A DNA stretch of 50,792 nt from Paenarthrobacter sp. PH39-S1 (GTDB taxonomy: Bacteria; Actinomycetota; Actinomycetes; Actinomycetales; Micrococcaceae), in contig NZ_JASISR010000029.1 of the NCBI RefSeq assembly GCF_030063245.1, positions 1 to 50,792 of the forward strand, written 5' to 3'. The first letter of the stretch is position 1. The number at the start of each line of letters is the position of its first letter. Below the pieces are notes generated by a model, which worked only from the letters and a program-made list of their open reading frames with translations, was not told where the DNA came from and searched no databases. Position numbers and translations under genes: made by a program. Below are positions 1 to 50,792 of the stretch, one piece after another.

Positions 1-127
1 TCATTATCGGAAAAGCCTGTGGTCAAACCCGGGTCTGCCACGCATCTGATACCTGTAAGCGATGTCATGAGAGATCCTGTAAGCGATGTTGTGAGTGATG
101 CTGTAACCGATGTCCAGAGAGATCACA
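1..127. mobile_element. Terminal end of an insertion sequence (IS21-like end repeats)
   Basis: Three tandem, imperfect 24-bp units lie at 53-76, 77-100 and 101-124, each starting CTGTAA(G/C)CGATGT. Read on the minus strand, the array begins TGTGATCTCTC at 127, exactly where similarity to the neighbouring ABC ATPase stops. Multiple internally repeated terminal sequences and a 5'-TG tip are typical of IS21-family ends, so this is read as the tip of an IS whose body lies to the left of the window. The family assignment is inference, because no transposase is visible here. Confidence 0.55.
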
Positions 128-407
128 TACCATCACGCCGTATTTGCCAGTCGGACGCCGGCTGCAGCCCCGAGATCAGCGACAGCGTCGTGGACTTACC
201 GCAGCCGGTAGGGCCGACGACGGCGACGAACTCGCCGGGCGCGACGCTGAGATTAACGTTTTGGATGGCGGTGTGAATGCCGCCGCCGGTCTTCGGGAAT
301 CGTTTGGTTGCCGCCCGCAGCTCGATCAGCGGAGCGGTCCGCTGATCGGAGCCCGCCCCCGGCAACGGTTCGTGCCGCTCGTGCGCGGCTAGATGGGTGG
401 AAGGCAT
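123..407 (-). pseudogene. ABC transporter ATP-binding protein, truncated by IS
   Basis: This is the N-terminal 90 or so residues of an ATPase of the nitrate/sulfonate/taurine (SsuB/TauB) type. The Walker A motif GPTGCGKST is present near residue 65, followed by LISGLQPAS, and the family signature, Walker B and H-loop are all missing. The reading frame ends inside the IS terminal repeats. The start at 407 has a good ribosome site (AGGAGA, 6 nt upstream). A full-length family member has about 250 residues, so the product cannot be functional unless the other half and a way to rejoin it exist outside the window. Confidence 0.8.
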
Positions 408-823
408 GTGTTCTCTCCTGGCTCAATGGCGTTATCTGTCGTGTGAGTTGTCCGTGCTGGCAACCGCGGTGTTCTAAGTCACACTGACGCTACTTTTACT
501 CGGCATTTCGGGCGGGTTTAGCGCGGGAATCGCGACACTTCTGCATTGCGCAGGTTTTGCGCATTGTGCGCACACCCGATTGGCATCCTTCCCGCTGGAC
601 GAATACGGTTAGCTGTGCGACGGGTCACACTGGTCCTCGCGCGAGGGATATGGAGCTGCTGTACGTGCCAGGTTTTCTTCGTACTTCGGCGCGGCACCCG
701 ACGTCTCCCGTTCGTCTCCGGCCCGCAGCGGAGGAATGGCCCTCTGGCCATGGACGAATAGCGGCGGCAGCGCTACCGGGGGAGGCACTGCCTGCGGAGG
801 CCCGGCCTGGGGAGGCCCGGCGC
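408..823. promoter_or_regulatory. Divergent intergenic region
   Basis: This space lies between the truncated ABC gene (leftward) and the sensor kinase gene (rightward), so it should hold both promoters. I see no confident -35/-10 pair or operator. Open frames run across it, but their translations are arginine- and proline-rich with no family resemblance. They are treated as non-coding, even though one merges in frame with the kinase gene. Confidence 0.35.
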
Positions 824-2506
824 TTGAGGCACTTCCGGGCGAGCGTGCCATTCTCCACGCGGATGCTGCTCCAGCAGCTCGTGGTCATTGTGCTGATGAT
901 GACTTTGGCCACGGTGGTCTACGGCTGGCTGACGTTTCAGCGGCTCAGCTCGGAGGTCGGTGCCAAGTCGTTGGCGGTGGCGCAGAGCCTGTCCGAGGAC
1001 CAAGGCATCCGGGCAGCGCTGTCCGGCAGACAGCCCGCGCTTCCCGATCCCCGGGTTTTGGCCGTGGGACCGGTGCAGCGGGTCGCCGAGGTGGTGCGGG
1101 TACGTACCGATGCCTTGTTCGTCGTCGTGACTGATGGTCAGGGTGTCCGCTGGTCGCACCCCAATCCCGCGCTGTTGGGCAAGAAGGTCAGCACCAGTCC
1201 GGAAGCGGCGCTCAGCGGCCAGGAAATCACCGTCCAAGAGGTGGGAACCCTCGGCGCTTCCGTACGGTCCAAGGTGCCGGTGCGCTCGCTCGCCGATAAC
1301 TCCATTGTCGGCGAGGTAAGCGTCGGCTACGCAATGCAGGACGTGCTGGATGGGCTGTGGACCTCCGCCGGGCCGATCCTGGGCGTCGGCGTCATTACCT
1401 TAGTTCTCGGCGCGCTTGGGTCAAGTTTGCTCAGCCGCCGGCTCCGGGTGCACACGCTGGGTCTGGAACCGGAGGAAATCGGTGCGCTGGTCCAGGACCA
1501 GGAAGTAGTCCTCTATGGGATCGCCGAGGGAGTCATCGGCCTTTCGGCGTCCGGGCTGGTGACGGTCTGCAACGCCAAAGCGACGCGGCTGCTGCACTTG
1601 GACGATCCGGTGGGCAAGACGCCGGCGGAGTTGGGACTGCCGCGGCCGGTGCTGGCGCTGTTGGAAGCCGACGCGGGGGACGCCGCGGAAAGCGTGCAAG
1701 TTGTCATTGAGCAGTCGGTACTGATCGTTTCGGCGCGCAAAGTGGTGCGGGCCAAGCGGGATCTGGGCTGGGTGATCATGGTCCATGACAGGACGGATGT
1801 TGTGGCGCTCACGCAGCAGCTGGGCGCCGTGGGTGCGCTGACCACGGCTTTGCGGGCGCAGCGGCATGAATTCGCCAATCGGCTGCATACCGTCTCGGGG
1901 CTGCTGGACCTGGGTCATGCCGAGCAAGCCGCCGACTACCTCCATCTAACGCTGGAAAACGGCCCGCTGAAATATCCGCTGGAAAATGGTGGGCTCCTCA
2001 GCGATACCTACCTGCTGGCCTTCTTGGGTGCCAAGAGCGCCGAGGCGGCGGAAAAAGGTGTCCAATTGCGGATCGGCGAGGGCACCGTGCTGCACCATCG
2101 GGTCGAGGACGCACAAAATGTCACCACCGTGCTCGGTAACCTGGTGGACAACGCCGTGATGGCTGCGGTCGCAGGAAGCGGACCGGACCGATGGGTGGAG
2201 GTTGAGCTGCTCAGTGATCGCGCAGCACTGCATCTGCTGGTATCTGATTCCGGGAACGGCCTCCAGACGGCGGATCTCGAGCAGGTCTTTACGCAGGGCT
2301 ATTCGACGGCGGCCAGCGGGCAGGGAACCGGCCACGGCGAGGGGCTGGGGCTTGCTCTGTCCCGGCAGCTTGCCCGGCTGGGTGGAGGCGACGTCTGGTT
2401 GGTCTCCGCGGGGAGCGATGATGGCCCCGGGGCGGTCTTCGCGGCGCGGTTGGAGAATGCTCTGGACTTCAACGCCCAAGTGAGAGGGGAGGGAACGCAT
2501 GGCTGA
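824..2506 (+). CDS. DcuS/CitA-type sensor histidine kinase
   Basis: Membrane sensor kinase expected to detect an extracellular carboxylate-like ligand and phosphorylate the regulator encoded next. A transmembrane helix near residues 15-35 (LVVIVLMMTLATVVYGW) is followed by a periplasmic PDC/Cache-like domain, a second membrane segment near residues 185-205, a PAS-like domain, and the HEFANRLH box with His348, typical of the CitA/DcuS class. The ATPase domain follows (N-box near NLVDNAV, then DSGNGL and GEGLGLALS). The frame is open from 557, but TTG at 824 is preferred because GGGGAGG sits 8 nt upstream and the added N-terminus looks non-coding. GTG 845 or ATG 863 are alternatives. It overlaps the next gene by 8 nt. 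The ligand cannot be deduced. Confidence 0.85.
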   Translation: MRHFRASVPFSTRMLLQQLVVIVLMMTLATVVYGWLTFQRLSSEVGAKSLAVAQSLSEDQGIRAALSGRQPALPDPRVLAVGPVQRVAEVVRVRTDALFVVVTDGQGVRWSHPNPALLGKKVSTSPEAALSGQEITVQEVGTLGASVRSKVPVRSLADNSIVGEVSVGYAMQDVLDGLWTSAGPILGVGVITLVLGALGSSLLSRRLRVHTLGLEPEEIGALVQDQEVVLYGIAEGVIGLSASGLVTVCNAKATRLLHLDDPVGKTPAELGLPRPVLALLEADAGDAAESVQVVIEQSVLIVSARKVVRAKRDLGWVIMVHDRTDVVALTQQLGAVGALTTALRAQRHEFANRLHTVSGLLDLGHAEQAADYLHLTLENGPLKYPLENGGLLSDTYLLAFLGAKSAEAAEKGVQLRIGEGTVLHHRVEDAQNVTTVLGNLVDNAVMAAVAGSGPDRWVEVELLSDRAALHLLVSDSGNGLQTADLEQVFTQGYSTAASGQGTGHGEGLGLALSRQLARLGGGDVWLVSAGSDDGPGAVFAARLENALDFNAQVRGEGTHG

Positions 2507-3176
2507 GGACCTGCGGGTACTGATTGTTGATGATGATGATTTCCATGTGGCTAGGCTCCATGTGGCCTATGTCGAAGCGGCGCCCGGATTTACCGCCCTG
2601 GATCCGGTTGGTGGCGGCGAAGCAGCGGCACGGGCCGTGCAGACGCACCGACCCGAGCTGGTGCTGATCGACGTTTACCTGCCGGACTGGAACGGGCTGG
2701 ACATCTTGCGCGGGCTGGACGTAGACGCCTTCGTGCTGTCCGCCGCCTCCGATGCCGAATCCGTCCGCAAAGCCATCCGCCGCGGCGCCCTGGCGTATCT
2801 GATCAAGCCCTTCAGCGCGGACATGCTGGCGGAGCGGTTGCGCGGATACGCCCGCTACCGCCGCCTGCTGGACACCGAAAACGCCCTCGATCAGAAGGCG
2901 GTCGAACGCGCCTTGCGGCAGCTTCATCCGGGCGACGGCGGCGGCCGGCCGCGGTCCGTCACGGAACGGGCGGTGCTGGAGGCACTGACACGGGCGGCAC
3001 AGCCGTCGACGGCGGTCGAGGTCGCCGCTGCCGTGGGCGTGTCCCGCGCCACCGCCCAACGGTACCTCTCGTCATTAGTCGAAGAGGGCACAGTGGACGT
3101 TGCGCTGCGCTATGGGACCACCGGACGGCCCGAGCACCAGTACGCGCCGCGGAGCCCGGCCGATGGCGGTTATTGA
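2499..3176 (+). CDS. DcuR/CitB-type response regulator
   Basis: 225-residue partner of the preceding kinase. The N-terminal receiver domain shows the acidic triad near residues 10-12 (VDDDD), the phospho-acceptor Asp58 (LIDVYLPDWNG), Ser in the switch position (LSAASD) and the conserved Lys in LIKPF. The C-terminal 70 residues form a winged helix-turn-helix (VAAAVGVSRATAQRYLSSL) of the kind found in DctR/DpiA regulators of C4-dicarboxylate or citrate uptake. The gene starts inside the end of the kinase gene, so the two are translationally coupled. Candidate targets are transporter genes, possibly the ABC system broken to the left. That link is inference. Confidence 0.9.
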   Translation: MAEDLRVLIVDDDDFHVARLHVAYVEAAPGFTALDPVGGGEAAARAVQTHRPELVLIDVYLPDWNGLDILRGLDVDAFVLSAASDAESVRKAIRRGALAYLIKPFSADMLAERLRGYARYRRLLDTENALDQKAVERALRQLHPGDGGGRPRSVTERAVLEALTRAAQPSTAVEVAAAVGVSRATAQRYLSSLVEEGTVDVALRYGTTGRPEHQYAPRSPADGGY

Positions 3177-3205
3177 TGCAGCATCACGTCAGGCAGTGCT
3201 CAGAT

Positions 3206-3245
3206 GAAGCGGGGGTCGTCGGTTCCAATCCGACGGGGGGCCCAG
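3206..3245 (+). other. tRNA 3'-end fragment, attachment-site remnant A
   Basis: AAGCGGGGGTCGTCGG starts at 3208, followed by TTCCAAT, CCGAC and GGGGGGCCC. This is the variable region, T-stem/loop and acceptor 3' strand of a tRNA without its 5' half. The same layout recurs at 5629 and partly at 32407. Both left copies are followed by CACAAACTCTCCAGAT (here 3287-3302). Site-specific integration into tRNA genes leaves such 3' duplications, so this is read as the left end of an older or degenerate element. It begins only 30 nt after the regulator gene. Which tRNA was used is not determined. Confidence 0.65.
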
Positions 3246-3438
3246 AAAGCCCAAAACACGGGGCTTGAGTGATGAGACTTAAGTTTCCACAAACTCTCCA
3301 GATGGCGATGGACGGGCTTGTTCATTTTGGTCGAGAGCTCAGTGTTTCCCGCCCCAGGGGAACAGGCCTTCCGCGATCAACGAGGCTTCCGTTGTGTCTG
3401 TGCCACGATCCCGTCCTGAGGCTCACGGCTTTGACGGT

Positions 3439-4155
3439 TTATCGCGGAAGCGCCTCGTCGAAATCGTTGCCAGAGATGTCAACAGGGATCGAGTGCTCGC
3501 TGTGTCGTGGGCACACAGCCAGAGATGCCCAGTCAGTCACTTTTCGTTTGGTATGTGTGTGCGTGTTGTCGTAAAAGTCGAGCCACTTTTCGGGTACTTG
3601 CTGGAAATGGAGTTTCTGGTTTCTGCACTCTGGGCAGCGCTTTGATAGGCGAAGAGAGTATGGGTAGGTCCTGCCGTTCTCTTCTTTAATTCCTGCCCAA
3701 GCGCGGAATATCCACAGCTTCGGCAGCCGGAGTACATTCCGGTGGAGGAACCGAAAAAACAACCAACCGATGAGACCGAAGACGATCATGATCATAGACC
3801 CTAAAAACCACCAGGGGCCATGCGGAAGCCCGCCCACTGCATCGAAGCCGTTGCCGGACAGGTAGACGTCGATGAGTTGCTTGACTGAGAAGCCGCCGGT
3901 GATAAATCCCGCGATGGTGATTACCCCAGAAACGGTGCCAATGAGCGATGCAGGGATTGGGATCCTTGTTTTCTTGCTGACCTCGAAGGAGCGCCGCGGC
4001 TCATCGGCAGTTGCAATTGAAGTGATCACGACGCCGAAGTTGTTACCGCCGATGTTGACACCACCATCCATCGCGGATGGGGCGTTGACATCCCCATCCG
4101 CCTGGATCTGTTGGTTGTGGTTGCTGTTGCCGCCGGTGGATTGAGAGTGCATCAC
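3439..4155 (-). CDS. Predicted membrane protein with C-terminal zinc-ribbon-like segment
   Basis: 238 residues, no family recognised. The N-terminus is rich in Asn, Gln and Gly (residues 1-45), followed by a basic stretch. Two hydrophobic helices lie near residues 72-92 (IPASLIGTVSGVITIAGFI) and 113-138 (WWFLGSMIMIVFGLIGWLFF). The C-terminal soluble part holds CPEC near 175 and a later C-x-x-H-x-x-H (CPRHSEH), which could bind zinc. The C-terminal 80 residues are probably cytoplasmic. The start at 4155 could instead be the second Met. It stands alone between an attachment remnant and a relaxase fragment, so it is cargo of a mobile element. A membrane-acting effector is one possibility, without direct evidence. 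Confidence 0.6.
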   Translation of the reverse strand: MMHSQSTGGNSNHNQQIQADGDVNAPSAMDGGVNIGGNNFGVVITSIATADEPRRSFEVSKKTRIPIPASLIGTVSGVITIAGFITGGFSVKQLIDVYLSGNGFDAVGGLPHGPWWFLGSMIMIVFGLIGWLFFRFLHRNVLRLPKLWIFRAWAGIKEENGRTYPYSLRLSKRCPECRNQKLHFQQVPEKWLDFYDNTHTHTKRKVTDWASLAVCPRHSEHSIPVDISGNDFDEALPR

Positions 4156-4600
4156 GTTTGCTCCTGGTTCGTTCCGAGATGATGAAGCTCATCGTAGCGA
4201 GTACCTCTGACACTGCCCGCTCAGCGCCATCGGGCGTTCTGTTTGGTCTTGGCAGCAATGATTCGAGATTGGAGTTCAATTTAATGGGCGTCGTTGGGAG
4301 TATTTTGGATTGCGGCGAACTGGCCATAGGAGTCCGTTTCTTCGTAGAGCATGCCGTCCGGGGCATTTTTGTGCGAACACACAGTTTCAAAGTGAATCGA
4401 TCGCCGTATTACTTGACCTGCCGCAGGATTTTTGGACCGGTCGTTACGGTGAAGCGGCCAAAATGTTTTGAACCGATCCGCACGACGGTTGTCTGAGGGT
4501 TCTTTGGCAACGTCGGAGACAGGTCGTTAGTAGAAGTTCGCCGGTTCTGCCGCATTTACAGATCAGCCATCAGTTGCGCCCTCCTGACCCGCTGCCACGA
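4156..4600. other. Intergenic stretch, nothing recognised
   Basis: About 445 nt between the membrane protein gene and the relaxase remnant. It should hold the leftward promoter of the membrane protein. Open frames on both strands have no recognisable content. Confidence 0.3.
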
Positions 4601-5461
4601 CTATGGCGAATCAGCAGACTCCAAATCCCGAAACTGTTCCGCCCGGTGGGCGGCACCCTGGCCCACCGTTTCATACAACCACTTGGCCACATTCTCAGCC
4701 GCCAAACCCAGCTTCCTGTCGAGCACGTCGGTGCTGGCTGCCGCCGGGGCGAGTCCGACGACGCAGCCCTCATCATAGGTCTGCTCCCAGCAGTCGCGGA
4801 TGGCTGCCATAGTGGTGGTCTTACCCGAGTCTGCGGGACCGACGACGGCGTCAAGGAACCGGCCGCTTGAAAGCACCTCATGCGCTGCGGAGCTTTGGTC
4901 AGGGGCCAGCGCTGTCCTGCCCTTGCCATCTTGGGTGAGGAAAATGTTGGCGAGATGAGGCGCGATGGCGGGTCCGCCGTCATCGTTCCTGGTGTCCAGG
5001 ACCAGCTGTTCGTTGGCAAGGATACCGGCCTCCGTGTACAGGCGGCCGCCGTGAAACTCGAAGAGGGCGTGGTCAGCGAAGGCGACGTCAACGCTGGCGT
5101 TGAGGGGGACCTTGTACCGGTAGGCGTTGAGCGCGATGCACTGGGACGCTGCAGCGGCGGCGACGGCGTCGATCATGTGGCGGCGGTCGGCGGCGGAAGA
5201 GCACCTGATTTCGGCGCAGATGCGCTCTGCCTCGGCCAGGAGATTCCAGCGGTTCCACGTGGCGCGGCTGTGGGCCATTGCCTGCCGTGCGGCGGTGGCA
5301 GCGGCGGTGACCCATGGCTCGGTGAGGTCCGCGGCGGTGACGGGGCGTTCGTGGGAGCGGTTGATGGTGTTGCGGATGGTCTCTGTCGGTTCAAAGCCGA
5401 GTCGTTGGGCTTCACTAGGAACGTGGGTCAGTAATGAAGACTCATTGATGAATTTTTGCAA
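4601..5461 (-). pseudogene. Conjugative relaxase (TraA/TrwC, MobF type), internal fragment
   Basis: The translation matches the helicase-side interior of actinobacterial TraA/TrwC relaxases: a long region around PVTAADLTEPWVTAA, then a Walker A segment VVGPADSGKTTTM near residue 215 and LAPAAAS (TrwC type LAPTAKAA). The N-terminal relaxase domain with catalytic tyrosines and the remaining helicase motifs are absent, and the frame stops 60 or so residues after the Walker A. Full-length proteins exceed 1,000 residues. The first 11 or so residues at 5429-5461 are probably not native. It shows that a conjugative plasmid or ICE once contributed to this locus. Confidence 0.75.
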
Positions 5462-5628
5462 ATTTGAAGCAATTTGGCGCCAAATAGGCCTATTTCTTGT
5501 GGGTTCTCAACATAAAAAATCGGCAAAATCGACTACTGACCCACGCTCGCTAGCATGTATTGTCATGCTCCTGCCGGCAACGGGGGCCAGGAATGGCTTT
5601 TGACAAGTCGAAATAGTCCATCGAGTTG

Positions 5629-5661
5629 AAAGCGGGGGTCATCAGTTCGAATCTGATAGGG
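5629..5661 (+). other. tRNA 3'-end fragment, attachment site B (left end of the main element)
   Basis: AAAGCGGGGGTCATCAG at 5629 is followed by TTCGAAT, CTGAT and AGGGGGCCC: a perfect 5-bp T-stem around a canonical T-loop, then the acceptor 3' strand. No 5' tRNA half precedes it. It sits about 250 nt beyond the stop codon of the integrase gene, the usual place of an attachment site in elements that integrate at tRNA 3' ends. The first 24 nt match remnant C at 32407 except for two positions, giving a candidate attL/attR pair about 26.8 kb apart. Confidence 0.65.
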
Positions 5662-5701
5662 GGCCCAAAAAGCCCGGATCTACAGGGATTTTGGATGTGA
5701 G

Positions 5702-5723
5702 AATGGCCCCGAAAGGGGCCATT
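5702..5723. terminator. Hairpin, likely terminator of the integrase gene
   Basis: AATGGCCCC and GGGGCCATT form a perfect 9-bp stem around a GAAA loop, a very stable tetraloop hairpin. It lies between attachment site B and the integrase stop codon, downstream of the minus-strand integrase. No strong T-run follows on either strand, so terminator function is inferred. Confidence 0.5.
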
Positions 5724-5730
5724 CGTCCTT

Positions 5731-5764
5731 AACTCTCCACAAACTCTCCAGATTGACTCTCCAC
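5731..5764 (+). repeat. Three direct ACTCTCCA motifs, putative integrase arm sites
   Basis: ACTCTCCA occurs at 5732, 5743 and 5756, spaced 11 and 13 bp, close to one helical turn. The sequence CACAAACTCTCCAGAT recurs near attachment remnant A (3287-3302), and ACTCTCCAG appears inside the right end as a 9-bp inverted repeat (32291-32299 and 32312-32320). Regular short repeats inside element ends are typical of recombinase or recombination-directionality-factor binding. Binding itself is inference. Confidence 0.45.
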
Positions 5765-5906
5765 TTTAGTTATTTGCCGCTAGTTTCCGCTGTTTTTGGA
5801 GGGTCTTCATGGGGCCCATTGTCCTCCGAAAGTGGGGACTTGTCAGCCTCCGGCGGAGCACTTGGTGCTGCCGACTCCCCAGCTGTGGCTCCTTGGGTGG
5901 AGGCGC

Positions 5907-7121
5907 TCAGTCCATTGTTAGGGACTGTTCATGCGTGGGTAGTGACTTGCGTGGCGGGCTGAAGGCGTCAACGATCGCCCTAGTGTCTAAAGCCCCGCGG
6001 CGTTCTTCAATGTAGTGCTCCTGAGTCATGGACACCTTTGAATGGCCGGCCTGGTAGGCGGCAGCCTCAGGCCCCATGGTTCTGGCGATGATGGTCGCGT
6101 TGGTTTTCCTGAAGGTCTTCAGTGTCACCCAGTCGTAGCCAATCGCATCCGAAGCTACCCGCCAGATCTTGCCAACGTTGTTCGCATCCATCACAGTGCC
6201 GGTGGACGATGGATAGATCAGGCCCAGTGGGTTGGGCATCGCTGATCTAGTTTGGCGTATGTGGCGTTCGCGAAGTTGCTTGACCAAGAAGTCGGGGACG
6301 GTGAGTTGGCGGATGCCATGTCTGGTTTTCGGATGGTCCTGGATTCTCACTCCACCAGCGGTGGTTCTGATGACCGTCGTGTGGATGAAGATGGTGGGCG
6401 GGTTGGCTTCCATATCAAGGTCTTCCCAAAGCAGTGAGAACAGCTCCCCTGGCCGGACCCCCAATGCGACCAGACCGTCCGCTATTTCGTGGAGTTCCTG
6501 TGAACGCGGCCGACCGAGCGTCGAAGCTCTTTCCCACTCAATGAGCTTCTTCCGCAGGTCCTGATATTGCCCTGCGTCTAGGGCTTGAGGTTTCTTCGTA
6601 CGAAGCCGGGGGATTTGTACCCCGAGGACTGGGTTGACGATGACGGCGTCGTGGCGGAGGGCAATTTTGAACATCCAAGAGAGCACGGCGCCGCAAGTCC
6701 TTGCGGTGGACGGCCCCGACTCCTCGACAATCGAGCGAATGAAATGATCAATCAGGCCTGAGGTCGCCTCACCTACTCTGACCGAGCCGATCCTAGGGGA
6801 GATATGTTTCTTTACCATGTAGGCGTATTTGTCTTTGGTACGCGCTGCCCTGTCGGACGCCTCCAGATCAACGAGAAATATCTCAATGAGGCGGTCAATC
6901 TTGTCGGTACTGGAGACCAAGCCGAATCGTGGGGTCTTGCGGTTGGCAAGCTTTTGTTGCAGTTCTCGGCGGGCGCCAGCAGCGGAAGGACCGCGTGCCT
7001 CCACTCTCCGGACTTTTCCGTCCATGTCACGGTAGCGGGTCTCCGCCAACCAAGTCTTGGCCGATGAGCGTTTGGTGTGGATGGATCCCCAAGCACCGAG
7101 GGGGAGGGGTTGTCTGCTCAT
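5907..7121 (-). CDS. Tyrosine recombinase (integrase)
   Basis: 404-residue site-specific recombinase expected to integrate and excise the island at the tRNA-end sequence. Domain order: an N-terminal arm-binding domain (about 10-60), a SAM-like core-binding domain (75-170) and a C-terminal catalytic domain. Catalytic residues by motif are Arg223 (GVRPGELFSLLW), Lys265 (HPKTRHG), Arg338 in TLKTFRKT, His360 (QAGHS) and the nucleophile Tyr370 (EHYIE). The usual His of the HxxR box is Lys here, a substitution seen in other actinobacterial integrases. The length is normal and the frame is intact. It reads toward attachment site B, 250 nt away, and the excisionase-like gene lies 24 nt upstream, so both are probably co-transcribed. 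Confidence 0.93.
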   Translation of the reverse strand: MSRQPLPLGAWGSIHTKRSSAKTWLAETRYRDMDGKVRRVEARGPSAAGARRELQQKLANRKTPRFGLVSSTDKIDRLIEIFLVDLEASDRAARTKDKYAYMVKKHISPRIGSVRVGEATSGLIDHFIRSIVEESGPSTARTCGAVLSWMFKIALRHDAVIVNPVLGVQIPRLRTKKPQALDAGQYQDLRKKLIEWERASTLGRPRSQELHEIADGLVALGVRPGELFSLLWEDLDMEANPPTIFIHTTVIRTTAGGVRIQDHPKTRHGIRQLTVPDFLVKQLRERHIRQTRSAMPNPLGLIYPSSTGTVMDANNVGKIWRVASDAIGYDWVTLKTFRKTNATIIARTMGPEAAAYQAGHSKVSMTQEHYIEERRGALDTRAIVDAFSPPRKSLPTHEQSLTMD

Positions 7122-7145
7122 TTGAAGCGCTCCTTGCCTTAGCCG

Positions 7146-7361
7146 TCAGGTCTCGGACTGGAGGGAGATCCATGCATCAAGGTCCGAACGGCTGACGCGC
7201 ACGTGCCTGCCGATCTTGTAGGCATGCGGACCGATTCCCTTCGAACGCCACTGGTAAAAGGTTGGCAGCGGGATCTGCAGCTCCCGGCAGATCTCCGTGG
7301 GGGACAACCACTCTTCAGCGAGGCCTTGGGTGGTTGTTGAGTTGGCTGGCTGATCGGTCAT
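7146..7361 (-). CDS. Excisionase-like MerR/AlpA-type DNA-binding protein
   Basis: 71 residues. A single winged helix-turn-helix (LSPTEICRELQIPLPTFYQWRSKGIGPHAYKI in part, then RVSRSDLDAWI) is the helix_turn_helix_17 or excisionase-type domain found beside tyrosine integrases. Such proteins bend DNA at element ends and favour excision. ATG 7361 is preferred over longer frames because GGAGACC stands just upstream and the extension is low-quality sequence. It is adjacent to and collinear with the integrase gene. Confidence 0.85.
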   Translation of the reverse strand: MTDQPANSTTTQGLAEEWLSPTEICRELQIPLPTFYQWRSKGIGPHAYKIGRHVRVSRSDLDAWISLQSET

Positions 7362-7749
7362 TGGGGGTCTCCTTAATTGTGCGGCATTCATCAGTCCATG
7401 ACATATACCCATCGAAGTTGCATGACTTGAGTTAGCGGCCAGGTGATTCGGAGACAAAAGCCGAGCACGGGGACGAGGCAGCGAAAGGAACACGACCGTG
7501 CGTAAATAGATGAATTCCTGATGTGTGCCTTACTCCGTGGCAATTCCTGAATAGTTGCCGTTAGATGTCCTCAGACCCATCCACTAGGGTTGGGTGGCAG
7601 GTTCTGTCTTGGGTCTGGAGGTCGTCCTAGCTAGTGGACTGCGTCTAGGATGATCACCACTATGACTGGTAATTGTGTGGGCGCTGTGGGGTAGGTTCGA
7701 GGCGAGAAGAAAGATCGGCCTGTCTGGGGACCACAATGTAGGGAGAGTA
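7362..7749. promoter_or_regulatory. Divergent region between excisionase and nuclease genes
   Basis: About 390 nt from which the leftward integration genes and the rightward nuclease gene must be transcribed. Open frames crossing it do not resemble proteins. I cannot point to a specific promoter or operator. Confidence 0.3.
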
Positions 7750-8676
7750 ATGACGACAGCATGGGTGGTCCGACAGGGCTCGGGTGGCAAAAACGCCGAA
7801 GAGATGATCAACGCTGGATACCTGGGTGTTGGCTTCATCCGCGACTACGACATTAAGCCTCACCTTGGCAGTGGAGCAGCGGCCTTCCGAGCGGCGATGA
7901 ACACTGTGTACTTGGAGATGTACCCGGACAAGTCGCGCATCGCTGCGGGGCTGGCCATGGGCAACCTGTGGGCAGCGTGTGAGGGCATCAGCGAAGGCGA
8001 TATGGTGCTTGCACCTAAACCCGGCCGTACGTACCAGTTCGGGATCGTCACAGGGGGATACGAATTTCATTCTGGCACTGAACTGCCACACCGGCGTCGG
8101 GTTGAATGGAAGGGGGCATTGAACAAGGATGATATGAGCCCCGTCTTGGCTTCCTCGGCAGGGTCATTGATGACGGTCTTCCAACTGTCCGCGCACGTCG
8201 CAGAGTTGGCCGCCCTCACGCAGTTGGCAGACCAGACTCAGCCAATCGCCCAAGCAATCTCCTCCCAAGTCGAAGATCAGCTCGCTTTTCAGATGGAGAA
8301 GCAGCTTGAAGATTTTTTGGTCCATAACTGGCGTAGCACCGCCCTTGGCCGCGAATACGACATTTACGAAGAAGACGGCCACCTGGTCGGCCAACAGTAC
8401 CCCTCTGACACCGGACCCATGGACATACTCGCGATCAGCAAAGACCGCACACGGCTTCTGGTAGTTGAGCTGAAGCGGGGCAGGGCCAGTGATGTTGTAG
8501 TTGGCCAGATCCAGCGCTACATGGGGTTTGTTCAAGAAGCCCTGCTTGAACCTGGTCAGACTGTTGAGGGCGTAGTTATAGCCCAGGAAGACGACCTGAG
8601 AATCCGTCGGGCACTGTCCATTGCCAGAGACATCCGGTTTATGAGGTACCGAGTTGAATTCCATCTAGAGGCCTGA
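7750..8676 (+). CDS. Restriction-like nuclease, EVE/Mrr-N-like head plus NucS-type PD-(D/E)XK domain
   Basis: 308 residues. The first 130 or so (AWVVRQGSGGKNAEEMINAGYLGVGF, split here across WVVR, GGKNAEE and YLGVGF) resemble the N-terminal DNA-sensing domain of Mrr-like restriction proteins, which are related to PUA/EVE folds. The C-terminal half matches NucS/DUF91 nucleases, with catalytic Asp225 (GPMDIL), Glu240 and Lys242 (VELKRG) and a following QIQRYMGFV helix. The expected role is cleavage of foreign, possibly modified DNA without a partner methyltransferase. ATG 7750 has GGGAG just upstream; the frame is open from 7675, but that extension is not conserved-looking. It is the first cargo gene behind the integration module and stands alone. 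Confidence 0.75.
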   Translation: MTTAWVVRQGSGGKNAEEMINAGYLGVGFIRDYDIKPHLGSGAAAFRAAMNTVYLEMYPDKSRIAAGLAMGNLWAACEGISEGDMVLAPKPGRTYQFGIVTGGYEFHSGTELPHRRRVEWKGALNKDDMSPVLASSAGSLMTVFQLSAHVAELAALTQLADQTQPIAQAISSQVEDQLAFQMEKQLEDFLVHNWRSTALGREYDIYEEDGHLVGQQYPSDTGPMDILAISKDRTRLLVVELKRGRASDVVVGQIQRYMGFVQEALLEPGQTVEGVVIAQEDDLRIRRALSIARDIRFMRYRVEFHLEA

Positions 8677-9316
8677 CCTCTGCTCCCAGTGCTGGAGTGC
8701 AAGGCGAGTACTGGCAGGAGAGCTTCACCAAGGCGTGACGGTGCTATAACCGTGCCGCTGGCGCTGATCCATGCGCTCCCATTCTTCCGGGCAGTCTCCT
8801 ATGACCAAACTGCATTGAGTTGCGACTGATTTTCAACCGGTCGTTCAAAATGAAGGCGCGACGTCCACCGTATGTCCATGCGGAATCTCCGATTTGGGCG
8901 ACGGCCACGTATTTAACACACTCATGTCAGTCAGTATTCGTTAGGTCCCGGGAGATGGAAAGGTACTTCGGACGCCCTTTCTGAAATGGTGGACAAGATT
9001 CCTTGGGGGAAATTATCCAGCTGCATCCGAGCTGAGCGCGCCGCGCCTGAGCCATATCCAAGCGTCGATACAGATGTGAGTCCAAGCTGGGGCATGCATG
9101 ATCGTTTCGCCTATCGTGGTTCGGCTCGTGAGCCGCAAGACCAGACGTCACTCGAACGTGACGCCAGTCCACCTCGGTGCCAGAAGTGTGAAGGATTTTT
9201 TGGTTGCGGAAACTGCGCGGTAATTAGGGGTTCTTTTGCCAGGGGAATGGTCCTGGTGGGCTCTGGCTGCAGCGTTGGGTGGGGGAAATTTCGGTGAACT
9301 GGTGGTGGCGCAAAGG
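8677..9316. other. Gene-poor stretch, nothing recognised
   Basis: 640 nt between the nuclease gene and the redoxin transcription unit. Open frames of 80-100 codons exist on both strands but show no domain, no convincing start and no composition typical of the neighbours. Confidence 0.35.
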
Positions 9317-9345
9317 AGTGCCGCATGAGTTTTTCATGCGGCACT
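9317..9345. terminator. Terminator hairpin downstream of the redoxin gene
   Basis: AGTGCCGCATGA and TCATGCGGCACT form a perfect 12-bp stem with a GTTTT loop, 21 nt beyond the stop codon of the minus-strand redoxin gene. It is symmetrical and could act on both strands. There is no long T-run. Confidence 0.6.
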
Positions 9346-9366
9346 GGATCTCCATCTGGGGCGTGA

Positions 9367-9603
9367 TTAGTGGATCGCGAGCTTGAGCCGTTCGATTTCG
9401 GTGGGGTTGAATCCTGACCAGTGGTGGTGGTCGTTCACGACGACGATCGGCGCTTGGGAGTAGCCGAGGTCTTGGACGTATTCGAGGGCGGCTGCGTTAG
9501 CCGTCAGGTCAACGACCTCGTAGTGGATGCCGGCATGGTCCAGGCTGCGGCAGGTGAACTTGCATTGCTGGCAGTCCGGCTTGCTGTAGACCGTGACGTT
9601 CAT
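9367..9603 (-). CDS. NrdH-like glutaredoxin
   Basis: 78-residue thioredoxin-fold redox protein with the active site CQQC near residues 11-14 (YSKPDCQQCKFT), a cis-Pro segment (SQAPIVVV) and the C-terminal SGFNPTEIERL, close to the WSGFRPD signature of NrdH. NrdH proteins deliver electrons to class Ib ribonucleotide reductase and are reduced by thioredoxin reductase. No nrdI, nrdE or nrdF gene is nearby, so this copy is an accessory one. ATG 9603 has GAGG 9 nt upstream. The broken DUF4192 gene starts just upstream on the same strand. Confidence 0.88.
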   Translation of the reverse strand: MNVTVYSKPDCQQCKFTCRSLDHAGIHYEVVDLTANAAALEYVQDLGYSQAPIVVVNDHHHWSGFNPTEIERLKLAIH

Positions 9604-9653
9604 TTTGCTCACCTCGTTCTCTTTCGGTTGTGGTGTTGAACTTCGTGGTGACC

Positions 9654-10677
9654 CTATTGGTGGTTGCGGTAGGCGGTGTTTTTGTGTTGTGCCCAGCCGG
9701 ACACAACACCTGCTCCGAGCATCTGGTCCAGCAGCCTGGCCAGGTGGTAGTCGGGATCGAACGTCAGGGCGACGTGCATGTAATTCGCGGCTGCCGTTCC
9801 CCTGCCTTTCCACCAGCAGATGTGGCCGAGCATCGTCAACGGGGCGGCAGCATGTGCCGGGGCTGCGATGGTGAGCAGCTGGCGCAGCAGCTTTTCGGAG
9901 TTGTCGATCCGGTCCCATTGCGGGGCTTCTTCTGTGGCACCAAAGAGTGTGGCTGCCATGGGTTGGTTGATGCCGGGCATATCGGCCAGGATCTGGTCGC
10001 GGAGTCCGACATGCTGCAGCCCGGCCAGGACCTCGGCCAACTGCTCATGGGTGGGTTCCCCGCCGTGGTCGATGAGTTCCATCCACAGCCGGTAGGCCGC
10101 GTCAAGGCTCTGGGCAGGGCTGATGGCCATGTCTCGTATTGCTGAATCGACGGCGTCGTGGTCGGCGTGTGTGGCGGCCAGCTCGGGGATGGCGGGTGCG
10201 TCGTTTTTTTCGATGAGGCTGCCCTGGTAGACCAGCTCGACGTTCAGCATGCTCGATTCAATTGCGGCCAGCGGAGTTTCCTTGTCGCAGTTGGTGGGGT
10301 TGGCGCCGTCGTACGTGGCGAAGGATGTGGGGCCGACGATCCACATCATGGACGAGCAGTCCGGCCGTCAAGAGTCGCCGTTTGAGTCCTTGGATCATGG
10401 AAACGAAGGGCTTGGGGTGGCCCTGGCCCCATGGCTGGTGGGTGAATAGGGCTATGAGGACGGCGGTGGCGTCGTGGTCGATGCCGATGGAGTGGGCGAC
10501 GACTTCGGCGTAGTTCTCAGCGGGTCCCGTGGTGCGGGGGAGGTTGACGCGGAGGGTGGGGCCCAGTGTCTTGCCCTCGAGGGCGACGCAAACGAGGCTT
10601 TCCTTTGGCCAGTAGCCGAGGCTGTGGCCCATGTAGCTGATGGCGTCGGCCGGGCTGCTGATTCTGATCGGTTCCAT
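9654..10677 (-). pseudogene. DUF4192 family protein, frameshifted
   Basis: Two adjoining frames together make one DUF4192 protein, an actinobacterial family of unknown function with about 350 residues. The N-terminal half starts at 10677 behind AGGAGGAGCAG and contains the family's opening (ISSPADAISYMGHSLGYWPKESLVCVAL). The C-terminal half (starting near 10349, MMWIVGPTSFATYDG) has PLTMLGHICWWKGRGTAAANYMH, the usual family core. The frames switch near 10345 in the sequence rendered LLVHD/MMWIV. A one-base change there breaks the gene. It could be a sequencing error, since the rest looks well preserved. Confidence 0.75.
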
Positions 10678-11133
10678 TGTCCTGCTCCTCCTGTGTGAAC
10701 GGTGGCTGGGTGTTCGAGGCCGCCTGCTCTGTTGGTGCCTTCTGGTAAGAGGAATCACCGCTGGGTGTTAGGGGCCGGAGGGCAACTTGGGGTACCGGGC
10801 GCGGGGCAAAAATTGTTTCGAGGAAATAAGCGACGCAGGAGCGCCGAGGAAGAATTTTTGGGGGAGGGACCGGCGCGTAGCGCCCTGGTTGCGTGGAGGG
10901 CCCGCCCAGCGATGATGGGGTACCAGAAGGCACAACGAGGTTTGGCATGTGTTCATATGGGTCCATCAACTCAGACGCTATGTCCGAATGACCGCTCGAA
11001 CTCCGCGGCCGTTGCCCCCCGACTTTGCCTGTCTATTTCATATCAGTTCACAGGGTGGGCCCAGTCTTACTACAAGGCTGGCCGTCCCGAGCCCGATAGA
11101 GAGGACTAAGTCTTGAAAGAATCCGCATGAGAT
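10678..11133. other. Intergenic stretch with unsupported open frames
   Basis: A minus-strand frame (to 10969) gives a proline-rich peptide beginning MMDPYEHMPNLVVPSG that runs toward the DUF4192 start. It has no recognisable domain and could be a short leader or noise. No other content is recognised. Confidence 0.3.
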
Positions 11134-11193
11134 GTCTCAGATCTGAGACGAATGCAGTGGTTACTGTGCAGGATTCTGCACAGTAACCACTGC
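11134..11193. repeat. Two adjacent perfect palindromes
   Basis: GTCTCAGATCTGAGAC at 11134-11149 is a perfect 16-bp palindrome without a loop. Four nt later, 18-bp perfect inverted arms (11154-11171 and 11176-11193, starting GCAGTGGTTACTGTGCAG) surround a GATT loop. Neither is followed by a T-run. The first looks like a dimeric-protein or recombinase site. The second could be a terminator, a replication or transfer hairpin, or the end of a small mobile element. Confidence 0.6.
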
Positions 11194-11393
11194 GAGAGAG
11201 CCAGTCTGACGATGCAGCTCAAAACAAGACCAGCAGGCGCGGACGGCACCAAGAAATGCGGCCGACACACGGCAAAGCTGAGGGCTGTCCACCTATAACT
11301 GTTGCCAATTGTTCCTAGGTATCCGGTGCGCAGCCTTGCTTCGTTGCACTGGAATTAGGCGTTTCACGCGTAGATGTGGGCCTGACTCTCACC

Positions 11394-11927
11394 TCACATC
11401 TTGACGGTTCCGGGCAACCTTGGTTGGAGGGCCTGTTCGAGTGCCTGCTCATAGTTCACGCCTGGAAACTCCTTGAACGTGTAGCGCTGCCAACGAGATG
11501 GATGTCTAGGTGCTTTTCCAACCCACCAGACAGGGAGGGCTCTTGTGGCTATTTGTTCTTCCAACCATTCGACTTGTTCGCGGTGCCATCGACGAGCCAG
11601 CCCGTTCGGAGCCGAAACACCGTATGCGAGGAGGACACCATTACATTCGTCGAGATTCGTCGAGAGCGGAGCTCTGGCATCCATCCATCCATCGACTGAT
11701 GCCCCGACCTCGCCGATGTTGTCCGTACGGTATGTCGGCAACGAAAAGATGTTAGCAATCCTGACTTCGTCGAACCTCAACAGTCGACGAGCTTGTTCGA
11801 TCCGTCCACGTGTTCGGCTTCCATCTGTAGTTGAGGGGTTGGTCCCCACAACCAGTAGTTGACGTTGATTCCCCTCGAATTTCAAACCGACCACACTAGG
11901 ACTCGAAGCTGTTTGGATGCCTCGCAC
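11394..11927 (-). CDS. DUF1643 family protein
   Basis: 177 residues. Residues 22-36 (QLLVVGTNPSTTDGS) and 50-62 (VRIANIFSLPTYR) match the DUF1643 pattern (VGLNPSTAD then NLFALR), a small uracil-DNA-glycosylase-like or Rossmann-like family of unknown function common in phages and islands. The central LAYGVSAPNG matches the family's AWG motif region. It lies 127 nt downstream of the DUF499 gene on the same strand, so it may belong to that operon. A role in defence is suggested only by position. Confidence 0.7.
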   Translation of the reverse strand: MRGIQTASSPSVVGLKFEGNQRQLLVVGTNPSTTDGSRTRGRIEQARRLLRFDEVRIANIFSLPTYRTDNIGEVGASVDGWMDARAPLSTNLDECNGVLLAYGVSAPNGLARRWHREQVEWLEEQIATRALPVWWVGKAPRHPSRWQRYTFKEFPGVNYEQALEQALQPRLPGTVKM

Positions 11928-12054
11928 TGCTTAAAATCGCTTCGAGGTAAACGTCTGATGACCGAAAGATCCTTACAGACCACGAACGCAGTCCTTGAGT
12001 CTGGACTATCAATGAGAAAGTAGCTCGACTGCGCAGGTAGGTAGGTAGGCCGGC

Positions 12055-15000
12055 TCATTCCATCGACCAATCGTCTTTTCCGAAGCCGAGAGTCTGCAGA
12101 TTCTCGCGAATAGCAACACGTTGGACGGCAGTGAGTTCGCCAATCTTGTCGGACTCTATGTCGATGGTGACACTGACCCCGACTCCAGCACTAACAAAGT
12201 GTGAGATAATCTCCTCGTAGATTTGGCCGACATCTCGAACGAGTCTAGTTGGACTTAGCTCTTTGGTGGCGTGGAACCGTGTTACCAATTCGGCCGATGT
12301 GTGCGTCGCGGAGGCCGATTCCTCTTGTTGGTTACCCTCTGCTGATGGTGCATCAGATTCGTTTGCTCCTGATGCTGGCCGCCCTGCGGGCGTGCCGTTG
12401 CCAGACTCGTCTTCCGCCTTCTTCGCAGCTGCAAGATCAGCGGCAAATTGTTTGCGGGCGACTGCGGGGTCAACGATGAGTCCCTTCGGCCGGACGTCGG
12501 TGGGAGAGCTAAGAGTCAGTCCCAAGAAGCGACCGTTTTCATAAGCGTCCGCGTAGGCGAACCCGTCAATGTCCGCGTGCAGGATTTCGTCTAGTCGCCA
12601 TACCGCCTGTATCACGACCTGTGGATTGACGACCTTGGGCATGTATACATACTGGGTGAAGTAGCCAGCCATTGTGTCAACAGGAATATATGGTTGGTCA
12701 CTCCATAGTCGGAGCTTATTGATCTCCATGCGAAGGAGTGCCGCAGAGTAGTTGCGGACTACGAACTCGCTTGCGTCAGCCTTCTTTGTCACCCGGGCAG
12801 CAAGTGACCCGTCTCCGTTCATATGCATTGCTTCGAGCTCAATGACTGCAGCACCAGGCTGCTGATGCGGAACCAATATCCACTTGTACGCTTCACGAAT
12901 TGACTCAGCAACAGTTTGGCCGGCTTGCCTTACTCGTGAAGTTGCTAGCTTGACGTTGTGCTGGTCGAGATTAAGCGAGTCCTTATTGTCCAGAATGTAC
13001 TCCCACGCCAAACGGTCTCGTACCGCATTGAGCATGACGTCCACTCTGTCGACTTCCGGGGCAAGGAATACGAGGCTATTTTTGTGAATACGAGCGTTGG
13101 TTCCTCTTCTAGTCAAGAACTCCAGCGCCGCTACCTCGGCTTCGGACTTGGCTCTCTTTGAGAACGCCCGATCAGGACCGAATATCACCAAGCCGATGCC
13201 CGGGTCATCCTCTACATCAACACTGCCTGCAGGGAACCTATGGATACGTTGGAATAGACCTTTGTCTGTTTCCTGCCTAATGACAGAAGCCAACTCATCG
13301 AAAACCTGATCCTCGTGGTAGCCGTCGGCGCGCTCCTGAACGATCTGCGACACGGTTTGTTGGAGGCTAAGCCAGTATCGGTCGTGGTCCCGATTCATAT
13401 ACTTTCCGTAGTCCCCAAGACGCCGCAATGCATCAGCAAGGTGTGCAGGGTTGTCACCCGGGTAGGTGGCTCCAAGGACAACCCGTTTTTGTTCGATGCC
13501 TCTGATAGTCGCTGCCGAGCCGTTGCGTTCCCGGCGGTTTGCCATCGGCGCCGTACCGAGAAATACACACCGGGCGGCGCGCTTCGCAGCCATGGAGCGC
13601 CCGAGGATCTTGATTTCGTTGTCGATGGTGTTTGCGGCCGACGAGTCGCCAGCGATATCTGCATCTACTATGGGTTTCCACATGTCGTCGAGGTGATTGG
13701 TAATTTCCTCGAAGACCTTCTGGTTGTCCAGGGGGATAGACGATGGAAGGATGAGAGGTGATCGGTCACCGCTCGTCCACAAAGCGTGTACGACAGTAGC
13801 CATGAGTCGCAAAACTCCACGGGTCCGTTGGAAGCGCTCCAATGTAGACCAGTCCTGATAAAGGCGGTCAAAGACCTCCGGGTGGACTGGGTAGGCCGCC
13901 TTCATCGTAGAGCGATACCCGGGTTGCATCACTTCATTCGGCAGATCCGCCGCGTGTGTTCGGTAGTGTTCCAGGAATTTTCCGACAACCAGTTCGCGAG
14001 AAGCGGTTTCAGAACTTCCAAATGGCTTGAAGATTCGGCGTCGAACGATTTCGAACGACTCTTCCGATGTCGCGGGCTGCCATGCGGTCTCTAGCCGGTG
14101 AATCACCGAGCGAAGGTGGCGGAGGGCTTCGAGACCAGCTGTCCCGCCAATTTCATGTTCGTTTTCGATCAAAATATCCGACTGCTTCATATCGCGTACG
14201 ACGTCGGAGGCGGGTAGTGAGACAACGAGGAGCGCGTTATTGACAGCCTTGGTTGCCTCGGTTAGCGATTGCACGAATGTCATATGGGTGTCGAATGTAC
14301 CGGCCGGGAGTGAGTCAGCTCTTGACCACAGCTGCCGCAAATATGCTACCCATTCGTCGATGAGGATGATGCAGGGGCCGTACTTTTCGAATAGGGCGGC
14401 AAGATCGCTAGTCGGTGGGGGAGCAGAACTCTCGTCGTATCGCGCGACCATCTCGAATCCCTCACGACCACCAAGCTGCCATGCGAGTTCCCCCCACATG
14501 GTGTTCACTACAGTGCCATCAGACTTGGTGGAACCCAGCACGGATAGGTCGTTGCCAACCAGAACAGCACGATTTACCTTGCTTGGAAGCTCCGTGAGGC
14601 CGAGATTGTCAAGAACCTCCCGCATTCCGGGCAATTTATCTACGGGCGTACCGGACGCGGCATGATATACCGCGAGTAGCGAATGAGTCTTCCCTCCACC
14701 GAATGTAGTCATCAAATCAATTACAGGTTCACCGCCGACTCCATTGAGTCGCTGAACTGCTTGCTCCAGAAGATACCGAAGACCACGAGTCAGATAAGTA
14801 CGGCCGAAGAATTCTGTAGGGTCACCATATTCGGGTCCAGCGACCCCTTGGTGAACCTGCCTTAAGTCGGCCGCGAATTGTGCCAGCTGGAACGATCCAC
14901 GTGCCACGTCGTCGTGGGGCTCCACAACATCTCGCCAAGCAGGGAGTCCGGTGGAATCGACTTGGACCGAAAGTGACTTTTCTGTCGCACGTTGGAGGCG

Positions 15001-15438
15001 CTTCTGATCTTCCTCGAACATTATCCGTCGGAAGTCACGACGCATTTCATCGACCGCATCGGCCTGATTGACAGCACCTATGGCTCGCAATAGATGCTCA
15101 CCATCCATCAGTACTCGCTCAGTTCTCTCGGAAGAAATCTTTGCTCCATGCGCCCATTCCTTACGTGCGTCCCAGAGAACTGAAATCGCGCGCTTCTCTT
15201 CAAAGCTGGCATGATCCTTGAACAAAGGGTGCCACTGCTTATCAAAGACCCAGAAAAGGTATGCAGGGTCTGTCGAATTTGGTGTCGCGTCTCGACCCGA
15301 TAGCCCCGGTGTACGGCCCACCTGGTCTGCCCAGTCGGGCCCGCACTTACTTTCCAATAGACCAATCATCCATGGGCCAAGACCCTCAGCCACAAGGTCA
15401 AGAACTCGTCCTACTCGTTCTTTGTTTGTAGGTGCCAT
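12055..15438 (-). CDS. DUF499 (COG1483) ATPase with HEPN_Swt1-like N-terminus
   Basis: 1,127-residue protein, last of the three-gene operon. Residues 1-125 resemble the HEPN_Swt1 domain: AEGLGPWMIGLLESKCGPDW, then Arg92 and His97 in RKEWAH (the R-x4-H pattern of HEPN ribonucleases) and LLRAIGA. Walker A is at about 245-252 (TTFGGGKTHS), and Walker B is in CIILIDEWVAY. These are the hallmarks of DUF499 ATPases, which are encoded next to DUF1156 methyltransferases in archaeal and bacterial defence loci. A low-complexity linker lies near residues 1010-1055. ATG 15438 is chosen because the longer frame overlaps the upstream gene. It starts 2 nt after the DUF1156 stop. The nuclease activity of the head is inference. 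Confidence 0.88.
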   Translation of the reverse strand: MAPTNKERVGRVLDLVAEGLGPWMIGLLESKCGPDWADQVGRTPGLSGRDATPNSTDPAYLFWVFDKQWHPLFKDHASFEEKRAISVLWDARKEWAHGAKISSERTERVLMDGEHLLRAIGAVNQADAVDEMRRDFRRIMFEEDQKRLQRATEKSLSVQVDSTGLPAWRDVVEPHDDVARGSFQLAQFAADLRQVHQGVAGPEYGDPTEFFGRTYLTRGLRYLLEQAVQRLNGVGGEPVIDLMTTFGGGKTHSLLAVYHAASGTPVDKLPGMREVLDNLGLTELPSKVNRAVLVGNDLSVLGSTKSDGTVVNTMWGELAWQLGGREGFEMVARYDESSAPPPTSDLAALFEKYGPCIILIDEWVAYLRQLWSRADSLPAGTFDTHMTFVQSLTEATKAVNNALLVVSLPASDVVRDMKQSDILIENEHEIGGTAGLEALRHLRSVIHRLETAWQPATSEESFEIVRRRIFKPFGSSETASRELVVGKFLEHYRTHAADLPNEVMQPGYRSTMKAAYPVHPEVFDRLYQDWSTLERFQRTRGVLRLMATVVHALWTSGDRSPLILPSSIPLDNQKVFEEITNHLDDMWKPIVDADIAGDSSAANTIDNEIKILGRSMAAKRAARCVFLGTAPMANRRERNGSAATIRGIEQKRVVLGATYPGDNPAHLADALRRLGDYGKYMNRDHDRYWLSLQQTVSQIVQERADGYHEDQVFDELASVIRQETDKGLFQRIHRFPAGSVDVEDDPGIGLVIFGPDRAFSKRAKSEAEVAALEFLTRRGTNARIHKNSLVFLAPEVDRVDVMLNAVRDRLAWEYILDNKDSLNLDQHNVKLATSRVRQAGQTVAESIREAYKWILVPHQQPGAAVIELEAMHMNGDGSLAARVTKKADASEFVVRNYSAALLRMEINKLRLWSDQPYIPVDTMAGYFTQYVYMPKVVNPQVVIQAVWRLDEILHADIDGFAYADAYENGRFLGLTLSSPTDVRPKGLIVDPAVARKQFAADLAAAKKAEDESGNGTPAGRPASGANESDAPSAEGNQQEESASATHTSAELVTRFHATKELSPTRLVRDVGQIYEEIISHFVSAGVGVSVTIDIESDKIGELTAVQRVAIRENLQTLGFGKDDWSME

Positions 15439-15440
15439 TT

Positions 15441-18158
15441 TTAGAACAACCCTTCGGTTGGAGCAGACAGTGTAGAGGCTAGCTTGACCAATTCGGCCCA
15501 AGAGTTGATCAGTGCGTTGTAGCGCTCCTGATCCGAAGTGCGGCCCTTCTTGGCGGCAATGTCGTGCAGTCGATAAACGAGCGCCATCGCGGGATCCTGT
15601 AGATTTCCAAGTACAGACATGAGTTGGGAGGCCTCCAACTCGCCGCCCCGGTCGATCAGCCGGTGGGCAAGATGATGGACCGCTTCCCAGGCAGTAGGAC
15701 AGATATCCGATGACGGGACCCAGCCTTCGTCAAGGTCGTTGGCGCCGAGCAGTTGCACCTTGTTTCCTTGGCTGGAGATGACTTGTGCCCGGGCAACGTC
15801 GTCAACTCCGATACCGAGAGGACGCGCCGTCTTGTCTGCCTCACCAAACGATGCGGGTTCCCATCCATACGATTCCCACCAGCGCACGGCGAACCTAGAT
15901 TCTGGATCCAATTCACCTTCTTGCTCATCCAAGACTTCCGACAGAGCAGCGTTGATCAGGCGAAGAGCCTTATCCACCGGAACGTTTTCTCCTGACTGGT
16001 CGAGCACTGCTCTGTACCGTGAGTACACCTGCATCCCTGGCCCTATTGCTGCTTGGGCCAAGTCGACCGGGAGAATTGAGGCGGCTTGGAGATCACGGAC
16101 TGAGGGCCCGAGCTCGCGTCGAAGAGCTCTGTTAAAGTCGGCCAGGGTGCACGAACTGGCCGAGCCCGAACGGGGGCGGCAAATCATTACAATGTATGTT
16201 GCAACCGCATTTGACCCGATACCGCGCATTCGAGTACTGCCAGTTCCGTGGACGGGCCATGTGCCCGTGATTTCAAGCCCGGCGTTGATCATTGCTGTAA
16301 GGATGGAGGACCAGCGAGTTTCCTCTTCGCGACCTCCCTTCTGTTCTTTGGAGGCGTAGACGACCAGTATCGGCAATTCATCAGCTGCGGCCTTTTGCAG
16401 GCTCTTGAAGGTTTCCGTAAAACCCTCGATGAAATAGGCCTGGGCGGTTTCCTTCGTCCCACCGTTACGCCAGGGGAATGCTGTTAACTCGCCAGCCTTG
16501 GGCGCGGCAATTGTGTGGTACAAATCTGGGTGTACCGCACGGAAAGCAATACGATGCCACATGTAGAAGAAATCGGACAGATCTGCATAACCAATTGCAT
16601 CAAAATAGGGAGGGTCAGTAGCTACCAAAGCCATACCTGTTCCGCTGGCTTCTCGAGCGTCACGGCGAACGACTGTGCCGGAACCTTCCGCGACATAAGG
16701 GAAAGCTCGCGTAACGGATTTACAGATCTGTGTCCAATCGCCCACTGATCCCCCATCAAAATAGGTCTCAGCAAAATCCCACATCATCGGAAGGTCTGCC
16801 CGGCTAAAGGCTGCCTCTGCCTTTGAGTTTGCGGCAGCGCGGAGTCTCCACTGACAGAGGCTAGACCCGAAGCGTGCCAATTGACCTACGGCCAATCCCA
16901 GCACTGTAGTTACCGCCTTGGACCAGTCTTCGCTACCGCCTTCTTTGCGGACTAGCTCCGCTGTGTCGGCTACAAGCTGAGCAAAGGTAGAAATCGTGAG
17001 TAATTGACGAGGCGTGTATAGATCTTTGAACTCCGTAAGCCCATATCGCGGTGGTGCAACATACTGGTTCGCAGGACCAAGACTAATATTCGAAACTATA
17101 TCGGGGACTTGTACATCCGCGGCTGCTAGCTCCTCTTCGGGGCTGGGAATCCGGTACTTTCGGTGCCCATCTACTTCAGTCGCAACCGCAACTATTCGTA
17201 GTCCCATCCTGCCACTCTCGGCCAGGCCACGTACGTCAGCTTCAGTGACGAGCTGGGCACATGAAACACATGCGAACGAAGCACCTCTTCCGAGCTTGGG
17301 CGGATCTTGGGGCCCGCCGGATTGACTGGCCTGTTTGACTTCGAGAATGACTTTGCCATGGCGGGTTGAGGGCTCGAGCCACACTAAGTCGCCCTTCTTT
17401 TTCGAGAGCCACCATGTTGTGGTGAGAATAGTCTCGATGCCGCAAGCGGGGTTGGTACAGGGAACAGTCCGTGCCCACAACCAGGCAACTGGCGTTTCTC
17501 CCTGTGTAGGAGGGAACACAGCCCTAAGTCGCTCAATCGCGGCTTGGCGGATTCGTTCAGCGTGGTACTCGACGTCACGGACCAAGCCATCGAGACCGCT
17601 GAAGGGGCCTGCCGTATCGGCGAAGAGACGTTGTTGCTTTGTCGAGACATTTTCAACTACTTCGGCTCGTCCGAGCGGATGACAAGGCTGGATGCCCTTG
17701 ACCGCGGGTAGTAACTGAGTCAGGGTTCGGCTGATAAGCACTGGAACGGGATTGAGGTCTGATCCTTCTGACTTCAATCCGAGCCGCTGTGCTTCAACCA
17801 ATGTAGAGCCGCCACCACAAAAAGGATCCATGACCGTCGGTGTGCCGTCAGGGAATTGTTGACTGATGATTTTTTGGGCTTCTTCGAGGGTGTCGTCGTC
17901 CGGGAGATCGGCACCGTTGACGACAAGGCGCTTAATCAAATCAAGGAGATATACGCGACGATTGTCATGTTCCGGGTCGTCGATAAGGGCCGCGAAAAGT
18001 AGCGCTCGCCAGGCCGGCAATGGCATCGGCGCGAACCATTTGTGCATGTTGCGAATTGTGCCCGTCTTGCGGTCTTTGTCGGCCTTGCAAGCTGCGTTTA
18101 TCTCTTCGAGAGGCAGCGCAACTTCGATTAGCTTTCTCTTACGACTGGTCTCTGCCAC
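15441..18158 (-). CDS. DUF1156 (COG1743) adenine-specific DNA methyltransferase with zinc ribbon
   Basis: 905 residues. It begins with the family signature RKLIEVALPLEEIN and the K-W-x-A-P..LPAWRALLFA segment. The SAM-binding motif is at 111-119 (DPFCGGGST), followed by GSDLNPVPV. A zinc-ribbon-like segment lies near 225-310 (CTNPACG and CVSC). The catalytic motif is DPPYFDAIGY near 520, with WRN(G)G and a final MICRPR strand. It is expected to methylate adenine (or N4-cytosine) in the host DNA so that the helicase/ATPase partners spare it. GTG 18158 is chosen because its G is the last base of the upstream TAG, a one-base stop-start overlap; the ATG frame further upstream would overlap the helicase gene. 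Confidence 0.88.
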   Translation of the reverse strand: MAETSRKRKLIEVALPLEEINAACKADKDRKTGTIRNMHKWFAPMPLPAWRALLFAALIDDPEHDNRRVYLLDLIKRLVVNGADLPDDDTLEEAQKIISQQFPDGTPTVMDPFCGGGSTLVEAQRLGLKSEGSDLNPVPVLISRTLTQLLPAVKGIQPCHPLGRAEVVENVSTKQQRLFADTAGPFSGLDGLVRDVEYHAERIRQAAIERLRAVFPPTQGETPVAWLWARTVPCTNPACGIETILTTTWWLSKKKGDLVWLEPSTRHGKVILEVKQASQSGGPQDPPKLGRGASFACVSCAQLVTEADVRGLAESGRMGLRIVAVATEVDGHRKYRIPSPEEELAAADVQVPDIVSNISLGPANQYVAPPRYGLTEFKDLYTPRQLLTISTFAQLVADTAELVRKEGGSEDWSKAVTTVLGLAVGQLARFGSSLCQWRLRAAANSKAEAAFSRADLPMMWDFAETYFDGGSVGDWTQICKSVTRAFPYVAEGSGTVVRRDAREASGTGMALVATDPPYFDAIGYADLSDFFYMWHRIAFRAVHPDLYHTIAAPKAGELTAFPWRNGGTKETAQAYFIEGFTETFKSLQKAAADELPILVVYASKEQKGGREEETRWSSILTAMINAGLEITGTWPVHGTGSTRMRGIGSNAVATYIVMICRPRSGSASSCTLADFNRALRRELGPSVRDLQAASILPVDLAQAAIGPGMQVYSRYRAVLDQSGENVPVDKALRLINAALSEVLDEQEGELDPESRFAVRWWESYGWEPASFGEADKTARPLGIGVDDVARAQVISSQGNKVQLLGANDLDEGWVPSSDICPTAWEAVHHLAHRLIDRGGELEASQLMSVLGNLQDPAMALVYRLHDIAAKKGRTSDQERYNALINSWAELVKLASTLSAPTEGLF

Positions 18159-21100
18159 TATGGCTCCATCTTCTCGGCATTGTTCCAAAACGGGTCCCAG
18201 TCGAATTCGACGCGGGCAGCTCGGGGATCTATTGATGAAGTGATTGGGTTGCGTATGTATCCAACGGCGGTGCTGTCGTCGGAGTTTACCCGTACGAGTG
18301 CGAGGACGCTGTGAATACCCTTGTTTAGGGCGGTGACAGCTTCCTGCCTGGTCAATACGAAGGTAGTCCCCCCATGGAATCGTCCTTTGACTTCTATAAA
18401 GTCGAGTCCGTCAGGAGTCCCTGATTCGATGTCGTAGCCAGGATTATTATGCGGCATTTCCGTGCAGGAATGCCCGAGGGAATCTTCCACTCGGAGCACG
18501 GCATCTACGGCTAGACGTTCAATACGGATGGTTTCCTTCGCTCGATAAGTTGCGGCATCCGGGTCCTCTAGAGCATCTAACCAACCCTGAGTAATAACTA
18601 GACACGCCCCGGTGATTCGGGGTGGGCGTGCCGAGACGTCTCGCTCCTTTTCGAGTTCTTTGAGCCTACGCTCGAGGCGTCTCGACAGAGCTTCGGCGCG
18701 CTGGCGGAGCTGGGATGCAGGGAGACGGGTTCGCTTTCCCGCACGCTCATGCTCAGCGAGTTCGAAGGCGCGCTGGTCCCAGTAGTTGATCTCCTTAGTG
18801 AGACGATCCCGTACTAGTCGTTCCGTCTTCGTGACACGTTCTACTGTGCGCGCCAAAACCACTTCCGCGTGTTCCCGAGCCACTGTCTGGGAGGCGTATC
18901 GAACGACGCGAGTATCGAGATCGAGAGACTGACACCAAGGTTCCGTGAGTATTTCTTGGCCGGTCGAACTTTCCTCTTCACTCGCCGCATCCAGATTAGG
19001 TATTGGGCTTTGTGTGAGCGCGGAAATAGTACTGTCCGCATCGACTCTCACATATTGAGCACGTCGGGAAACTACTAATGGCTGGCCGTCCTTTCCAGTT
19101 CGTCCGTCTGTGACGTCATGTTCGAGGAGGCAAACAACGTACGGTGTTGTGGCCAGGGCGGCCCGATCAACGAGAATGGCGCCTCGGCGCAGGGCGTCAC
19201 GGTAATGGTCCGTGATTACATCCATTGTTGCTGCCATGAGCGGGTGTCCAGGGTGAAGTAGCGTGGCGACATGGGCGTTACCTGCCACTCGCACGTACTG
19301 CGGGTCGAATGCGACGCGATGATAGGCGTTCACCACCGGGGCCCCGGAGCCTGTGAGTCTGTTTTGCTCCCTGACATCGGCAGGAACCGTCTTGATTTCG
19401 TAACGATGGTTCTCGCGAATACGGAGGTTTCCGCCGAGATCTTTGAATGCCTTGTGGAAGAATGCCTCCACGTGGTGCGGCTGCAGACGCGCCGCCTCAG
19501 CACGGTCCATTTGTCGGCGTACTTCCTCAACCGTAGACTTCGCAAGGTTTGAGGACACAAGTTGATTGGCCTCAAGTAGGTCGGCAACCCCGTCGGCGAT
19601 CTTCGCGTCTACTACCTCGGTGAGATACCTCTGCCTTTCGGGCGTGTTTTCTTCGCGGACAGCTTGAATCATAAGGTCGCGCAGACTATTACCCTCGAAC
19701 AAGCTTCCCAGCACATCGTAAACTCGCCCTCCGAGTGCGGAGCGTTGTTCACCCATTTTTTCCAAGAGCCTCGTGTAGACGTTTCCTTCACGGGTGTCCT
19801 TGGCCACAAGGGACCACATATGGCATACGTTTAGTTGTCCGATGCGGTGGACCCGTCCGAATCGCTGCTCTATGCGATTCGGATTCCAAGGCAAGTCGTA
19901 GTTGAGAACTAGATGTGCGTTCTTATGAAGATTGACACCTTCGCCGGCAGCATCCGTCGCCACGAGGAAAATACACTTTTCGTCCTGTTCAAAAGTTTCT
20001 TTCGCCTTTTTTCGATCCTCGCGCCGTGTACCGCCGTGGATGGTGACGACAGCATCTTCCCGTCCGAGGTGATTGATGAGCCTCGCTACGAGGTCGTCGA
20101 GGGTGTCTTTGTGCTCGGTGAAAATAATAACCTTACGGCGGGACCCTATGGCGTCACGCATTTCACTGCTGTCCTCTAGGGTGTCTCGAAGTGCATCCCA
20201 CTTAGCGTAGGAAGTGCTTGTCTTGACTGCAAGCGATTTTACTAGAAGACAATCCAGTATGATGATTTCCGCTTTGAGCTCTTCCGGTGTTCTAGCAGTG
20301 GTTGCATCCGAAACCGTTTTGTCTTCTAATGCCTCACGCTCGGCATCCGTAAGGTCTTCGATGTCCGCGTCGTCTTCAGGGACTTCAATGTCGTTGTACA
20401 AGTCGGAAGGCGAAAGGTGGCTGTCTTGGAGCTCGCTTGTAAGCCGAGTCCTTCGTCGTTCCAAAGAGCGATGGATGGCTGCTGGCGACGAGGCCAGTCG
20501 CCTTTGAAGTGTGGTCAGAGCGAATCCCACGGCGATCTTTCGCCGCCTGTCACCCTCCATGCTGTCTGCACGGTTCATCTGATCCCGCACATAGTTGGTA
20601 ACTGAGGTGTACAGGTCCTTTTCAGCCTGGCTGAGTTCGTACTGGACTGTGTATGCAAAACGTTCAGGGAAGAGCCTAGTGCCTTCGAATGTTAGAAGTT
20701 CTTCCTTGACAAGACGCCTCATCAGGTCAGAAACATCGGTCTTGCTCGTACCTTCGCGAGCGACGCCTTCGAATCGATCGGAGTCGAGAAGAGCCATGAA
20801 TAGCTGGAACTGGGCCTCCTTACCGGAATGCGGCGTTGCCGTCATCAGCAAGAGGTTCCGTGTGTGCCTTCCGAGCTCTTCTGCCATCTGGTAACGCCTG
20901 GTTTTCTTTACCTGGGACCCGAATGCTGTGGCAGACAATTTGTGTGCCTCGTCAAAGACGATGAGGTCCCAGTCGAGGCCACAAGCCTTGTCGAGAATTC
21001 CCTCGCTATTTCGAGCCAGCATGTCAAGCCTCGCTAGCCACAGCCCGCCACGAGAGAATGGGTTTACTTGACCGAGAATTCTGTCGCGGGTAAGGACTTC

Positions 21101-21655
21101 GAATTCGAGCCCAAACTTCTCCCGCATCTCCTCGTCCCACTGATCAACTAGGACACCCGGCGATACAACGAGAACGTTTGCAGCGTCTCCGCGCAGAAGT
21201 AGTTCCTTGATGAGTAACCCGGCCATGACGGTCTTGCCGGCGCCAGGATCGTCCGCAAGCACGTACCGGAGGGGTTGACGAGGTAGCATCTCCCCATAGA
21301 CCGCTTGGAGTTGATGCGGCAATGGGTTCACATTGGATGTACCCAAGGCGGCGAGCGGGTCAAACAAGTGTGCCAGCTTCATCCGTCGTGCCTCCGCGGC
21401 AAGGAGGAAAGCTTCTGGAGTGGCATCAAACGAAAAAGCGCCCCCGACTGACGTGGGCTGCAAATGTGGCAAGGCGTCTGAGAACACGATCTTCTCAGCC
21501 AAGTCGCCGTTCTCCATCCGATACGCCACAGAAGCCGAGTCGTCTGTGAGGCGGTCAACGGAAAGGATTTTCACTGGGGCTGGTCCTGCAAGGCCGGAGA
21601 CCGTTGCGCCGACTCTCAGGATTGAATACAACAAGCCCGTCAGTTCATTAGCCAT
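18158..21655 (-). CDS. SNF2-family helicase with C-terminal DUF3883 (DrmD-like)
   Basis: 1,165 residues, first gene of the operon. Q-motif-like PLPHQLQAVY at 111-120, Walker A DDPGAGKT at 135-142, DEAH box (VFDEAHK) near 235, motif III ATPHSGKE near 275, and the second helicase lobe with DAAGEGVNL and NRIEQRFGRVHRIGQ near 575-610. The C-terminus (about 1065-1145: GYDIESGTPDGLDFIEVKG, split by a loop) is DUF3883, which has a PD-(D/E)XK-like core with IEVKGR. The same architecture is found in DrmD of class 1 DISARM. It is likely to translocate on invading DNA under control of the methylation status. Transcription starts in the divergent region at 21656-22144. Confidence 0.9.
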   Translation of the reverse strand: MANELTGLLYSILRVGATVSGLAGPAPVKILSVDRLTDDSASVAYRMENGDLAEKIVFSDALPHLQPTSVGGAFSFDATPEAFLLAAEARRMKLAHLFDPLAALGTSNVNPLPHQLQAVYGEMLPRQPLRYVLADDPGAGKTVMAGLLIKELLLRGDAANVLVVSPGVLVDQWDEEMREKFGLEFEVLTRDRILGQVNPFSRGGLWLARLDMLARNSEGILDKACGLDWDLIVFDEAHKLSATAFGSQVKKTRRYQMAEELGRHTRNLLLMTATPHSGKEAQFQLFMALLDSDRFEGVAREGTSKTDVSDLMRRLVKEELLTFEGTRLFPERFAYTVQYELSQAEKDLYTSVTNYVRDQMNRADSMEGDRRRKIAVGFALTTLQRRLASSPAAIHRSLERRRTRLTSELQDSHLSPSDLYNDIEVPEDDADIEDLTDAEREALEDKTVSDATTARTPEELKAEIIILDCLLVKSLAVKTSTSYAKWDALRDTLEDSSEMRDAIGSRRKVIIFTEHKDTLDDLVARLINHLGREDAVVTIHGGTRREDRKKAKETFEQDEKCIFLVATDAAGEGVNLHKNAHLVLNYDLPWNPNRIEQRFGRVHRIGQLNVCHMWSLVAKDTREGNVYTRLLEKMGEQRSALGGRVYDVLGSLFEGNSLRDLMIQAVREENTPERQRYLTEVVDAKIADGVADLLEANQLVSSNLAKSTVEEVRRQMDRAEAARLQPHHVEAFFHKAFKDLGGNLRIRENHRYEIKTVPADVREQNRLTGSGAPVVNAYHRVAFDPQYVRVAGNAHVATLLHPGHPLMAATMDVITDHYRDALRRGAILVDRAALATTPYVVCLLEHDVTDGRTGKDGQPLVVSRRAQYVRVDADSTISALTQSPIPNLDAASEEESSTGQEILTEPWCQSLDLDTRVVRYASQTVAREHAEVVLARTVERVTKTERLVRDRLTKEINYWDQRAFELAEHERAGKRTRLPASQLRQRAEALSRRLERRLKELEKERDVSARPPRITGACLVITQGWLDALEDPDAATYRAKETIRIERLAVDAVLRVEDSLGHSCTEMPHNNPGYDIESGTPDGLDFIEVKGRFHGGTTFVLTRQEAVTALNKGIHSVLALVRVNSDDSTAVGYIRNPITSSIDPRAARVEFDWDPFWNNAEKMEP

Positions 21656-22144
21656 GTCCCCAAATGTTCTCTTGCCAGTCTATTGTCCAAACAACCCTAC
21701 ACCGGTGAGCAGGCCCTAATAATTGGGACATACCACGCTGGACAGACTTTCCTGGTGACAACCATGTGCCGTCTACTTTGGAAGGTGCCGGTACAGCGAG
21801 TCAAGGGCTCCGATTGCTTCGGTCGAGTCATGGCGTCTGCCATGCTCTGCGACGGGAGTCGTGAGACAGCCTTAAGTCTTTGAGAGGATTCCCGATTGTG
21901 TAGTTGTGCAGTGGTGTGCCCAGCTCACAAGCCGACAAGGTACCCCCTCGATGGTCTCAACGGACACTATCTGTGTCGCCGACAATTTCCTAAACGAAGT
22001 CCAAGTCATGTATCTGGCGTCGAAAGGCCACGGGTTAACAGAGCTGGCAGAGGGGCCGTAGGCCTCGGTCCGCAAGGTATTCTCAAATGACAATCGCTAT
22101 CAATTGATAGCAATAAACGCTGCAATGACTAGCTGGGGGAAAGC
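21656..22144. promoter_or_regulatory. Divergent promoter region of the helicase operon and the coiled-coil gene
   Basis: 489 nt between two genes transcribed apart, so both promoters must be here. It is AT-richer near 22085-22140. The segment CAATCGCTATCAATTGATAGCAATA at 22090-22113 contains the perfect palindrome TGCTATCAATTGATAGCA minus its outer bases (core CTATCAATTGATAG), which is a plausible operator. No regulator gene is adjacent. Confidence 0.45.
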
Positions 22145-23875
22145 ATGCCAATTTCCTATCGATCAATTTTGAGTGTTCCGTCGTCCTCAACGTTAATTGC
22201 GGACGTCGACAAAGTTGTGGCCTCATGGTTGGAGAGCAAGCAGATCACCGTCCCGCTCCTACCTGGGACGACGATTCATGATAACCAGGAGATATCGCGC
22301 ATCGATTGGTCCAATGAGGTCGTTGCGAGCAGGCGCTGGCAGCTGCGGGAGCATTGGGACGAACCCATCTGGTTCACTGGAGATCGGCAACCAGAGCGTA
22401 TCGCTGTGACGTCAATTACGGTCATTCAGGGTCGCGACCAAGCACGGATCTGGGTAGATATAGATGCTCCCGTTCTCCGCTACACGAATAGACTCGGCGA
22501 AGAGGTCACTGAAGTTCAAGAGTCCGGCACCCCGCGTGTCATCAGGGCTTTGATAGCAGACCTTGAAACGAATGACGGTGCAGCTCATCCGTTCGCAGCT
22601 CCCCTTGTAGTCCGAACCGTAAAGCATGTTCAAGAGTTGGTTACCATACTGGCCGATGACCAACGGATTGGTTCATCTTTGGTTTCCTCGCCGCCTCTTG
22701 GAATCGAGTCCGCACAGTGGGTCACTGTCGTTGCCGACCTGACTCGCGGCCTCGACGGGATGGCAACCAGCTACGTAATCGATCCTGAGCAGCTGAAGGA
22801 ATTTAACACGGCAGCGGGGGCTGCTCTGTCCATAGGTCCGGGCAGCCTCAGAACATTTCAGCCGGGCGTCAAGCTTGGCATTCCTGCGGATGCATTCCGT
22901 CATCGTGTTCTGAGCGCTCGGAAGATCAGGGAAACCCCGCTCAAGAAGATTGCCCGGATGCTTCGGAATGCGGAGGTCAAAAGACTGGCCGACCTGCGGC
23001 TACCGCTAATTCTGCGCGATGTCGACTACGGACTCCTTCGTAGCCAGCGCTACCAGCCACTGCAAGGAATCGAAGAGCTTCGCGAGGAAACGAAGACCGT
23101 TGCTGAGGAGCGCGACATTGACCTTGCCCTGCAGCTCAACGATCGCCTCGCAGCGGAACTCGAACGCCAGAAGAAGGACGCGCTTGATGCGCTAGAGCAG
23201 GCTATCGGGCTGATGACACAGCTTGATGATCTTAGAGAAACGATCGAGATCATGGAGCTGGAGACTTCAGAGGTGGCTGCTCGTGCAGATGAATCTCAAG
23301 ATACCGTAGAGGTTCTTCGCCGCAGGCTCATTGGTCTTACGGCTGTTGCCGAGGCATATGCGCCACTTACAGATGACGAGAGAACCATCTACCCAGAGAG
23401 CTTTGATGACCTTGTGGATCGGCTCGAAGATTTTGATCGCCTCTCGTTCGTCGGCGATGCTGAAACCGCTCGAGCCTTGGATGAACACCCCAACATGACC
23501 GTTGCTGTGCACAAAGCTTGGGACGCCCTGGCGTCGTTGCAGGATTACGCGGCGTTGACGTCAGACGGCAGCTGGACTGGCGGGGGCATCTATAGCTATA
23601 TCAATGATGGCGGTCACAGTGGGCGTTGCCGACTCTTGGGCTTTCGGTCAACGGAGAGCGACACAGTGCAGAATAATCCAGGAATGATTGCTCAACGGAC
23701 TGTGACAGTTCCCGCAACTGTCCATTCGACTGGACGACTAATGATGACGACACACGTGGCACTTCTGAACGGGCGCGCGGGTGCTCCACGAATGTACGTG
23801 TACGACAATGTTTCATCCGACGGACGTGTCTACGTGGGGTATCTAGGAGAACATTTGCAGACGGCGCGGTATTGA
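22145..23875 (+). CDS. Coiled-coil protein of unknown function, divergent from the helicase operon
   Basis: 576 residues, not assigned to a named family. Residues 1-290 look like mixed alpha/beta with WFTGDRQPERIAVTSI and a DVDYGLLRSQRY end. Residues 297-395 form a charged, Glu/Arg/Leu-rich coiled coil. The last 100 residues are beta-rich and end DGRVYVGYLGEHLQTARY, resembling a short C-terminal domain (…YIGYIGPHL) seen at the end of unrelated proteins in defence and phage loci. That comparison is from memory. GGGGGAAA lies 4 nt before the ATG. Its divergent position suggests either a sensor/adaptor of the helicase operon or an independent defence gene. Confidence 0.65.
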   Translation: MPISYRSILSVPSSSTLIADVDKVVASWLESKQITVPLLPGTTIHDNQEISRIDWSNEVVASRRWQLREHWDEPIWFTGDRQPERIAVTSITVIQGRDQARIWVDIDAPVLRYTNRLGEEVTEVQESGTPRVIRALIADLETNDGAAHPFAAPLVVRTVKHVQELVTILADDQRIGSSLVSSPPLGIESAQWVTVVADLTRGLDGMATSYVIDPEQLKEFNTAAGAALSIGPGSLRTFQPGVKLGIPADAFRHRVLSARKIRETPLKKIARMLRNAEVKRLADLRLPLILRDVDYGLLRSQRYQPLQGIEELREETKTVAEERDIDLALQLNDRLAAELERQKKDALDALEQAIGLMTQLDDLRETIEIMELETSEVAARADESQDTVEVLRRRLIGLTAVAEAYAPLTDDERTIYPESFDDLVDRLEDFDRLSFVGDAETARALDEHPNMTVAVHKAWDALASLQDYAALTSDGSWTGGGIYSYINDGGHSGRCRLLGFRSTESDTVQNNPGMIAQRTVTVPATVHSTGRLMMTTHVALLNGRAGAPRMYVYDNVSSDGRVYVGYLGEHLQTARY

Positions 23876-24605
23876 AGTTGATCTAGGGCATGCAGTTGAG
23901 ACTCACGGGGCAATCATCATTTCGCTCGCGTAGGTGGAGGAAATCAGCTAGGACTGAGGTTGCCGCCCCGTGAATGGGTTGGCCTTTCAAGGTGACTTGC
24001 TGTGCAATAACACTCATTGCATTGAACGATCTCTAATTGCAATCGATCGTATTCTTTTGTCTTTGAAAACCACAGAGTGTAGCGAGATTTCTCGAAGAAT
24101 GTAGGCAAAATCGACATCCCTTTCTACTGGGTCGTCTGTGTGAATTAAGTTGGGATCCCATCATGCTTGGTTCCCAAGCTAGACAGCTGACTATTGGTCA
24201 GGTGCAGGTGTCAATTGTCGAACGATTCCTGCCGCTTGATTTGTGCTGCCAGGGAGGCGCCGTCCCGGTAGATTTTGTTCGCGACGGCCGTGCCGTTGAG
24301 ATCGCCGACTTTGACGAAGTGTATCTGCCAATCGGAGGGGCGGACATGGTTTGGCGTCACTTCGCTCGGTCGGTCGGTCGGTTATGGTGGTGCTCGGCAG
24401 CGTTGATTTCCAGGTGCATCTCGGAGACGTGAAAGCCGACGCTCACCCATCGAAACCAGGGCCTACACTCACGCCCAAAACCAGAGAACCGGCTCGGCAG
24501 GGAATCAAATCCCCGCAGAGCCGGCAACCCGACCATCATGGAAAACACGGGCCAACGGTCTCGATTGCTTGGGCCAGCGGCGAAACAGTTTCTGGAGTTG
24601 TGGGT
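23876..24605. other. Convergent intergenic region with a weak hairpin
   Basis: 730 nt between two convergent units. CCGGCTC (24489-24495) and GAGCCGG (24518-24524) form the base of an imperfect hairpin with further pairing of GGGA and TCCC inside, a possible bidirectional terminator. A plus-strand frame at 24163-24432 has no recognisable content and no clear ribosome site. Confidence 0.35.
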
Positions 24606-25040
24606 TCACTCTTCCGCCATTGACAAGTCTTGCATTCTTGCCAACAGTGATCGGCCGAGTGCTGAGTGGAGGCCGCGAACCCATACAGCAGATTGAGCTC
24701 CTAGTGAGATGAAGTCTACCAACCGATCATCGTGGTACTTCGGTTGGAAATGAAACACTCCGTTTCTGAATTTGCGCAGCGAGGAAAGGTTTTCTTCATG
24801 ATCCAGGAATTGCCCAATCTCGTCATCCACGAGCCCAAGTTCCTGCCAGCCCTCCGCCACAACAAATAGAGTTGAATACCACAGGGAGAGGTATATCCAC
24901 TGGTCTGACCAATCGCTGTCTCCGGGATAAGCAGCAACGCCATGCTCCACGGCGCGCGCATCATAGTGAGTCTTCATCCTTGAACTGTTGAGGAAGTATT
25001 TGTGCAATGATGCGACTCTTTCGCGATTCTCCAGATTCAT
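24606..25040 (-). CDS. Small HEPN-like helical protein
   Basis: 144 residues, probably all-helical, no named family. SLRKFRNGVFHFQPKY contains Arg92-Asn-Gly-Val-Phe-His97, the R-x4-H pattern of HEPN domains, preceded by long amphipathic helices (WSDQWIYLSLWYSTLFVVAEGW). HEPN proteins are often ribonuclease effectors in toxin-antitoxin and abortive-infection systems. It is the last gene of a leftward operon, 25 nt after the methyltransferase gene, which supports an effector role in the same module. Only the motif and the fold impression support HEPN, and catalysis is inference. Confidence 0.6.
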   Translation of the reverse strand: MNLENRERVASLHKYFLNSSRMKTHYDARAVEHGVAAYPGDSDWSDQWIYLSLWYSTLFVVAEGWQELGLVDDEIGQFLDHEENLSSLRKFRNGVFHFQPKYHDDRLVDFISLGAQSAVWVRGLHSALGRSLLARMQDLSMAEE

Positions 25041-25065
25041 ACAAAAGTCATGTCGGCTAGGGACA

Positions 25066-26331
25066 CTACGACAGCTCAGCAGAGGTTGCTGTGGACACCA
25101 AGTCGAGAGCCTCGGTAAGCAAGCCGTCTGAGGCTAGCGAGGAACCGTCCTCAGTGTAATTGCTGGGCTGGGGCTCGGGCACGCAAAGAGACGCATCATC
25201 CTTCGGTATTAGAAGGAGGACCACCTCTTGGAGGGCACGGCGGCCACCGCGGCCGCCAGCGCTGGATGAGCCACCGAGTGTACTGTGGACTGAATCTACA
25301 TACTTGTCGTAAACATGCCACTTCTCTTGCGCAATGTGAATGATGTCACGAGCGCTGAGGCCATTGCTTGCGTCGGCATCCGGAAAAGTGATGATCACCC
25401 GGCATGAGGATGTGCGCAGTGTCTCGAGAAGTTCGGTCATTGCTTCTGTTGCCTGACTTTTCATGCTGAAGTCTGACGTTTCTCGGAGGACACGTGCTGG
25501 AGCCCGACCTGCACCCGACACTTCGGGCCACCCGCCGAGTGCAATTCCTTCAAGTACATGATAGAACCGGCTGTACTGAACCGCCGAGTAGGGAGGGTCG
25601 CAGAACACGAGGTCTCCCGGTTCCAGACTTTCTGCGACGCTGATAGCGTCAGCTACTATAGCTTTGCCTATTTTCGTTGCATGTCGGTTCGCAAGCGTTT
25701 CGACTTGCTTCTGACAAATTGCAATGACGTCTCGCGTCCAAGAATTCTTGATGTATGGCAGCAGCTTTTTGGTCGGTTGAAATGGCTGAGCTGTATGACC
25801 AGGAGCTGCAGCACATACGCTTGCCGCGTGAAGGATTGCTGCAAGTCCAATCTTTCGCTGGTCTGCTACTGAAGGTAGAGATGAGTAGAGCAAGTCAAGA
25901 ATATAGGCCTGCTGTGGCGAAAAATAGTGTCCGCCATAGTCACGCGTGATGAAATGCTCTTCAGTAAATCGAGACGACTTTTTCCTTGCTCTCATGACTG
26001 TTGCTTTTCCGAGGCGTGCGATTGGTTCTTGGAGCTGTTCGTAGAGTGGGTCGTCAATTAGTGAGCGGTGAACTGCACCTGTCCATGACGTTACGACGTC
26101 TGACTGGCTAAGCTTGGCGTCTCGCTCAGTGATGCAGCCAGCCAACACGCTGGAATAGTGTTGAAGGTCTACGCTCACCACCGGCAAGGCGGTGTTCTCG
26201 GCTATGTAATGACCGACGGAGCCGGAACCAGAAAATAAGTCTATAAACCGGGTTGAATTCTGAGCCTCCTGCAGTAGCAGTGTGCCGAGCTCTCCGCGGA
26301 GCAATACGCTCTTGCTTCCCATGTATTTCAC
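25066..26331 (-). CDS. D12-class adenine-specific DNA methyltransferase
   Basis: 421 residues. The D12 (Dam/DpnII-like) arrangement is clear: the start KYMGSKSVLL, SAM motif I DLFSGSGSVG at 31-40 and the catalytic DPPY at 245-248 (VFCDPPYSAVQYSRFYHV). A helical target-recognition insert lies between them. It should methylate N6 of adenine in a short DNA site. A Gly/Ser/Arg stretch near 355-365 and a C-terminal tail of about 45 residues are extra to the core. The upstream gene ends 40 nt before it and the HEPN-like gene follows after 25 nt. No classical restriction endonuclease is adjacent, so the methyltransferase protects the host from something else in the module or has a signalling role. 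Confidence 0.88.
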   Translation of the reverse strand: MKYMGSKSVLLRGELGTLLLQEAQNSTRFIDLFSGSGSVGHYIAENTALPVVSVDLQHYSSVLAGCITERDAKLSQSDVVTSWTGAVHRSLIDDPLYEQLQEPIARLGKATVMRARKKSSRFTEEHFITRDYGGHYFSPQQAYILDLLYSSLPSVADQRKIGLAAILHAASVCAAAPGHTAQPFQPTKKLLPYIKNSWTRDVIAICQKQVETLANRHATKIGKAIVADAISVAESLEPGDLVFCDPPYSAVQYSRFYHVLEGIALGGWPEVSGAGRAPARVLRETSDFSMKSQATEAMTELLETLRTSSCRVIITFPDADASNGLSARDIIHIAQEKWHVYDKYVDSVHSTLGGSSSAGGRGGRRALQEVVLLLIPKDDASLCVPEPQPSNYTEDGSSLASDGLLTEALDLVSTATSAELS

Positions 26332-26371
26332 GCAGAAACTCCAGAATACTTACTGTTTAAGAGCGACTCAA

Positions 26372-27721
26372 TCAAGCAAAACTCCATGCCACTACACGCT
26401 CCGTTTGCCCGAGAATAACCGTGTGGGCTCTAAGTTGATCGATGACACCGTGAGCATCAGAGTTCGTAACGGTGTCAAGTAATTCGAGTGCGATTTCCGT
26501 GTCAACCCATAGATCAAGTTTTGACTCAGGAACTTCACTAGGTGACCATAGGCCGCGGGACAGACCAAGGCTATCAATCCAGGGTTCGATTGCGTCCATG
26601 TCGATTCCAGAGTCCTCGAGGAGCCGAATGCACATTCCGGTAGATAGACGCAAGAGCACCGTGGTTCGCGCAAACATAGATTCGATGAAATCACCCGGAG
26701 CGGTGGACGCTGCGTCATTTCGGAAGGCCGCAGCCAGAGTCTCATCGATCTGTGTTGCAGTGGGATCCGTTTTGAGTTGTTCATAGAGAGCCGTCGAGAC
26801 ACTTTGTGTCGGAGTGGCCATTTTTAGCCATGGCTCCCAGCCAGACCAATCGATCTGCCCGGTTGGTTGGCCGGCTGCGTCGTGAACTTCATTTATGGAA
26901 CTAAAATTACTGGTCAGTATTCGCCGCAGCAGTGCATGATCGAGCACTGGAAAGCCGCCGCGGACATCCGGTTCGAGAGTTGTCCAGAAATGAGAAACTA
27001 CTCGGCACATGTCGGAAGTGGAGAGGTCCTCAGCAACCAGCCGCGTGGGATTGTAGCTTGCGGTGTTTCGTCGCGTGCGGTCAGCGGAGAACGACTGCAG
27101 ATCGAAGGCGATGCTTGAAAGTAGATCGTCCACGATGGGACGAAGCGCACCACCAGGCAACGCATTTACCCATGAATCGAGTTCAACGCCACCGGGGCGG
27201 AGTACCTTGCCCATTACCTGGCTCGATCGAGCGGACGTGTTCCATGCATCAAGTAATTTCCAGACTGCGAGGTGGGTGCCTTCTTTCGAAACATCCTCAA
27301 TTTGACCAGTGGCCGTCACTACGCAGTTGTAGCCATTCCCGACATAGATCCCTTCCGACGCCAGAAGTGAAATGGCGCCTCGAAGCTCAGCGTAATACGT
27401 GAGATGCACAGCCGTGGCCAGATCTCCTCGAACGAGCGCATCAACGGCACGGCCCAAATATCCCCAAGCATCTCCGCAGTGAACGAATGCTCCAGCTGCC
27501 AGATACTCGGCAAAAGCGTCCTCTTGGCTAGACGGAACTGCAAAGTTATCTGATTTGAGTTGTTTTTGTGCGTCCGCTGAATATGGATTGGAGTTTGATA
27601 ACCATGAAGCATCTGTTGTTACTTTGATGCGGGATAGGGCACTTACTATTTGATTGTGATCGGCATGTTGCATCAATAGTTTTTGGGCCGCCGAAAGTGG
27701 CGTTTGTACCGACGTTGTCAC
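26372..27721 (-). CDS. Unknown protein between DGQHR and methyltransferase genes
   Basis: 449 residues, no family recognised. The sequence is mostly helical, without membrane segments. Noticeable pieces are a helical stretch near 85-125 (CGDAWGYLGRAVDALVRGD, then AVHLTYYAELRGAISLLASEGI), a middle part with YNPTRLVAEDLSTSDM, and a regular helical C-terminus. The AELR-AI region recalls helical bundles of HEPN-type proteins, but no R-x4-H is visible there. GTG 27721 is preceded by GAGAG and lies 2 nt after the DGQHR stop, so the two are translationally coupled. The context makes it a dedicated partner of the DGQHR protein or the methyltransferase. Confidence 0.65.
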   Translation of the reverse strand: MTTSVQTPLSAAQKLLMQHADHNQIVSALSRIKVTTDASWLSNSNPYSADAQKQLKSDNFAVPSSQEDAFAEYLAAGAFVHCGDAWGYLGRAVDALVRGDLATAVHLTYYAELRGAISLLASEGIYVGNGYNCVVTATGQIEDVSKEGTHLAVWKLLDAWNTSARSSQVMGKVLRPGGVELDSWVNALPGGALRPIVDDLLSSIAFDLQSFSADRTRRNTASYNPTRLVAEDLSTSDMCRVVSHFWTTLEPDVRGGFPVLDHALLRRILTSNFSSINEVHDAAGQPTGQIDWSGWEPWLKMATPTQSVSTALYEQLKTDPTATQIDETLAAAFRNDAASTAPGDFIESMFARTTVLLRLSTGMCIRLLEDSGIDMDAIEPWIDSLGLSRGLWSPSEVPESKLDLWVDTEIALELLDTVTNSDAHGVIDQLRAHTVILGQTERVVAWSFA

Positions 27722-27723
27722 AG

Positions 27724-29256
27724 TCAGCTCTCCAAATAATGTGCAGCGCTAGCAACTGCTGCATGGGGAGAATTGCGCAAATGGAATGCGAGCTGGTTTC
27801 TGAGTTCCCTGTACCCACCGCTTCCTCGAAGCACTGCTTTCACGAGTCGTTCCTGCTCGGTTAGGCCCAATGCGCTGCTAGATCTCCAGTCAAAGCTGGT
27901 GAGGCTCTCGCAGATTTGCCCCAGAAACTCAAAGACTGGCTCATTTTCGAGTGACTTTGCTGCCAGGGAGACGTTCTCCGGTGACACATCAGAAAAGTCG
28001 GTAAGGTCCCGCCATGAGGACAATTGGAGTTCGCGATGGCGGATGTAACAAAGATCATTGATGACAGACTGGAAACCACGTACGCCTTGATCTGTTGCGA
28101 GGAGACTGTTGGTTCCGGCGAAAGCTGGATCAGTGAAACGATTCGGAGTATGGCCGTCGACATCGAGTTGCCCTGCCTGCTCCCTCAGATGTTCGGCCCA
28201 AGGTTCCTTGGCTGAGCTGGTCTTCTCTGCGAGTAAGCGCCATGCAGTTAGCAGGAAGGCCCCTTGCTGAAGACGCGACCAGGCGAGGCCGTCCCCAGCA
28301 TCTGGAGTCCCGCCAAATATGCCGCCAGCGGGGCCTTTGGTTGGTCGCCAAGACTTGATCATGCTCGAGGTAAGGCTCCGGATGAAAGCTGCTTGAGTAA
28401 CGGGACCGTTGTCTTTTCGTGTGCCCCCCAGCATATTAATTCGGCGATACCATGGGCTGTCCGGACTTGCCCAGAGGATCTCCGTAAGTTCCTGCGCCCT
28501 GCTTTCTCTGTAAACTTGAACGACTTCTCCACTATCGAGCCATGACTGTTCTCGGAGCAGTGGATACAAGTCGAATGCAAGCGATGGATTTATCTTCTTA
28601 GGCTTAATATTGATGGTCCAGAAAAGGTAGGCCTGCCAGGAGATATCAAGGCCATGGAATGCGACTACCGGGAGATAGTACTCGTCACCGTCTTTGTCGT
28701 CGTCTTCAAATGCGAAGAGTCGATGCTGGCCATCGATGACCTCGATCGGGGGCATTTGATTTTCATTATCGACAAGTTTAGGTAGGTGAAGTAATGCAGA
28801 GTTAGTTAACTGATCGTCTTCGACTTTGATTACTTCAGAGCTAGTGAGCCTTCTCCCTGAGCGTTGGTCATTGACGTTCAGGATGTTCACTACGACTGCA
28901 GTTGGTAGCCAACCAGGCTTCTTTAGGCTGTCGCTCTCGGGTTTCTGTCTTTTCGCTTCGCTGAGACCAGACCAGGGATACCCGCCTTCTACGTACCGGC
29001 GGATCTCCTCGCTTCGCTCAGGGTCGTGTTTTCTTTGGATTCCCAAGTCATCTTTACGCGGGACGCCTTCGTCTGTGGATCGGCGATAGATACCGGCCAG
29101 GGCACGTAGTTGCGATGCAGGAAGTGAAAAGAGGTAGAAGTGCTCTTTTGGACGAGCTTGGTTCTGCTTTGGGTCGTAGGTTAGTTCATCCCACTGGGCG
29201 AGCCACTGACGGACGCGTAGCGCGGGAACTGGAGTAGCAGCATCACCCTGAGTCAT
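27724..29256 (-). CDS. DGQHR-domain (DndB-like) protein
   Basis: 510 residues. The signature DGQHR is at 175-179 in PPIEVIDGQHRLFAFE, followed by the family's LPVVAFHGLD and FWTINIKPKKINPSLAFDLY (the usual F..iN..q..v). DGQHR proteins share a ParB/Srx-like fold with DUF262 and include DndB, the transcriptional and modification-control protein of DNA phosphorothioation, and DpdB. No dndA, dndC, dndD or dndE gene is in the window, so it works in another context. It is the first gene of a four-gene leftward operon with an unknown protein, an adenine methyltransferase and a HEPN-like protein. A nucleotide-dependent sensing role is inferred. Confidence 0.85.
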   Translation of the reverse strand: MTQGDAATPVPALRVRQWLAQWDELTYDPKQNQARPKEHFYLFSLPASQLRALAGIYRRSTDEGVPRKDDLGIQRKHDPERSEEIRRYVEGGYPWSGLSEAKRQKPESDSLKKPGWLPTAVVVNILNVNDQRSGRRLTSSEVIKVEDDQLTNSALLHLPKLVDNENQMPPIEVIDGQHRLFAFEDDDKDGDEYYLPVVAFHGLDISWQAYLFWTINIKPKKINPSLAFDLYPLLREQSWLDSGEVVQVYRESRAQELTEILWASPDSPWYRRINMLGGTRKDNGPVTQAAFIRSLTSSMIKSWRPTKGPAGGIFGGTPDAGDGLAWSRLQQGAFLLTAWRLLAEKTSSAKEPWAEHLREQAGQLDVDGHTPNRFTDPAFAGTNSLLATDQGVRGFQSVINDLCYIRHRELQLSSWRDLTDFSDVSPENVSLAAKSLENEPVFEFLGQICESLTSFDWRSSSALGLTEQERLVKAVLRGSGGYRELRNQLAFHLRNSPHAAVASAAHYLES

Positions 29257-29619
29257 GGGAATCCTTTGTTGTCTTACGAAGCGTCGATAGGCTAGCCTAC
29301 CCCGGTGGACTATTGACGCCCAAGTTGCGGACTAGTATGGCGGAAAGCAGAGGAATCACAACTGGTAGATACTGCGCGCCGCGGTGGTGAACTTGAAGCG
29401 CCTCTCCGGCCAAGGGTTGGAACACGGAAGTGGGGTACGGGCCTTTGCCTGTACACATCGGCAAGCGAAGGCTAGGCACCGTCACATTCAGCACAATCCC
29501 TCGGGCCGCGGCAAGACCCCAAATCAGTTCCAATCCACAAATACCAACTCGGTCCGATGACATTAGGCCGACCCCTTCCAAACCCCTAGGAACGTGGGTT
29601 AGCGGCGGTCAACTACCGC
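29257..29619. promoter_or_regulatory. Gap between HNH endonuclease and DGQHR operon
   Basis: 363 nt. It should contain the promoter of the DGQHR operon. No coding content, hairpin or operator is convincing. Confidence 0.3.
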
Positions 29620-30894
29620 TCAGTGCAATTTGTTCTGACTATTGGCATGGTGTTGTCGATGCCACGAGTAGTACTCCCGCGACTGGTCATTGAACGCCAA
29701 ACATGTTAGTCCTATGATGCACTTCGTCTTGTGTTCTACTTGCTGAAAGCCTTGGCTGCCGTGCTCGATTTTTCCGTCATCATTGATGGCAATGTAACCG
29801 AGCTCGAACAAGGCATCGCAGCCGAAAAGGCAGGCCAACATCGAGACATGGTGAATGTCCATGCGTTCATCTTCGGTACAAGCCCAGCGCGGTTTGATAT
29901 GTGCAGCGACCAAGAACGCTGTTGGAAATGACTCGCCACAGAGCGAGCAAACATTCCCGCGGCGCTTCAGCTGTTGGTCCCTGAGGAAGCGCTGCTCTCG
30001 TCGCACGGCCACGATGGATGATTTGTCGCTCAAGCCTTCAAATGCTGGCTCTGACGTTATGTCATGGAGCACATCGGTGGACGCTGTTTCGGTGACGATT
30101 TTGACACCGGCCTGACCTAATAACGCGAGGGCTCCTTCAGTATTCAGGGGAAAGAAGTATCCGTTTCGCAATCCTCCGAGAGTATTGACTGGCCCATACT
30201 TGTCGCTTGCCAGCGTTCGAAGCGCTAGGTCTCGATGAACCTGAACTCTGCTTATTGGTTTTGTAAGCACCAGGTTTCCAGCGGTTTTTGTCCCGGATTC
30301 AGCGTAGCCATGGGGCGCGTACGTGGACCCTGGCATGGTCTCAACCCGGCTCACGCCACGAATTTCAGGGGTGCCATAGTGGAAAACAACGTCTCCTGGG
30401 CTGGCGCTGTCCAGATTTCTCCAATGATCGACCTGCCTGCCACGGCTATCGCTCCGCGGGGCCCAAAGTGTCCCTTCCTGGAATACGGTGTCAAAGTTTG
30501 CCGTTTGATTGGCCCACCAGAACTTCGTGGAGGGATCTATAGAGATAGTTGCGGGCTCAAAGAGTTGATTTTGGTCAGCTGTACGGAGATCTATTAAGTC
30601 ATACCTAAGACGTTTGAGAATCGACCTTGTTTGGTCCCCTCCGGTGAGGCTCGGAGGACCATCCTTGCTGCAAGAAAACTGAAGTTGGAACGCCATGGCG
30701 AGCAGAGGTTTACTTGAAATCAGTTGCCCCTGATCTATCACAACGTACCGCTTTGATTCCTTGAATCTAGTGCGTGAAATGAATTCTTCGTTGCCAAGTT
30801 CATGCCACAGTTCTATGGCTTTAGCGACGTTATGACTGTCCAGTTCCGACCAGGTTCTCTCCATCTGTCCATTCATACAGCATTTCGGTCGCAT
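29620..30894 (-). CDS. ScoMcrA-head / EVE-like / HNH endonuclease
   Basis: 424 residues, predicted type IV-like (modification-dependent) restriction nuclease. Residues 15-103 match the ScoMcrA N-terminal head domain (AIELWHELGNEEFISRTRF, SSKPLLAMAFQ, LTGGDQTRSILKRL). Residues 125-185 resemble an EVE/PUA-like modified-base reader (FWWANQTANFDTVFQEGTLW, DHWRNL, SPGDVVFHYG). The C-terminus is an HNH_2-type domain with zinc Cys316 and Cys319 (CSLCG) and AAHIKPR (His332). The usual Asn-Gly and second His of HNH (DNGLLLC..HD) read HHVSMLAC and GCDALFE here, so activity may be altered. ATG 30894 is chosen for AAGG 6 nt upstream; 30876 and 30864 are alternatives. It is on the same strand as the DGQHR operon but 363 nt away. 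Confidence 0.78.
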   Translation of the reverse strand: MRPKCCMNGQMERTWSELDSHNVAKAIELWHELGNEEFISRTRFKESKRYVVIDQGQLISSKPLLAMAFQLQFSCSKDGPPSLTGGDQTRSILKRLRYDLIDLRTADQNQLFEPATISIDPSTKFWWANQTANFDTVFQEGTLWAPRSDSRGRQVDHWRNLDSASPGDVVFHYGTPEIRGVSRVETMPGSTYAPHGYAESGTKTAGNLVLTKPISRVQVHRDLALRTLASDKYGPVNTLGGLRNGYFFPLNTEGALALLGQAGVKIVTETASTDVLHDITSEPAFEGLSDKSSIVAVRREQRFLRDQQLKRRGNVCSLCGESFPTAFLVAAHIKPRWACTEDERMDIHHVSMLACLFGCDALFELGYIAINDDGKIEHGSQGFQQVEHKTKCIIGLTCLAFNDQSREYYSWHRQHHANSQNKLH

Positions 30895-31388
30895 CCGGCG
30901 CCTTAGCGAGCATCAATTTGCACTTCAGTGTTTGGTCCCCGGCGGTGGGCCGCGTGTAGGTGATGCAATGCCCAGCAAACGGCGGACTTCTTCTCATGTG
31001 ACTCGATTTCGAGTGTGCCTCCGCCCTGCTGCCTAGCCCAACCATAGTGTGGACCGCGTGCTAGATGCTAGCTAGCGTCTGCAGACGGAGAGTTCTCCAG
31101 GAGGTGGGGTGCGGAGTCAGAGCCAGCGGTCATGCCGCATTCGTTCCGGGCCAACTTGCCCGTCTGCTCGGGCTCGAATTGGAATGTGCATCCACAAACG
31201 ACCTCAGGGATGGTTAATGGCAGGTGCAGAGCTGCGCTCGTGCCCGAGCTGTTGCCGAAATCGGCATCAGGCGCGTGTTCGGATGGCGCCCTTGTCGTGT
31301 CTAGAGAAGTGCCAGCGGAGTCCGCGGTGCACCGCTTTGTTGCCTCAGGAAACGAGTCGACGGGATCTTGGTCGAATAAGAAGTTAGA
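30895..31388. other. Region with an unsupported minus-strand frame
   Basis: A 121-codon minus-strand frame at 31068-31433 encodes a peptide with CGCTFQFEPEQTG and NECG near its end. I recognise no family and see no ribosome site, so it is not called as a gene. The area should include the promoter of the HNH endonuclease gene. Confidence 0.3.
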
Positions 31389-31454
31389 TAAGTACGTGCA
31401 CTTGTTTTGTCTGTACAGTGCCTTAATCTGCATCTACATGTAGTCTACTTACGT
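31389..31454. promoter_or_regulatory. Possible operator with repeats upstream of the 184-residue gene
   Basis: TACGTGCA occurs twice (near 31393 and 31450) on either side of the perfect palindrome CTACATGTAG (31434-31443). TTGTTTTGTC is a possible -35 neighbourhood. This lies 80-150 nt upstream of the plus-strand gene at 31536 and is a plausible binding region for a dimeric regulator. Confidence 0.35.
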
Positions 31455-31535
31455 GCAGTGTTTGACTGGACGCAAAACCCCCTGGCTTGAGCTTTGGATT
31501 CGTCTTGGCCGGGGGCTTGACTCTGAAGGGGAATT

Positions 31536-32090
31536 ATGACTGATCGCAACCAACTGATCACGCTGGATGTTTCGAATCTCGCTGCCGACGCGGTGGCGGA
31601 ATTATTGTTGATGCATCGGACTCTGCTAACGCAGTTCGGCAGCAGTTCGGCCGCAGATCAGCCGCTCTCTGAGGTATCGGCACTGTCTCCGGCACCCATG
31701 AGGGTGCGTCCCACCGCGGAGTCCATTGCTGCGGCCGGATCCTCCGGCTGGACTGCCGATGCATACAGGCTCTTGCTTGATCGACTCATCTTGAATGGGC
31801 GGAAAGAATATGCAGAACTTCTTGAAGCTGCTGTGGAAACCGGTGGTTCATTGGATCGAGACTCGGTGTTCGGGGTAATGGTATGGCGTGATGGTCGGCA
31901 GATGAAAGGGTTCACTCGGCCGTTCGCTACGGCCATGAAGTATCTTGTATCAGCGGGCAACCTGCCAGAATCGGCCGATATGCCGCTGGACGCAAAATAC
32001 GACGAGAGCATTAAGGGATATCAGAAGGCCATCGGTGTGGTCGTGGCCGCAGATCTTCTTAACGTCCTTGGTGTTGTTGCGGTGCAGTAG
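31536..32090 (+). CDS. Hypothetical protein at the right end of the island
   Basis: 184 residues, family not recognised. The N-terminus reads like a structured helix (LAADAVAELLLMHRTLLTQFG). A linker near 45-65 is followed by a helical, wHTH-like region (WTADAYRLLLDRLILNGRKEYAELLEAAV in part) and RDSVFGVMVWRDGRQMKGFTRP, which looks like a small beta hairpin. Start ATG 31536 is well supported by AAGGGGAA 4 nt upstream. It is the last cargo gene before the right attachment repeat and the only one at this end on the plus strand. A DNA-binding or element-maintenance role is possible but not shown. Confidence 0.6.
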   Translation: MTDRNQLITLDVSNLAADAVAELLLMHRTLLTQFGSSSAADQPLSEVSALSPAPMRVRPTAESIAAAGSSGWTADAYRLLLDRLILNGRKEYAELLEAAVETGGSLDRDSVFGVMVWRDGRQMKGFTRPFATAMKYLVSAGNLPESADMPLDAKYDESIKGYQKAIGVVVAADLLNVLGVVAVQ

Positions 32091-32290
32091 ATAGTTTGAG
32101 GCATTGGCGCTAGCCGGGGAGACGCTCTATGACTAACGCCGATGCCTCAGTGGACCTGTTGCCACTTCCAGCTTTGCTAAGTCAAAGTCGGCCGTTCGTT
32201 TTCCGAAACGGCTTCCATATAGCTAGCCGGCTTTTTCGGTCATGAGTGCGTTCTGGTTGGCCTGATGGGATTATGACCGACTCGCCATAA

Positions 32291-32320
32291 ACTCTCCAGA
32301 ATCAACGCAAACTGGAGAGT
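32291..32320. repeat. ACTCTCCAG inverted repeat inside the right end
   Basis: ACTCTCCAG (32291-32299) and CTGGAGAGT (32312-32320) are perfect 9-bp inverted arms 12 nt apart. The same word stands as direct repeats inside the left end (5732-5764). It lies about 85 nt from attachment remnant C. Likely recombinase or accessory-protein binding sites. Confidence 0.5.
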
Positions 32321-32400
32321 ATTTGGTATCTATCATTGTTCCATGATATTCCCGGGAACATGGGTCATTACGGGGCGTTGACAAGGGGTGGCAACTCGAT

Positions 32401-32430
32401 ACTTGTAAAGCGGGGGTCGTCGGTTCGAAT
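32401..32430 (+). other. tRNA 3'-region fragment, attachment remnant C (right end)
   Basis: AAAGCGGGGGTCGTCGG begins at 32407 and runs through TTCGAAT, matching sites A and B. The upstream CTTGTAA (32402-32408) could be an anticodon loop (TGT, threonine), but flanking bases do not form an anticodon stem. Downstream the T-stem and acceptor strand are lost (TTAACGG instead of CCGAC). Hence a degenerate crossover site rather than a tRNA gene. Confidence 0.55.
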
Positions 32431-32582
32431 TTAACGGAATCTCACGTTTTGCCCGGGGCCAGGCCATGTCCGACATTGCAGTGACGCGGCTCCGACTCGG
32501 ATCTTCCTACACCCGGCTTATCGGAGCAGCGCTGAGTAAACCAGAGCTCCGGTGCATCAGTGCTCAACGACGGCAGTTCCCA

Positions 32583-33464
32583 CTAATCCCGTCTCGGCCG
32601 CTCGGGCAGGCTGATGGGATCAGTGGTCTGCCCGTAGTAAGGGGCGGACGCTACTGTCATGCCGCCATCGACCACGAGGATCTGCCCGGTGATGTAACTG
32701 GAATTGGGGGAGAGCAGGAATTCGATGGCATTGGCCATATCCGCCACGGTGCCGGGATGTCCCAACGGGATTGTTGCGAGTACGGATTCCATCGGGGCCA
32801 TGCCCGGCATGCTGTAGAAGTATTCCAGCGAGTCCGAATCGATCAGGCCTCCGTTGACGCCGTTGACGTTGATGCCGTAGCCGGCAAACTCCACGGCCAT
32901 GTAGCGGACGAAGGATTCCACCGCTGCTTTGTAGGATCCGAGGGCAGCGTAGGTGGCGAATCCTCGTTGACTGCCGTAACTGGTGACCGCCACGATGCGG
33001 CCGCCTTGGTCCATGAGTTTGACCGCCTCCTGCGCCCCGAGCACAAAAGGCCGGACGTTCATGGCGTAGGAACGGTCCAGGTGGTGGGTCTTGAGGTCCA
33101 GCAGCTTTTTGAACGCCGAAGCTGCGGCGTTGTTGATGAAGAAATCCAGCCGCCCATAGGCAGCGTCCACCTCGTCGAAGAGCCGGATGATGTCGTCGGG
33201 GTTTTCGACATCCGCCTGGACCGCGATGCCGTCCCCGCCGGCGGCCTTGGCTTCGGCAACGACGGCCTCGGCCAGATCGGCGTTTTTCCGGTAGTTGATC
33301 ACCACGCTGGCCCCTTCCGCAGCCAGCTGCAGGGCCAACGCGCGGCCGATCCCGCGCGAGGACCCGGTGATCAGTGCCACCTTGCCGGCGTATTTGCCGG
33401 CTGAACCGACTGCAGCACCGTCCGCATCGCTAGATGCACCATCGGCCGCGCCGCCGGCGGTCAC
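32583..33464 (-). CDS. SDR enoyl reductase of FabL/ChcA type
   Basis: 293 residues. Rossmann SDR with the cofactor motif TGSSRGIGRAL near 33-43, NNAAAS, and Tyr-x6-Lys (TYAALGSYKAAV), the spacing of enoyl-thioester reductases (FabI/FabL, and ChcA, the 1-cyclohexenylcarbonyl-CoA reductase) instead of the Tyr-x3-Lys of ordinary SDRs. The C-terminal substrate part (GGLIDSDSLEYF, GQILVVDGG) also follows FabL. The likely reaction is NADPH-dependent reduction of a 2-enoyl thioester. The first 22 residues are a low-complexity Ala/Gly/Asp tail. GTG 33464 overlaps the acyl-CoA dehydrogenase stop (GTGA). It is the third and last gene of the coupled operon; the island's right end follows 150 nt after its stop. 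Confidence 0.82.
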   Translation of the reverse strand: MTAGGAADGASSDADGAAVGSAGKYAGKVALITGSSRGIGRALALQLAAEGASVVINYRKNADLAEAVVAEAKAAGGDGIAVQADVENPDDIIRLFDEVDAAYGRLDFFINNAAASAFKKLLDLKTHHLDRSYAMNVRPFVLGAQEAVKLMDQGGRIVAVTSYGSQRGFATYAALGSYKAAVESFVRYMAVEFAGYGINVNGVNGGLIDSDSLEYFYSMPGMAPMESVLATIPLGHPGTVADMANAIEFLLSPNSSYITGQILVVDGGMTVASAPYYGQTTDPISLPERPRRD

Positions 33465-34747
33465 CGGGCTGCCCCGGTCAGGCCCGAATCCGCGTCGTGG
33501 GCTGCGCCCATCGGTGCGGCCGGGTCCGGTGCCGCAGGGTCCGGTGCGTCCGGGGCCGCCCCGTGGCCCGCCCGGGAGAGGAGGTCTTTGGCGATCACGG
33601 CCTTCTGGATCTCATTGGTTCCCTCCTCAAAACGCTGCGCCCGGGCGTCCCGATAGACCCGTTCAATCGGTTGCGATTTCCAGTAGCCGAGCCCGCCGTG
33701 AACCTGCAGGGCCTTGTCCGTCACCCGGGTGAGCATGTCGACGGCGGTCAGCTTAGCCATCGAGGACAGGGCCGGGGCGCGATCGGAATCGGCTTCCCAC
33801 TGGGCAGCCGCGTACATGACCAGGGCCCGGGCCGCCTCGATGTCCGCAGCGTTTTCGGCGAGTAGGAACGCGATGGCCTGGCGCTGTGCGATCGGCTTCC
33901 CGAAGGTAACCCGATGCTGGGCATAGCCGACGGCGAGCTGCTGGGCGCGCTCGGCCAGCCCGACGCAGCTCATCGCCACGGAGATCCGGCTCGGTGTGAG
34001 AAATCCGCCCAAGGCAATCGTCAGGCCGTCACCCTCGGCACCGAGGCGTTGGGACACCGGGACGGGGGTATCGCGGAACGTGAGCCGGGCGTGATCGGTG
34101 CCCCGAACGCCCATGGTGTTGGAGGTGTCCTGCACCGTGGCGCCGGCAGCGTCGCGGTCCACCAGCAGAGCCACGGTACCTTCCGAGCCGCTGCTCCCGG
34201 CCAGCCGGGCGAAAAGCAGCCAATAGTCACAGTTCACGCCGAACGTGATCAGATGCTTTGTCCCGGTGAGGTAGTAAAAGTCCCCGTCCCGGCGGACGGA
34301 GCAGCTGATGTCCGCGCCTGTTCCGTTATCCGGTTCGGTCAGGGTAAAGGCCACGGTGATGTCTCCGGCGACGGAGGGGATGATGAACTTTTCCCGCTGC
34401 TCGGCGCTGGCGTGCGGGTTCATGGACCGCCACGTGCCGTTGACCACATGGACGATCATCCGGATGGAGGCGTGGGACCGGGAGAAGACCTCCATCAGAC
34501 CCATCCACTGCGTGAAGCTCAGACCGCGTCCGCCCAGTTCCACGGGCGCCGCCAGGCCCAGGAAGCCCTTGCTCTTCAGCTCGGCGCGCAGGGCCGGTTC
34601 CACCGTCCCACTGGCCTCGATCCTTTCGGCCCACGCCTCGGCGGGCCCCTCGACCCAGTCCGTGACCTCCGCCAGGAGGCTGTCGTAGAGTTCCTGCGGC
34701 ACGGCGCTGCCGCGCCCGTCCAAGGTGGAAGCCTGCCGTACCGTCAT
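33461..34747 (-). CDS. Acyl-CoA dehydrogenase
   Basis: 428 residues, FAD flavoprotein expected to oxidise an acyl-CoA to the 2-enoyl-CoA. The fold is complete: N-terminal helices (GFLGLAAPVELGGRGLSFTQW), the FAD-binding beta domain (AFTLTEPDNGTGAD), and the C-terminal helices with QVHGGLGYWKSQPIERVYRDARAQ. The catalytic base is the Glu of FEEGTNEIQ. The C-terminal 30 residues are a low-complexity tail with DPAAPDPAAP. ATG 34747 overlaps the stop of the upstream fusion gene (ATGA), and its own stop overlaps the next start. In cyclohexanecarboxyl-CoA pathways such dehydrogenases act between the reductases. The substrate here is inferred from context only. Confidence 0.85.
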   Translation of the reverse strand: MTVRQASTLDGRGSAVPQELYDSLLAEVTDWVEGPAEAWAERIEASGTVEPALRAELKSKGFLGLAAPVELGGRGLSFTQWMGLMEVFSRSHASIRMIVHVVNGTWRSMNPHASAEQREKFIIPSVAGDITVAFTLTEPDNGTGADISCSVRRDGDFYYLTGTKHLITFGVNCDYWLLFARLAGSSGSEGTVALLVDRDAAGATVQDTSNTMGVRGTDHARLTFRDTPVPVSQRLGAEGDGLTIALGGFLTPSRISVAMSCVGLAERAQQLAVGYAQHRVTFGKPIAQRQAIAFLLAENAADIEAARALVMYAAAQWEADSDRAPALSSMAKLTAVDMLTRVTDKALQVHGGLGYWKSQPIERVYRDARAQRFEEGTNEIQKAVIAKDLLSRAGHGAAPDAPDPAAPDPAAPMGAAHDADSGLTGAAR

Positions 34748-37700
34748 TTTCCGCTGGCCTTTCTTTTCGTGTGCGTCTGCGGGACCAAGTTCGCGGCGCG
34801 CTCACGCAGCACGAATTTTTGGATTTTGCCCACCGGGTTGCGCGGGATCTCGTCTATTGGTTCGAGCCGTTCGGGCCAGTAGTGTTTGCTCACGCCGCTG
34901 TGCTGCAGGAACCGCTGCAGCCCGCTGAAGCTCAGTTCCGCCGCGGGTGCCAGCCGGACGAAGGCGCAGGCGCGCTCGCCAAGCCGGGCATCAGGCATGG
35001 CAACGATGGCCACGTCGGCAATGGCGGGGTGGGTGTGCAGGAGTTGTTCGAGCTCTGCGACCGGAAGTTTCTCCCCGCCGCGGTTAATGATGTCCCGCAC
35101 GCGGCCGGTGATGCGCAGGTAGCCTTCATCGTCGATGGTGGCCAGATCTCCGGTGCGGTACCAGCCGTCGGAGCTAAACGTCTCCGCGGCCAGGTCGGGC
35201 CGGTCCAGGTAACCGTCGAAGACCGTCGGGCCGGTCAGTTCCAGATTCCCCTCCGCCTCCGGCGGCAGCCGCAGCCCGTCGTCGTCGACAATCCGCAACT
35301 GCACCCCGGTCAGTGCCCTGCCGTCGGTACCCCACGCCTTCGACGGCGGGTCCGCCGGTGAGGTGAGCGCGCCGAGCCCCGTCTCGGTGGTGCCAAAAGC
35401 CCCGCACACTGCCGTACCAAGCACGCGCGTGGCGCGTTCGGCCAGCGCCCGGGGCACGGCCGCGCCCGTCACCACGAAGACACGCAGGCGTTCCGGCCGG
35501 GTCCCGCCGTCTTCCACTGCCTGCAGCAAGTCGGTCAAAAAGGGCGTCGCGGCCTGCACGAATGTTGCTTCCCAGTCATGCAGAATTTCCAACGCCCGGG
35601 GAGCATCCCAGACGCTTTGCAGGATCTGCGGGACGCCCAGAGTGAACGACAGCCACATTCCGTAGAGGAATCCCGTCTGATGCGCCAGCGGCGACGGGAT
35701 ATAGATGGAATCGGTGGCGTTCAGGCCCAGCTGGCGCGCTGCCATCAGGGCAGCCCGGGAGAGCCGCCGGTGCGTATGGATCACACCCTTGGGCCGGCCC
35801 GAGGTGCCCGAGGTCAGCAGCAGTTGGGCGGCGTCGTCCGGACCTGGCGCGCGCGCGTCCAGGGCTGCGCGGTCGACGACGGCGGACGCCCAGGCGTGAT
35901 GCCAGGGTGACCATTGCACCCGGGGATTTGTGTTGTTGGGCATCAGCCGCGGGACACCTGCCGTGCCGTGCACGACGAAGACGTGCTCGACGCGGATCTC
36001 GGCGGTGCCGGCGGTGGTGTCCGTGGCGGCGGCTGCGGTCGCCTCATCCGCGCTGCCGCCCGCGCCGGGATCCGCTCCGCTGCCCGGACCGGTGCCGGGG
36101 CCGCTACGGTCGAGGAGCCGGGCGATTTCGCTGGCATGCTGGCGGCCGCGGAAATTGTCCGCCACCAGCAACACCTTGGCGCCGGACTGCTGCAGCGCAT
36201 AGGCAACTTCACGGTCCCCGAAGATTGGCATGATTGGCGCGATGACCGCCCCGATCCGCAGCGCCGCTGCGGAGATCACGACGAACTGGCGCCAGTTCGG
36301 CAGCTGGACGGCGATTCTGTCTCCGGCAGCTACCCCCAGGTTGAGGAAGACGGTCGCCGCGTGATCAACTTCGTTGTCAAGGGCCGCCCAGCTCAGGTGC
36401 GACGTCGTATTCCACCGGGCGTCCACCACGGCCAGGGCATGCGGTTTCTCTGTGGCCCAGCGACGGATCCAGTCCGAGGCCGTCATGGACTCGGCAGCGG
36501 CGCTCTCCTTCGCATCAGGCTCGGCGGGATGATGGAGCACAGGCCCGCGTGCGGAGCCCTGCTCCACCTCCATGTCCAGGCCGAGCGTCTGCATGGCGGC
36601 CAGGAACTTCGGGTAGGAGATTCGGTACGCATTCGGGTATGTCAGCGAGGATCTGCCGGCCGCGGCCGTTGCCGCGACGGCCAAGGACATCAGGACCCGG
36701 TGATCGTTGAAGGATGAAAGGTGGGCGCTGTGCAGTCGGGGAACACCGCGGACGCGTAAATTGCTGCCGTCAAAGCTCAGGTCTGCGCCCATGCTGTTGA
36801 GCTGGAGCATGGCCACCACGCGGTCTGACTCCTTCAGCCGGACGTGCTCCACATGCCGGAAGGCGCTTTCACCATCGGCCAGGGCCGCCATGACCGAGAG
36901 CACCGGCAGCATGTCCGGCACCGTCCGGCAATCCACGTCCAGCGGGCCCATCCGCCGGCCCTGGTGCCGCACCCTGACGCCGTCGGCCTGCCTGTCGTAC
37001 TCCATCGGCAGCCCCATCGCGGCCACGATGTCCAGCAGCTCGGACTCCGGATGGTCGGTGCCGCTGGAGCTGGTCTGGCGTAAGCCGCGCAGCAGAATGT
37101 CCGACGGGTGCAGGGCCCCTACCGCCAGCCCGAAGGCGGCGGAGCCGATGTCCGGCGGCAGGACCAAATCCGTGGGCCGCGGCATCTGGTTTGGCGGGAT
37201 GGTGTAACGCCTGCCGTCCGCGGACACATCGACCTGCAGGCCGAATTGGCGCATCATGCGCACGGTGAGCTCGATGTAGGTTCGTTCGTTGAGCGGCCCG
37301 TCGATGACCACTGTGCTCTCATCCAGCGCGAACGGAGCGAGCAGCAGCAGCCCCGAAACCCATTGGGAGAGCGTGCCGGAGATGTGCACTATGCCGCCGC
37401 TGGGACGGCGGGCCTTGACCCGGATTGGTGGGCAGTCAGTGGGGGAGGTGGCGTCTACCCCGAGTTGGCGCAGGGCGGCGAGCAACGGGCCGATGGGTCT
37501 GCGTTGGAAGTACTTTTGACCCGTGATGGTTACGTCGCGGTCTGCCAGGGAGGCCAGTCCCACCATGAAATACAGAGTACTGCCCGAGCTGCCGGCGGAG
37601 GCTGTATCCGAGCGCGGGTGGTACGGGCCGCCATGGACAATGAAGGTATCCCCGCTGATCTCGATTTGGGTGCCGAGCGAACGCAGCAGCGAGACGGTAT

Positions 37701-37854
37701 AGTCCACATGCCGGGCGTCGCTGAGCCCGGAAATGTGGCTGATGCCGGGAGCCAGCGAGGCGAGAATCAGCGCCCGATGGGCATGATATTTCGAGTTGGG
37801 GATTTGGACGTCCCCACGGATAAGGTCGTCGGAACCAATGACGGATAATTGCAC
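34744..37854 (-). CDS. EPSP-synthase-like domain fused to acyl-CoA ligase
   Basis: 1,036 residues in one open frame. Residues 1-440 are an AroA/EPSP synthase fold: Lys22 and Arg27 in NSKYHAHRAL, LSQW, RRPIG, VPDMLPVL, KESDR and FNDHR. The usual Arg of GTAMR is Tyr95 and the Lys of the C-terminal KTFP motif is replaced (ISYPKF), so the classical PEP transfer may be lost. Residues 455-1036 are an AMP-forming ligase of the 2,3-dihydroxybenzoate/fatty acyl type (LLLTSGTSGRPKG, FGTTETG, RTGDL, GRVRDIINRGGEKL, catalytic Lys in NPVGKIQK) with a Gly/Ala-rich insert. I infer shikimate-type ring elimination plus CoA activation, as the separate enzymes do in cyclohexanecarboxyl-CoA biosynthesis. First gene of the ATGA-coupled operon. 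Confidence 0.85.
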   Translation of the reverse strand: MQLSVIGSDDLIRGDVQIPNSKYHAHRALILASLAPGISHISGLSDARHVDYTVSLLRSLGTQIEISGDTFIVHGGPYHPRSDTASAGSSGSTLYFMVGLASLADRDVTITGQKYFQRRPIGPLLAALRQLGVDATSPTDCPPIRVKARRPSGGIVHISGTLSQWVSGLLLLAPFALDESTVVIDGPLNERTYIELTVRMMRQFGLQVDVSADGRRYTIPPNQMPRPTDLVLPPDIGSAAFGLAVGALHPSDILLRGLRQTSSSGTDHPESELLDIVAAMGLPMEYDRQADGVRVRHQGRRMGPLDVDCRTVPDMLPVLSVMAALADGESAFRHVEHVRLKESDRVVAMLQLNSMGADLSFDGSNLRVRGVPRLHSAHLSSFNDHRVLMSLAVAATAAAGRSSLTYPNAYRISYPKFLAAMQTLGLDMEVEQGSARGPVLHHPAEPDAKESAAAESMTASDWIRRWATEKPHALAVVDARWNTTSHLSWAALDNEVDHAATVFLNLGVAAGDRIAVQLPNWRQFVVISAAALRIGAVIAPIMPIFGDREVAYALQQSGAKVLLVADNFRGRQHASEIARLLDRSGPGTGPGSGADPGAGGSADEATAAAATDTTAGTAEIRVEHVFVVHGTAGVPRLMPNNTNPRVQWSPWHHAWASAVVDRAALDARAPGPDDAAQLLLTSGTSGRPKGVIHTHRRLSRAALMAARQLGLNATDSIYIPSPLAHQTGFLYGMWLSFTLGVPQILQSVWDAPRALEILHDWEATFVQAATPFLTDLLQAVEDGGTRPERLRVFVVTGAAVPRALAERATRVLGTAVCGAFGTTETGLGALTSPADPPSKAWGTDGRALTGVQLRIVDDDGLRLPPEAEGNLELTGPTVFDGYLDRPDLAAETFSSDGWYRTGDLATIDDEGYLRITGRVRDIINRGGEKLPVAELEQLLHTHPAIADVAIVAMPDARLGERACAFVRLAPAAELSFSGLQRFLQHSGVSKHYWPERLEPIDEIPRNPVGKIQKFVLRERAANLVPQTHTKRKASGK

Positions 37855-38033
37855 GATGCCAACCCGTTTCCACGATTTTTAGACGGAGTGTAACGCCTCT
37901 AGTTCTGCTCTCCTGTGGTGAAACTAGTCTTCGACCCATGTGGCAGGGTCGTTGGTAGTGAGCATACGTGATTTGGATCCTGGCGGCGCGGGCAGAAAGC
38001 TATCTCGTGGAAATTGTTGCCTTAAGCAGCTGA

Positions 38034-38082
38034 AACGCGGGCAGCTACAGCGCAGGCAACTACAACGCGGGCAGCTACAGCG
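38034..38082 (-). repeat. 15-bp minisatellite overlapping the Rieske stop codon
   Basis: Three 15-bp units (plus-strand forms AACGCGGGCAGCTAC, AGCGCAGGCAACTAC, AACGCGGGCAGCTAC) and a partial fourth. On the minus strand, each unit reads in frame CTG/TTG-TAG-CTG/TTG-CCC/CCT-GCG, so each carries an amber stop. The first unit contains the last codon and stop of the Rieske gene. Confidence 0.8.
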
Positions 38083-38533
38083 TGACGGTGATCCAGTCCC
38101 CGTCAATAGCGGCCCGCAGCGGCACCAGGGGGCGCTGGGCCGGTCCGGTAATGACAGTCCCATCCGCGGCTTGAAAGGACGATCCGTGACAGGGGCAGTC
38201 AAACTTTTTGCCGGCTGCCGCAACCGTACAACCGGCGTGCGTGCAGACGGCGCTGTAGGCGAGGACGGACTTTTCGTCCCGCCGGAACAGCACAATGTCC
38301 TTACCATTGGCCTTCGCGCCCCCCGTGGCACCAACTGCCAGATCGGCCAGACGCCCCACCCGGACGGGAGCTCCGCCGGCACTGGGAACGGCCGATGGTG
38401 TCTGCTCGCTGGCCGAGGCAGCCTGCTGCGCAGAGCATCCCGTCAGTGCCGCAATTGTGCCGGCGGCGGCACCTGCCGTCAGGAGAGAATGGTTCAGCAG
38501 GGTGCGGCGGTTTAGCGGAGCGCTCGAAGTCAT
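38075..38533 (-). CDS. Rieske [2Fe-2S] protein, exported lipoprotein
   Basis: 152 residues. Twin-arginine signal (LNRRTLLN, residues 8-15) with a hydrophobic helix and lipobox ALTGC33, so a Tat-exported, lipid-anchored protein outside the membrane. A Ser/Ala/Pro linker (34-55) precedes the Rieske domain: cluster ligands Cys97 and His99 (CTHAGC) and Cys113 and His116 (CPCHGS), with Cys102 and Cys115 as the disulfide pair. Short actinobacterial versions are stand-alone, not part of a bc complex, and are of unknown function. No oxygenase partner is next to it. The distance to the fusion gene downstream is 220 nt, so co-transcription with it is doubtful. The gene ends within the 15-bp repeat. Confidence 0.9.
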   Translation of the reverse strand: MTSSAPLNRRTLLNHSLLTAGAAAGTIAALTGCSAQQAASASEQTPSAVPSAGGAPVRVGRLADLAVGATGGAKANGKDIVLFRRDEKSVLAYSAVCTHAGCTVAAAGKKFDCPCHGSSFQAADGTVITGPAQRPLVPLRAAIDGDWITVTL

Positions 38534-38659
38534 GGATCCAGTCTGCCAGTTCTGACTGGGAAGTTTCTCAAAGCCCGATGCAGGCCGGCCGGCCCATCAC
38601 CGAGGACCCCTGCCAGGCCCGTCGCCGAGGACTCCGGCCGCCCACGGATTCGCCACGGC

Positions 38660-40810
38660 TCAGGCAGCCAGCTCCGGGTGGAAGAGCCTGCCGTTGACGC
38701 GCTCGGACGCCCCCACCCGGTCCAGATAGGGGGTGATGCCGCCCAGATGCATCGGCCAACCGGCGCCGGTAATGACGCACAGGTCGATGTCCTCCGGACC
38801 GGCCACCACGCCCTCGGCGAGCATCCGGCCGATCTCGTCGGCCAGTGCATCCTGCGTGCGGATGAGCACTTCTTCGCCGGTGGAGGGGGTGTTGCCGAAG
38901 CTCAGCAGCGCCAGCGTCTCCTCAAACACAAACTGGCTGCCGTCGTCGTTCTTCTCCCACAGGCCCTTCTTGCCCGCATCAATCAACCGCTGCTGGTTCG
39001 CGGAGACGTGGAAGCGATCGCCAAAAGCCGCGTGCAGGGATTCCTGCACATGCTGGCCCACCGGCAGCCCCACCAGCGCGAGCAGGCCGAACGGGCTCAT
39101 CGGCAGGCCCATCGGGCGCAGCGCATTGTCGGCGGTGACCGCATCGGTGCCCTCGTCGAAGACGGCGGTGATTTCGCCGAACATCCGGCCCAGAATGCGG
39201 TTGACCACAAAGGCTGCGGCGTCCTTGACCAGGACCGCGGTCTTCCGCAGCGCCTTGGCTGTCTCGAACGCGGTGGCCAGCACGGCGTCGTCCGTCTTCG
39301 GGGCGCGGACAATTTCCAGCAGCGGCATCACGGCTACCGGATTGAAGAAATGAAAGCCGACGAGCCGCTCGGGGTGAACCAGGTCCTCGGCCATCGCGGT
39401 GACGGAGAGCGAAGAGGTGTTGGTGGCGAGGATGCAGGTTTCGGAAACCACGGCCTCCACCTCCGCGAAGACCTGCTTTTTGACGCCGAGTTCCTCAAAG
39501 ACGGCTTCGATGACAAAGTCCACGTCCGCGAAGGCAGCCTTGGAGACGGAGCCGGAGACCAGCGCCTTGGTCCGGTTGGCGGCGTCCGGGGAGATCCTGC
39601 CCTTGGCCAGCAGCTTGTCCACCTCCGTGTGCACGTAGCCCACGCCCTTGTCCACGCGGGCCTGATCGATGTCCGTCATGATCACCGGTACCTTGAGCTG
39701 CCGGGCGAAGAGCAGGGCGAGCTGGCTGGCCATCAGGCCGGCACCCACCACACCCACCTTGGTGACGGGGCGGGCGAGTTTTGCATCCGGTGCACCGGCG
39801 GGACGTTTGCCGCGCTTTTGCACCAGATCCAGGAAGGCATAGACGGTGGAGCGGAATTCGTCCGTGCCGATCAGGTCCGCCAGCGCCAGATCCTCCTGCG
39901 CGAAGGATTCGGCCTTGCTGTAGTACTTTCCCTTCTCCAACAGGTCCAGGAGCCGAGCCGGAGCGGGGGCGGCGTTGGCTGTCCTGTCTTCGACAAACTT
40001 ACGGGCACCGGCGACGGCGGCATCCCAGGCCGCGCTGTTGGCGTCCGAGAGCGGTTCGGAGACGGCATTGGGACGGGTCACCGTGACCTTGCCGGTGATG
40101 ACCTTGGCGGCCCACGCGAGGGATTGTTCCACGAAGTCCGCCGGTTCGAAGAGAGCATCCGCGATGCCGAGTTTGAACGCGGCTGCACCGCTGAGGGTGC
40201 GGTTGTTGCTGAGCGCGTTTTCGATCATCACCTTGACGGCATTGACCGGTCCGATAAGCCGGGGGAGCAGGTAGACCCCGCCCCAGCCGGGCACCAGACC
40301 CAGGAACGCCTCGGGCAGTCCAATGGCACCGGCCCCGGTGGAGACGGTCCGGTAATTCGCGTTCAGGGCGATTTCCAGCCCGCCGCCGAGGGCAACGCCG
40401 TTGATGAAGACGAAGCTGGGGACGCCCAGATCGCTCAGGGTGCTGTAGACGTCGTGGCCAAGGCTGGCCATTAAGACGCCGGACTCGCGGTCATGCAGGC
40501 CCTTGACCGCGGAGAGGTCTGCCCCTGCGACGAGGAAGTGCGGCTTGCCGGTGACGCCGACACCGATGATTTCCCCTGCGGCTGCCCGGGCCCGCTGGGC
40601 CTCCAGCACATCCTTGAGCTCCACCAGCGTGTTGGGTCCCAGCGTGCTGGGGCGACGGTGGTCCAAACCGTTATCCAGCGTGATCAGGGCAAAGGTACCT
40701 GCGCCGGGACGGCCACCTACCGCGGGAAGCTGAACGTCCTGTACATACGAGTGGGTGACCACTTCACCGGGAAAAAGCCCGGTAAGGGTGCTGTAATCCT
40801 GCGCGCTCAT
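38660..40810 (-). CDS. fadB: Multifunctional enoyl-CoA hydratase/3-hydroxyacyl-CoA dehydrogenase
   Basis: 716 residues, normal length for a two-domain beta-oxidation enzyme. The N-terminal crotonase domain (residues 1-280) contains AGADLS, GVALGGGLEIAL and LPEAFLGLVPGWGGVYLLPRL with the catalytic Glu positions. The 3-hydroxyacyl-CoA dehydrogenase part starts near 350 with VGVVGAGLMASQLA (NAD-binding), LATNTSSLS and FHFFNPVAVMPLLEIV. It performs hydration of 2-enoyl-CoA and oxidation of 3-hydroxyacyl-CoA. The start ATG 40810 overlaps the thiolase stop (ATGA), so it is translationally coupled to fadA. Some homologs use the neighbouring thiolase to form a trifunctional complex. Confidence 0.92.
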   Translation of the reverse strand: MSAQDYSTLTGLFPGEVVTHSYVQDVQLPAVGGRPGAGTFALITLDNGLDHRRPSTLGPNTLVELKDVLEAQRARAAAGEIIGVGVTGKPHFLVAGADLSAVKGLHDRESGVLMASLGHDVYSTLSDLGVPSFVFINGVALGGGLEIALNANYRTVSTGAGAIGLPEAFLGLVPGWGGVYLLPRLIGPVNAVKVMIENALSNNRTLSGAAAFKLGIADALFEPADFVEQSLAWAAKVITGKVTVTRPNAVSEPLSDANSAAWDAAVAGARKFVEDRTANAAPAPARLLDLLEKGKYYSKAESFAQEDLALADLIGTDEFRSTVYAFLDLVQKRGKRPAGAPDAKLARPVTKVGVVGAGLMASQLALLFARQLKVPVIMTDIDQARVDKGVGYVHTEVDKLLAKGRISPDAANRTKALVSGSVSKAAFADVDFVIEAVFEELGVKKQVFAEVEAVVSETCILATNTSSLSVTAMAEDLVHPERLVGFHFFNPVAVMPLLEIVRAPKTDDAVLATAFETAKALRKTAVLVKDAAAFVVNRILGRMFGEITAVFDEGTDAVTADNALRPMGLPMSPFGLLALVGLPVGQHVQESLHAAFGDRFHVSANQQRLIDAGKKGLWEKNDDGSQFVFEETLALLSFGNTPSTGEEVLIRTQDALADEIGRMLAEGVVAGPEDIDLCVITGAGWPMHLGGITPYLDRVGASERVNGRLFHPELAA

Positions 40811-42123
40811 GCTGCGTTCTCCTTTTCGGTGGCCCTGCCTGCTTCACTGGCGGTGCCGGTTTCACTGACTGAGCCGGTTTCACTAACAGAGCCAACCGCG
40901 CCCGCTGAGCTCTGTGCAGCCGTGCCGTCCCAGTGCGGGTTTTCCCAGATCACGGTTCCGCCCATGCCCAGGCCGATGCACATGGTGGTGATGCCGTAGC
41001 GGACTCTGTGATCCTGCTCGAACTGGCTGGCCAACTGAGTCATCAGGCGCACACCCGAGGATGCCAGCGGATGCCCGACGGCGATAGCGCCGCCATAGCG
41101 GTTGACGCGCGGATCGTCGTCGGCGATGCCGAAGTGGTCCAAAAAGGACAACACCTGCACCGCGAAGGCCTCATTGATTTCGAAAAGCCCGATGTCCGCA
41201 ATGCCCAGGCCGGCCATCGTCAAGGCCTTTTCCGTCGCCGGGACCGGGCCGATGCCCATTACCTCCGGCTCGACGCCGGCAAAGGCGTAGGAGATCAGCC
41301 GCATTTTGACCGGCAGGCCCAGTTCCTCCGCCGCTTCGGCCGAGGCCAGCAGGGCTGCCGTGGCGCCGTCGTTCAAGCCAGCGGCATTGCCGGCGGTCAC
41401 CCGGCCGTGGGCCCGGAAGGGAGTGCGCAGGGACGCAAGGTCCTCCACGGTGGTGCCCGGACGCGGCGGCTCATCGACGGTATTCAGTGCCCAGCCCTTT
41501 TCGGGCTTGAGCGTTGCGACAGGGACCAGGTCCGGCTGAATCAGGCCGTCCTGGTAGGCCTTGGCCAGCTTATTCTGGCTGCCGACGGCGAAGGCATCGG
41601 TGCGGTCCTTGGTGATGGCGGGGAAACGGTCATGCAGATTCTCGGCGGTGTTGCCCATATTCAGTGCCGCTGGGTCCACCAGGCGCTCGGACATGAACCG
41701 CGGATTGGGGTCGGCGCCCGAGCCCATGGGATGGTTTCCCATGTGTTCGACGCCGCCGGCGATGACGACGTCGTAGGCGCCGAAGCCGATGCCCGACGCC
41801 GTCGTCGTCACCGCTGTCATGGCGCCGGCACACATCCGGTCGATCGCGAAACCGGGGACGGACTTCGGCAGGCCCGCCAGCAGCGCGGCGGTGCGCCCGA
41901 TGGTCAGGCCCTGATCGCCGGTCTGCGTGGTGGCGGCAATGGAAACTTCATCGACGCGTTCGGGCGGCAGCGAAGGGTTGCGGCGCATCAGTTCCCGGAT
42001 GCATTTGACCACCAAGTCGTCGGCCCGGGTGCCGGCGTAGATGCCCTTTTCGCCGGCCTTGCCGAAGGGTGTGCGGACGCCGTCGACGAAGACAACATCC
42101 CTTACTTGCCTGTTGTGGCTCAC
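40807..42123 (-). CDS. fadA: Acetyl-CoA C-acyltransferase (thiolase)
   Basis: 438 residues. Catalytic Cys98 (DRMCAGAM), NEAFAVQ with the catalytic His region, GHPLASSG and the second Cys in MCIGLGMGG are all present. It cleaves 3-ketoacyl-CoA to acetyl-CoA and a shortened acyl-CoA. GTG 42123 is chosen because GAGGAG lies 6 nt upstream and the protein then starts like the family (HNRQVRDVVFVDGVRTPFG); the open frame extends to 42192 without support. A short repetitive tail after the fold (SETGSVSETGTASEAG) is not found in typical thiolases. fadB follows with a 4-nt overlap. Confidence 0.92.
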   Translation of the reverse strand: MSHNRQVRDVVFVDGVRTPFGKAGEKGIYAGTRADDLVVKCIRELMRRNPSLPPERVDEVSIAATTQTGDQGLTIGRTAALLAGLPKSVPGFAIDRMCAGAMTAVTTTASGIGFGAYDVVIAGGVEHMGNHPMGSGADPNPRFMSERLVDPAALNMGNTAENLHDRFPAITKDRTDAFAVGSQNKLAKAYQDGLIQPDLVPVATLKPEKGWALNTVDEPPRPGTTVEDLASLRTPFRAHGRVTAGNAAGLNDGATAALLASAEAAEELGLPVKMRLISYAFAGVEPEVMGIGPVPATEKALTMAGLGIADIGLFEINEAFAVQVLSFLDHFGIADDDPRVNRYGGAIAVGHPLASSGVRLMTQLASQFEQDHRVRYGITTMCIGLGMGGTVIWENPHWDGTAAQSSAGAVGSVSETGSVSETGTASEAGRATEKENAA

Positions 42124-42548
42124 CTGTAACTCCTCATCGGGACATGGATGTAGGGTCCTGCATGCTGCCGGTGTGATGTTCGACGGCGTCACCGCCTATG
42201 TTACTAGACGGTAACTTAGCTGACAAGCGGAGCCGTTGAGCCTCATTGTATTGCCCTCCCGGGTGCGGCCAGGTGCGCGGGACTTTCGGTACGCGCAGTC
42301 GGCAAGTGGCTCGGCTGGCAGCTGGGCAAGCGGATCAATACGCGGGTTCGGGGGCGCCGTCGGCCACGAGCGCACAGCCTCGGCTGGGGGAGGATCGGTA
42401 CAGAATTGAACGCTAAGGTATTTTGAGATGGAAGTATCGGGCTCCGTGGTCCGACCGTTGCCCATGAATGGTGGCAATTTCACAGTCCGGTTTGGCGGTT
42501 TTCGGGCATCCCGCAAGTCGCAATGGCTGCACCGCGGCACTGTTGGCT
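42124..42548. other. Intergenic region, fadA promoter side
   Basis: 425 nt. It must contain the fadAB promoter, AT-richest near 42185-42210 (TATGTTACTAGACGGTAAC). The segment at 42195-42215, TTACTAGACGGTAACTTAG, resembles the kind of site bound by TetR-family fatty acid regulators, but no clear palindrome is visible. No coding content recognised. Confidence 0.3.
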
Positions 42549-42855
42549 TCAGCCGGTCGGGCGAATGTAGTGGTAGACCGTTTCGCGACTGATGCCGAAA
42601 TCGCGGGCCAGGACCGCTTTCGGCTCTCCGGCAGCGGCACGCCCCAGCCAGTTCTGCCGCCTGCTCGGAGGACAGCGCCTTCTTGCGTCCCCTGTAAGCT
42701 CCCCGCTTTTTGGCCAGGACGATCCCTTCCCACTGGCGTTCGCCGATGAGGGCCCGCTCGAACTCCGCGAACGCACCCACGACGGAGAGCATGAGGTTTG
42801 CCAGTGGTGAGCAGCAGCACTCGCCCTGGTCCTGGCCGGGCGCCGCACCCGAGCG
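42549..42855 (-). pseudogene. Serine recombinase (resolvase/invertase), C-terminal remnant
   Basis: Two frames joined near 42645 give the C-terminal half of a Pin/Tn3-type resolvase: ANLMLSVVGAFAEFERALIGERQ, the E-helix, then GIVLAKKRGAYRGRKKAL, then after the frameshift RAAAGEPKAVLARDFGISRETVYHYIR, the DNA-binding helix-turn-helix. The catalytic N-terminus with Ser10 is missing. It indicates a past transposon or plasmid segment at the left edge of the metal-resistance patch. Confidence 0.8.
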
Positions 42856-42951
42856 GCCAAATAGACAACAACGCCGCAGGGCGCCGATCCGGGACATATA
42901 AGTCTCCGGACCGGCCCGGACCACTCCGGGCGGTGGTGGACGGTGCGCCAC

Positions 42952-43260
42952 TCATTCGGTCCTGGTGGTTCCGGCCAGCCGTTGGATCAGGGTGAGGCCG
43001 GCGGGTGTGCCGGGCCAGTGGTGTTCCAGTGGTCCGTTGCCGGCTTTGCGGATAACGGATCGCAGGACCAGGGCGGTGATGATGGCGTCATCGGCGTATC
43101 CGATGACGGGCAGGAAGTCGGGGACCAGGTCGATGGGCGAGACGAGGTAGATCAGCAGCAGCACGAGCCGGACGCGGATTCCGCGCGGCAGCGTCCGGTC
43201 GGCGGTGAGCCGGCGCAGCAGGGTGAGAAGGTCCGGCAGCAGCCGCAGGGCATCTCTCAT
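42952..43260 (-). CDS. DUF1232 (YkvA-like) membrane protein
   Basis: 102 residues with the DUF1232 core: LLLIYLVSPIDLVPDFLPVIGYADDAII, split around SPIDLVPDF, which is diagnostic. Such proteins are small membrane-associated proteins of unknown function, often in metal or stress clusters. Its start (43260) overlaps the stop of the 37-residue membrane peptide gene (ATGA), so it is coupled to the CDF operon. A Arg/Leu-rich amphipathic N-terminal helix precedes the motif. Confidence 0.85.
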   Translation of the reverse strand: MRDALRLLPDLLTLLRRLTADRTLPRGIRVRLVLLLIYLVSPIDLVPDFLPVIGYADDAIITALVLRSVIRKAGNGPLEHHWPGTPAGLTLIQRLAGTTRTE

Positions 43261-43370
43261 TCCACCGTATCCGGATGTTTATGGGCGTAGAGGACCAGGA
43301 AGACCAGCAGGATTGCGTAGATCAGTACGATCCCGCCGATGACGGCGATGAGTGCGTCCCACCCGTTCAT
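43257..43370 (-). CDS. Small single-span membrane peptide
   Basis: 37 residues: MNGWDALIAVI, a hydrophobic helix (GGIVLIYAILLVFLVLYA) and a short HKHP tail. It starts within the stop of the CDF-type gene upstream (ATGA) and ends overlapping the DUF1232 start (ATGA), so all three are coupled. The same frame is open back to 44813 through the older CDF gene, which may mislead gene callers. A helper subunit of the transporter is possible. Confidence 0.6.
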   Translation of the reverse strand: MNGWDALIAVIGGIVLIYAILLVFLVLYAHKHPDTVE

Positions 43371-43993
43371 GCGGTGGTCTCTTCGCTGGTGTGGGTGAGG
43401 GCGTGGTGTGCTTCCCGTGCGGCATAGTAGATGATCACGGCTCCGGCCAGCGGGTCGGCCCACCACCAGCCGAAGAGGGCGTTCAGGACCAGGCCCGCCA
43501 GGACGGCGCCGGCCAGGAACGCATCGATCAGGGTCACTATCCCTTCTGCCGTGAGTACCGGGTTGCCGAGGGCGCGTCCGGTGCGGATCTTGCCCCAGGC
43601 CAGGGCCAGCAGGACAAGGAACGTCAAGGCCGTCCAGATGATCCCCAACATTGATACGGCAGGGCATCCGCCGGTGGCGACGACGATGATGAGCTTGATG
43701 ATCAGGTAGACGACGAGGACGGCGAAGCCGGCCCCGATCAGCCGCATCGCCCGGGCCTCCCGGTCCGTGTGGACGCCCTTGAGCTGCCACACCACGACGA
43801 GTGAGGCGCAGATCTCGATCAGGGAGTCCAGGCCGAAGCCGGCCAGGGCCGGGGAGCCGGCCTGGATGGCGGCGGCGGCCAGGACCGCGAGGCCGATGGT
43901 GTTCCAGCCGAGTGTGGCGTATTCCAGGCGCAGTCCGCGGTGCTGCAGCAGGCCCGTGCTCCTGATGGTGGCCGTGGGGTCGGCACCGGTCAT
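43367..43993 (-). CDS. CDF-like cation transporter
   Basis: 208 residues, integral membrane. It resembles the actinobacterial short cation-efflux proteins: GFGLDSLIEICASLVVVWQLKG holds the metal-binding Asp of TM2 and the helix after it, followed by DREARAMRLIGAGFAVL, LALAWGKIRTGRALGNPVLTAEGIVTLIDA and FGWWWADPLAGAVIIYYAAREA with the second Asp. About five to six helices, without a large cytoplasmic C-terminal domain. Likely exports divalent metal ions in exchange for protons. Its start at 43993 is next to where the czcD-like gene should have ended. Coupled to the small peptide downstream. Confidence 0.8.
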   Translation of the reverse strand: MTGADPTATIRSTGLLQHRGLRLEYATLGWNTIGLAVLAAAAIQAGSPALAGFGLDSLIEICASLVVVWQLKGVHTDREARAMRLIGAGFAVLVVYLIIKLIIVVATGGCPAVSMLGIIWTALTFLVLLALAWGKIRTGRALGNPVLTAEGIVTLIDAFLAGAVLAGLVLNALFGWWWADPLAGAVIIYYAAREAHHALTHTSEETTA

Positions 43994-43994
43994 G

Positions 43995-44813
43995 GCGTGT
44001 GTCCGTTTCGTCAGTGGGGAAGTGTTCCTGGTCGCGGTGCGCGGCCGGTTCGAGCTGGAAAGTGGAGTGTTCGACGGAAACGTCGAAGTGCTCCGCCACG
44101 CATTTTTGCAGGTCCGCGAGGATCACGGCGGCGTGTCCGTCCGTAAGGCATTCATCTTCGAGGGTGACGTGTCCGGTGATGACGTCGGCGGTGTCCTTGA
44201 GCAGGCGCAGGGAGCGGGGAATGATCAGCACACCGATCAGCAAAGACACCAGCGCGTCGGCCCGGGTCCACCCGGTCACGGCGATCACCACGGCGGCGAC
44301 GATCACGGCAACGGATCCGAGTGCGTCGTTGAGGACTTCCAGGAACGCGGCTCTGAGGTTGAAGTTATGGTGCCGGCCCGAGGCCAGGATGATCAGCCCG
44401 ACCGCGTTTCCGGCCAGTCCGATGCTGCCGAAGACGAGCATCAGCCAGGAGCCGAGCTCCGGGGGATCGATAATCCGGTGGATGTCTTCGTAGATCACGA
44501 ACCCGCCGACGATGAGCAGCAGGCCCGCCTGGAGTGCTGCGGCCAGGATCTCGGCGCGGGCATATCCCCAGATGCGCTTCGCGGTGGCCGGTTTCAGGGC
44601 CAGGGAGGCCGCGATCAGGGCGATCAGCAGCCCGGCGGCGTCGGTGAGCATGTGCCCGGCGTCGGCCAGCAGCGCCAGGCTGCCGGTCATCACCGTGCCG
44701 ATGACTTCGGCGGCCATCACTAGCAAAGAGTGCTGGGCGGGTTCGTCCGTGCAGTCAGCCGTTCCGCAGCACGTGTCCTGTGCGGACGTGTCGTCGATGA
44801 TCATGGCTGCCAT
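43995..44813 (-). pseudogene. CzcD-type CDF transporter, damaged
   Basis: The translation follows CzcD/ZitB: LLADAGHMLTDAAGLLIALI (TM2 metal site), KRIWGYARAEILAA, NFNLRAAFLEVLNDALGSVAVI, and VAEHFDVSVEHSTFQLEP at the end. Compared with the family, the start of TM1 is replaced by a Cys/Asp-rich stretch (DTCCGTADCTDEP), and about 45 residues before ITGHVTLEDECL seem to be missing (in-frame). The expected stop near 44010 is also out of frame, so the frame continues to 43257. It may be a chimera made by deletions. If translated, zinc export is uncertain. Confidence 0.65.
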
Positions 44814-44861
44814 GCGGGGGCGGCACAGCAGCCATCTCCCCGGAAGGTGTCCAGACCTTCC

Positions 44862-45122
44862 TTGACCGCGAGGCCGGCGAGGAGAGCAGCGGCATGATCA
44901 GCAGGCTCAGCGCCGTCAGGCCGAGACCCACAGGGGAATCAACGGGCTCGTCGACGCCAAGAAACTTCGGCCCGGCGGTGACGACCAGATAGACGGCCAG
45001 CGCGAAAAAAGAGAATGCCACGACCCGCAGGGCCGTTTTTTCCCGTTCTTCGGGGTCGCGGCCACGAACCAACGGATCCGCCGGCTCAGGACCCTGCGTC
45101 GGTCAACGGTGACGACACTCAT
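44862..45122 (-). pseudogene. CDF-like transporter, N-terminal remnant with internal deletion
   Basis: MSVVTVDRRRVLSRRIRWFV in one frame continues in another as RDPEEREKTALRVVAFSFFALAVYLVV, then GLTALSLLIMPLLSSPASR. In the actinobacterial family these pieces are separated by about 50 residues (TM1-TM2), so a deletion with frameshift has removed the metal-binding part, and the C-terminus is cut at about 44862. Non-functional. Confidence 0.7.
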
Positions 45123-45127
45123 ACGGC

Positions 45128-45305
45128 TCATTCCTCGATCGGGCAGGAACAGATCGGGTCGACCGTCAGGATCACCGCAAGCAGATCCTCGAGCGCGTGG
45201 GCGAGCTTCGTATCGGAGAGTTCGTAGCGGACCCGCCGCCCGACAGGTTCCGCGACCACGAGCCCCAGTCCCGCAGACAGGCCAGGTGGTTCGAGAGTCT
45301 CTGTC
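45128..45305 (-). pseudogene. ArsR/CmtR-type metal-responsive regulator, C-terminal remnant
   Basis: RLSNHLACLRDWG in one frame and LVVAEPVGRRVRYELSDTKLAHALEDLLAVILTVDPICSCPIEE in another together match the recognition helix, wing and C-terminal Cys sites of CmtR/CadC-like repressors (VDPxCxCP). The N-terminal half is missing and a one-base shift lies near 45265. It stops 6 nt before the CDF remnant, the usual operon order for this regulator and exporter. Confidence 0.7.
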
Positions 45306-45683
45306 TGAGCCCCATACATGCTACGGCCTTCGGCACAGAGGTGCGGTGCAGACGATTTCGGACACTCCGTGCAGGCGACTTCTGAAAGTGACAAGCGGAC
45401 TTCATTCTGACAGTGACCAGCGGTCATGCCTGACGCCCGGTTGGGGTATACCCCAAACTGTCACCCGTGGCATGAGGCGTGATTCCCGACACGGCATGAC
45501 CCAGACCGGAGAGGATGCCAGCGGGTGTTGGCGCCGCGAAGCGCGGATTCGCCAAGTGCGGCTCGTGACTGCACCGTTACCAACACCGCCACTGCCACTG
45601 CCATCGTTGCACCCTGCGGGGCCCAAGCCACGGTTCTCCGGCTGATGCGCGCCTGTGCCTATGTGGGAGTAGGCTTTCTAGAG
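45306..45683. other. Intergenic region before the thiamine operon
   Basis: 378 nt separating the degenerate metal genes from the riboswitch. The promoter of the thiamine operon should lie within the last 100 nt. No genes recognised, and the open frames are shadows. Confidence 0.35.
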
Positions 45684-45764
45684 TGACACGGGGTGCCTTG
45701 GGAAACAGGGCTGAGATAAGACCCGTTGAACCTGATCTAGTTCGTACTAGCGAAGGGATGTTGC
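45684..45764 (+). promoter_or_regulatory. TPP riboswitch (THI element)
   Basis: The conserved core is clear: CGGGGTGCC near 45690, GGCTGAGAT at 45709-45717, ACCCGTTGAACCTGATC at 45721-45737, then the stem-forming CTAGTTCGTACTAG and CGAAGGGATG. TPP-bound RNA would sequester the GAAGGG ribosome site that serves thiM, so translation control is likely. Thiamine pyrophosphate is expected to repress the salvage and uptake genes that follow. Confidence 0.95.
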
Positions 45765-45766
45765 GG

Positions 45767-46570
45767 ATGACTGTTCGCCTGACACCTGACCATGTCTGCA
45801 CGATGCTCGCCCGGTTGCGGGAGACGGGGCCATTGGTGCAGTGTCTGACCAATACGGTTGTGACAAACTTCACCGCGAATGTGCTTCTAGCCCTCGGGGC
45901 GGCGCCAGTCATGGCTGATGTCCCCACCGAGGCCGGCCAGTTTGCCCGGATAGCTTCCGGAGTGCTGATCAACGTGGGTACTCCCCACGCGGAGCAACGG
46001 GTCGCCATGGTCGAAGCTGCCTCGGCCGCTCAGGAGGCAGGCAGCCCGTGGGTTCTTGACCCGGTCGCGGTCGGTGTCCTGCCGGTGCGTACTGCCCTTG
46101 CCAGTGAACTGCTCCCTTACGCCCCGACCGCCATCCGGGGCAACGCTTCAGAGGTTATCGCACTGGCCGGGTTGGGGGCAGGTGGCCGTGGTGTTGATGC
46201 CGTCGATACTCCCGACAGTGCGTTGGCAGCGGCCTGCCGCCTGACCAGCGTTCACGGTTCCGTCGTGGCCGTTTCCGGGGCCGTTGATCTGATTACTGAT
46301 GGCACCGACGTGATCCGGATCAGTAACGGCCACCCCTATCTGACCCTGGTCACCGGGGGTGGCTGTGCACTGGGTGCGGTCACCGCAGCTTTTTTGGCTG
46401 TGAATGGCGACCGTCTGGCAGCGACGGCTGCAGCCACCGCGGTGTATACCGTCGCTGCCGAAATCGCCGCTGCCGGCGCCCGCGGCCCGGGCAGTTTCGC
46501 GGTCGCGTTCCTGGATGCGCTGGTGTCTGTGGATGCCGAAACAATCCGGTCCCGAGTGGCTATCTCATGA
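45767..46570 (+). CDS. thiM: Hydroxyethylthiazole kinase
   Basis: 267 residues, ribokinase fold. Phosphorylates 4-methyl-5-(2-hydroxyethyl)thiazole for thiamine salvage. Family motifs: [27 protein letters not shown] near 24-50 (split by NTVVTN), [20 protein letters not shown], and [15 protein letters not shown] near the ATP site with the catalytic Cys of TGGGC. ATG 45767 lies 9 nt after the GAAGGG of the riboswitch; ATG 45758 is a less likely alternative since it would sit on that motif. Its stop overlaps the thiE start (ATGA). Confidence 0.95.
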
Positions 46571-47229
46571 CAGGCGCCGGCAGGGCTGGCTTCACCCCGG
46601 GGATTTACCTGATCACTGATGATCAGTTATGCGGGGAACGCGGAGTGGTGGAGACGGTCAGCGCCGCCGTTGCCGGAGGCGTGCGAATGGTACAGATCCG
46701 GGAAAAAACGGCCAGCGCCGCCCGGTTCTACGATCTGGTGATGCGTACCGCCGATGCCGTCGGTGACCGGGCCACGGTGTTGGTGGATGACCGGGTGGAC
46801 GTTTTTCTCGCCGCCCGGGCGGGCGGTGCGGCTGTCCACGGCGTCCATATCGGTCAAAGCGATCTTCCGGCACCCCAGGTCCGAGCAATTGTTGGCCAGG
46901 GCGCGTTGATCGGGCTGAGCGCCAACACGGCCGAACATCTCGCGCGGCTGCACGCCCTGCCCTCAGGGACCGTGGACCATCTGGGCGTGGGCGTGATCCG
47001 TCCGACGTCGACCAAACCGGACCATCCGGCGCCCCTGGGCATCCAGGGGTTCGCCGCTATCGCTGCTGCTACGCTGCTGCCCTGCGTCGCGATCGGCGGC
47101 ATAACCCCCGCCGATGTCAGGGCACTGAGGTGCGCCGGAGCGGCCGGCATCGCCGTGGTCTCAGCAATCTGTGCCGCCGAAAACCCTGCCCGCAGCGCCA
47201 AAGAGTTTCTCAAGGAATGGACCCAATGA
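46567..47229 (+). CDS. thiE: Thiamine-phosphate synthase
   Basis: 220 residues, TIM-barrel enzyme that joins HMP pyrophosphate and thiazole phosphate to thiamine phosphate. [26 protein letters not shown] (the pyrophosphate-binding Gln-Arg-Lys), [48 protein letters not shown] and CVAIGGIT follow the family from start to end. Coupled to thiM by a 4-nt overlap. With thiM it forms the classical thiazole salvage pair; pyrimidine supply comes from the ABC system behind. Confidence 0.95.
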
Positions 47230-47393
47230 ACACCGCAACCGCCGACATACCCCGCCCAGCCATATCTCTATCTCCGGCACCCCGCGCCGCTCCTAAATCG
47301 CGGCACCGCGCGGCCGGATATTCCCGGCGGAAACCGGGCCACCGTCTATCCGGCACCAGCAAACGCTCCGCATACGCGGGGAAAGGACTTCTC
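47230..47393 (+). other. thiE-thiY spacer with an open leader frame
   Basis: An ATG at 47226, overlapping the thiE stop, opens a frame that runs without stop into the substrate-binding protein gene and adds 56 Arg/Pro-rich residues before its signal peptide. This is probably not translated as part of the mature gene, since a lipoprotein signal must be N-terminal, but it could be a leader or could couple translation. Confidence 0.4.
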
Positions 47394-48440
47394 GTGAACA
47401 CACGACGCTTCCTCGTGGGCGCGGTCAGCGCCCTCACCCTTACCGCCATGGCAGCCCTGTCAGCCTGCGCCGGTTCGGGAGGAAGTCCCACTCCGGCTTC
47501 TTCCGGGACCACACCCATTACTTTCGCCCTGGACTGGACGCCCAACACGAACCACACCGGGCTGTATGTGGCGATCAACAAAGGCTACTTCGCCGCCGCC
47601 GGACTCGACGTCCAGGTACTGCCCTACAGCCAGTCTTCCACTGACACCCTCATCAACTCGGGTGCGGCGGACTTCGGAATCAGCTTCCAAAACACGGCGA
47701 CGTTCGCCACAGCAGCGGGGGTGGCCAACACCTCGGTCATGTCGGTGCTCCAGCACGATGCCACAGCCATCGGCGTCCTGGCCAGCCGGAAGGACATTAC
47801 CAGCCCTAAAGACCTCGATGGTAAAACCTTCGGCACGGCCGGGCCCAGTGCCACGTTCCCTACCGAAGCCGCAGATGCCATCAGGAACGCCGGCGGAACA
47901 GGCAATTTCAGCAGCGTCACCCTGGGCACGTCCGCCTACGAAGCCCTGTATGCCGGCAAAGTCGACTTCACCTCAGCCTTCAAGACCTGGGAAGGCATCG
48001 ACGCCACCCTCCGCGGCACTCCGATGAAGTTTTTCAACCTTCATGACTACGGCGTGCCGGACCAGTATTCGGTGATCATTGAAGGCAACCGGGAATGGAT
48101 CAAGGGACACCCAGACGTGACCCGGAAATTCGTCCAGGCCCTCCAAAAGGGATACCAATATGCCGCAGCCGAACCCGACGCTGCCGCGAAAATACTTATT
48201 GACGCCAACCCCGGTATCTTCGCCGACGACCAGCTTGTCTACAAGAGCCAGGAAGAACTGAGTGCTTCCTACCTCAAGGACGCCAACGGCCAGGTCGGCA
48301 CCCAAACAGCCGATCAGTGGAAGCAGCTGGCGGATTTTCTCTACAAGGCCGCCCTGCTGGCCGATGAAAGCGGCAAACCCCTCGCCAAACCCCTTGACAC
48401 CACGGCGTTGTTCACCAATGAGTATCTGGCCGGCAAATAG
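47394..48440 (+). CDS. thiY: Thiamine-precursor (HMP/FAMP) ABC transporter substrate-binding lipoprotein
   Basis: 348 residues. Signal peptide with lipobox LSAC25, then an NMT1/THI5-like solute-binding domain: ITFALDWTPNTNHTGLYVAINKGYF, YSQSSTDTLINSGAADFGISFQ, PKDLDGKTFGTAGP and YSVIIEGNREWIKGHPDVTRKFVQA. These motifs are specific for the ThiY/NMT1 subfamily that binds pyrimidine precursors of thiamine. GTG 47394 is chosen because AAAGGA lies 7 nt upstream and it puts the signal peptide at the N-terminus. The riboswitch-controlled operon with thiM, thiE and the two transporter genes confirms the substrate class. Confidence 0.9.
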   Translation: MNTRRFLVGAVSALTLTAMAALSACAGSGGSPTPASSGTTPITFALDWTPNTNHTGLYVAINKGYFAAAGLDVQVLPYSQSSTDTLINSGAADFGISFQNTATFATAAGVANTSVMSVLQHDATAIGVLASRKDITSPKDLDGKTFGTAGPSATFPTEAADAIRNAGGTGNFSSVTLGTSAYEALYAGKVDFTSAFKTWEGIDATLRGTPMKFFNLHDYGVPDQYSVIIEGNREWIKGHPDVTRKFVQALQKGYQYAAAEPDAAAKILIDANPGIFADDQLVYKSQEELSASYLKDANGQVGTQTADQWKQLADFLYKAALLADESGKPLAKPLDTTALFTNEYLAGK

Positions 48441-48503
48441 CTCCCGCGCCCTCCTCTTTCCCGATCGCCGGCCACGGGACCGTAACGGCAGAAAGTTAAC
48501 GCT

Positions 48504-49352
48504 GTGAGTGGGGGTCCGGGAGACGGAGCGGGGTGTGGGGGAAAAACCGGCCGCAACCGGAAAACAGGGTCTCCCCGCCGGTTCAGGACGCTCACCACCG
48601 CCGTACCCCCGGCCGTGATTGTCCTCGCTCTCCTGGCAACCTGGCAGGGCGCGGTCGCGGCCGGCGGGGTGAAACCAACTGTGCTTCCGTCTCCGCAGCG
48701 GATCGTGGAGCAGGGCTGGTTGGCGCGCGGGATCATCTGGGCCAACACGGTGCCGACGCTGCAGGAAACCTTTCTCGGTTTCGCCGTCTCCCTGACCCTG
48801 GCGTGGGTCCTTGCCGTCGCCATCGACTTCTCACCATGGCTTCGCCGAGCCCTGATGCCCCTGCTGGTGGCATCCCAGACCATACCCATCATCGCCATTG
48901 CCCCGCTGATGATCATCTGGTTCGGCTTCGGTCTGATGCCAAAGATCATGGTCATCGCCTTGGTCACGTTCTTTCCGGTGACCGTCGGCCTGATCGACGG
49001 CTTCAACCTCACCGATCGTGACGCGGGCAATCTGCTGCGCAGCATGGGGGCCAACCGGTGGAAGCAATTCGTCTATGTACGCCTTCCATCGGCTCTTCCT
49101 TCCTTCTTCACAGCCCTGCGGATCGGCATTGCCTACGCTGTTACGGGCGCCATTTTCGCCGAGTACATTGGCGCCCGGGAAGGGTTGGGTATCTACATGG
49201 CCACGATGAAAAACTCGTTCCGCACCGACCTCGTACTGGCAGCAGTCGCAGTCACCGCTTTCCTTAGTGTGGGCCTGTTCCTGCTGACCTACGCCGCCGA
49301 GCGGCTGATCATCCCCTGGCACTCCAAGGAACGCAGGAACCGCCATGTCTGA
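48504..49352 (+). CDS. thiX: ABC transporter permease for thiamine precursor
   Basis: 282 residues with six predicted membrane helices starting at about 34 (AVPPAVIVLALLATWQGAV). The cytoplasmic EAA loop is GNLLRSMGANRWKQFVYVRLPSALPSFFTALRIG. It belongs to the SsuC/TauC permease group and is close to ThiX. The GTG start has only a weak upstream ribosome site, and the first 25 residues are Gly/Arg-rich. It lies 63 nt behind thiY and overlaps thiZ by 8 nt. Confidence 0.88.
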   Translation: MSGGPGDGAGCGGKTGRNRKTGSPRRFRTLTTAVPPAVIVLALLATWQGAVAAGGVKPTVLPSPQRIVEQGWLARGIIWANTVPTLQETFLGFAVSLTLAWVLAVAIDFSPWLRRALMPLLVASQTIPIIAIAPLMIIWFGFGLMPKIMVIALVTFFPVTVGLIDGFNLTDRDAGNLLRSMGANRWKQFVYVRLPSALPSFFTALRIGIAYAVTGAIFAEYIGAREGLGIYMATMKNSFRTDLVLAAVAVTAFLSVGLFLLTYAAERLIIPWHSKERRNRHV

Positions 49353-50151
49353 AACCACCGCTGCCGCACCCAGGGTCGAAGTACGTGCAATTACCAAATC
49401 CTTCGAGCTGGGCCACGGACAATCCCGTCCCGTCATCAACAAAGTCGATTTCTCCGCACAACAAGGAGAATTCCTTGCCATCATCGGTCCCAGCGGATGC
49501 GGAAAGAGCACCCTGTTCAACATCATGGCCGGTCTGGAAAAACCCCGCGACGGCGAAATCCTCGTCGACGGGCGCCCCGTCACCGGGGAACGTGAACACT
49601 TCGCCTATATGCCGCAAAAAGACCTCCTCTTTCCTTGGCGCACTATCCTCCAGAACACCGCCCTGGGCCTGGAAGTCCGCGGCGGAAGCAAAAAGACCGC
49701 GCGGGCAAGTGCCGCCAGCCTCTTCCCGGCTTTCGGGCTGTCCGGTTTTGAGAACTCGCATCCCTTTGAGCTCTCCGGAGGAATGCGGCAAAGGGCCGCA
49801 CTGCTGCGCACGGTGGTCCAGGCCCGTGACGTCCTATTACTGGATGAGCCCTTCGGTGCCCTCGATTCCCTCACCCGCACCGACATGCAGGCGTGGCTTC
49901 AAGATGTCTGGTCCCACAACTCCTGGACCGCGGTCCTGATCACCCACGACATCCGTGAAGCGATTTACCTGGCCGACCGGGTCGTCGTACTCAGCCCCCG
50001 GCCCGCCTCCGTGCGCCTAAACCTCCCCATCGACCTGCCCAGACCACGTCAGCTGTCGATGATGGCTTCGGCCCGGTTCGCCCACTACGAACTCCAACTC
50101 CTCGAAACCCTTCACCGCCCCGGCAACCCTGTCCCGGACGGTATTGGATGA
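49345..50151 (+). CDS. thiZ: ABC transporter ATP-binding protein for thiamine precursor
   Basis: 268 residues. Walker A GPSGCGKST near 47-55, Q-loop YMPQKDLLFPW, signature LSGGMRQRAALLR, Walker B DVLLLDEPFGALDSLTR and H-loop LITHDIREAIYLADR are complete. It drives import through ThiX of the ligand caught by ThiY. The ATG lies inside the end of thiX, so translation is coupled. It is the last gene of the riboswitch operon; the next gene faces it 31 nt away. Confidence 0.92.
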   Translation: MSETTAAAPRVEVRAITKSFELGHGQSRPVINKVDFSAQQGEFLAIIGPSGCGKSTLFNIMAGLEKPRDGEILVDGRPVTGEREHFAYMPQKDLLFPWRTILQNTALGLEVRGGSKKTARASAASLFPAFGLSGFENSHPFELSGGMRQRAALLRTVVQARDVLLLDEPFGALDSLTRTDMQAWLQDVWSHNSWTAVLITHDIREAIYLADRVVVLSPRPASVRLNLPIDLPRPRQLSMMASARFAHYELQLLETLHRPGNPVPDGIG

Positions 50152-50182
50152 TCGGAACCGCCGCCATGCCGTGGTGGCTCTC

Positions 50183-50792
50183 TTACGCAGGGGCGCCAGC
50201 AGCCGGGCGGTCCAGCCCCAGATGACCGCGCAGCGTCGAGGCGGTGTAGCGGGTGCGGAAGAGTCCCCGGCGCTGGAGGACGGGGATGACGTCATCGACG
50301 AACTCGTCCAGGGAATCGGGCAGCAGCGGGGGCATCAGGTTGAACCCGTCAGCGCCTCCGGATCGGAACCAGAGCTCCATCTGGTCAGCGATCTGCTCCG
50401 GCGTGCCGACCATGGTGCAGTGGCCCCCTCCTGCGGCCAGGCGCCCCAGCAACTGCCGCACGGTGGGACGTTCGGTTTCAATAATGCGCATTATGGTGGC
50501 ATAACGGCCCTGCGGCCCAGTAAATTCTGCCGCCGGTGGCAGGGACGGCACGGGGGCGTCCAGTTCCCAGCCGGTACAGTCCTGCTGCACGAACGTGCCC
50601 AGCCGTGTCAGGGATTCTCCGGTGGGCAGCAGCGCATCCGTCTGGTCCTGTTTGGCCCGGGCTTCGGCCGCGGTGGAGCCCACATACGTCACCAATCCGG
50701 GCATGATCGCTACCTTCTCCGGATTACGCCCGGCAGCAGCGATCCGCTGTTTCATATCCGCATAGTAGGCCTGGGCGCTGGGAAGATCGTAG
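50183..50792 (-). CDS. Luciferase-like flavin monooxygenase (NtaA/SnaA/DszA type), partial
   Basis: The C-terminal 200 or so residues of an FMNH2-dependent monooxygenase; the frame is open to the window edge, so the start lies outside. YGDM-type region reads AYYADMKQRI, followed by GRNPEKVAIMPGL, VGSTAAEARAKQ, HCTMVGTPEQIADQMELWF and DGFNLMPPLLPDSLDEFVDDVIPVLQRRGLFR, all typical of the nitrilotriacetate/pristinamycin/dibenzothiophene-sulfone subgroup. It needs a separate flavin reductase. The substrate is unknown; sulfur or xenobiotic compounds are common for this subgroup. Convergent to thiZ. Confidence 0.88.
   Translation of the reverse strand, partial: YDLPSAQAYYADMKQRIAAAGRNPEKVAIMPGLVTYVGSTAAEARAKQDQTDALLPTGESLTRLGTFVQQDCTGWELDAPVPSLPPAAEFTGPQGRYATIMRIIETERPTVRQLLGRLAAGGGHCTMVGTPEQIADQMELWFRSGGADGFNLMPPLLPDSLDEFVDDVIPVLQRRGLFRTRYTASTLRGHLGLDRPAAGAPA

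Follow-up and report, generated by a model that had tools for sequence, protein, structure and literature searches.

We describe a minus-strand operon that is very likely of the cyclohexanecarboxyl-CoA (CHC-CoA) type, as judged from its genes and from those of related loci, and whose first gene fuses a remodelled EPSP-synthase-like domain to an acyl-CoA ligase. It lies within the window, the whole analysed stretch of 50,792 nucleotides of Paenarthrobacter sp. PH39-S1, an Arthrobacter-like bacterium from soil, and comprises the following features:

36571..37854, minus strand: EPSP-synthase-like domain of the fusion, residues 1-428 (PF00275 and residue comparison with E. coli AroA)
36475..36570, minus strand: variable linker between the two domains of the fusion, about residues 429-460 (dN/dS above that of both the EPSP and the ligase part in 3/3 pairs)
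34744..36474, minus strand: AMP-forming acyl-CoA ligase domain, residues 461-1036 (top NCBIfam model TIGR03208, below cut-off)
33461..34747, minus strand: acyl-CoA dehydrogenase family protein, 428 aa (Acyl-CoA_dh N, M and C domains; Glu375 in EGTNEIQ)
32583..33464, minus strand: FabL-like SDR, likely an enoyl reductase of the ChcA type, 293 aa (adh_short_C2; Tyr172-X6-Lys179)

Gene calls and profiles confirmed the arrangement proposed in the first-pass annotation, i.e. a fusion of 1,036 aa (34744-37854) followed by an acyl-CoA dehydrogenase and a FabL-type SDR, with 4-nt overlaps between fusion and dehydrogenase (ATGA, 34744-34747) and between dehydrogenase and SDR (GTGA, 33461-33464). The N-terminal part of the fusion matches PF00275 (residues 12-419, 250 bits, cut-off 22.8) and the C-terminal part PF00501 (464-883) and PF13193 (934-1010). 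The top NCBIfam model of the fusion is cyclohexanecarboxylate-CoA ligase (TIGR03208), whose cut-off of 792 exceeds the 448 bits scored. For the dehydrogenase the models rank as acryloyl-CoA reductase (237), desulfinase (194) and cyclohexane-1-carbonyl-CoA dehydrogenase (NF043006, 188 bits; cut-off 650), and the best model of the SDR is FabL (NF005975), at 250 bits below its cut-off of 328. Glu375 of the dehydrogenase is intact in all 69 relatives whose match covers the site (70 matches in total). All 56 SDRs carry Tyr-X6-Lys rather than YxxxK, a spacing that matches the aligned FabL 3oic.

The search across genomes did not support the idea that the fusion is special to this organism. Both parts are joined in one frame in 73 of the 80 best relatives, the others being split (6/80) or having broken frames (1/80); among the 73, three (L072, L076, L086) reach a contig end and one (L077) has an interrupted ligase frame. 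The one-frame relatives are mostly Actinomycetota, with Eremiobacterota MAGs among them as well. The same fusion is thus found in many other bacteria, antibiotic producers included, and is not unique to the source organism. The named loci of one genus group belong to relatives of Arthrobacter citreus, a guess of Curtobacterium having been wrong. A plasmid search returned a single match, an annotated aroA at 30.5% identity. In three pairs, dN/dS was 0.08-0.19 for the EPSP part and 0.13-0.24 for the ligase part, values that are rough because dS was near or above 1. Low dN/dS in both parts, together with the one-frame fusion in most relatives, argues against a chance joining.

To define the gene content of the cassette we counted genes in cis to the EPSP gene, using only the testable loci among the best 80. 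The ligase was found at 79/79, the dehydrogenase at 70/72, the SDR at 56/71, an OYE/FadH-type reductase at 62/70 and FabF at 28/71. Fifteen loci lack the SDR, and all seven of their genomes that were searched hold one elsewhere (65-72%). FabF-type neighbours were seen in Streptomyces (L058, above the fabF cut-off) and, below it, in Eremiobacterota and a gammaproteobacterial MAG. One of the eight testable loci without OYE in cis (L089) lies beside a PKS. The window encodes the EPSP-like domain and its ligase side by side with the dehydrogenase and the FabL/ChcA-like reductase, and it has neither OYE nor FabF. An OYE in the operon, a feature that we derived from these loci ourselves, is therefore missing here, which lowers the completeness of the operon, not its likeness to the CHC-CoA cassette.

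The missing OYE gives rise to the strongest alternative, in which the operon belongs to the same biosynthetic family and yields a less reduced product, cyclohexenyl- or hydroxycyclohexyl-carboxyl-CoA, used outside the membrane lipid. Such a reading would agree with the joint absence of OYE and FabF beside the operon in L025, L026, L028 and L029 as well (L027 ends too soon to count), and with a tblastn search that found no OYE remnant downstream of the window operon. The sole good match (32584-32823) falls within the SDR gene and arises because the query ORF includes additional frame on its upstream side. However, the rest of the gene set is conserved, and a FadH-like OYE (44-47% to the enzyme of L045) was found elsewhere in all six searched genomes without an operon OYE, that of L027 among them. 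We therefore regard a less reduced product as rather unlikely. These six genomes represent one lineage. The candidate in the genome of the window is a FadH-like gene on another contig (C50:14590-16656), about 41-46% identical to cassette OYEs. It adjoins a PadR gene, and the neighbour in S. seoulensis looks similar by eye. Among 11 genomes with an operon OYE, a C50-type gene (70%) was found only in S. seoulensis; the genome of L035 has a further match of 33%. We did not accept the C50 gene as a proven replacement, given its PadR neighbour and the single lineage, within which the C50 type was established only for the genome of L025 (92%).

The CHC-CoA reading gains from the surroundings of related loci. 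Six Streptomyces loci adjoin both an NRPS module of the A-PCP-TE type and an AHBA cassette, with TIGR01454 above cut-off in L084 and homologues of at least 79% in all six; by gene content, they would fit what is expected of ansatrienin-type clusters. The first-pass annotation took the EPSP and ligase proteins of such producers to be separate, a claim that fails for these loci because the two are fused in all six (S. collinus not being among them). The occurrence of the same gene set there, and of the EPSP gene in 12/16 genomes of the Herbiconiux solani genus group as compared with 42/398 in the family sample, supports the earlier proposal of a CHC-CoA-type pathway in an Arthrobacter-type genome. 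As for the ring itself, passages of PMC8788734 report label from [2-13C]shikimate in the CHC moiety of ansatrienin, and passages of PMC9730843 name cyclohexanecarboxyl-CoA as the PKS starter of phoslactomycin; the latter gave no match for the genes. A Streptomyces CHC-CoA biosynthetic gene cluster (Cropp 2000) is cited in passages of PMC4581413 and PMC10295569. Among the titles and passages that our literature search covered, neither the S. collinus genes nor an EPSP-ligase fusion was described.

The same surroundings bear on a catabolic role, i.e. a cassette for the breakdown of cyclohexanecarboxylate or aryl acids together with the FadA and FadB genes located just upstream of the operon on the same strand. 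While the ligase and dehydrogenase do resemble enzymes of CHC degradation, FadA/FadB homologues occur at only 5/80 loci, all of them near relatives, related loci adjoin AHBA/NRPS genes and FabF, and an EPSP-type domain with a Tyr-X6-Lys reductase is ill-suited to degradation, so that we consider this role improbable.

Comparison of the EPSP-like domain with E. coli AroA revealed a remodelled active site. The domain passes the aroA equivalog TIGR01356 (309 vs 287 bits) and retains Lys22, Arg124, Gln171, Glu341, Arg344 and Arg386, most PEP-site residues, and also Arg27 and Ser170. In contrast, Ser23 is replaced by Tyr23, Arg100 by Tyr95, Ser169 by Leu162, Ser197 by Glu190 and Lys411 by Ile412, and the same five residues (Tyr, Tyr, Leu, Glu, Ile) occupy these positions in 98-100 of 100 members. 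Of Ser169, Ser170 and Ser197, which we take to be the 3-phosphate-binding residues (1G6S), only Ser170 thus remains. A second ordinary EPSP synthase, e.g. a glyphosate-tolerant one fused to the ligase by happenstance, is highly improbable and was rejected despite the profile cut-off passed and the residues retained, since the replacements are near-invariant, the fusion EPSP domains form their own clade with a long branch to the other one, and higher-scoring AroA-like genes are present in the genome itself and in 12/12 host genomes. By its residues and phylogeny, the domain is not an ordinary AroA.

Because its phosphate pocket is altered, the EPSP-like domain would no longer take 3-phosphoshikimate; its substrate is probably free shikimate, Arg27 being retained. 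We propose that it removes or activates a ring hydroxyl, possibly with Glu190, the counterpart of Ser197 in AroA, as an acid next to O3. More tentatively, the domain may have evolved from EPSP synthase into a shikimate dehydratase, the exchange of phosphate-binding Ser197 for Glu190 having turned an enolpyruvyl transferase into an enzyme that would expel the C3 hydroxyl of free shikimate by conjugate elimination and hand the diene acid directly to the fused ligase. If so, bacteria belonging to several phyla would enter the route to cyclohexane rings through this reaction as its first committed step, and profile-based annotation would label the enzyme AroA. A single fused protein makes the chemistry of the initial shikimate dehydration directly testable.

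In the CHC-CoA pathway as a whole, the ligase would form the CoA thioester, and the dehydrogenase, the Tyr-X6-Lys reductase and an OYE/FadH-type reductase, which in the window lineage would need to be supplied from elsewhere (candidate C50:14590-16656), may complete the conversion of shikimate to cyclohexanecarboxyl-CoA or a close ring-reduced relative; we infer this order of steps. The CoA ester could then prime fatty acid synthesis to give omega-cyclohexyl fatty acids, a sink to which we assign an even chance. The draft genome has only two strong ketosynthase matches, whose frames measure 440 and 497 aa, and none in a large (modular PKS) frame. The Herbiconiux genus description states, in the passage available, that 'Cyclohexyl-C17:0 may be present' (PMC10011130), a match at genus rather than strain level. 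Among the titles and passages that the literature search covered, none described omega-cyclohexyl fatty acids for Arthrobacter; PMC8742107, the sole paper in which both terms occur, assigns a cyclohexyl acid to other genera.

Our analysis thus links a gene family of scattered distribution, whose members pass the standard aroA model, to a putative route from shikimate to cyclohexane rings. It also provides a signature, SKYH...HRA with Tyr23, Glu190 and Ile412, that separates this family from real EPSP synthase, and it leads us to expect cyclohexyl lipids, or products related to them, in Arthrobacter, Sinomonas, Cellulomonas, Microbacteriaceae and Eremiobacterota.

Compared with known systems, the SDR has FabL 3oic as its best PDB match (177 bits) and shares its Tyr-X6-Lys spacing, whereas it scores below the FabL model cut-off. 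The CHC-degradation models TIGR03208 and NF043006 rank first for the fusion and third for the dehydrogenase, yet both scores are far below the curated cut-offs and the operon family adjoins biosynthetic genes. With AroA (TIGR01356, PF00275) the domain shares the fold family by profile and most of the PEP site, but differs in Tyr23, Leu162 and Glu190 of the shikimate-3-phosphate pocket, in the Arg100 and Lys411 replacements and in the fused ligase. In S. collinus the genes are named ansJ-M and chcA; our comparison with Streptomyces CHC-CoA and ansatrienin-type clusters draws on the six AHBA-NRPS loci. While the window operon differs from these clusters in having no neighbouring OYE, PKS, NRPS or FabF, the fused EPSP-ligase, the dehydrogenase and the SDR stand together, there with OYE, in all six AHBA-NRPS loci.

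ORF and domain analysis confirmed the gene coordinates of the first-pass annotation, and the three-gene operon is real, conserved and very probably of cyclohexanecarboxyl-CoA (CHC-CoA) type. Its genes and their upstream neighbours are as follows.

34744-37854, minus strand: EPSP-ligase fusion of 1036 residues, with an EPSP-synthase family domain (residues 12-419, PF00275), a linker, and an AMP-binding ligase (residues 464-883, PF00501; 934-1010, PF13193)
33461-34747, minus strand: acyl-CoA dehydrogenase, ATGA overlap with the fusion gene
32583-33464, minus strand: FabL-like SDR, GTGA overlap with the dehydrogenase gene
upstream of the operon, same strand: Rieske protein, FadB and FadA

Among the related loci (the best 80 of 174), just five, all from close relatives, gave homologues of these upstream genes. 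The EPSP domain is 96% identical to that of Arthrobacter sp. H14-L1 and A. terrae and, since these are the nearest named relatives, the earlier description of the organism as Arthrobacter-type was borne out.

As read from alignment, the surprise of this operon family is a uniformly remodelled predicted active site in the EPSP domain. We aligned 100 EPSP domains of the wider CHC-CoA-type gene set, hereafter the cassette (one duplicate pair, L046/L148, included), with 15 AroA-like proteins, namely those of E. coli, the PH39-S1 genome and 13 from 12 host genomes (L120 and L128, with no BLAST match, were dropped), using E. coli AroA numbering. Lys22, Arg27, Gly96, Arg124, Ser170, Gln171, Asp313, Glu341 and Arg344 were kept in all 100 cassette domains; Asp384-His385-Arg386 is conserved in 99 and gapped in the remaining one. 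In the same 100 domains Ser23 and Arg100 are both changed to Tyr, Ser169 to Leu and Ser197 to Glu, while the Lys411 position holds Ile (98), Val (1) or a gap (1). The AroA-like proteins keep Ser23, Arg100, Ser197 and Lys411 in 15/15 and Ser169 in 14/15. The alignment at Ser169 is unsure because phmmer puts a one-residue gap there; no serine stands there in either alignment. Positions 313, 336 and 340 were excluded from the evidence because actinobacterial AroA differ there too. In the 1G6S structure, Ser169, Ser170 and Ser197 presumably hold the 3-phosphate, and Ser23 and Arg27 the carboxylate. Since glutamate in place of Ser197 should repel phosphate, unphosphorylated shikimate would be the expected substrate of the EPSP domain, and that residue (Glu190 in the window protein), near O3, could act as acid for loss of the 3-hydroxyl. 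In the available text of two papers, Lys22, Arg124 and Lys411 are PEP/glyphosate residues (PMC3411725) and the S3P carboxylate and phosphate are bound by the central domain (PMC8983318). That the window domain (309 bits), L084 of Streptomyces (320) and L103 of Herbiconiux (307) pass the aroA equivalog cut-off (287) counts against this substrate and acid role; model-based annotation would therefore call the domain AroA. Further, higher-scoring EPSP-family genes are present in the PH39-S1 genome and in 12/12 host genomes, the PH39-S1 gene, the only one run against the aroA model, scoring 340 bits. In a tree built by a quick method with SH-aLRT only, 99 cassette domains (the short L056 left out) parted from 12 of the 15 AroA rows with support 100, and the 14 split forms fell in two separate groups of 4 and 10 rows.

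Far from being an oddity, the fusion is the usual arrangement in the relatives retrieved. Among named genomes, 254 stretches matched a search pattern and 174 encode relatives; in the best 80 of these 174, a figure carrying no information on the other 94, the ligase shares a frame with the EPSP part at 73 loci and not at the other seven. Those seven are split into adjoining genes in gammaproteobacterial MAGs (L062, L065, L070, L074) and Herbiconiux (L103, L104), or have broken frames (L056); among the 73, L072, L076 and L086 reach a contig end and the ligase frame of L077 is interrupted. With the whole protein as query (E <= 1e-60), 55 of 395 genomes of the window's family gave matches, 33 taking in the EPSP part and 22 the ligase alone. 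With the EPSP-domain alignment as query (E <= 1e-120), the gene was found in 5 of 396 genomes sampled across the order. For Herbiconiux solani, a sample of its family gave 42 of 398 and its genus 12 of 16; the genus of Streptomyces seoulensis, also sampled, gave 6 of 295, one of these six being partial with an internal stop. This spread of the EPSP-ligase cassette beyond antibiotic producers is also a surprise.

The window protein carries the ligase motifs TSGTSG, YRTGD and Lys1010, which vary little across relatives, the best solved relative being salicylate-AMP ligase 5wm2 (219 bits). The dehydrogenase gave 70 matches, and the 69 that cover the EGT motif all keep its Glu375, which we take to be the catalytic base. 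Ser162, Tyr172 and Lys179 of the SDR are kept in 56/56; since all 56 have Leu four residues ahead of the lysine, the motif is spaced Tyr-X6-Lys instead of YxxxK. The best solved relative of the SDR is FabL (3oic, 177 bits).

Within the best 80 of 174 loci, and counting only those with enough sequence, a ligase lies near the EPSP gene in 79/79, and in cis are found a dehydrogenase in 70/72, an SDR in 56/71, an OYE/FadH-type reductase (OYE; nearest model TIGR03997, below cut-off) in 62/70 and a FabF-type ketosynthase in 28/71. L092 (S. sulphureus) and L101 (S. albus) are without the entire downstream set; they are further EPSP-ligase fusions with no dehydrogenase, SDR or OYE nearby, in strains that also carry a full cassette with FabF (L067, L060). 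The other 13 loci without SDR belong to Arthrobacter citreus relatives and two Cellulomonas, and all seven of their genomes searched have an SDR at 65-72% identity elsewhere. No OYE was found beside the operon in the window, L025, L026, L028 and L029 (L027 is too short to count), nor in cis at L089 and L096. A FadH-like protein (44-47%) is encoded elsewhere in 6/6 genomes, those of the window and L025-L029, L027 included. The PH39-S1 gene, on another contig (C50:14590-16656), has ~41-46% identity to cassette OYEs, and of 11 genomes with an OYE in the operon, one also has a gene of this type; its product is a candidate stand-in. FabF-type genes adjoin the cassette on differing sides in Streptomyces, Eremiobacterota and a gammaproteobacterial MAG, with L058 (Streptomyces) above the fabF cut-off and L087 and L074 (the latter two groups) below. 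The cassette also occupies odd sites for a pathway, adjoining genes for ribosomal proteins, of which S10 and S3 were confirmed, in Sinomonas humi (L031) and lying near an EF-G gene and ribosomal-looking genes in Arthrobacter luteolus (L033).

Directly downstream of the operon lies a ~29 kb insert (3207-32426), without which L025 reads across from window 32405 to 3236. The 19-base repeat AAGCGGGGGTCGTCGGTTC occurs twice (3207-3225, 32408-32426). Next to an integrase gene (5907-7121), the stretch 5629-5656 agrees with the L025 site in 27/28 bases. The repeat and L025-site sequence resembles a tRNA 3' half; ARAGORN found no tRNA anywhere in the window. Other features are the following.

7675-8676: NucS-C-like protein, 466 bits with PADLOC candidate PDC-S02
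12055-21655: three genes with high-scoring matches to the PADLOC Hma system (HmaC 918, HmaB 668, HmaA 1329 bits)
25066-30894: island genes for an adenine methyltransferase (PF02086), a DGQHR/DndB-like protein, a protein without matches in three libraries tried and one weakly like HNH/REase models
45683-50151, other contig end: ThiM-like and ThiE-like thiamine genes, NMT1/THI5-like protein and transporter genes

Fatty acid synthesis would be the likeliest consumer of the operon product, because no large modular PKS frame with a ketosynthase was found in the draft genome (135 contigs), whose two strong ketosynthase hits lie in frames 440 and 497 residues long and whose three weak hits lie in frames of 424-433. 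The available text on Herbiconiux, the genus group with 12/16 EPSP-positive genomes, states at genus level that 'Cyclohexyl-C17:0 may be present' (PMC10011130), and that on Sulfobacillus describes omega-alicyclic fatty acids derived from shikimic acid, with genes identified and, in that text, unnamed (PMC4378227). A literature search found no report of omega-cyclohexyl lipids in Arthrobacter; the paper that it matched (PMC8742107) ascribes the acid to other genera.

An ansatrienin-type cluster requires AHBA, an NRPS and a CHC-CoA-type cassette, the S. collinus CHC-CoA genes being named ansJ-M and chcA. Six Streptomyces loci of AHBA type (L057, L059, L061, L063, L071, L084) have in common a DegT aminotransferase, a Gfo-type oxidoreductase, a phosphatase and a DAHP synthase of class II, and an A-PCP-TE NRPS module adjoins the fused gene; these strains may be ansatrienin makers. 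The L084 phosphatase scores 349 bits with TIGR01454, an AHBA-associated model whose cut-off is 247. In the available text, the cyclohexane carboxylic moiety of ansatrienin is labelled by [2-13C]shikimate and its cyclohexanoyl group is joined through alanine (PMC8788734), and doramectin was made without CHC feeding by putting a CHC-CoA gene cassette into an S. avermitilis bkd mutant (PMC4581413, citing Cropp 2000). While separate EPSP and ligase proteins had been supposed for ansatrienin-type producers, the two are fused in 6/6 of these Streptomyces AHBA-NRPS loci, which share the fused EPSP-ligase with the window operon.
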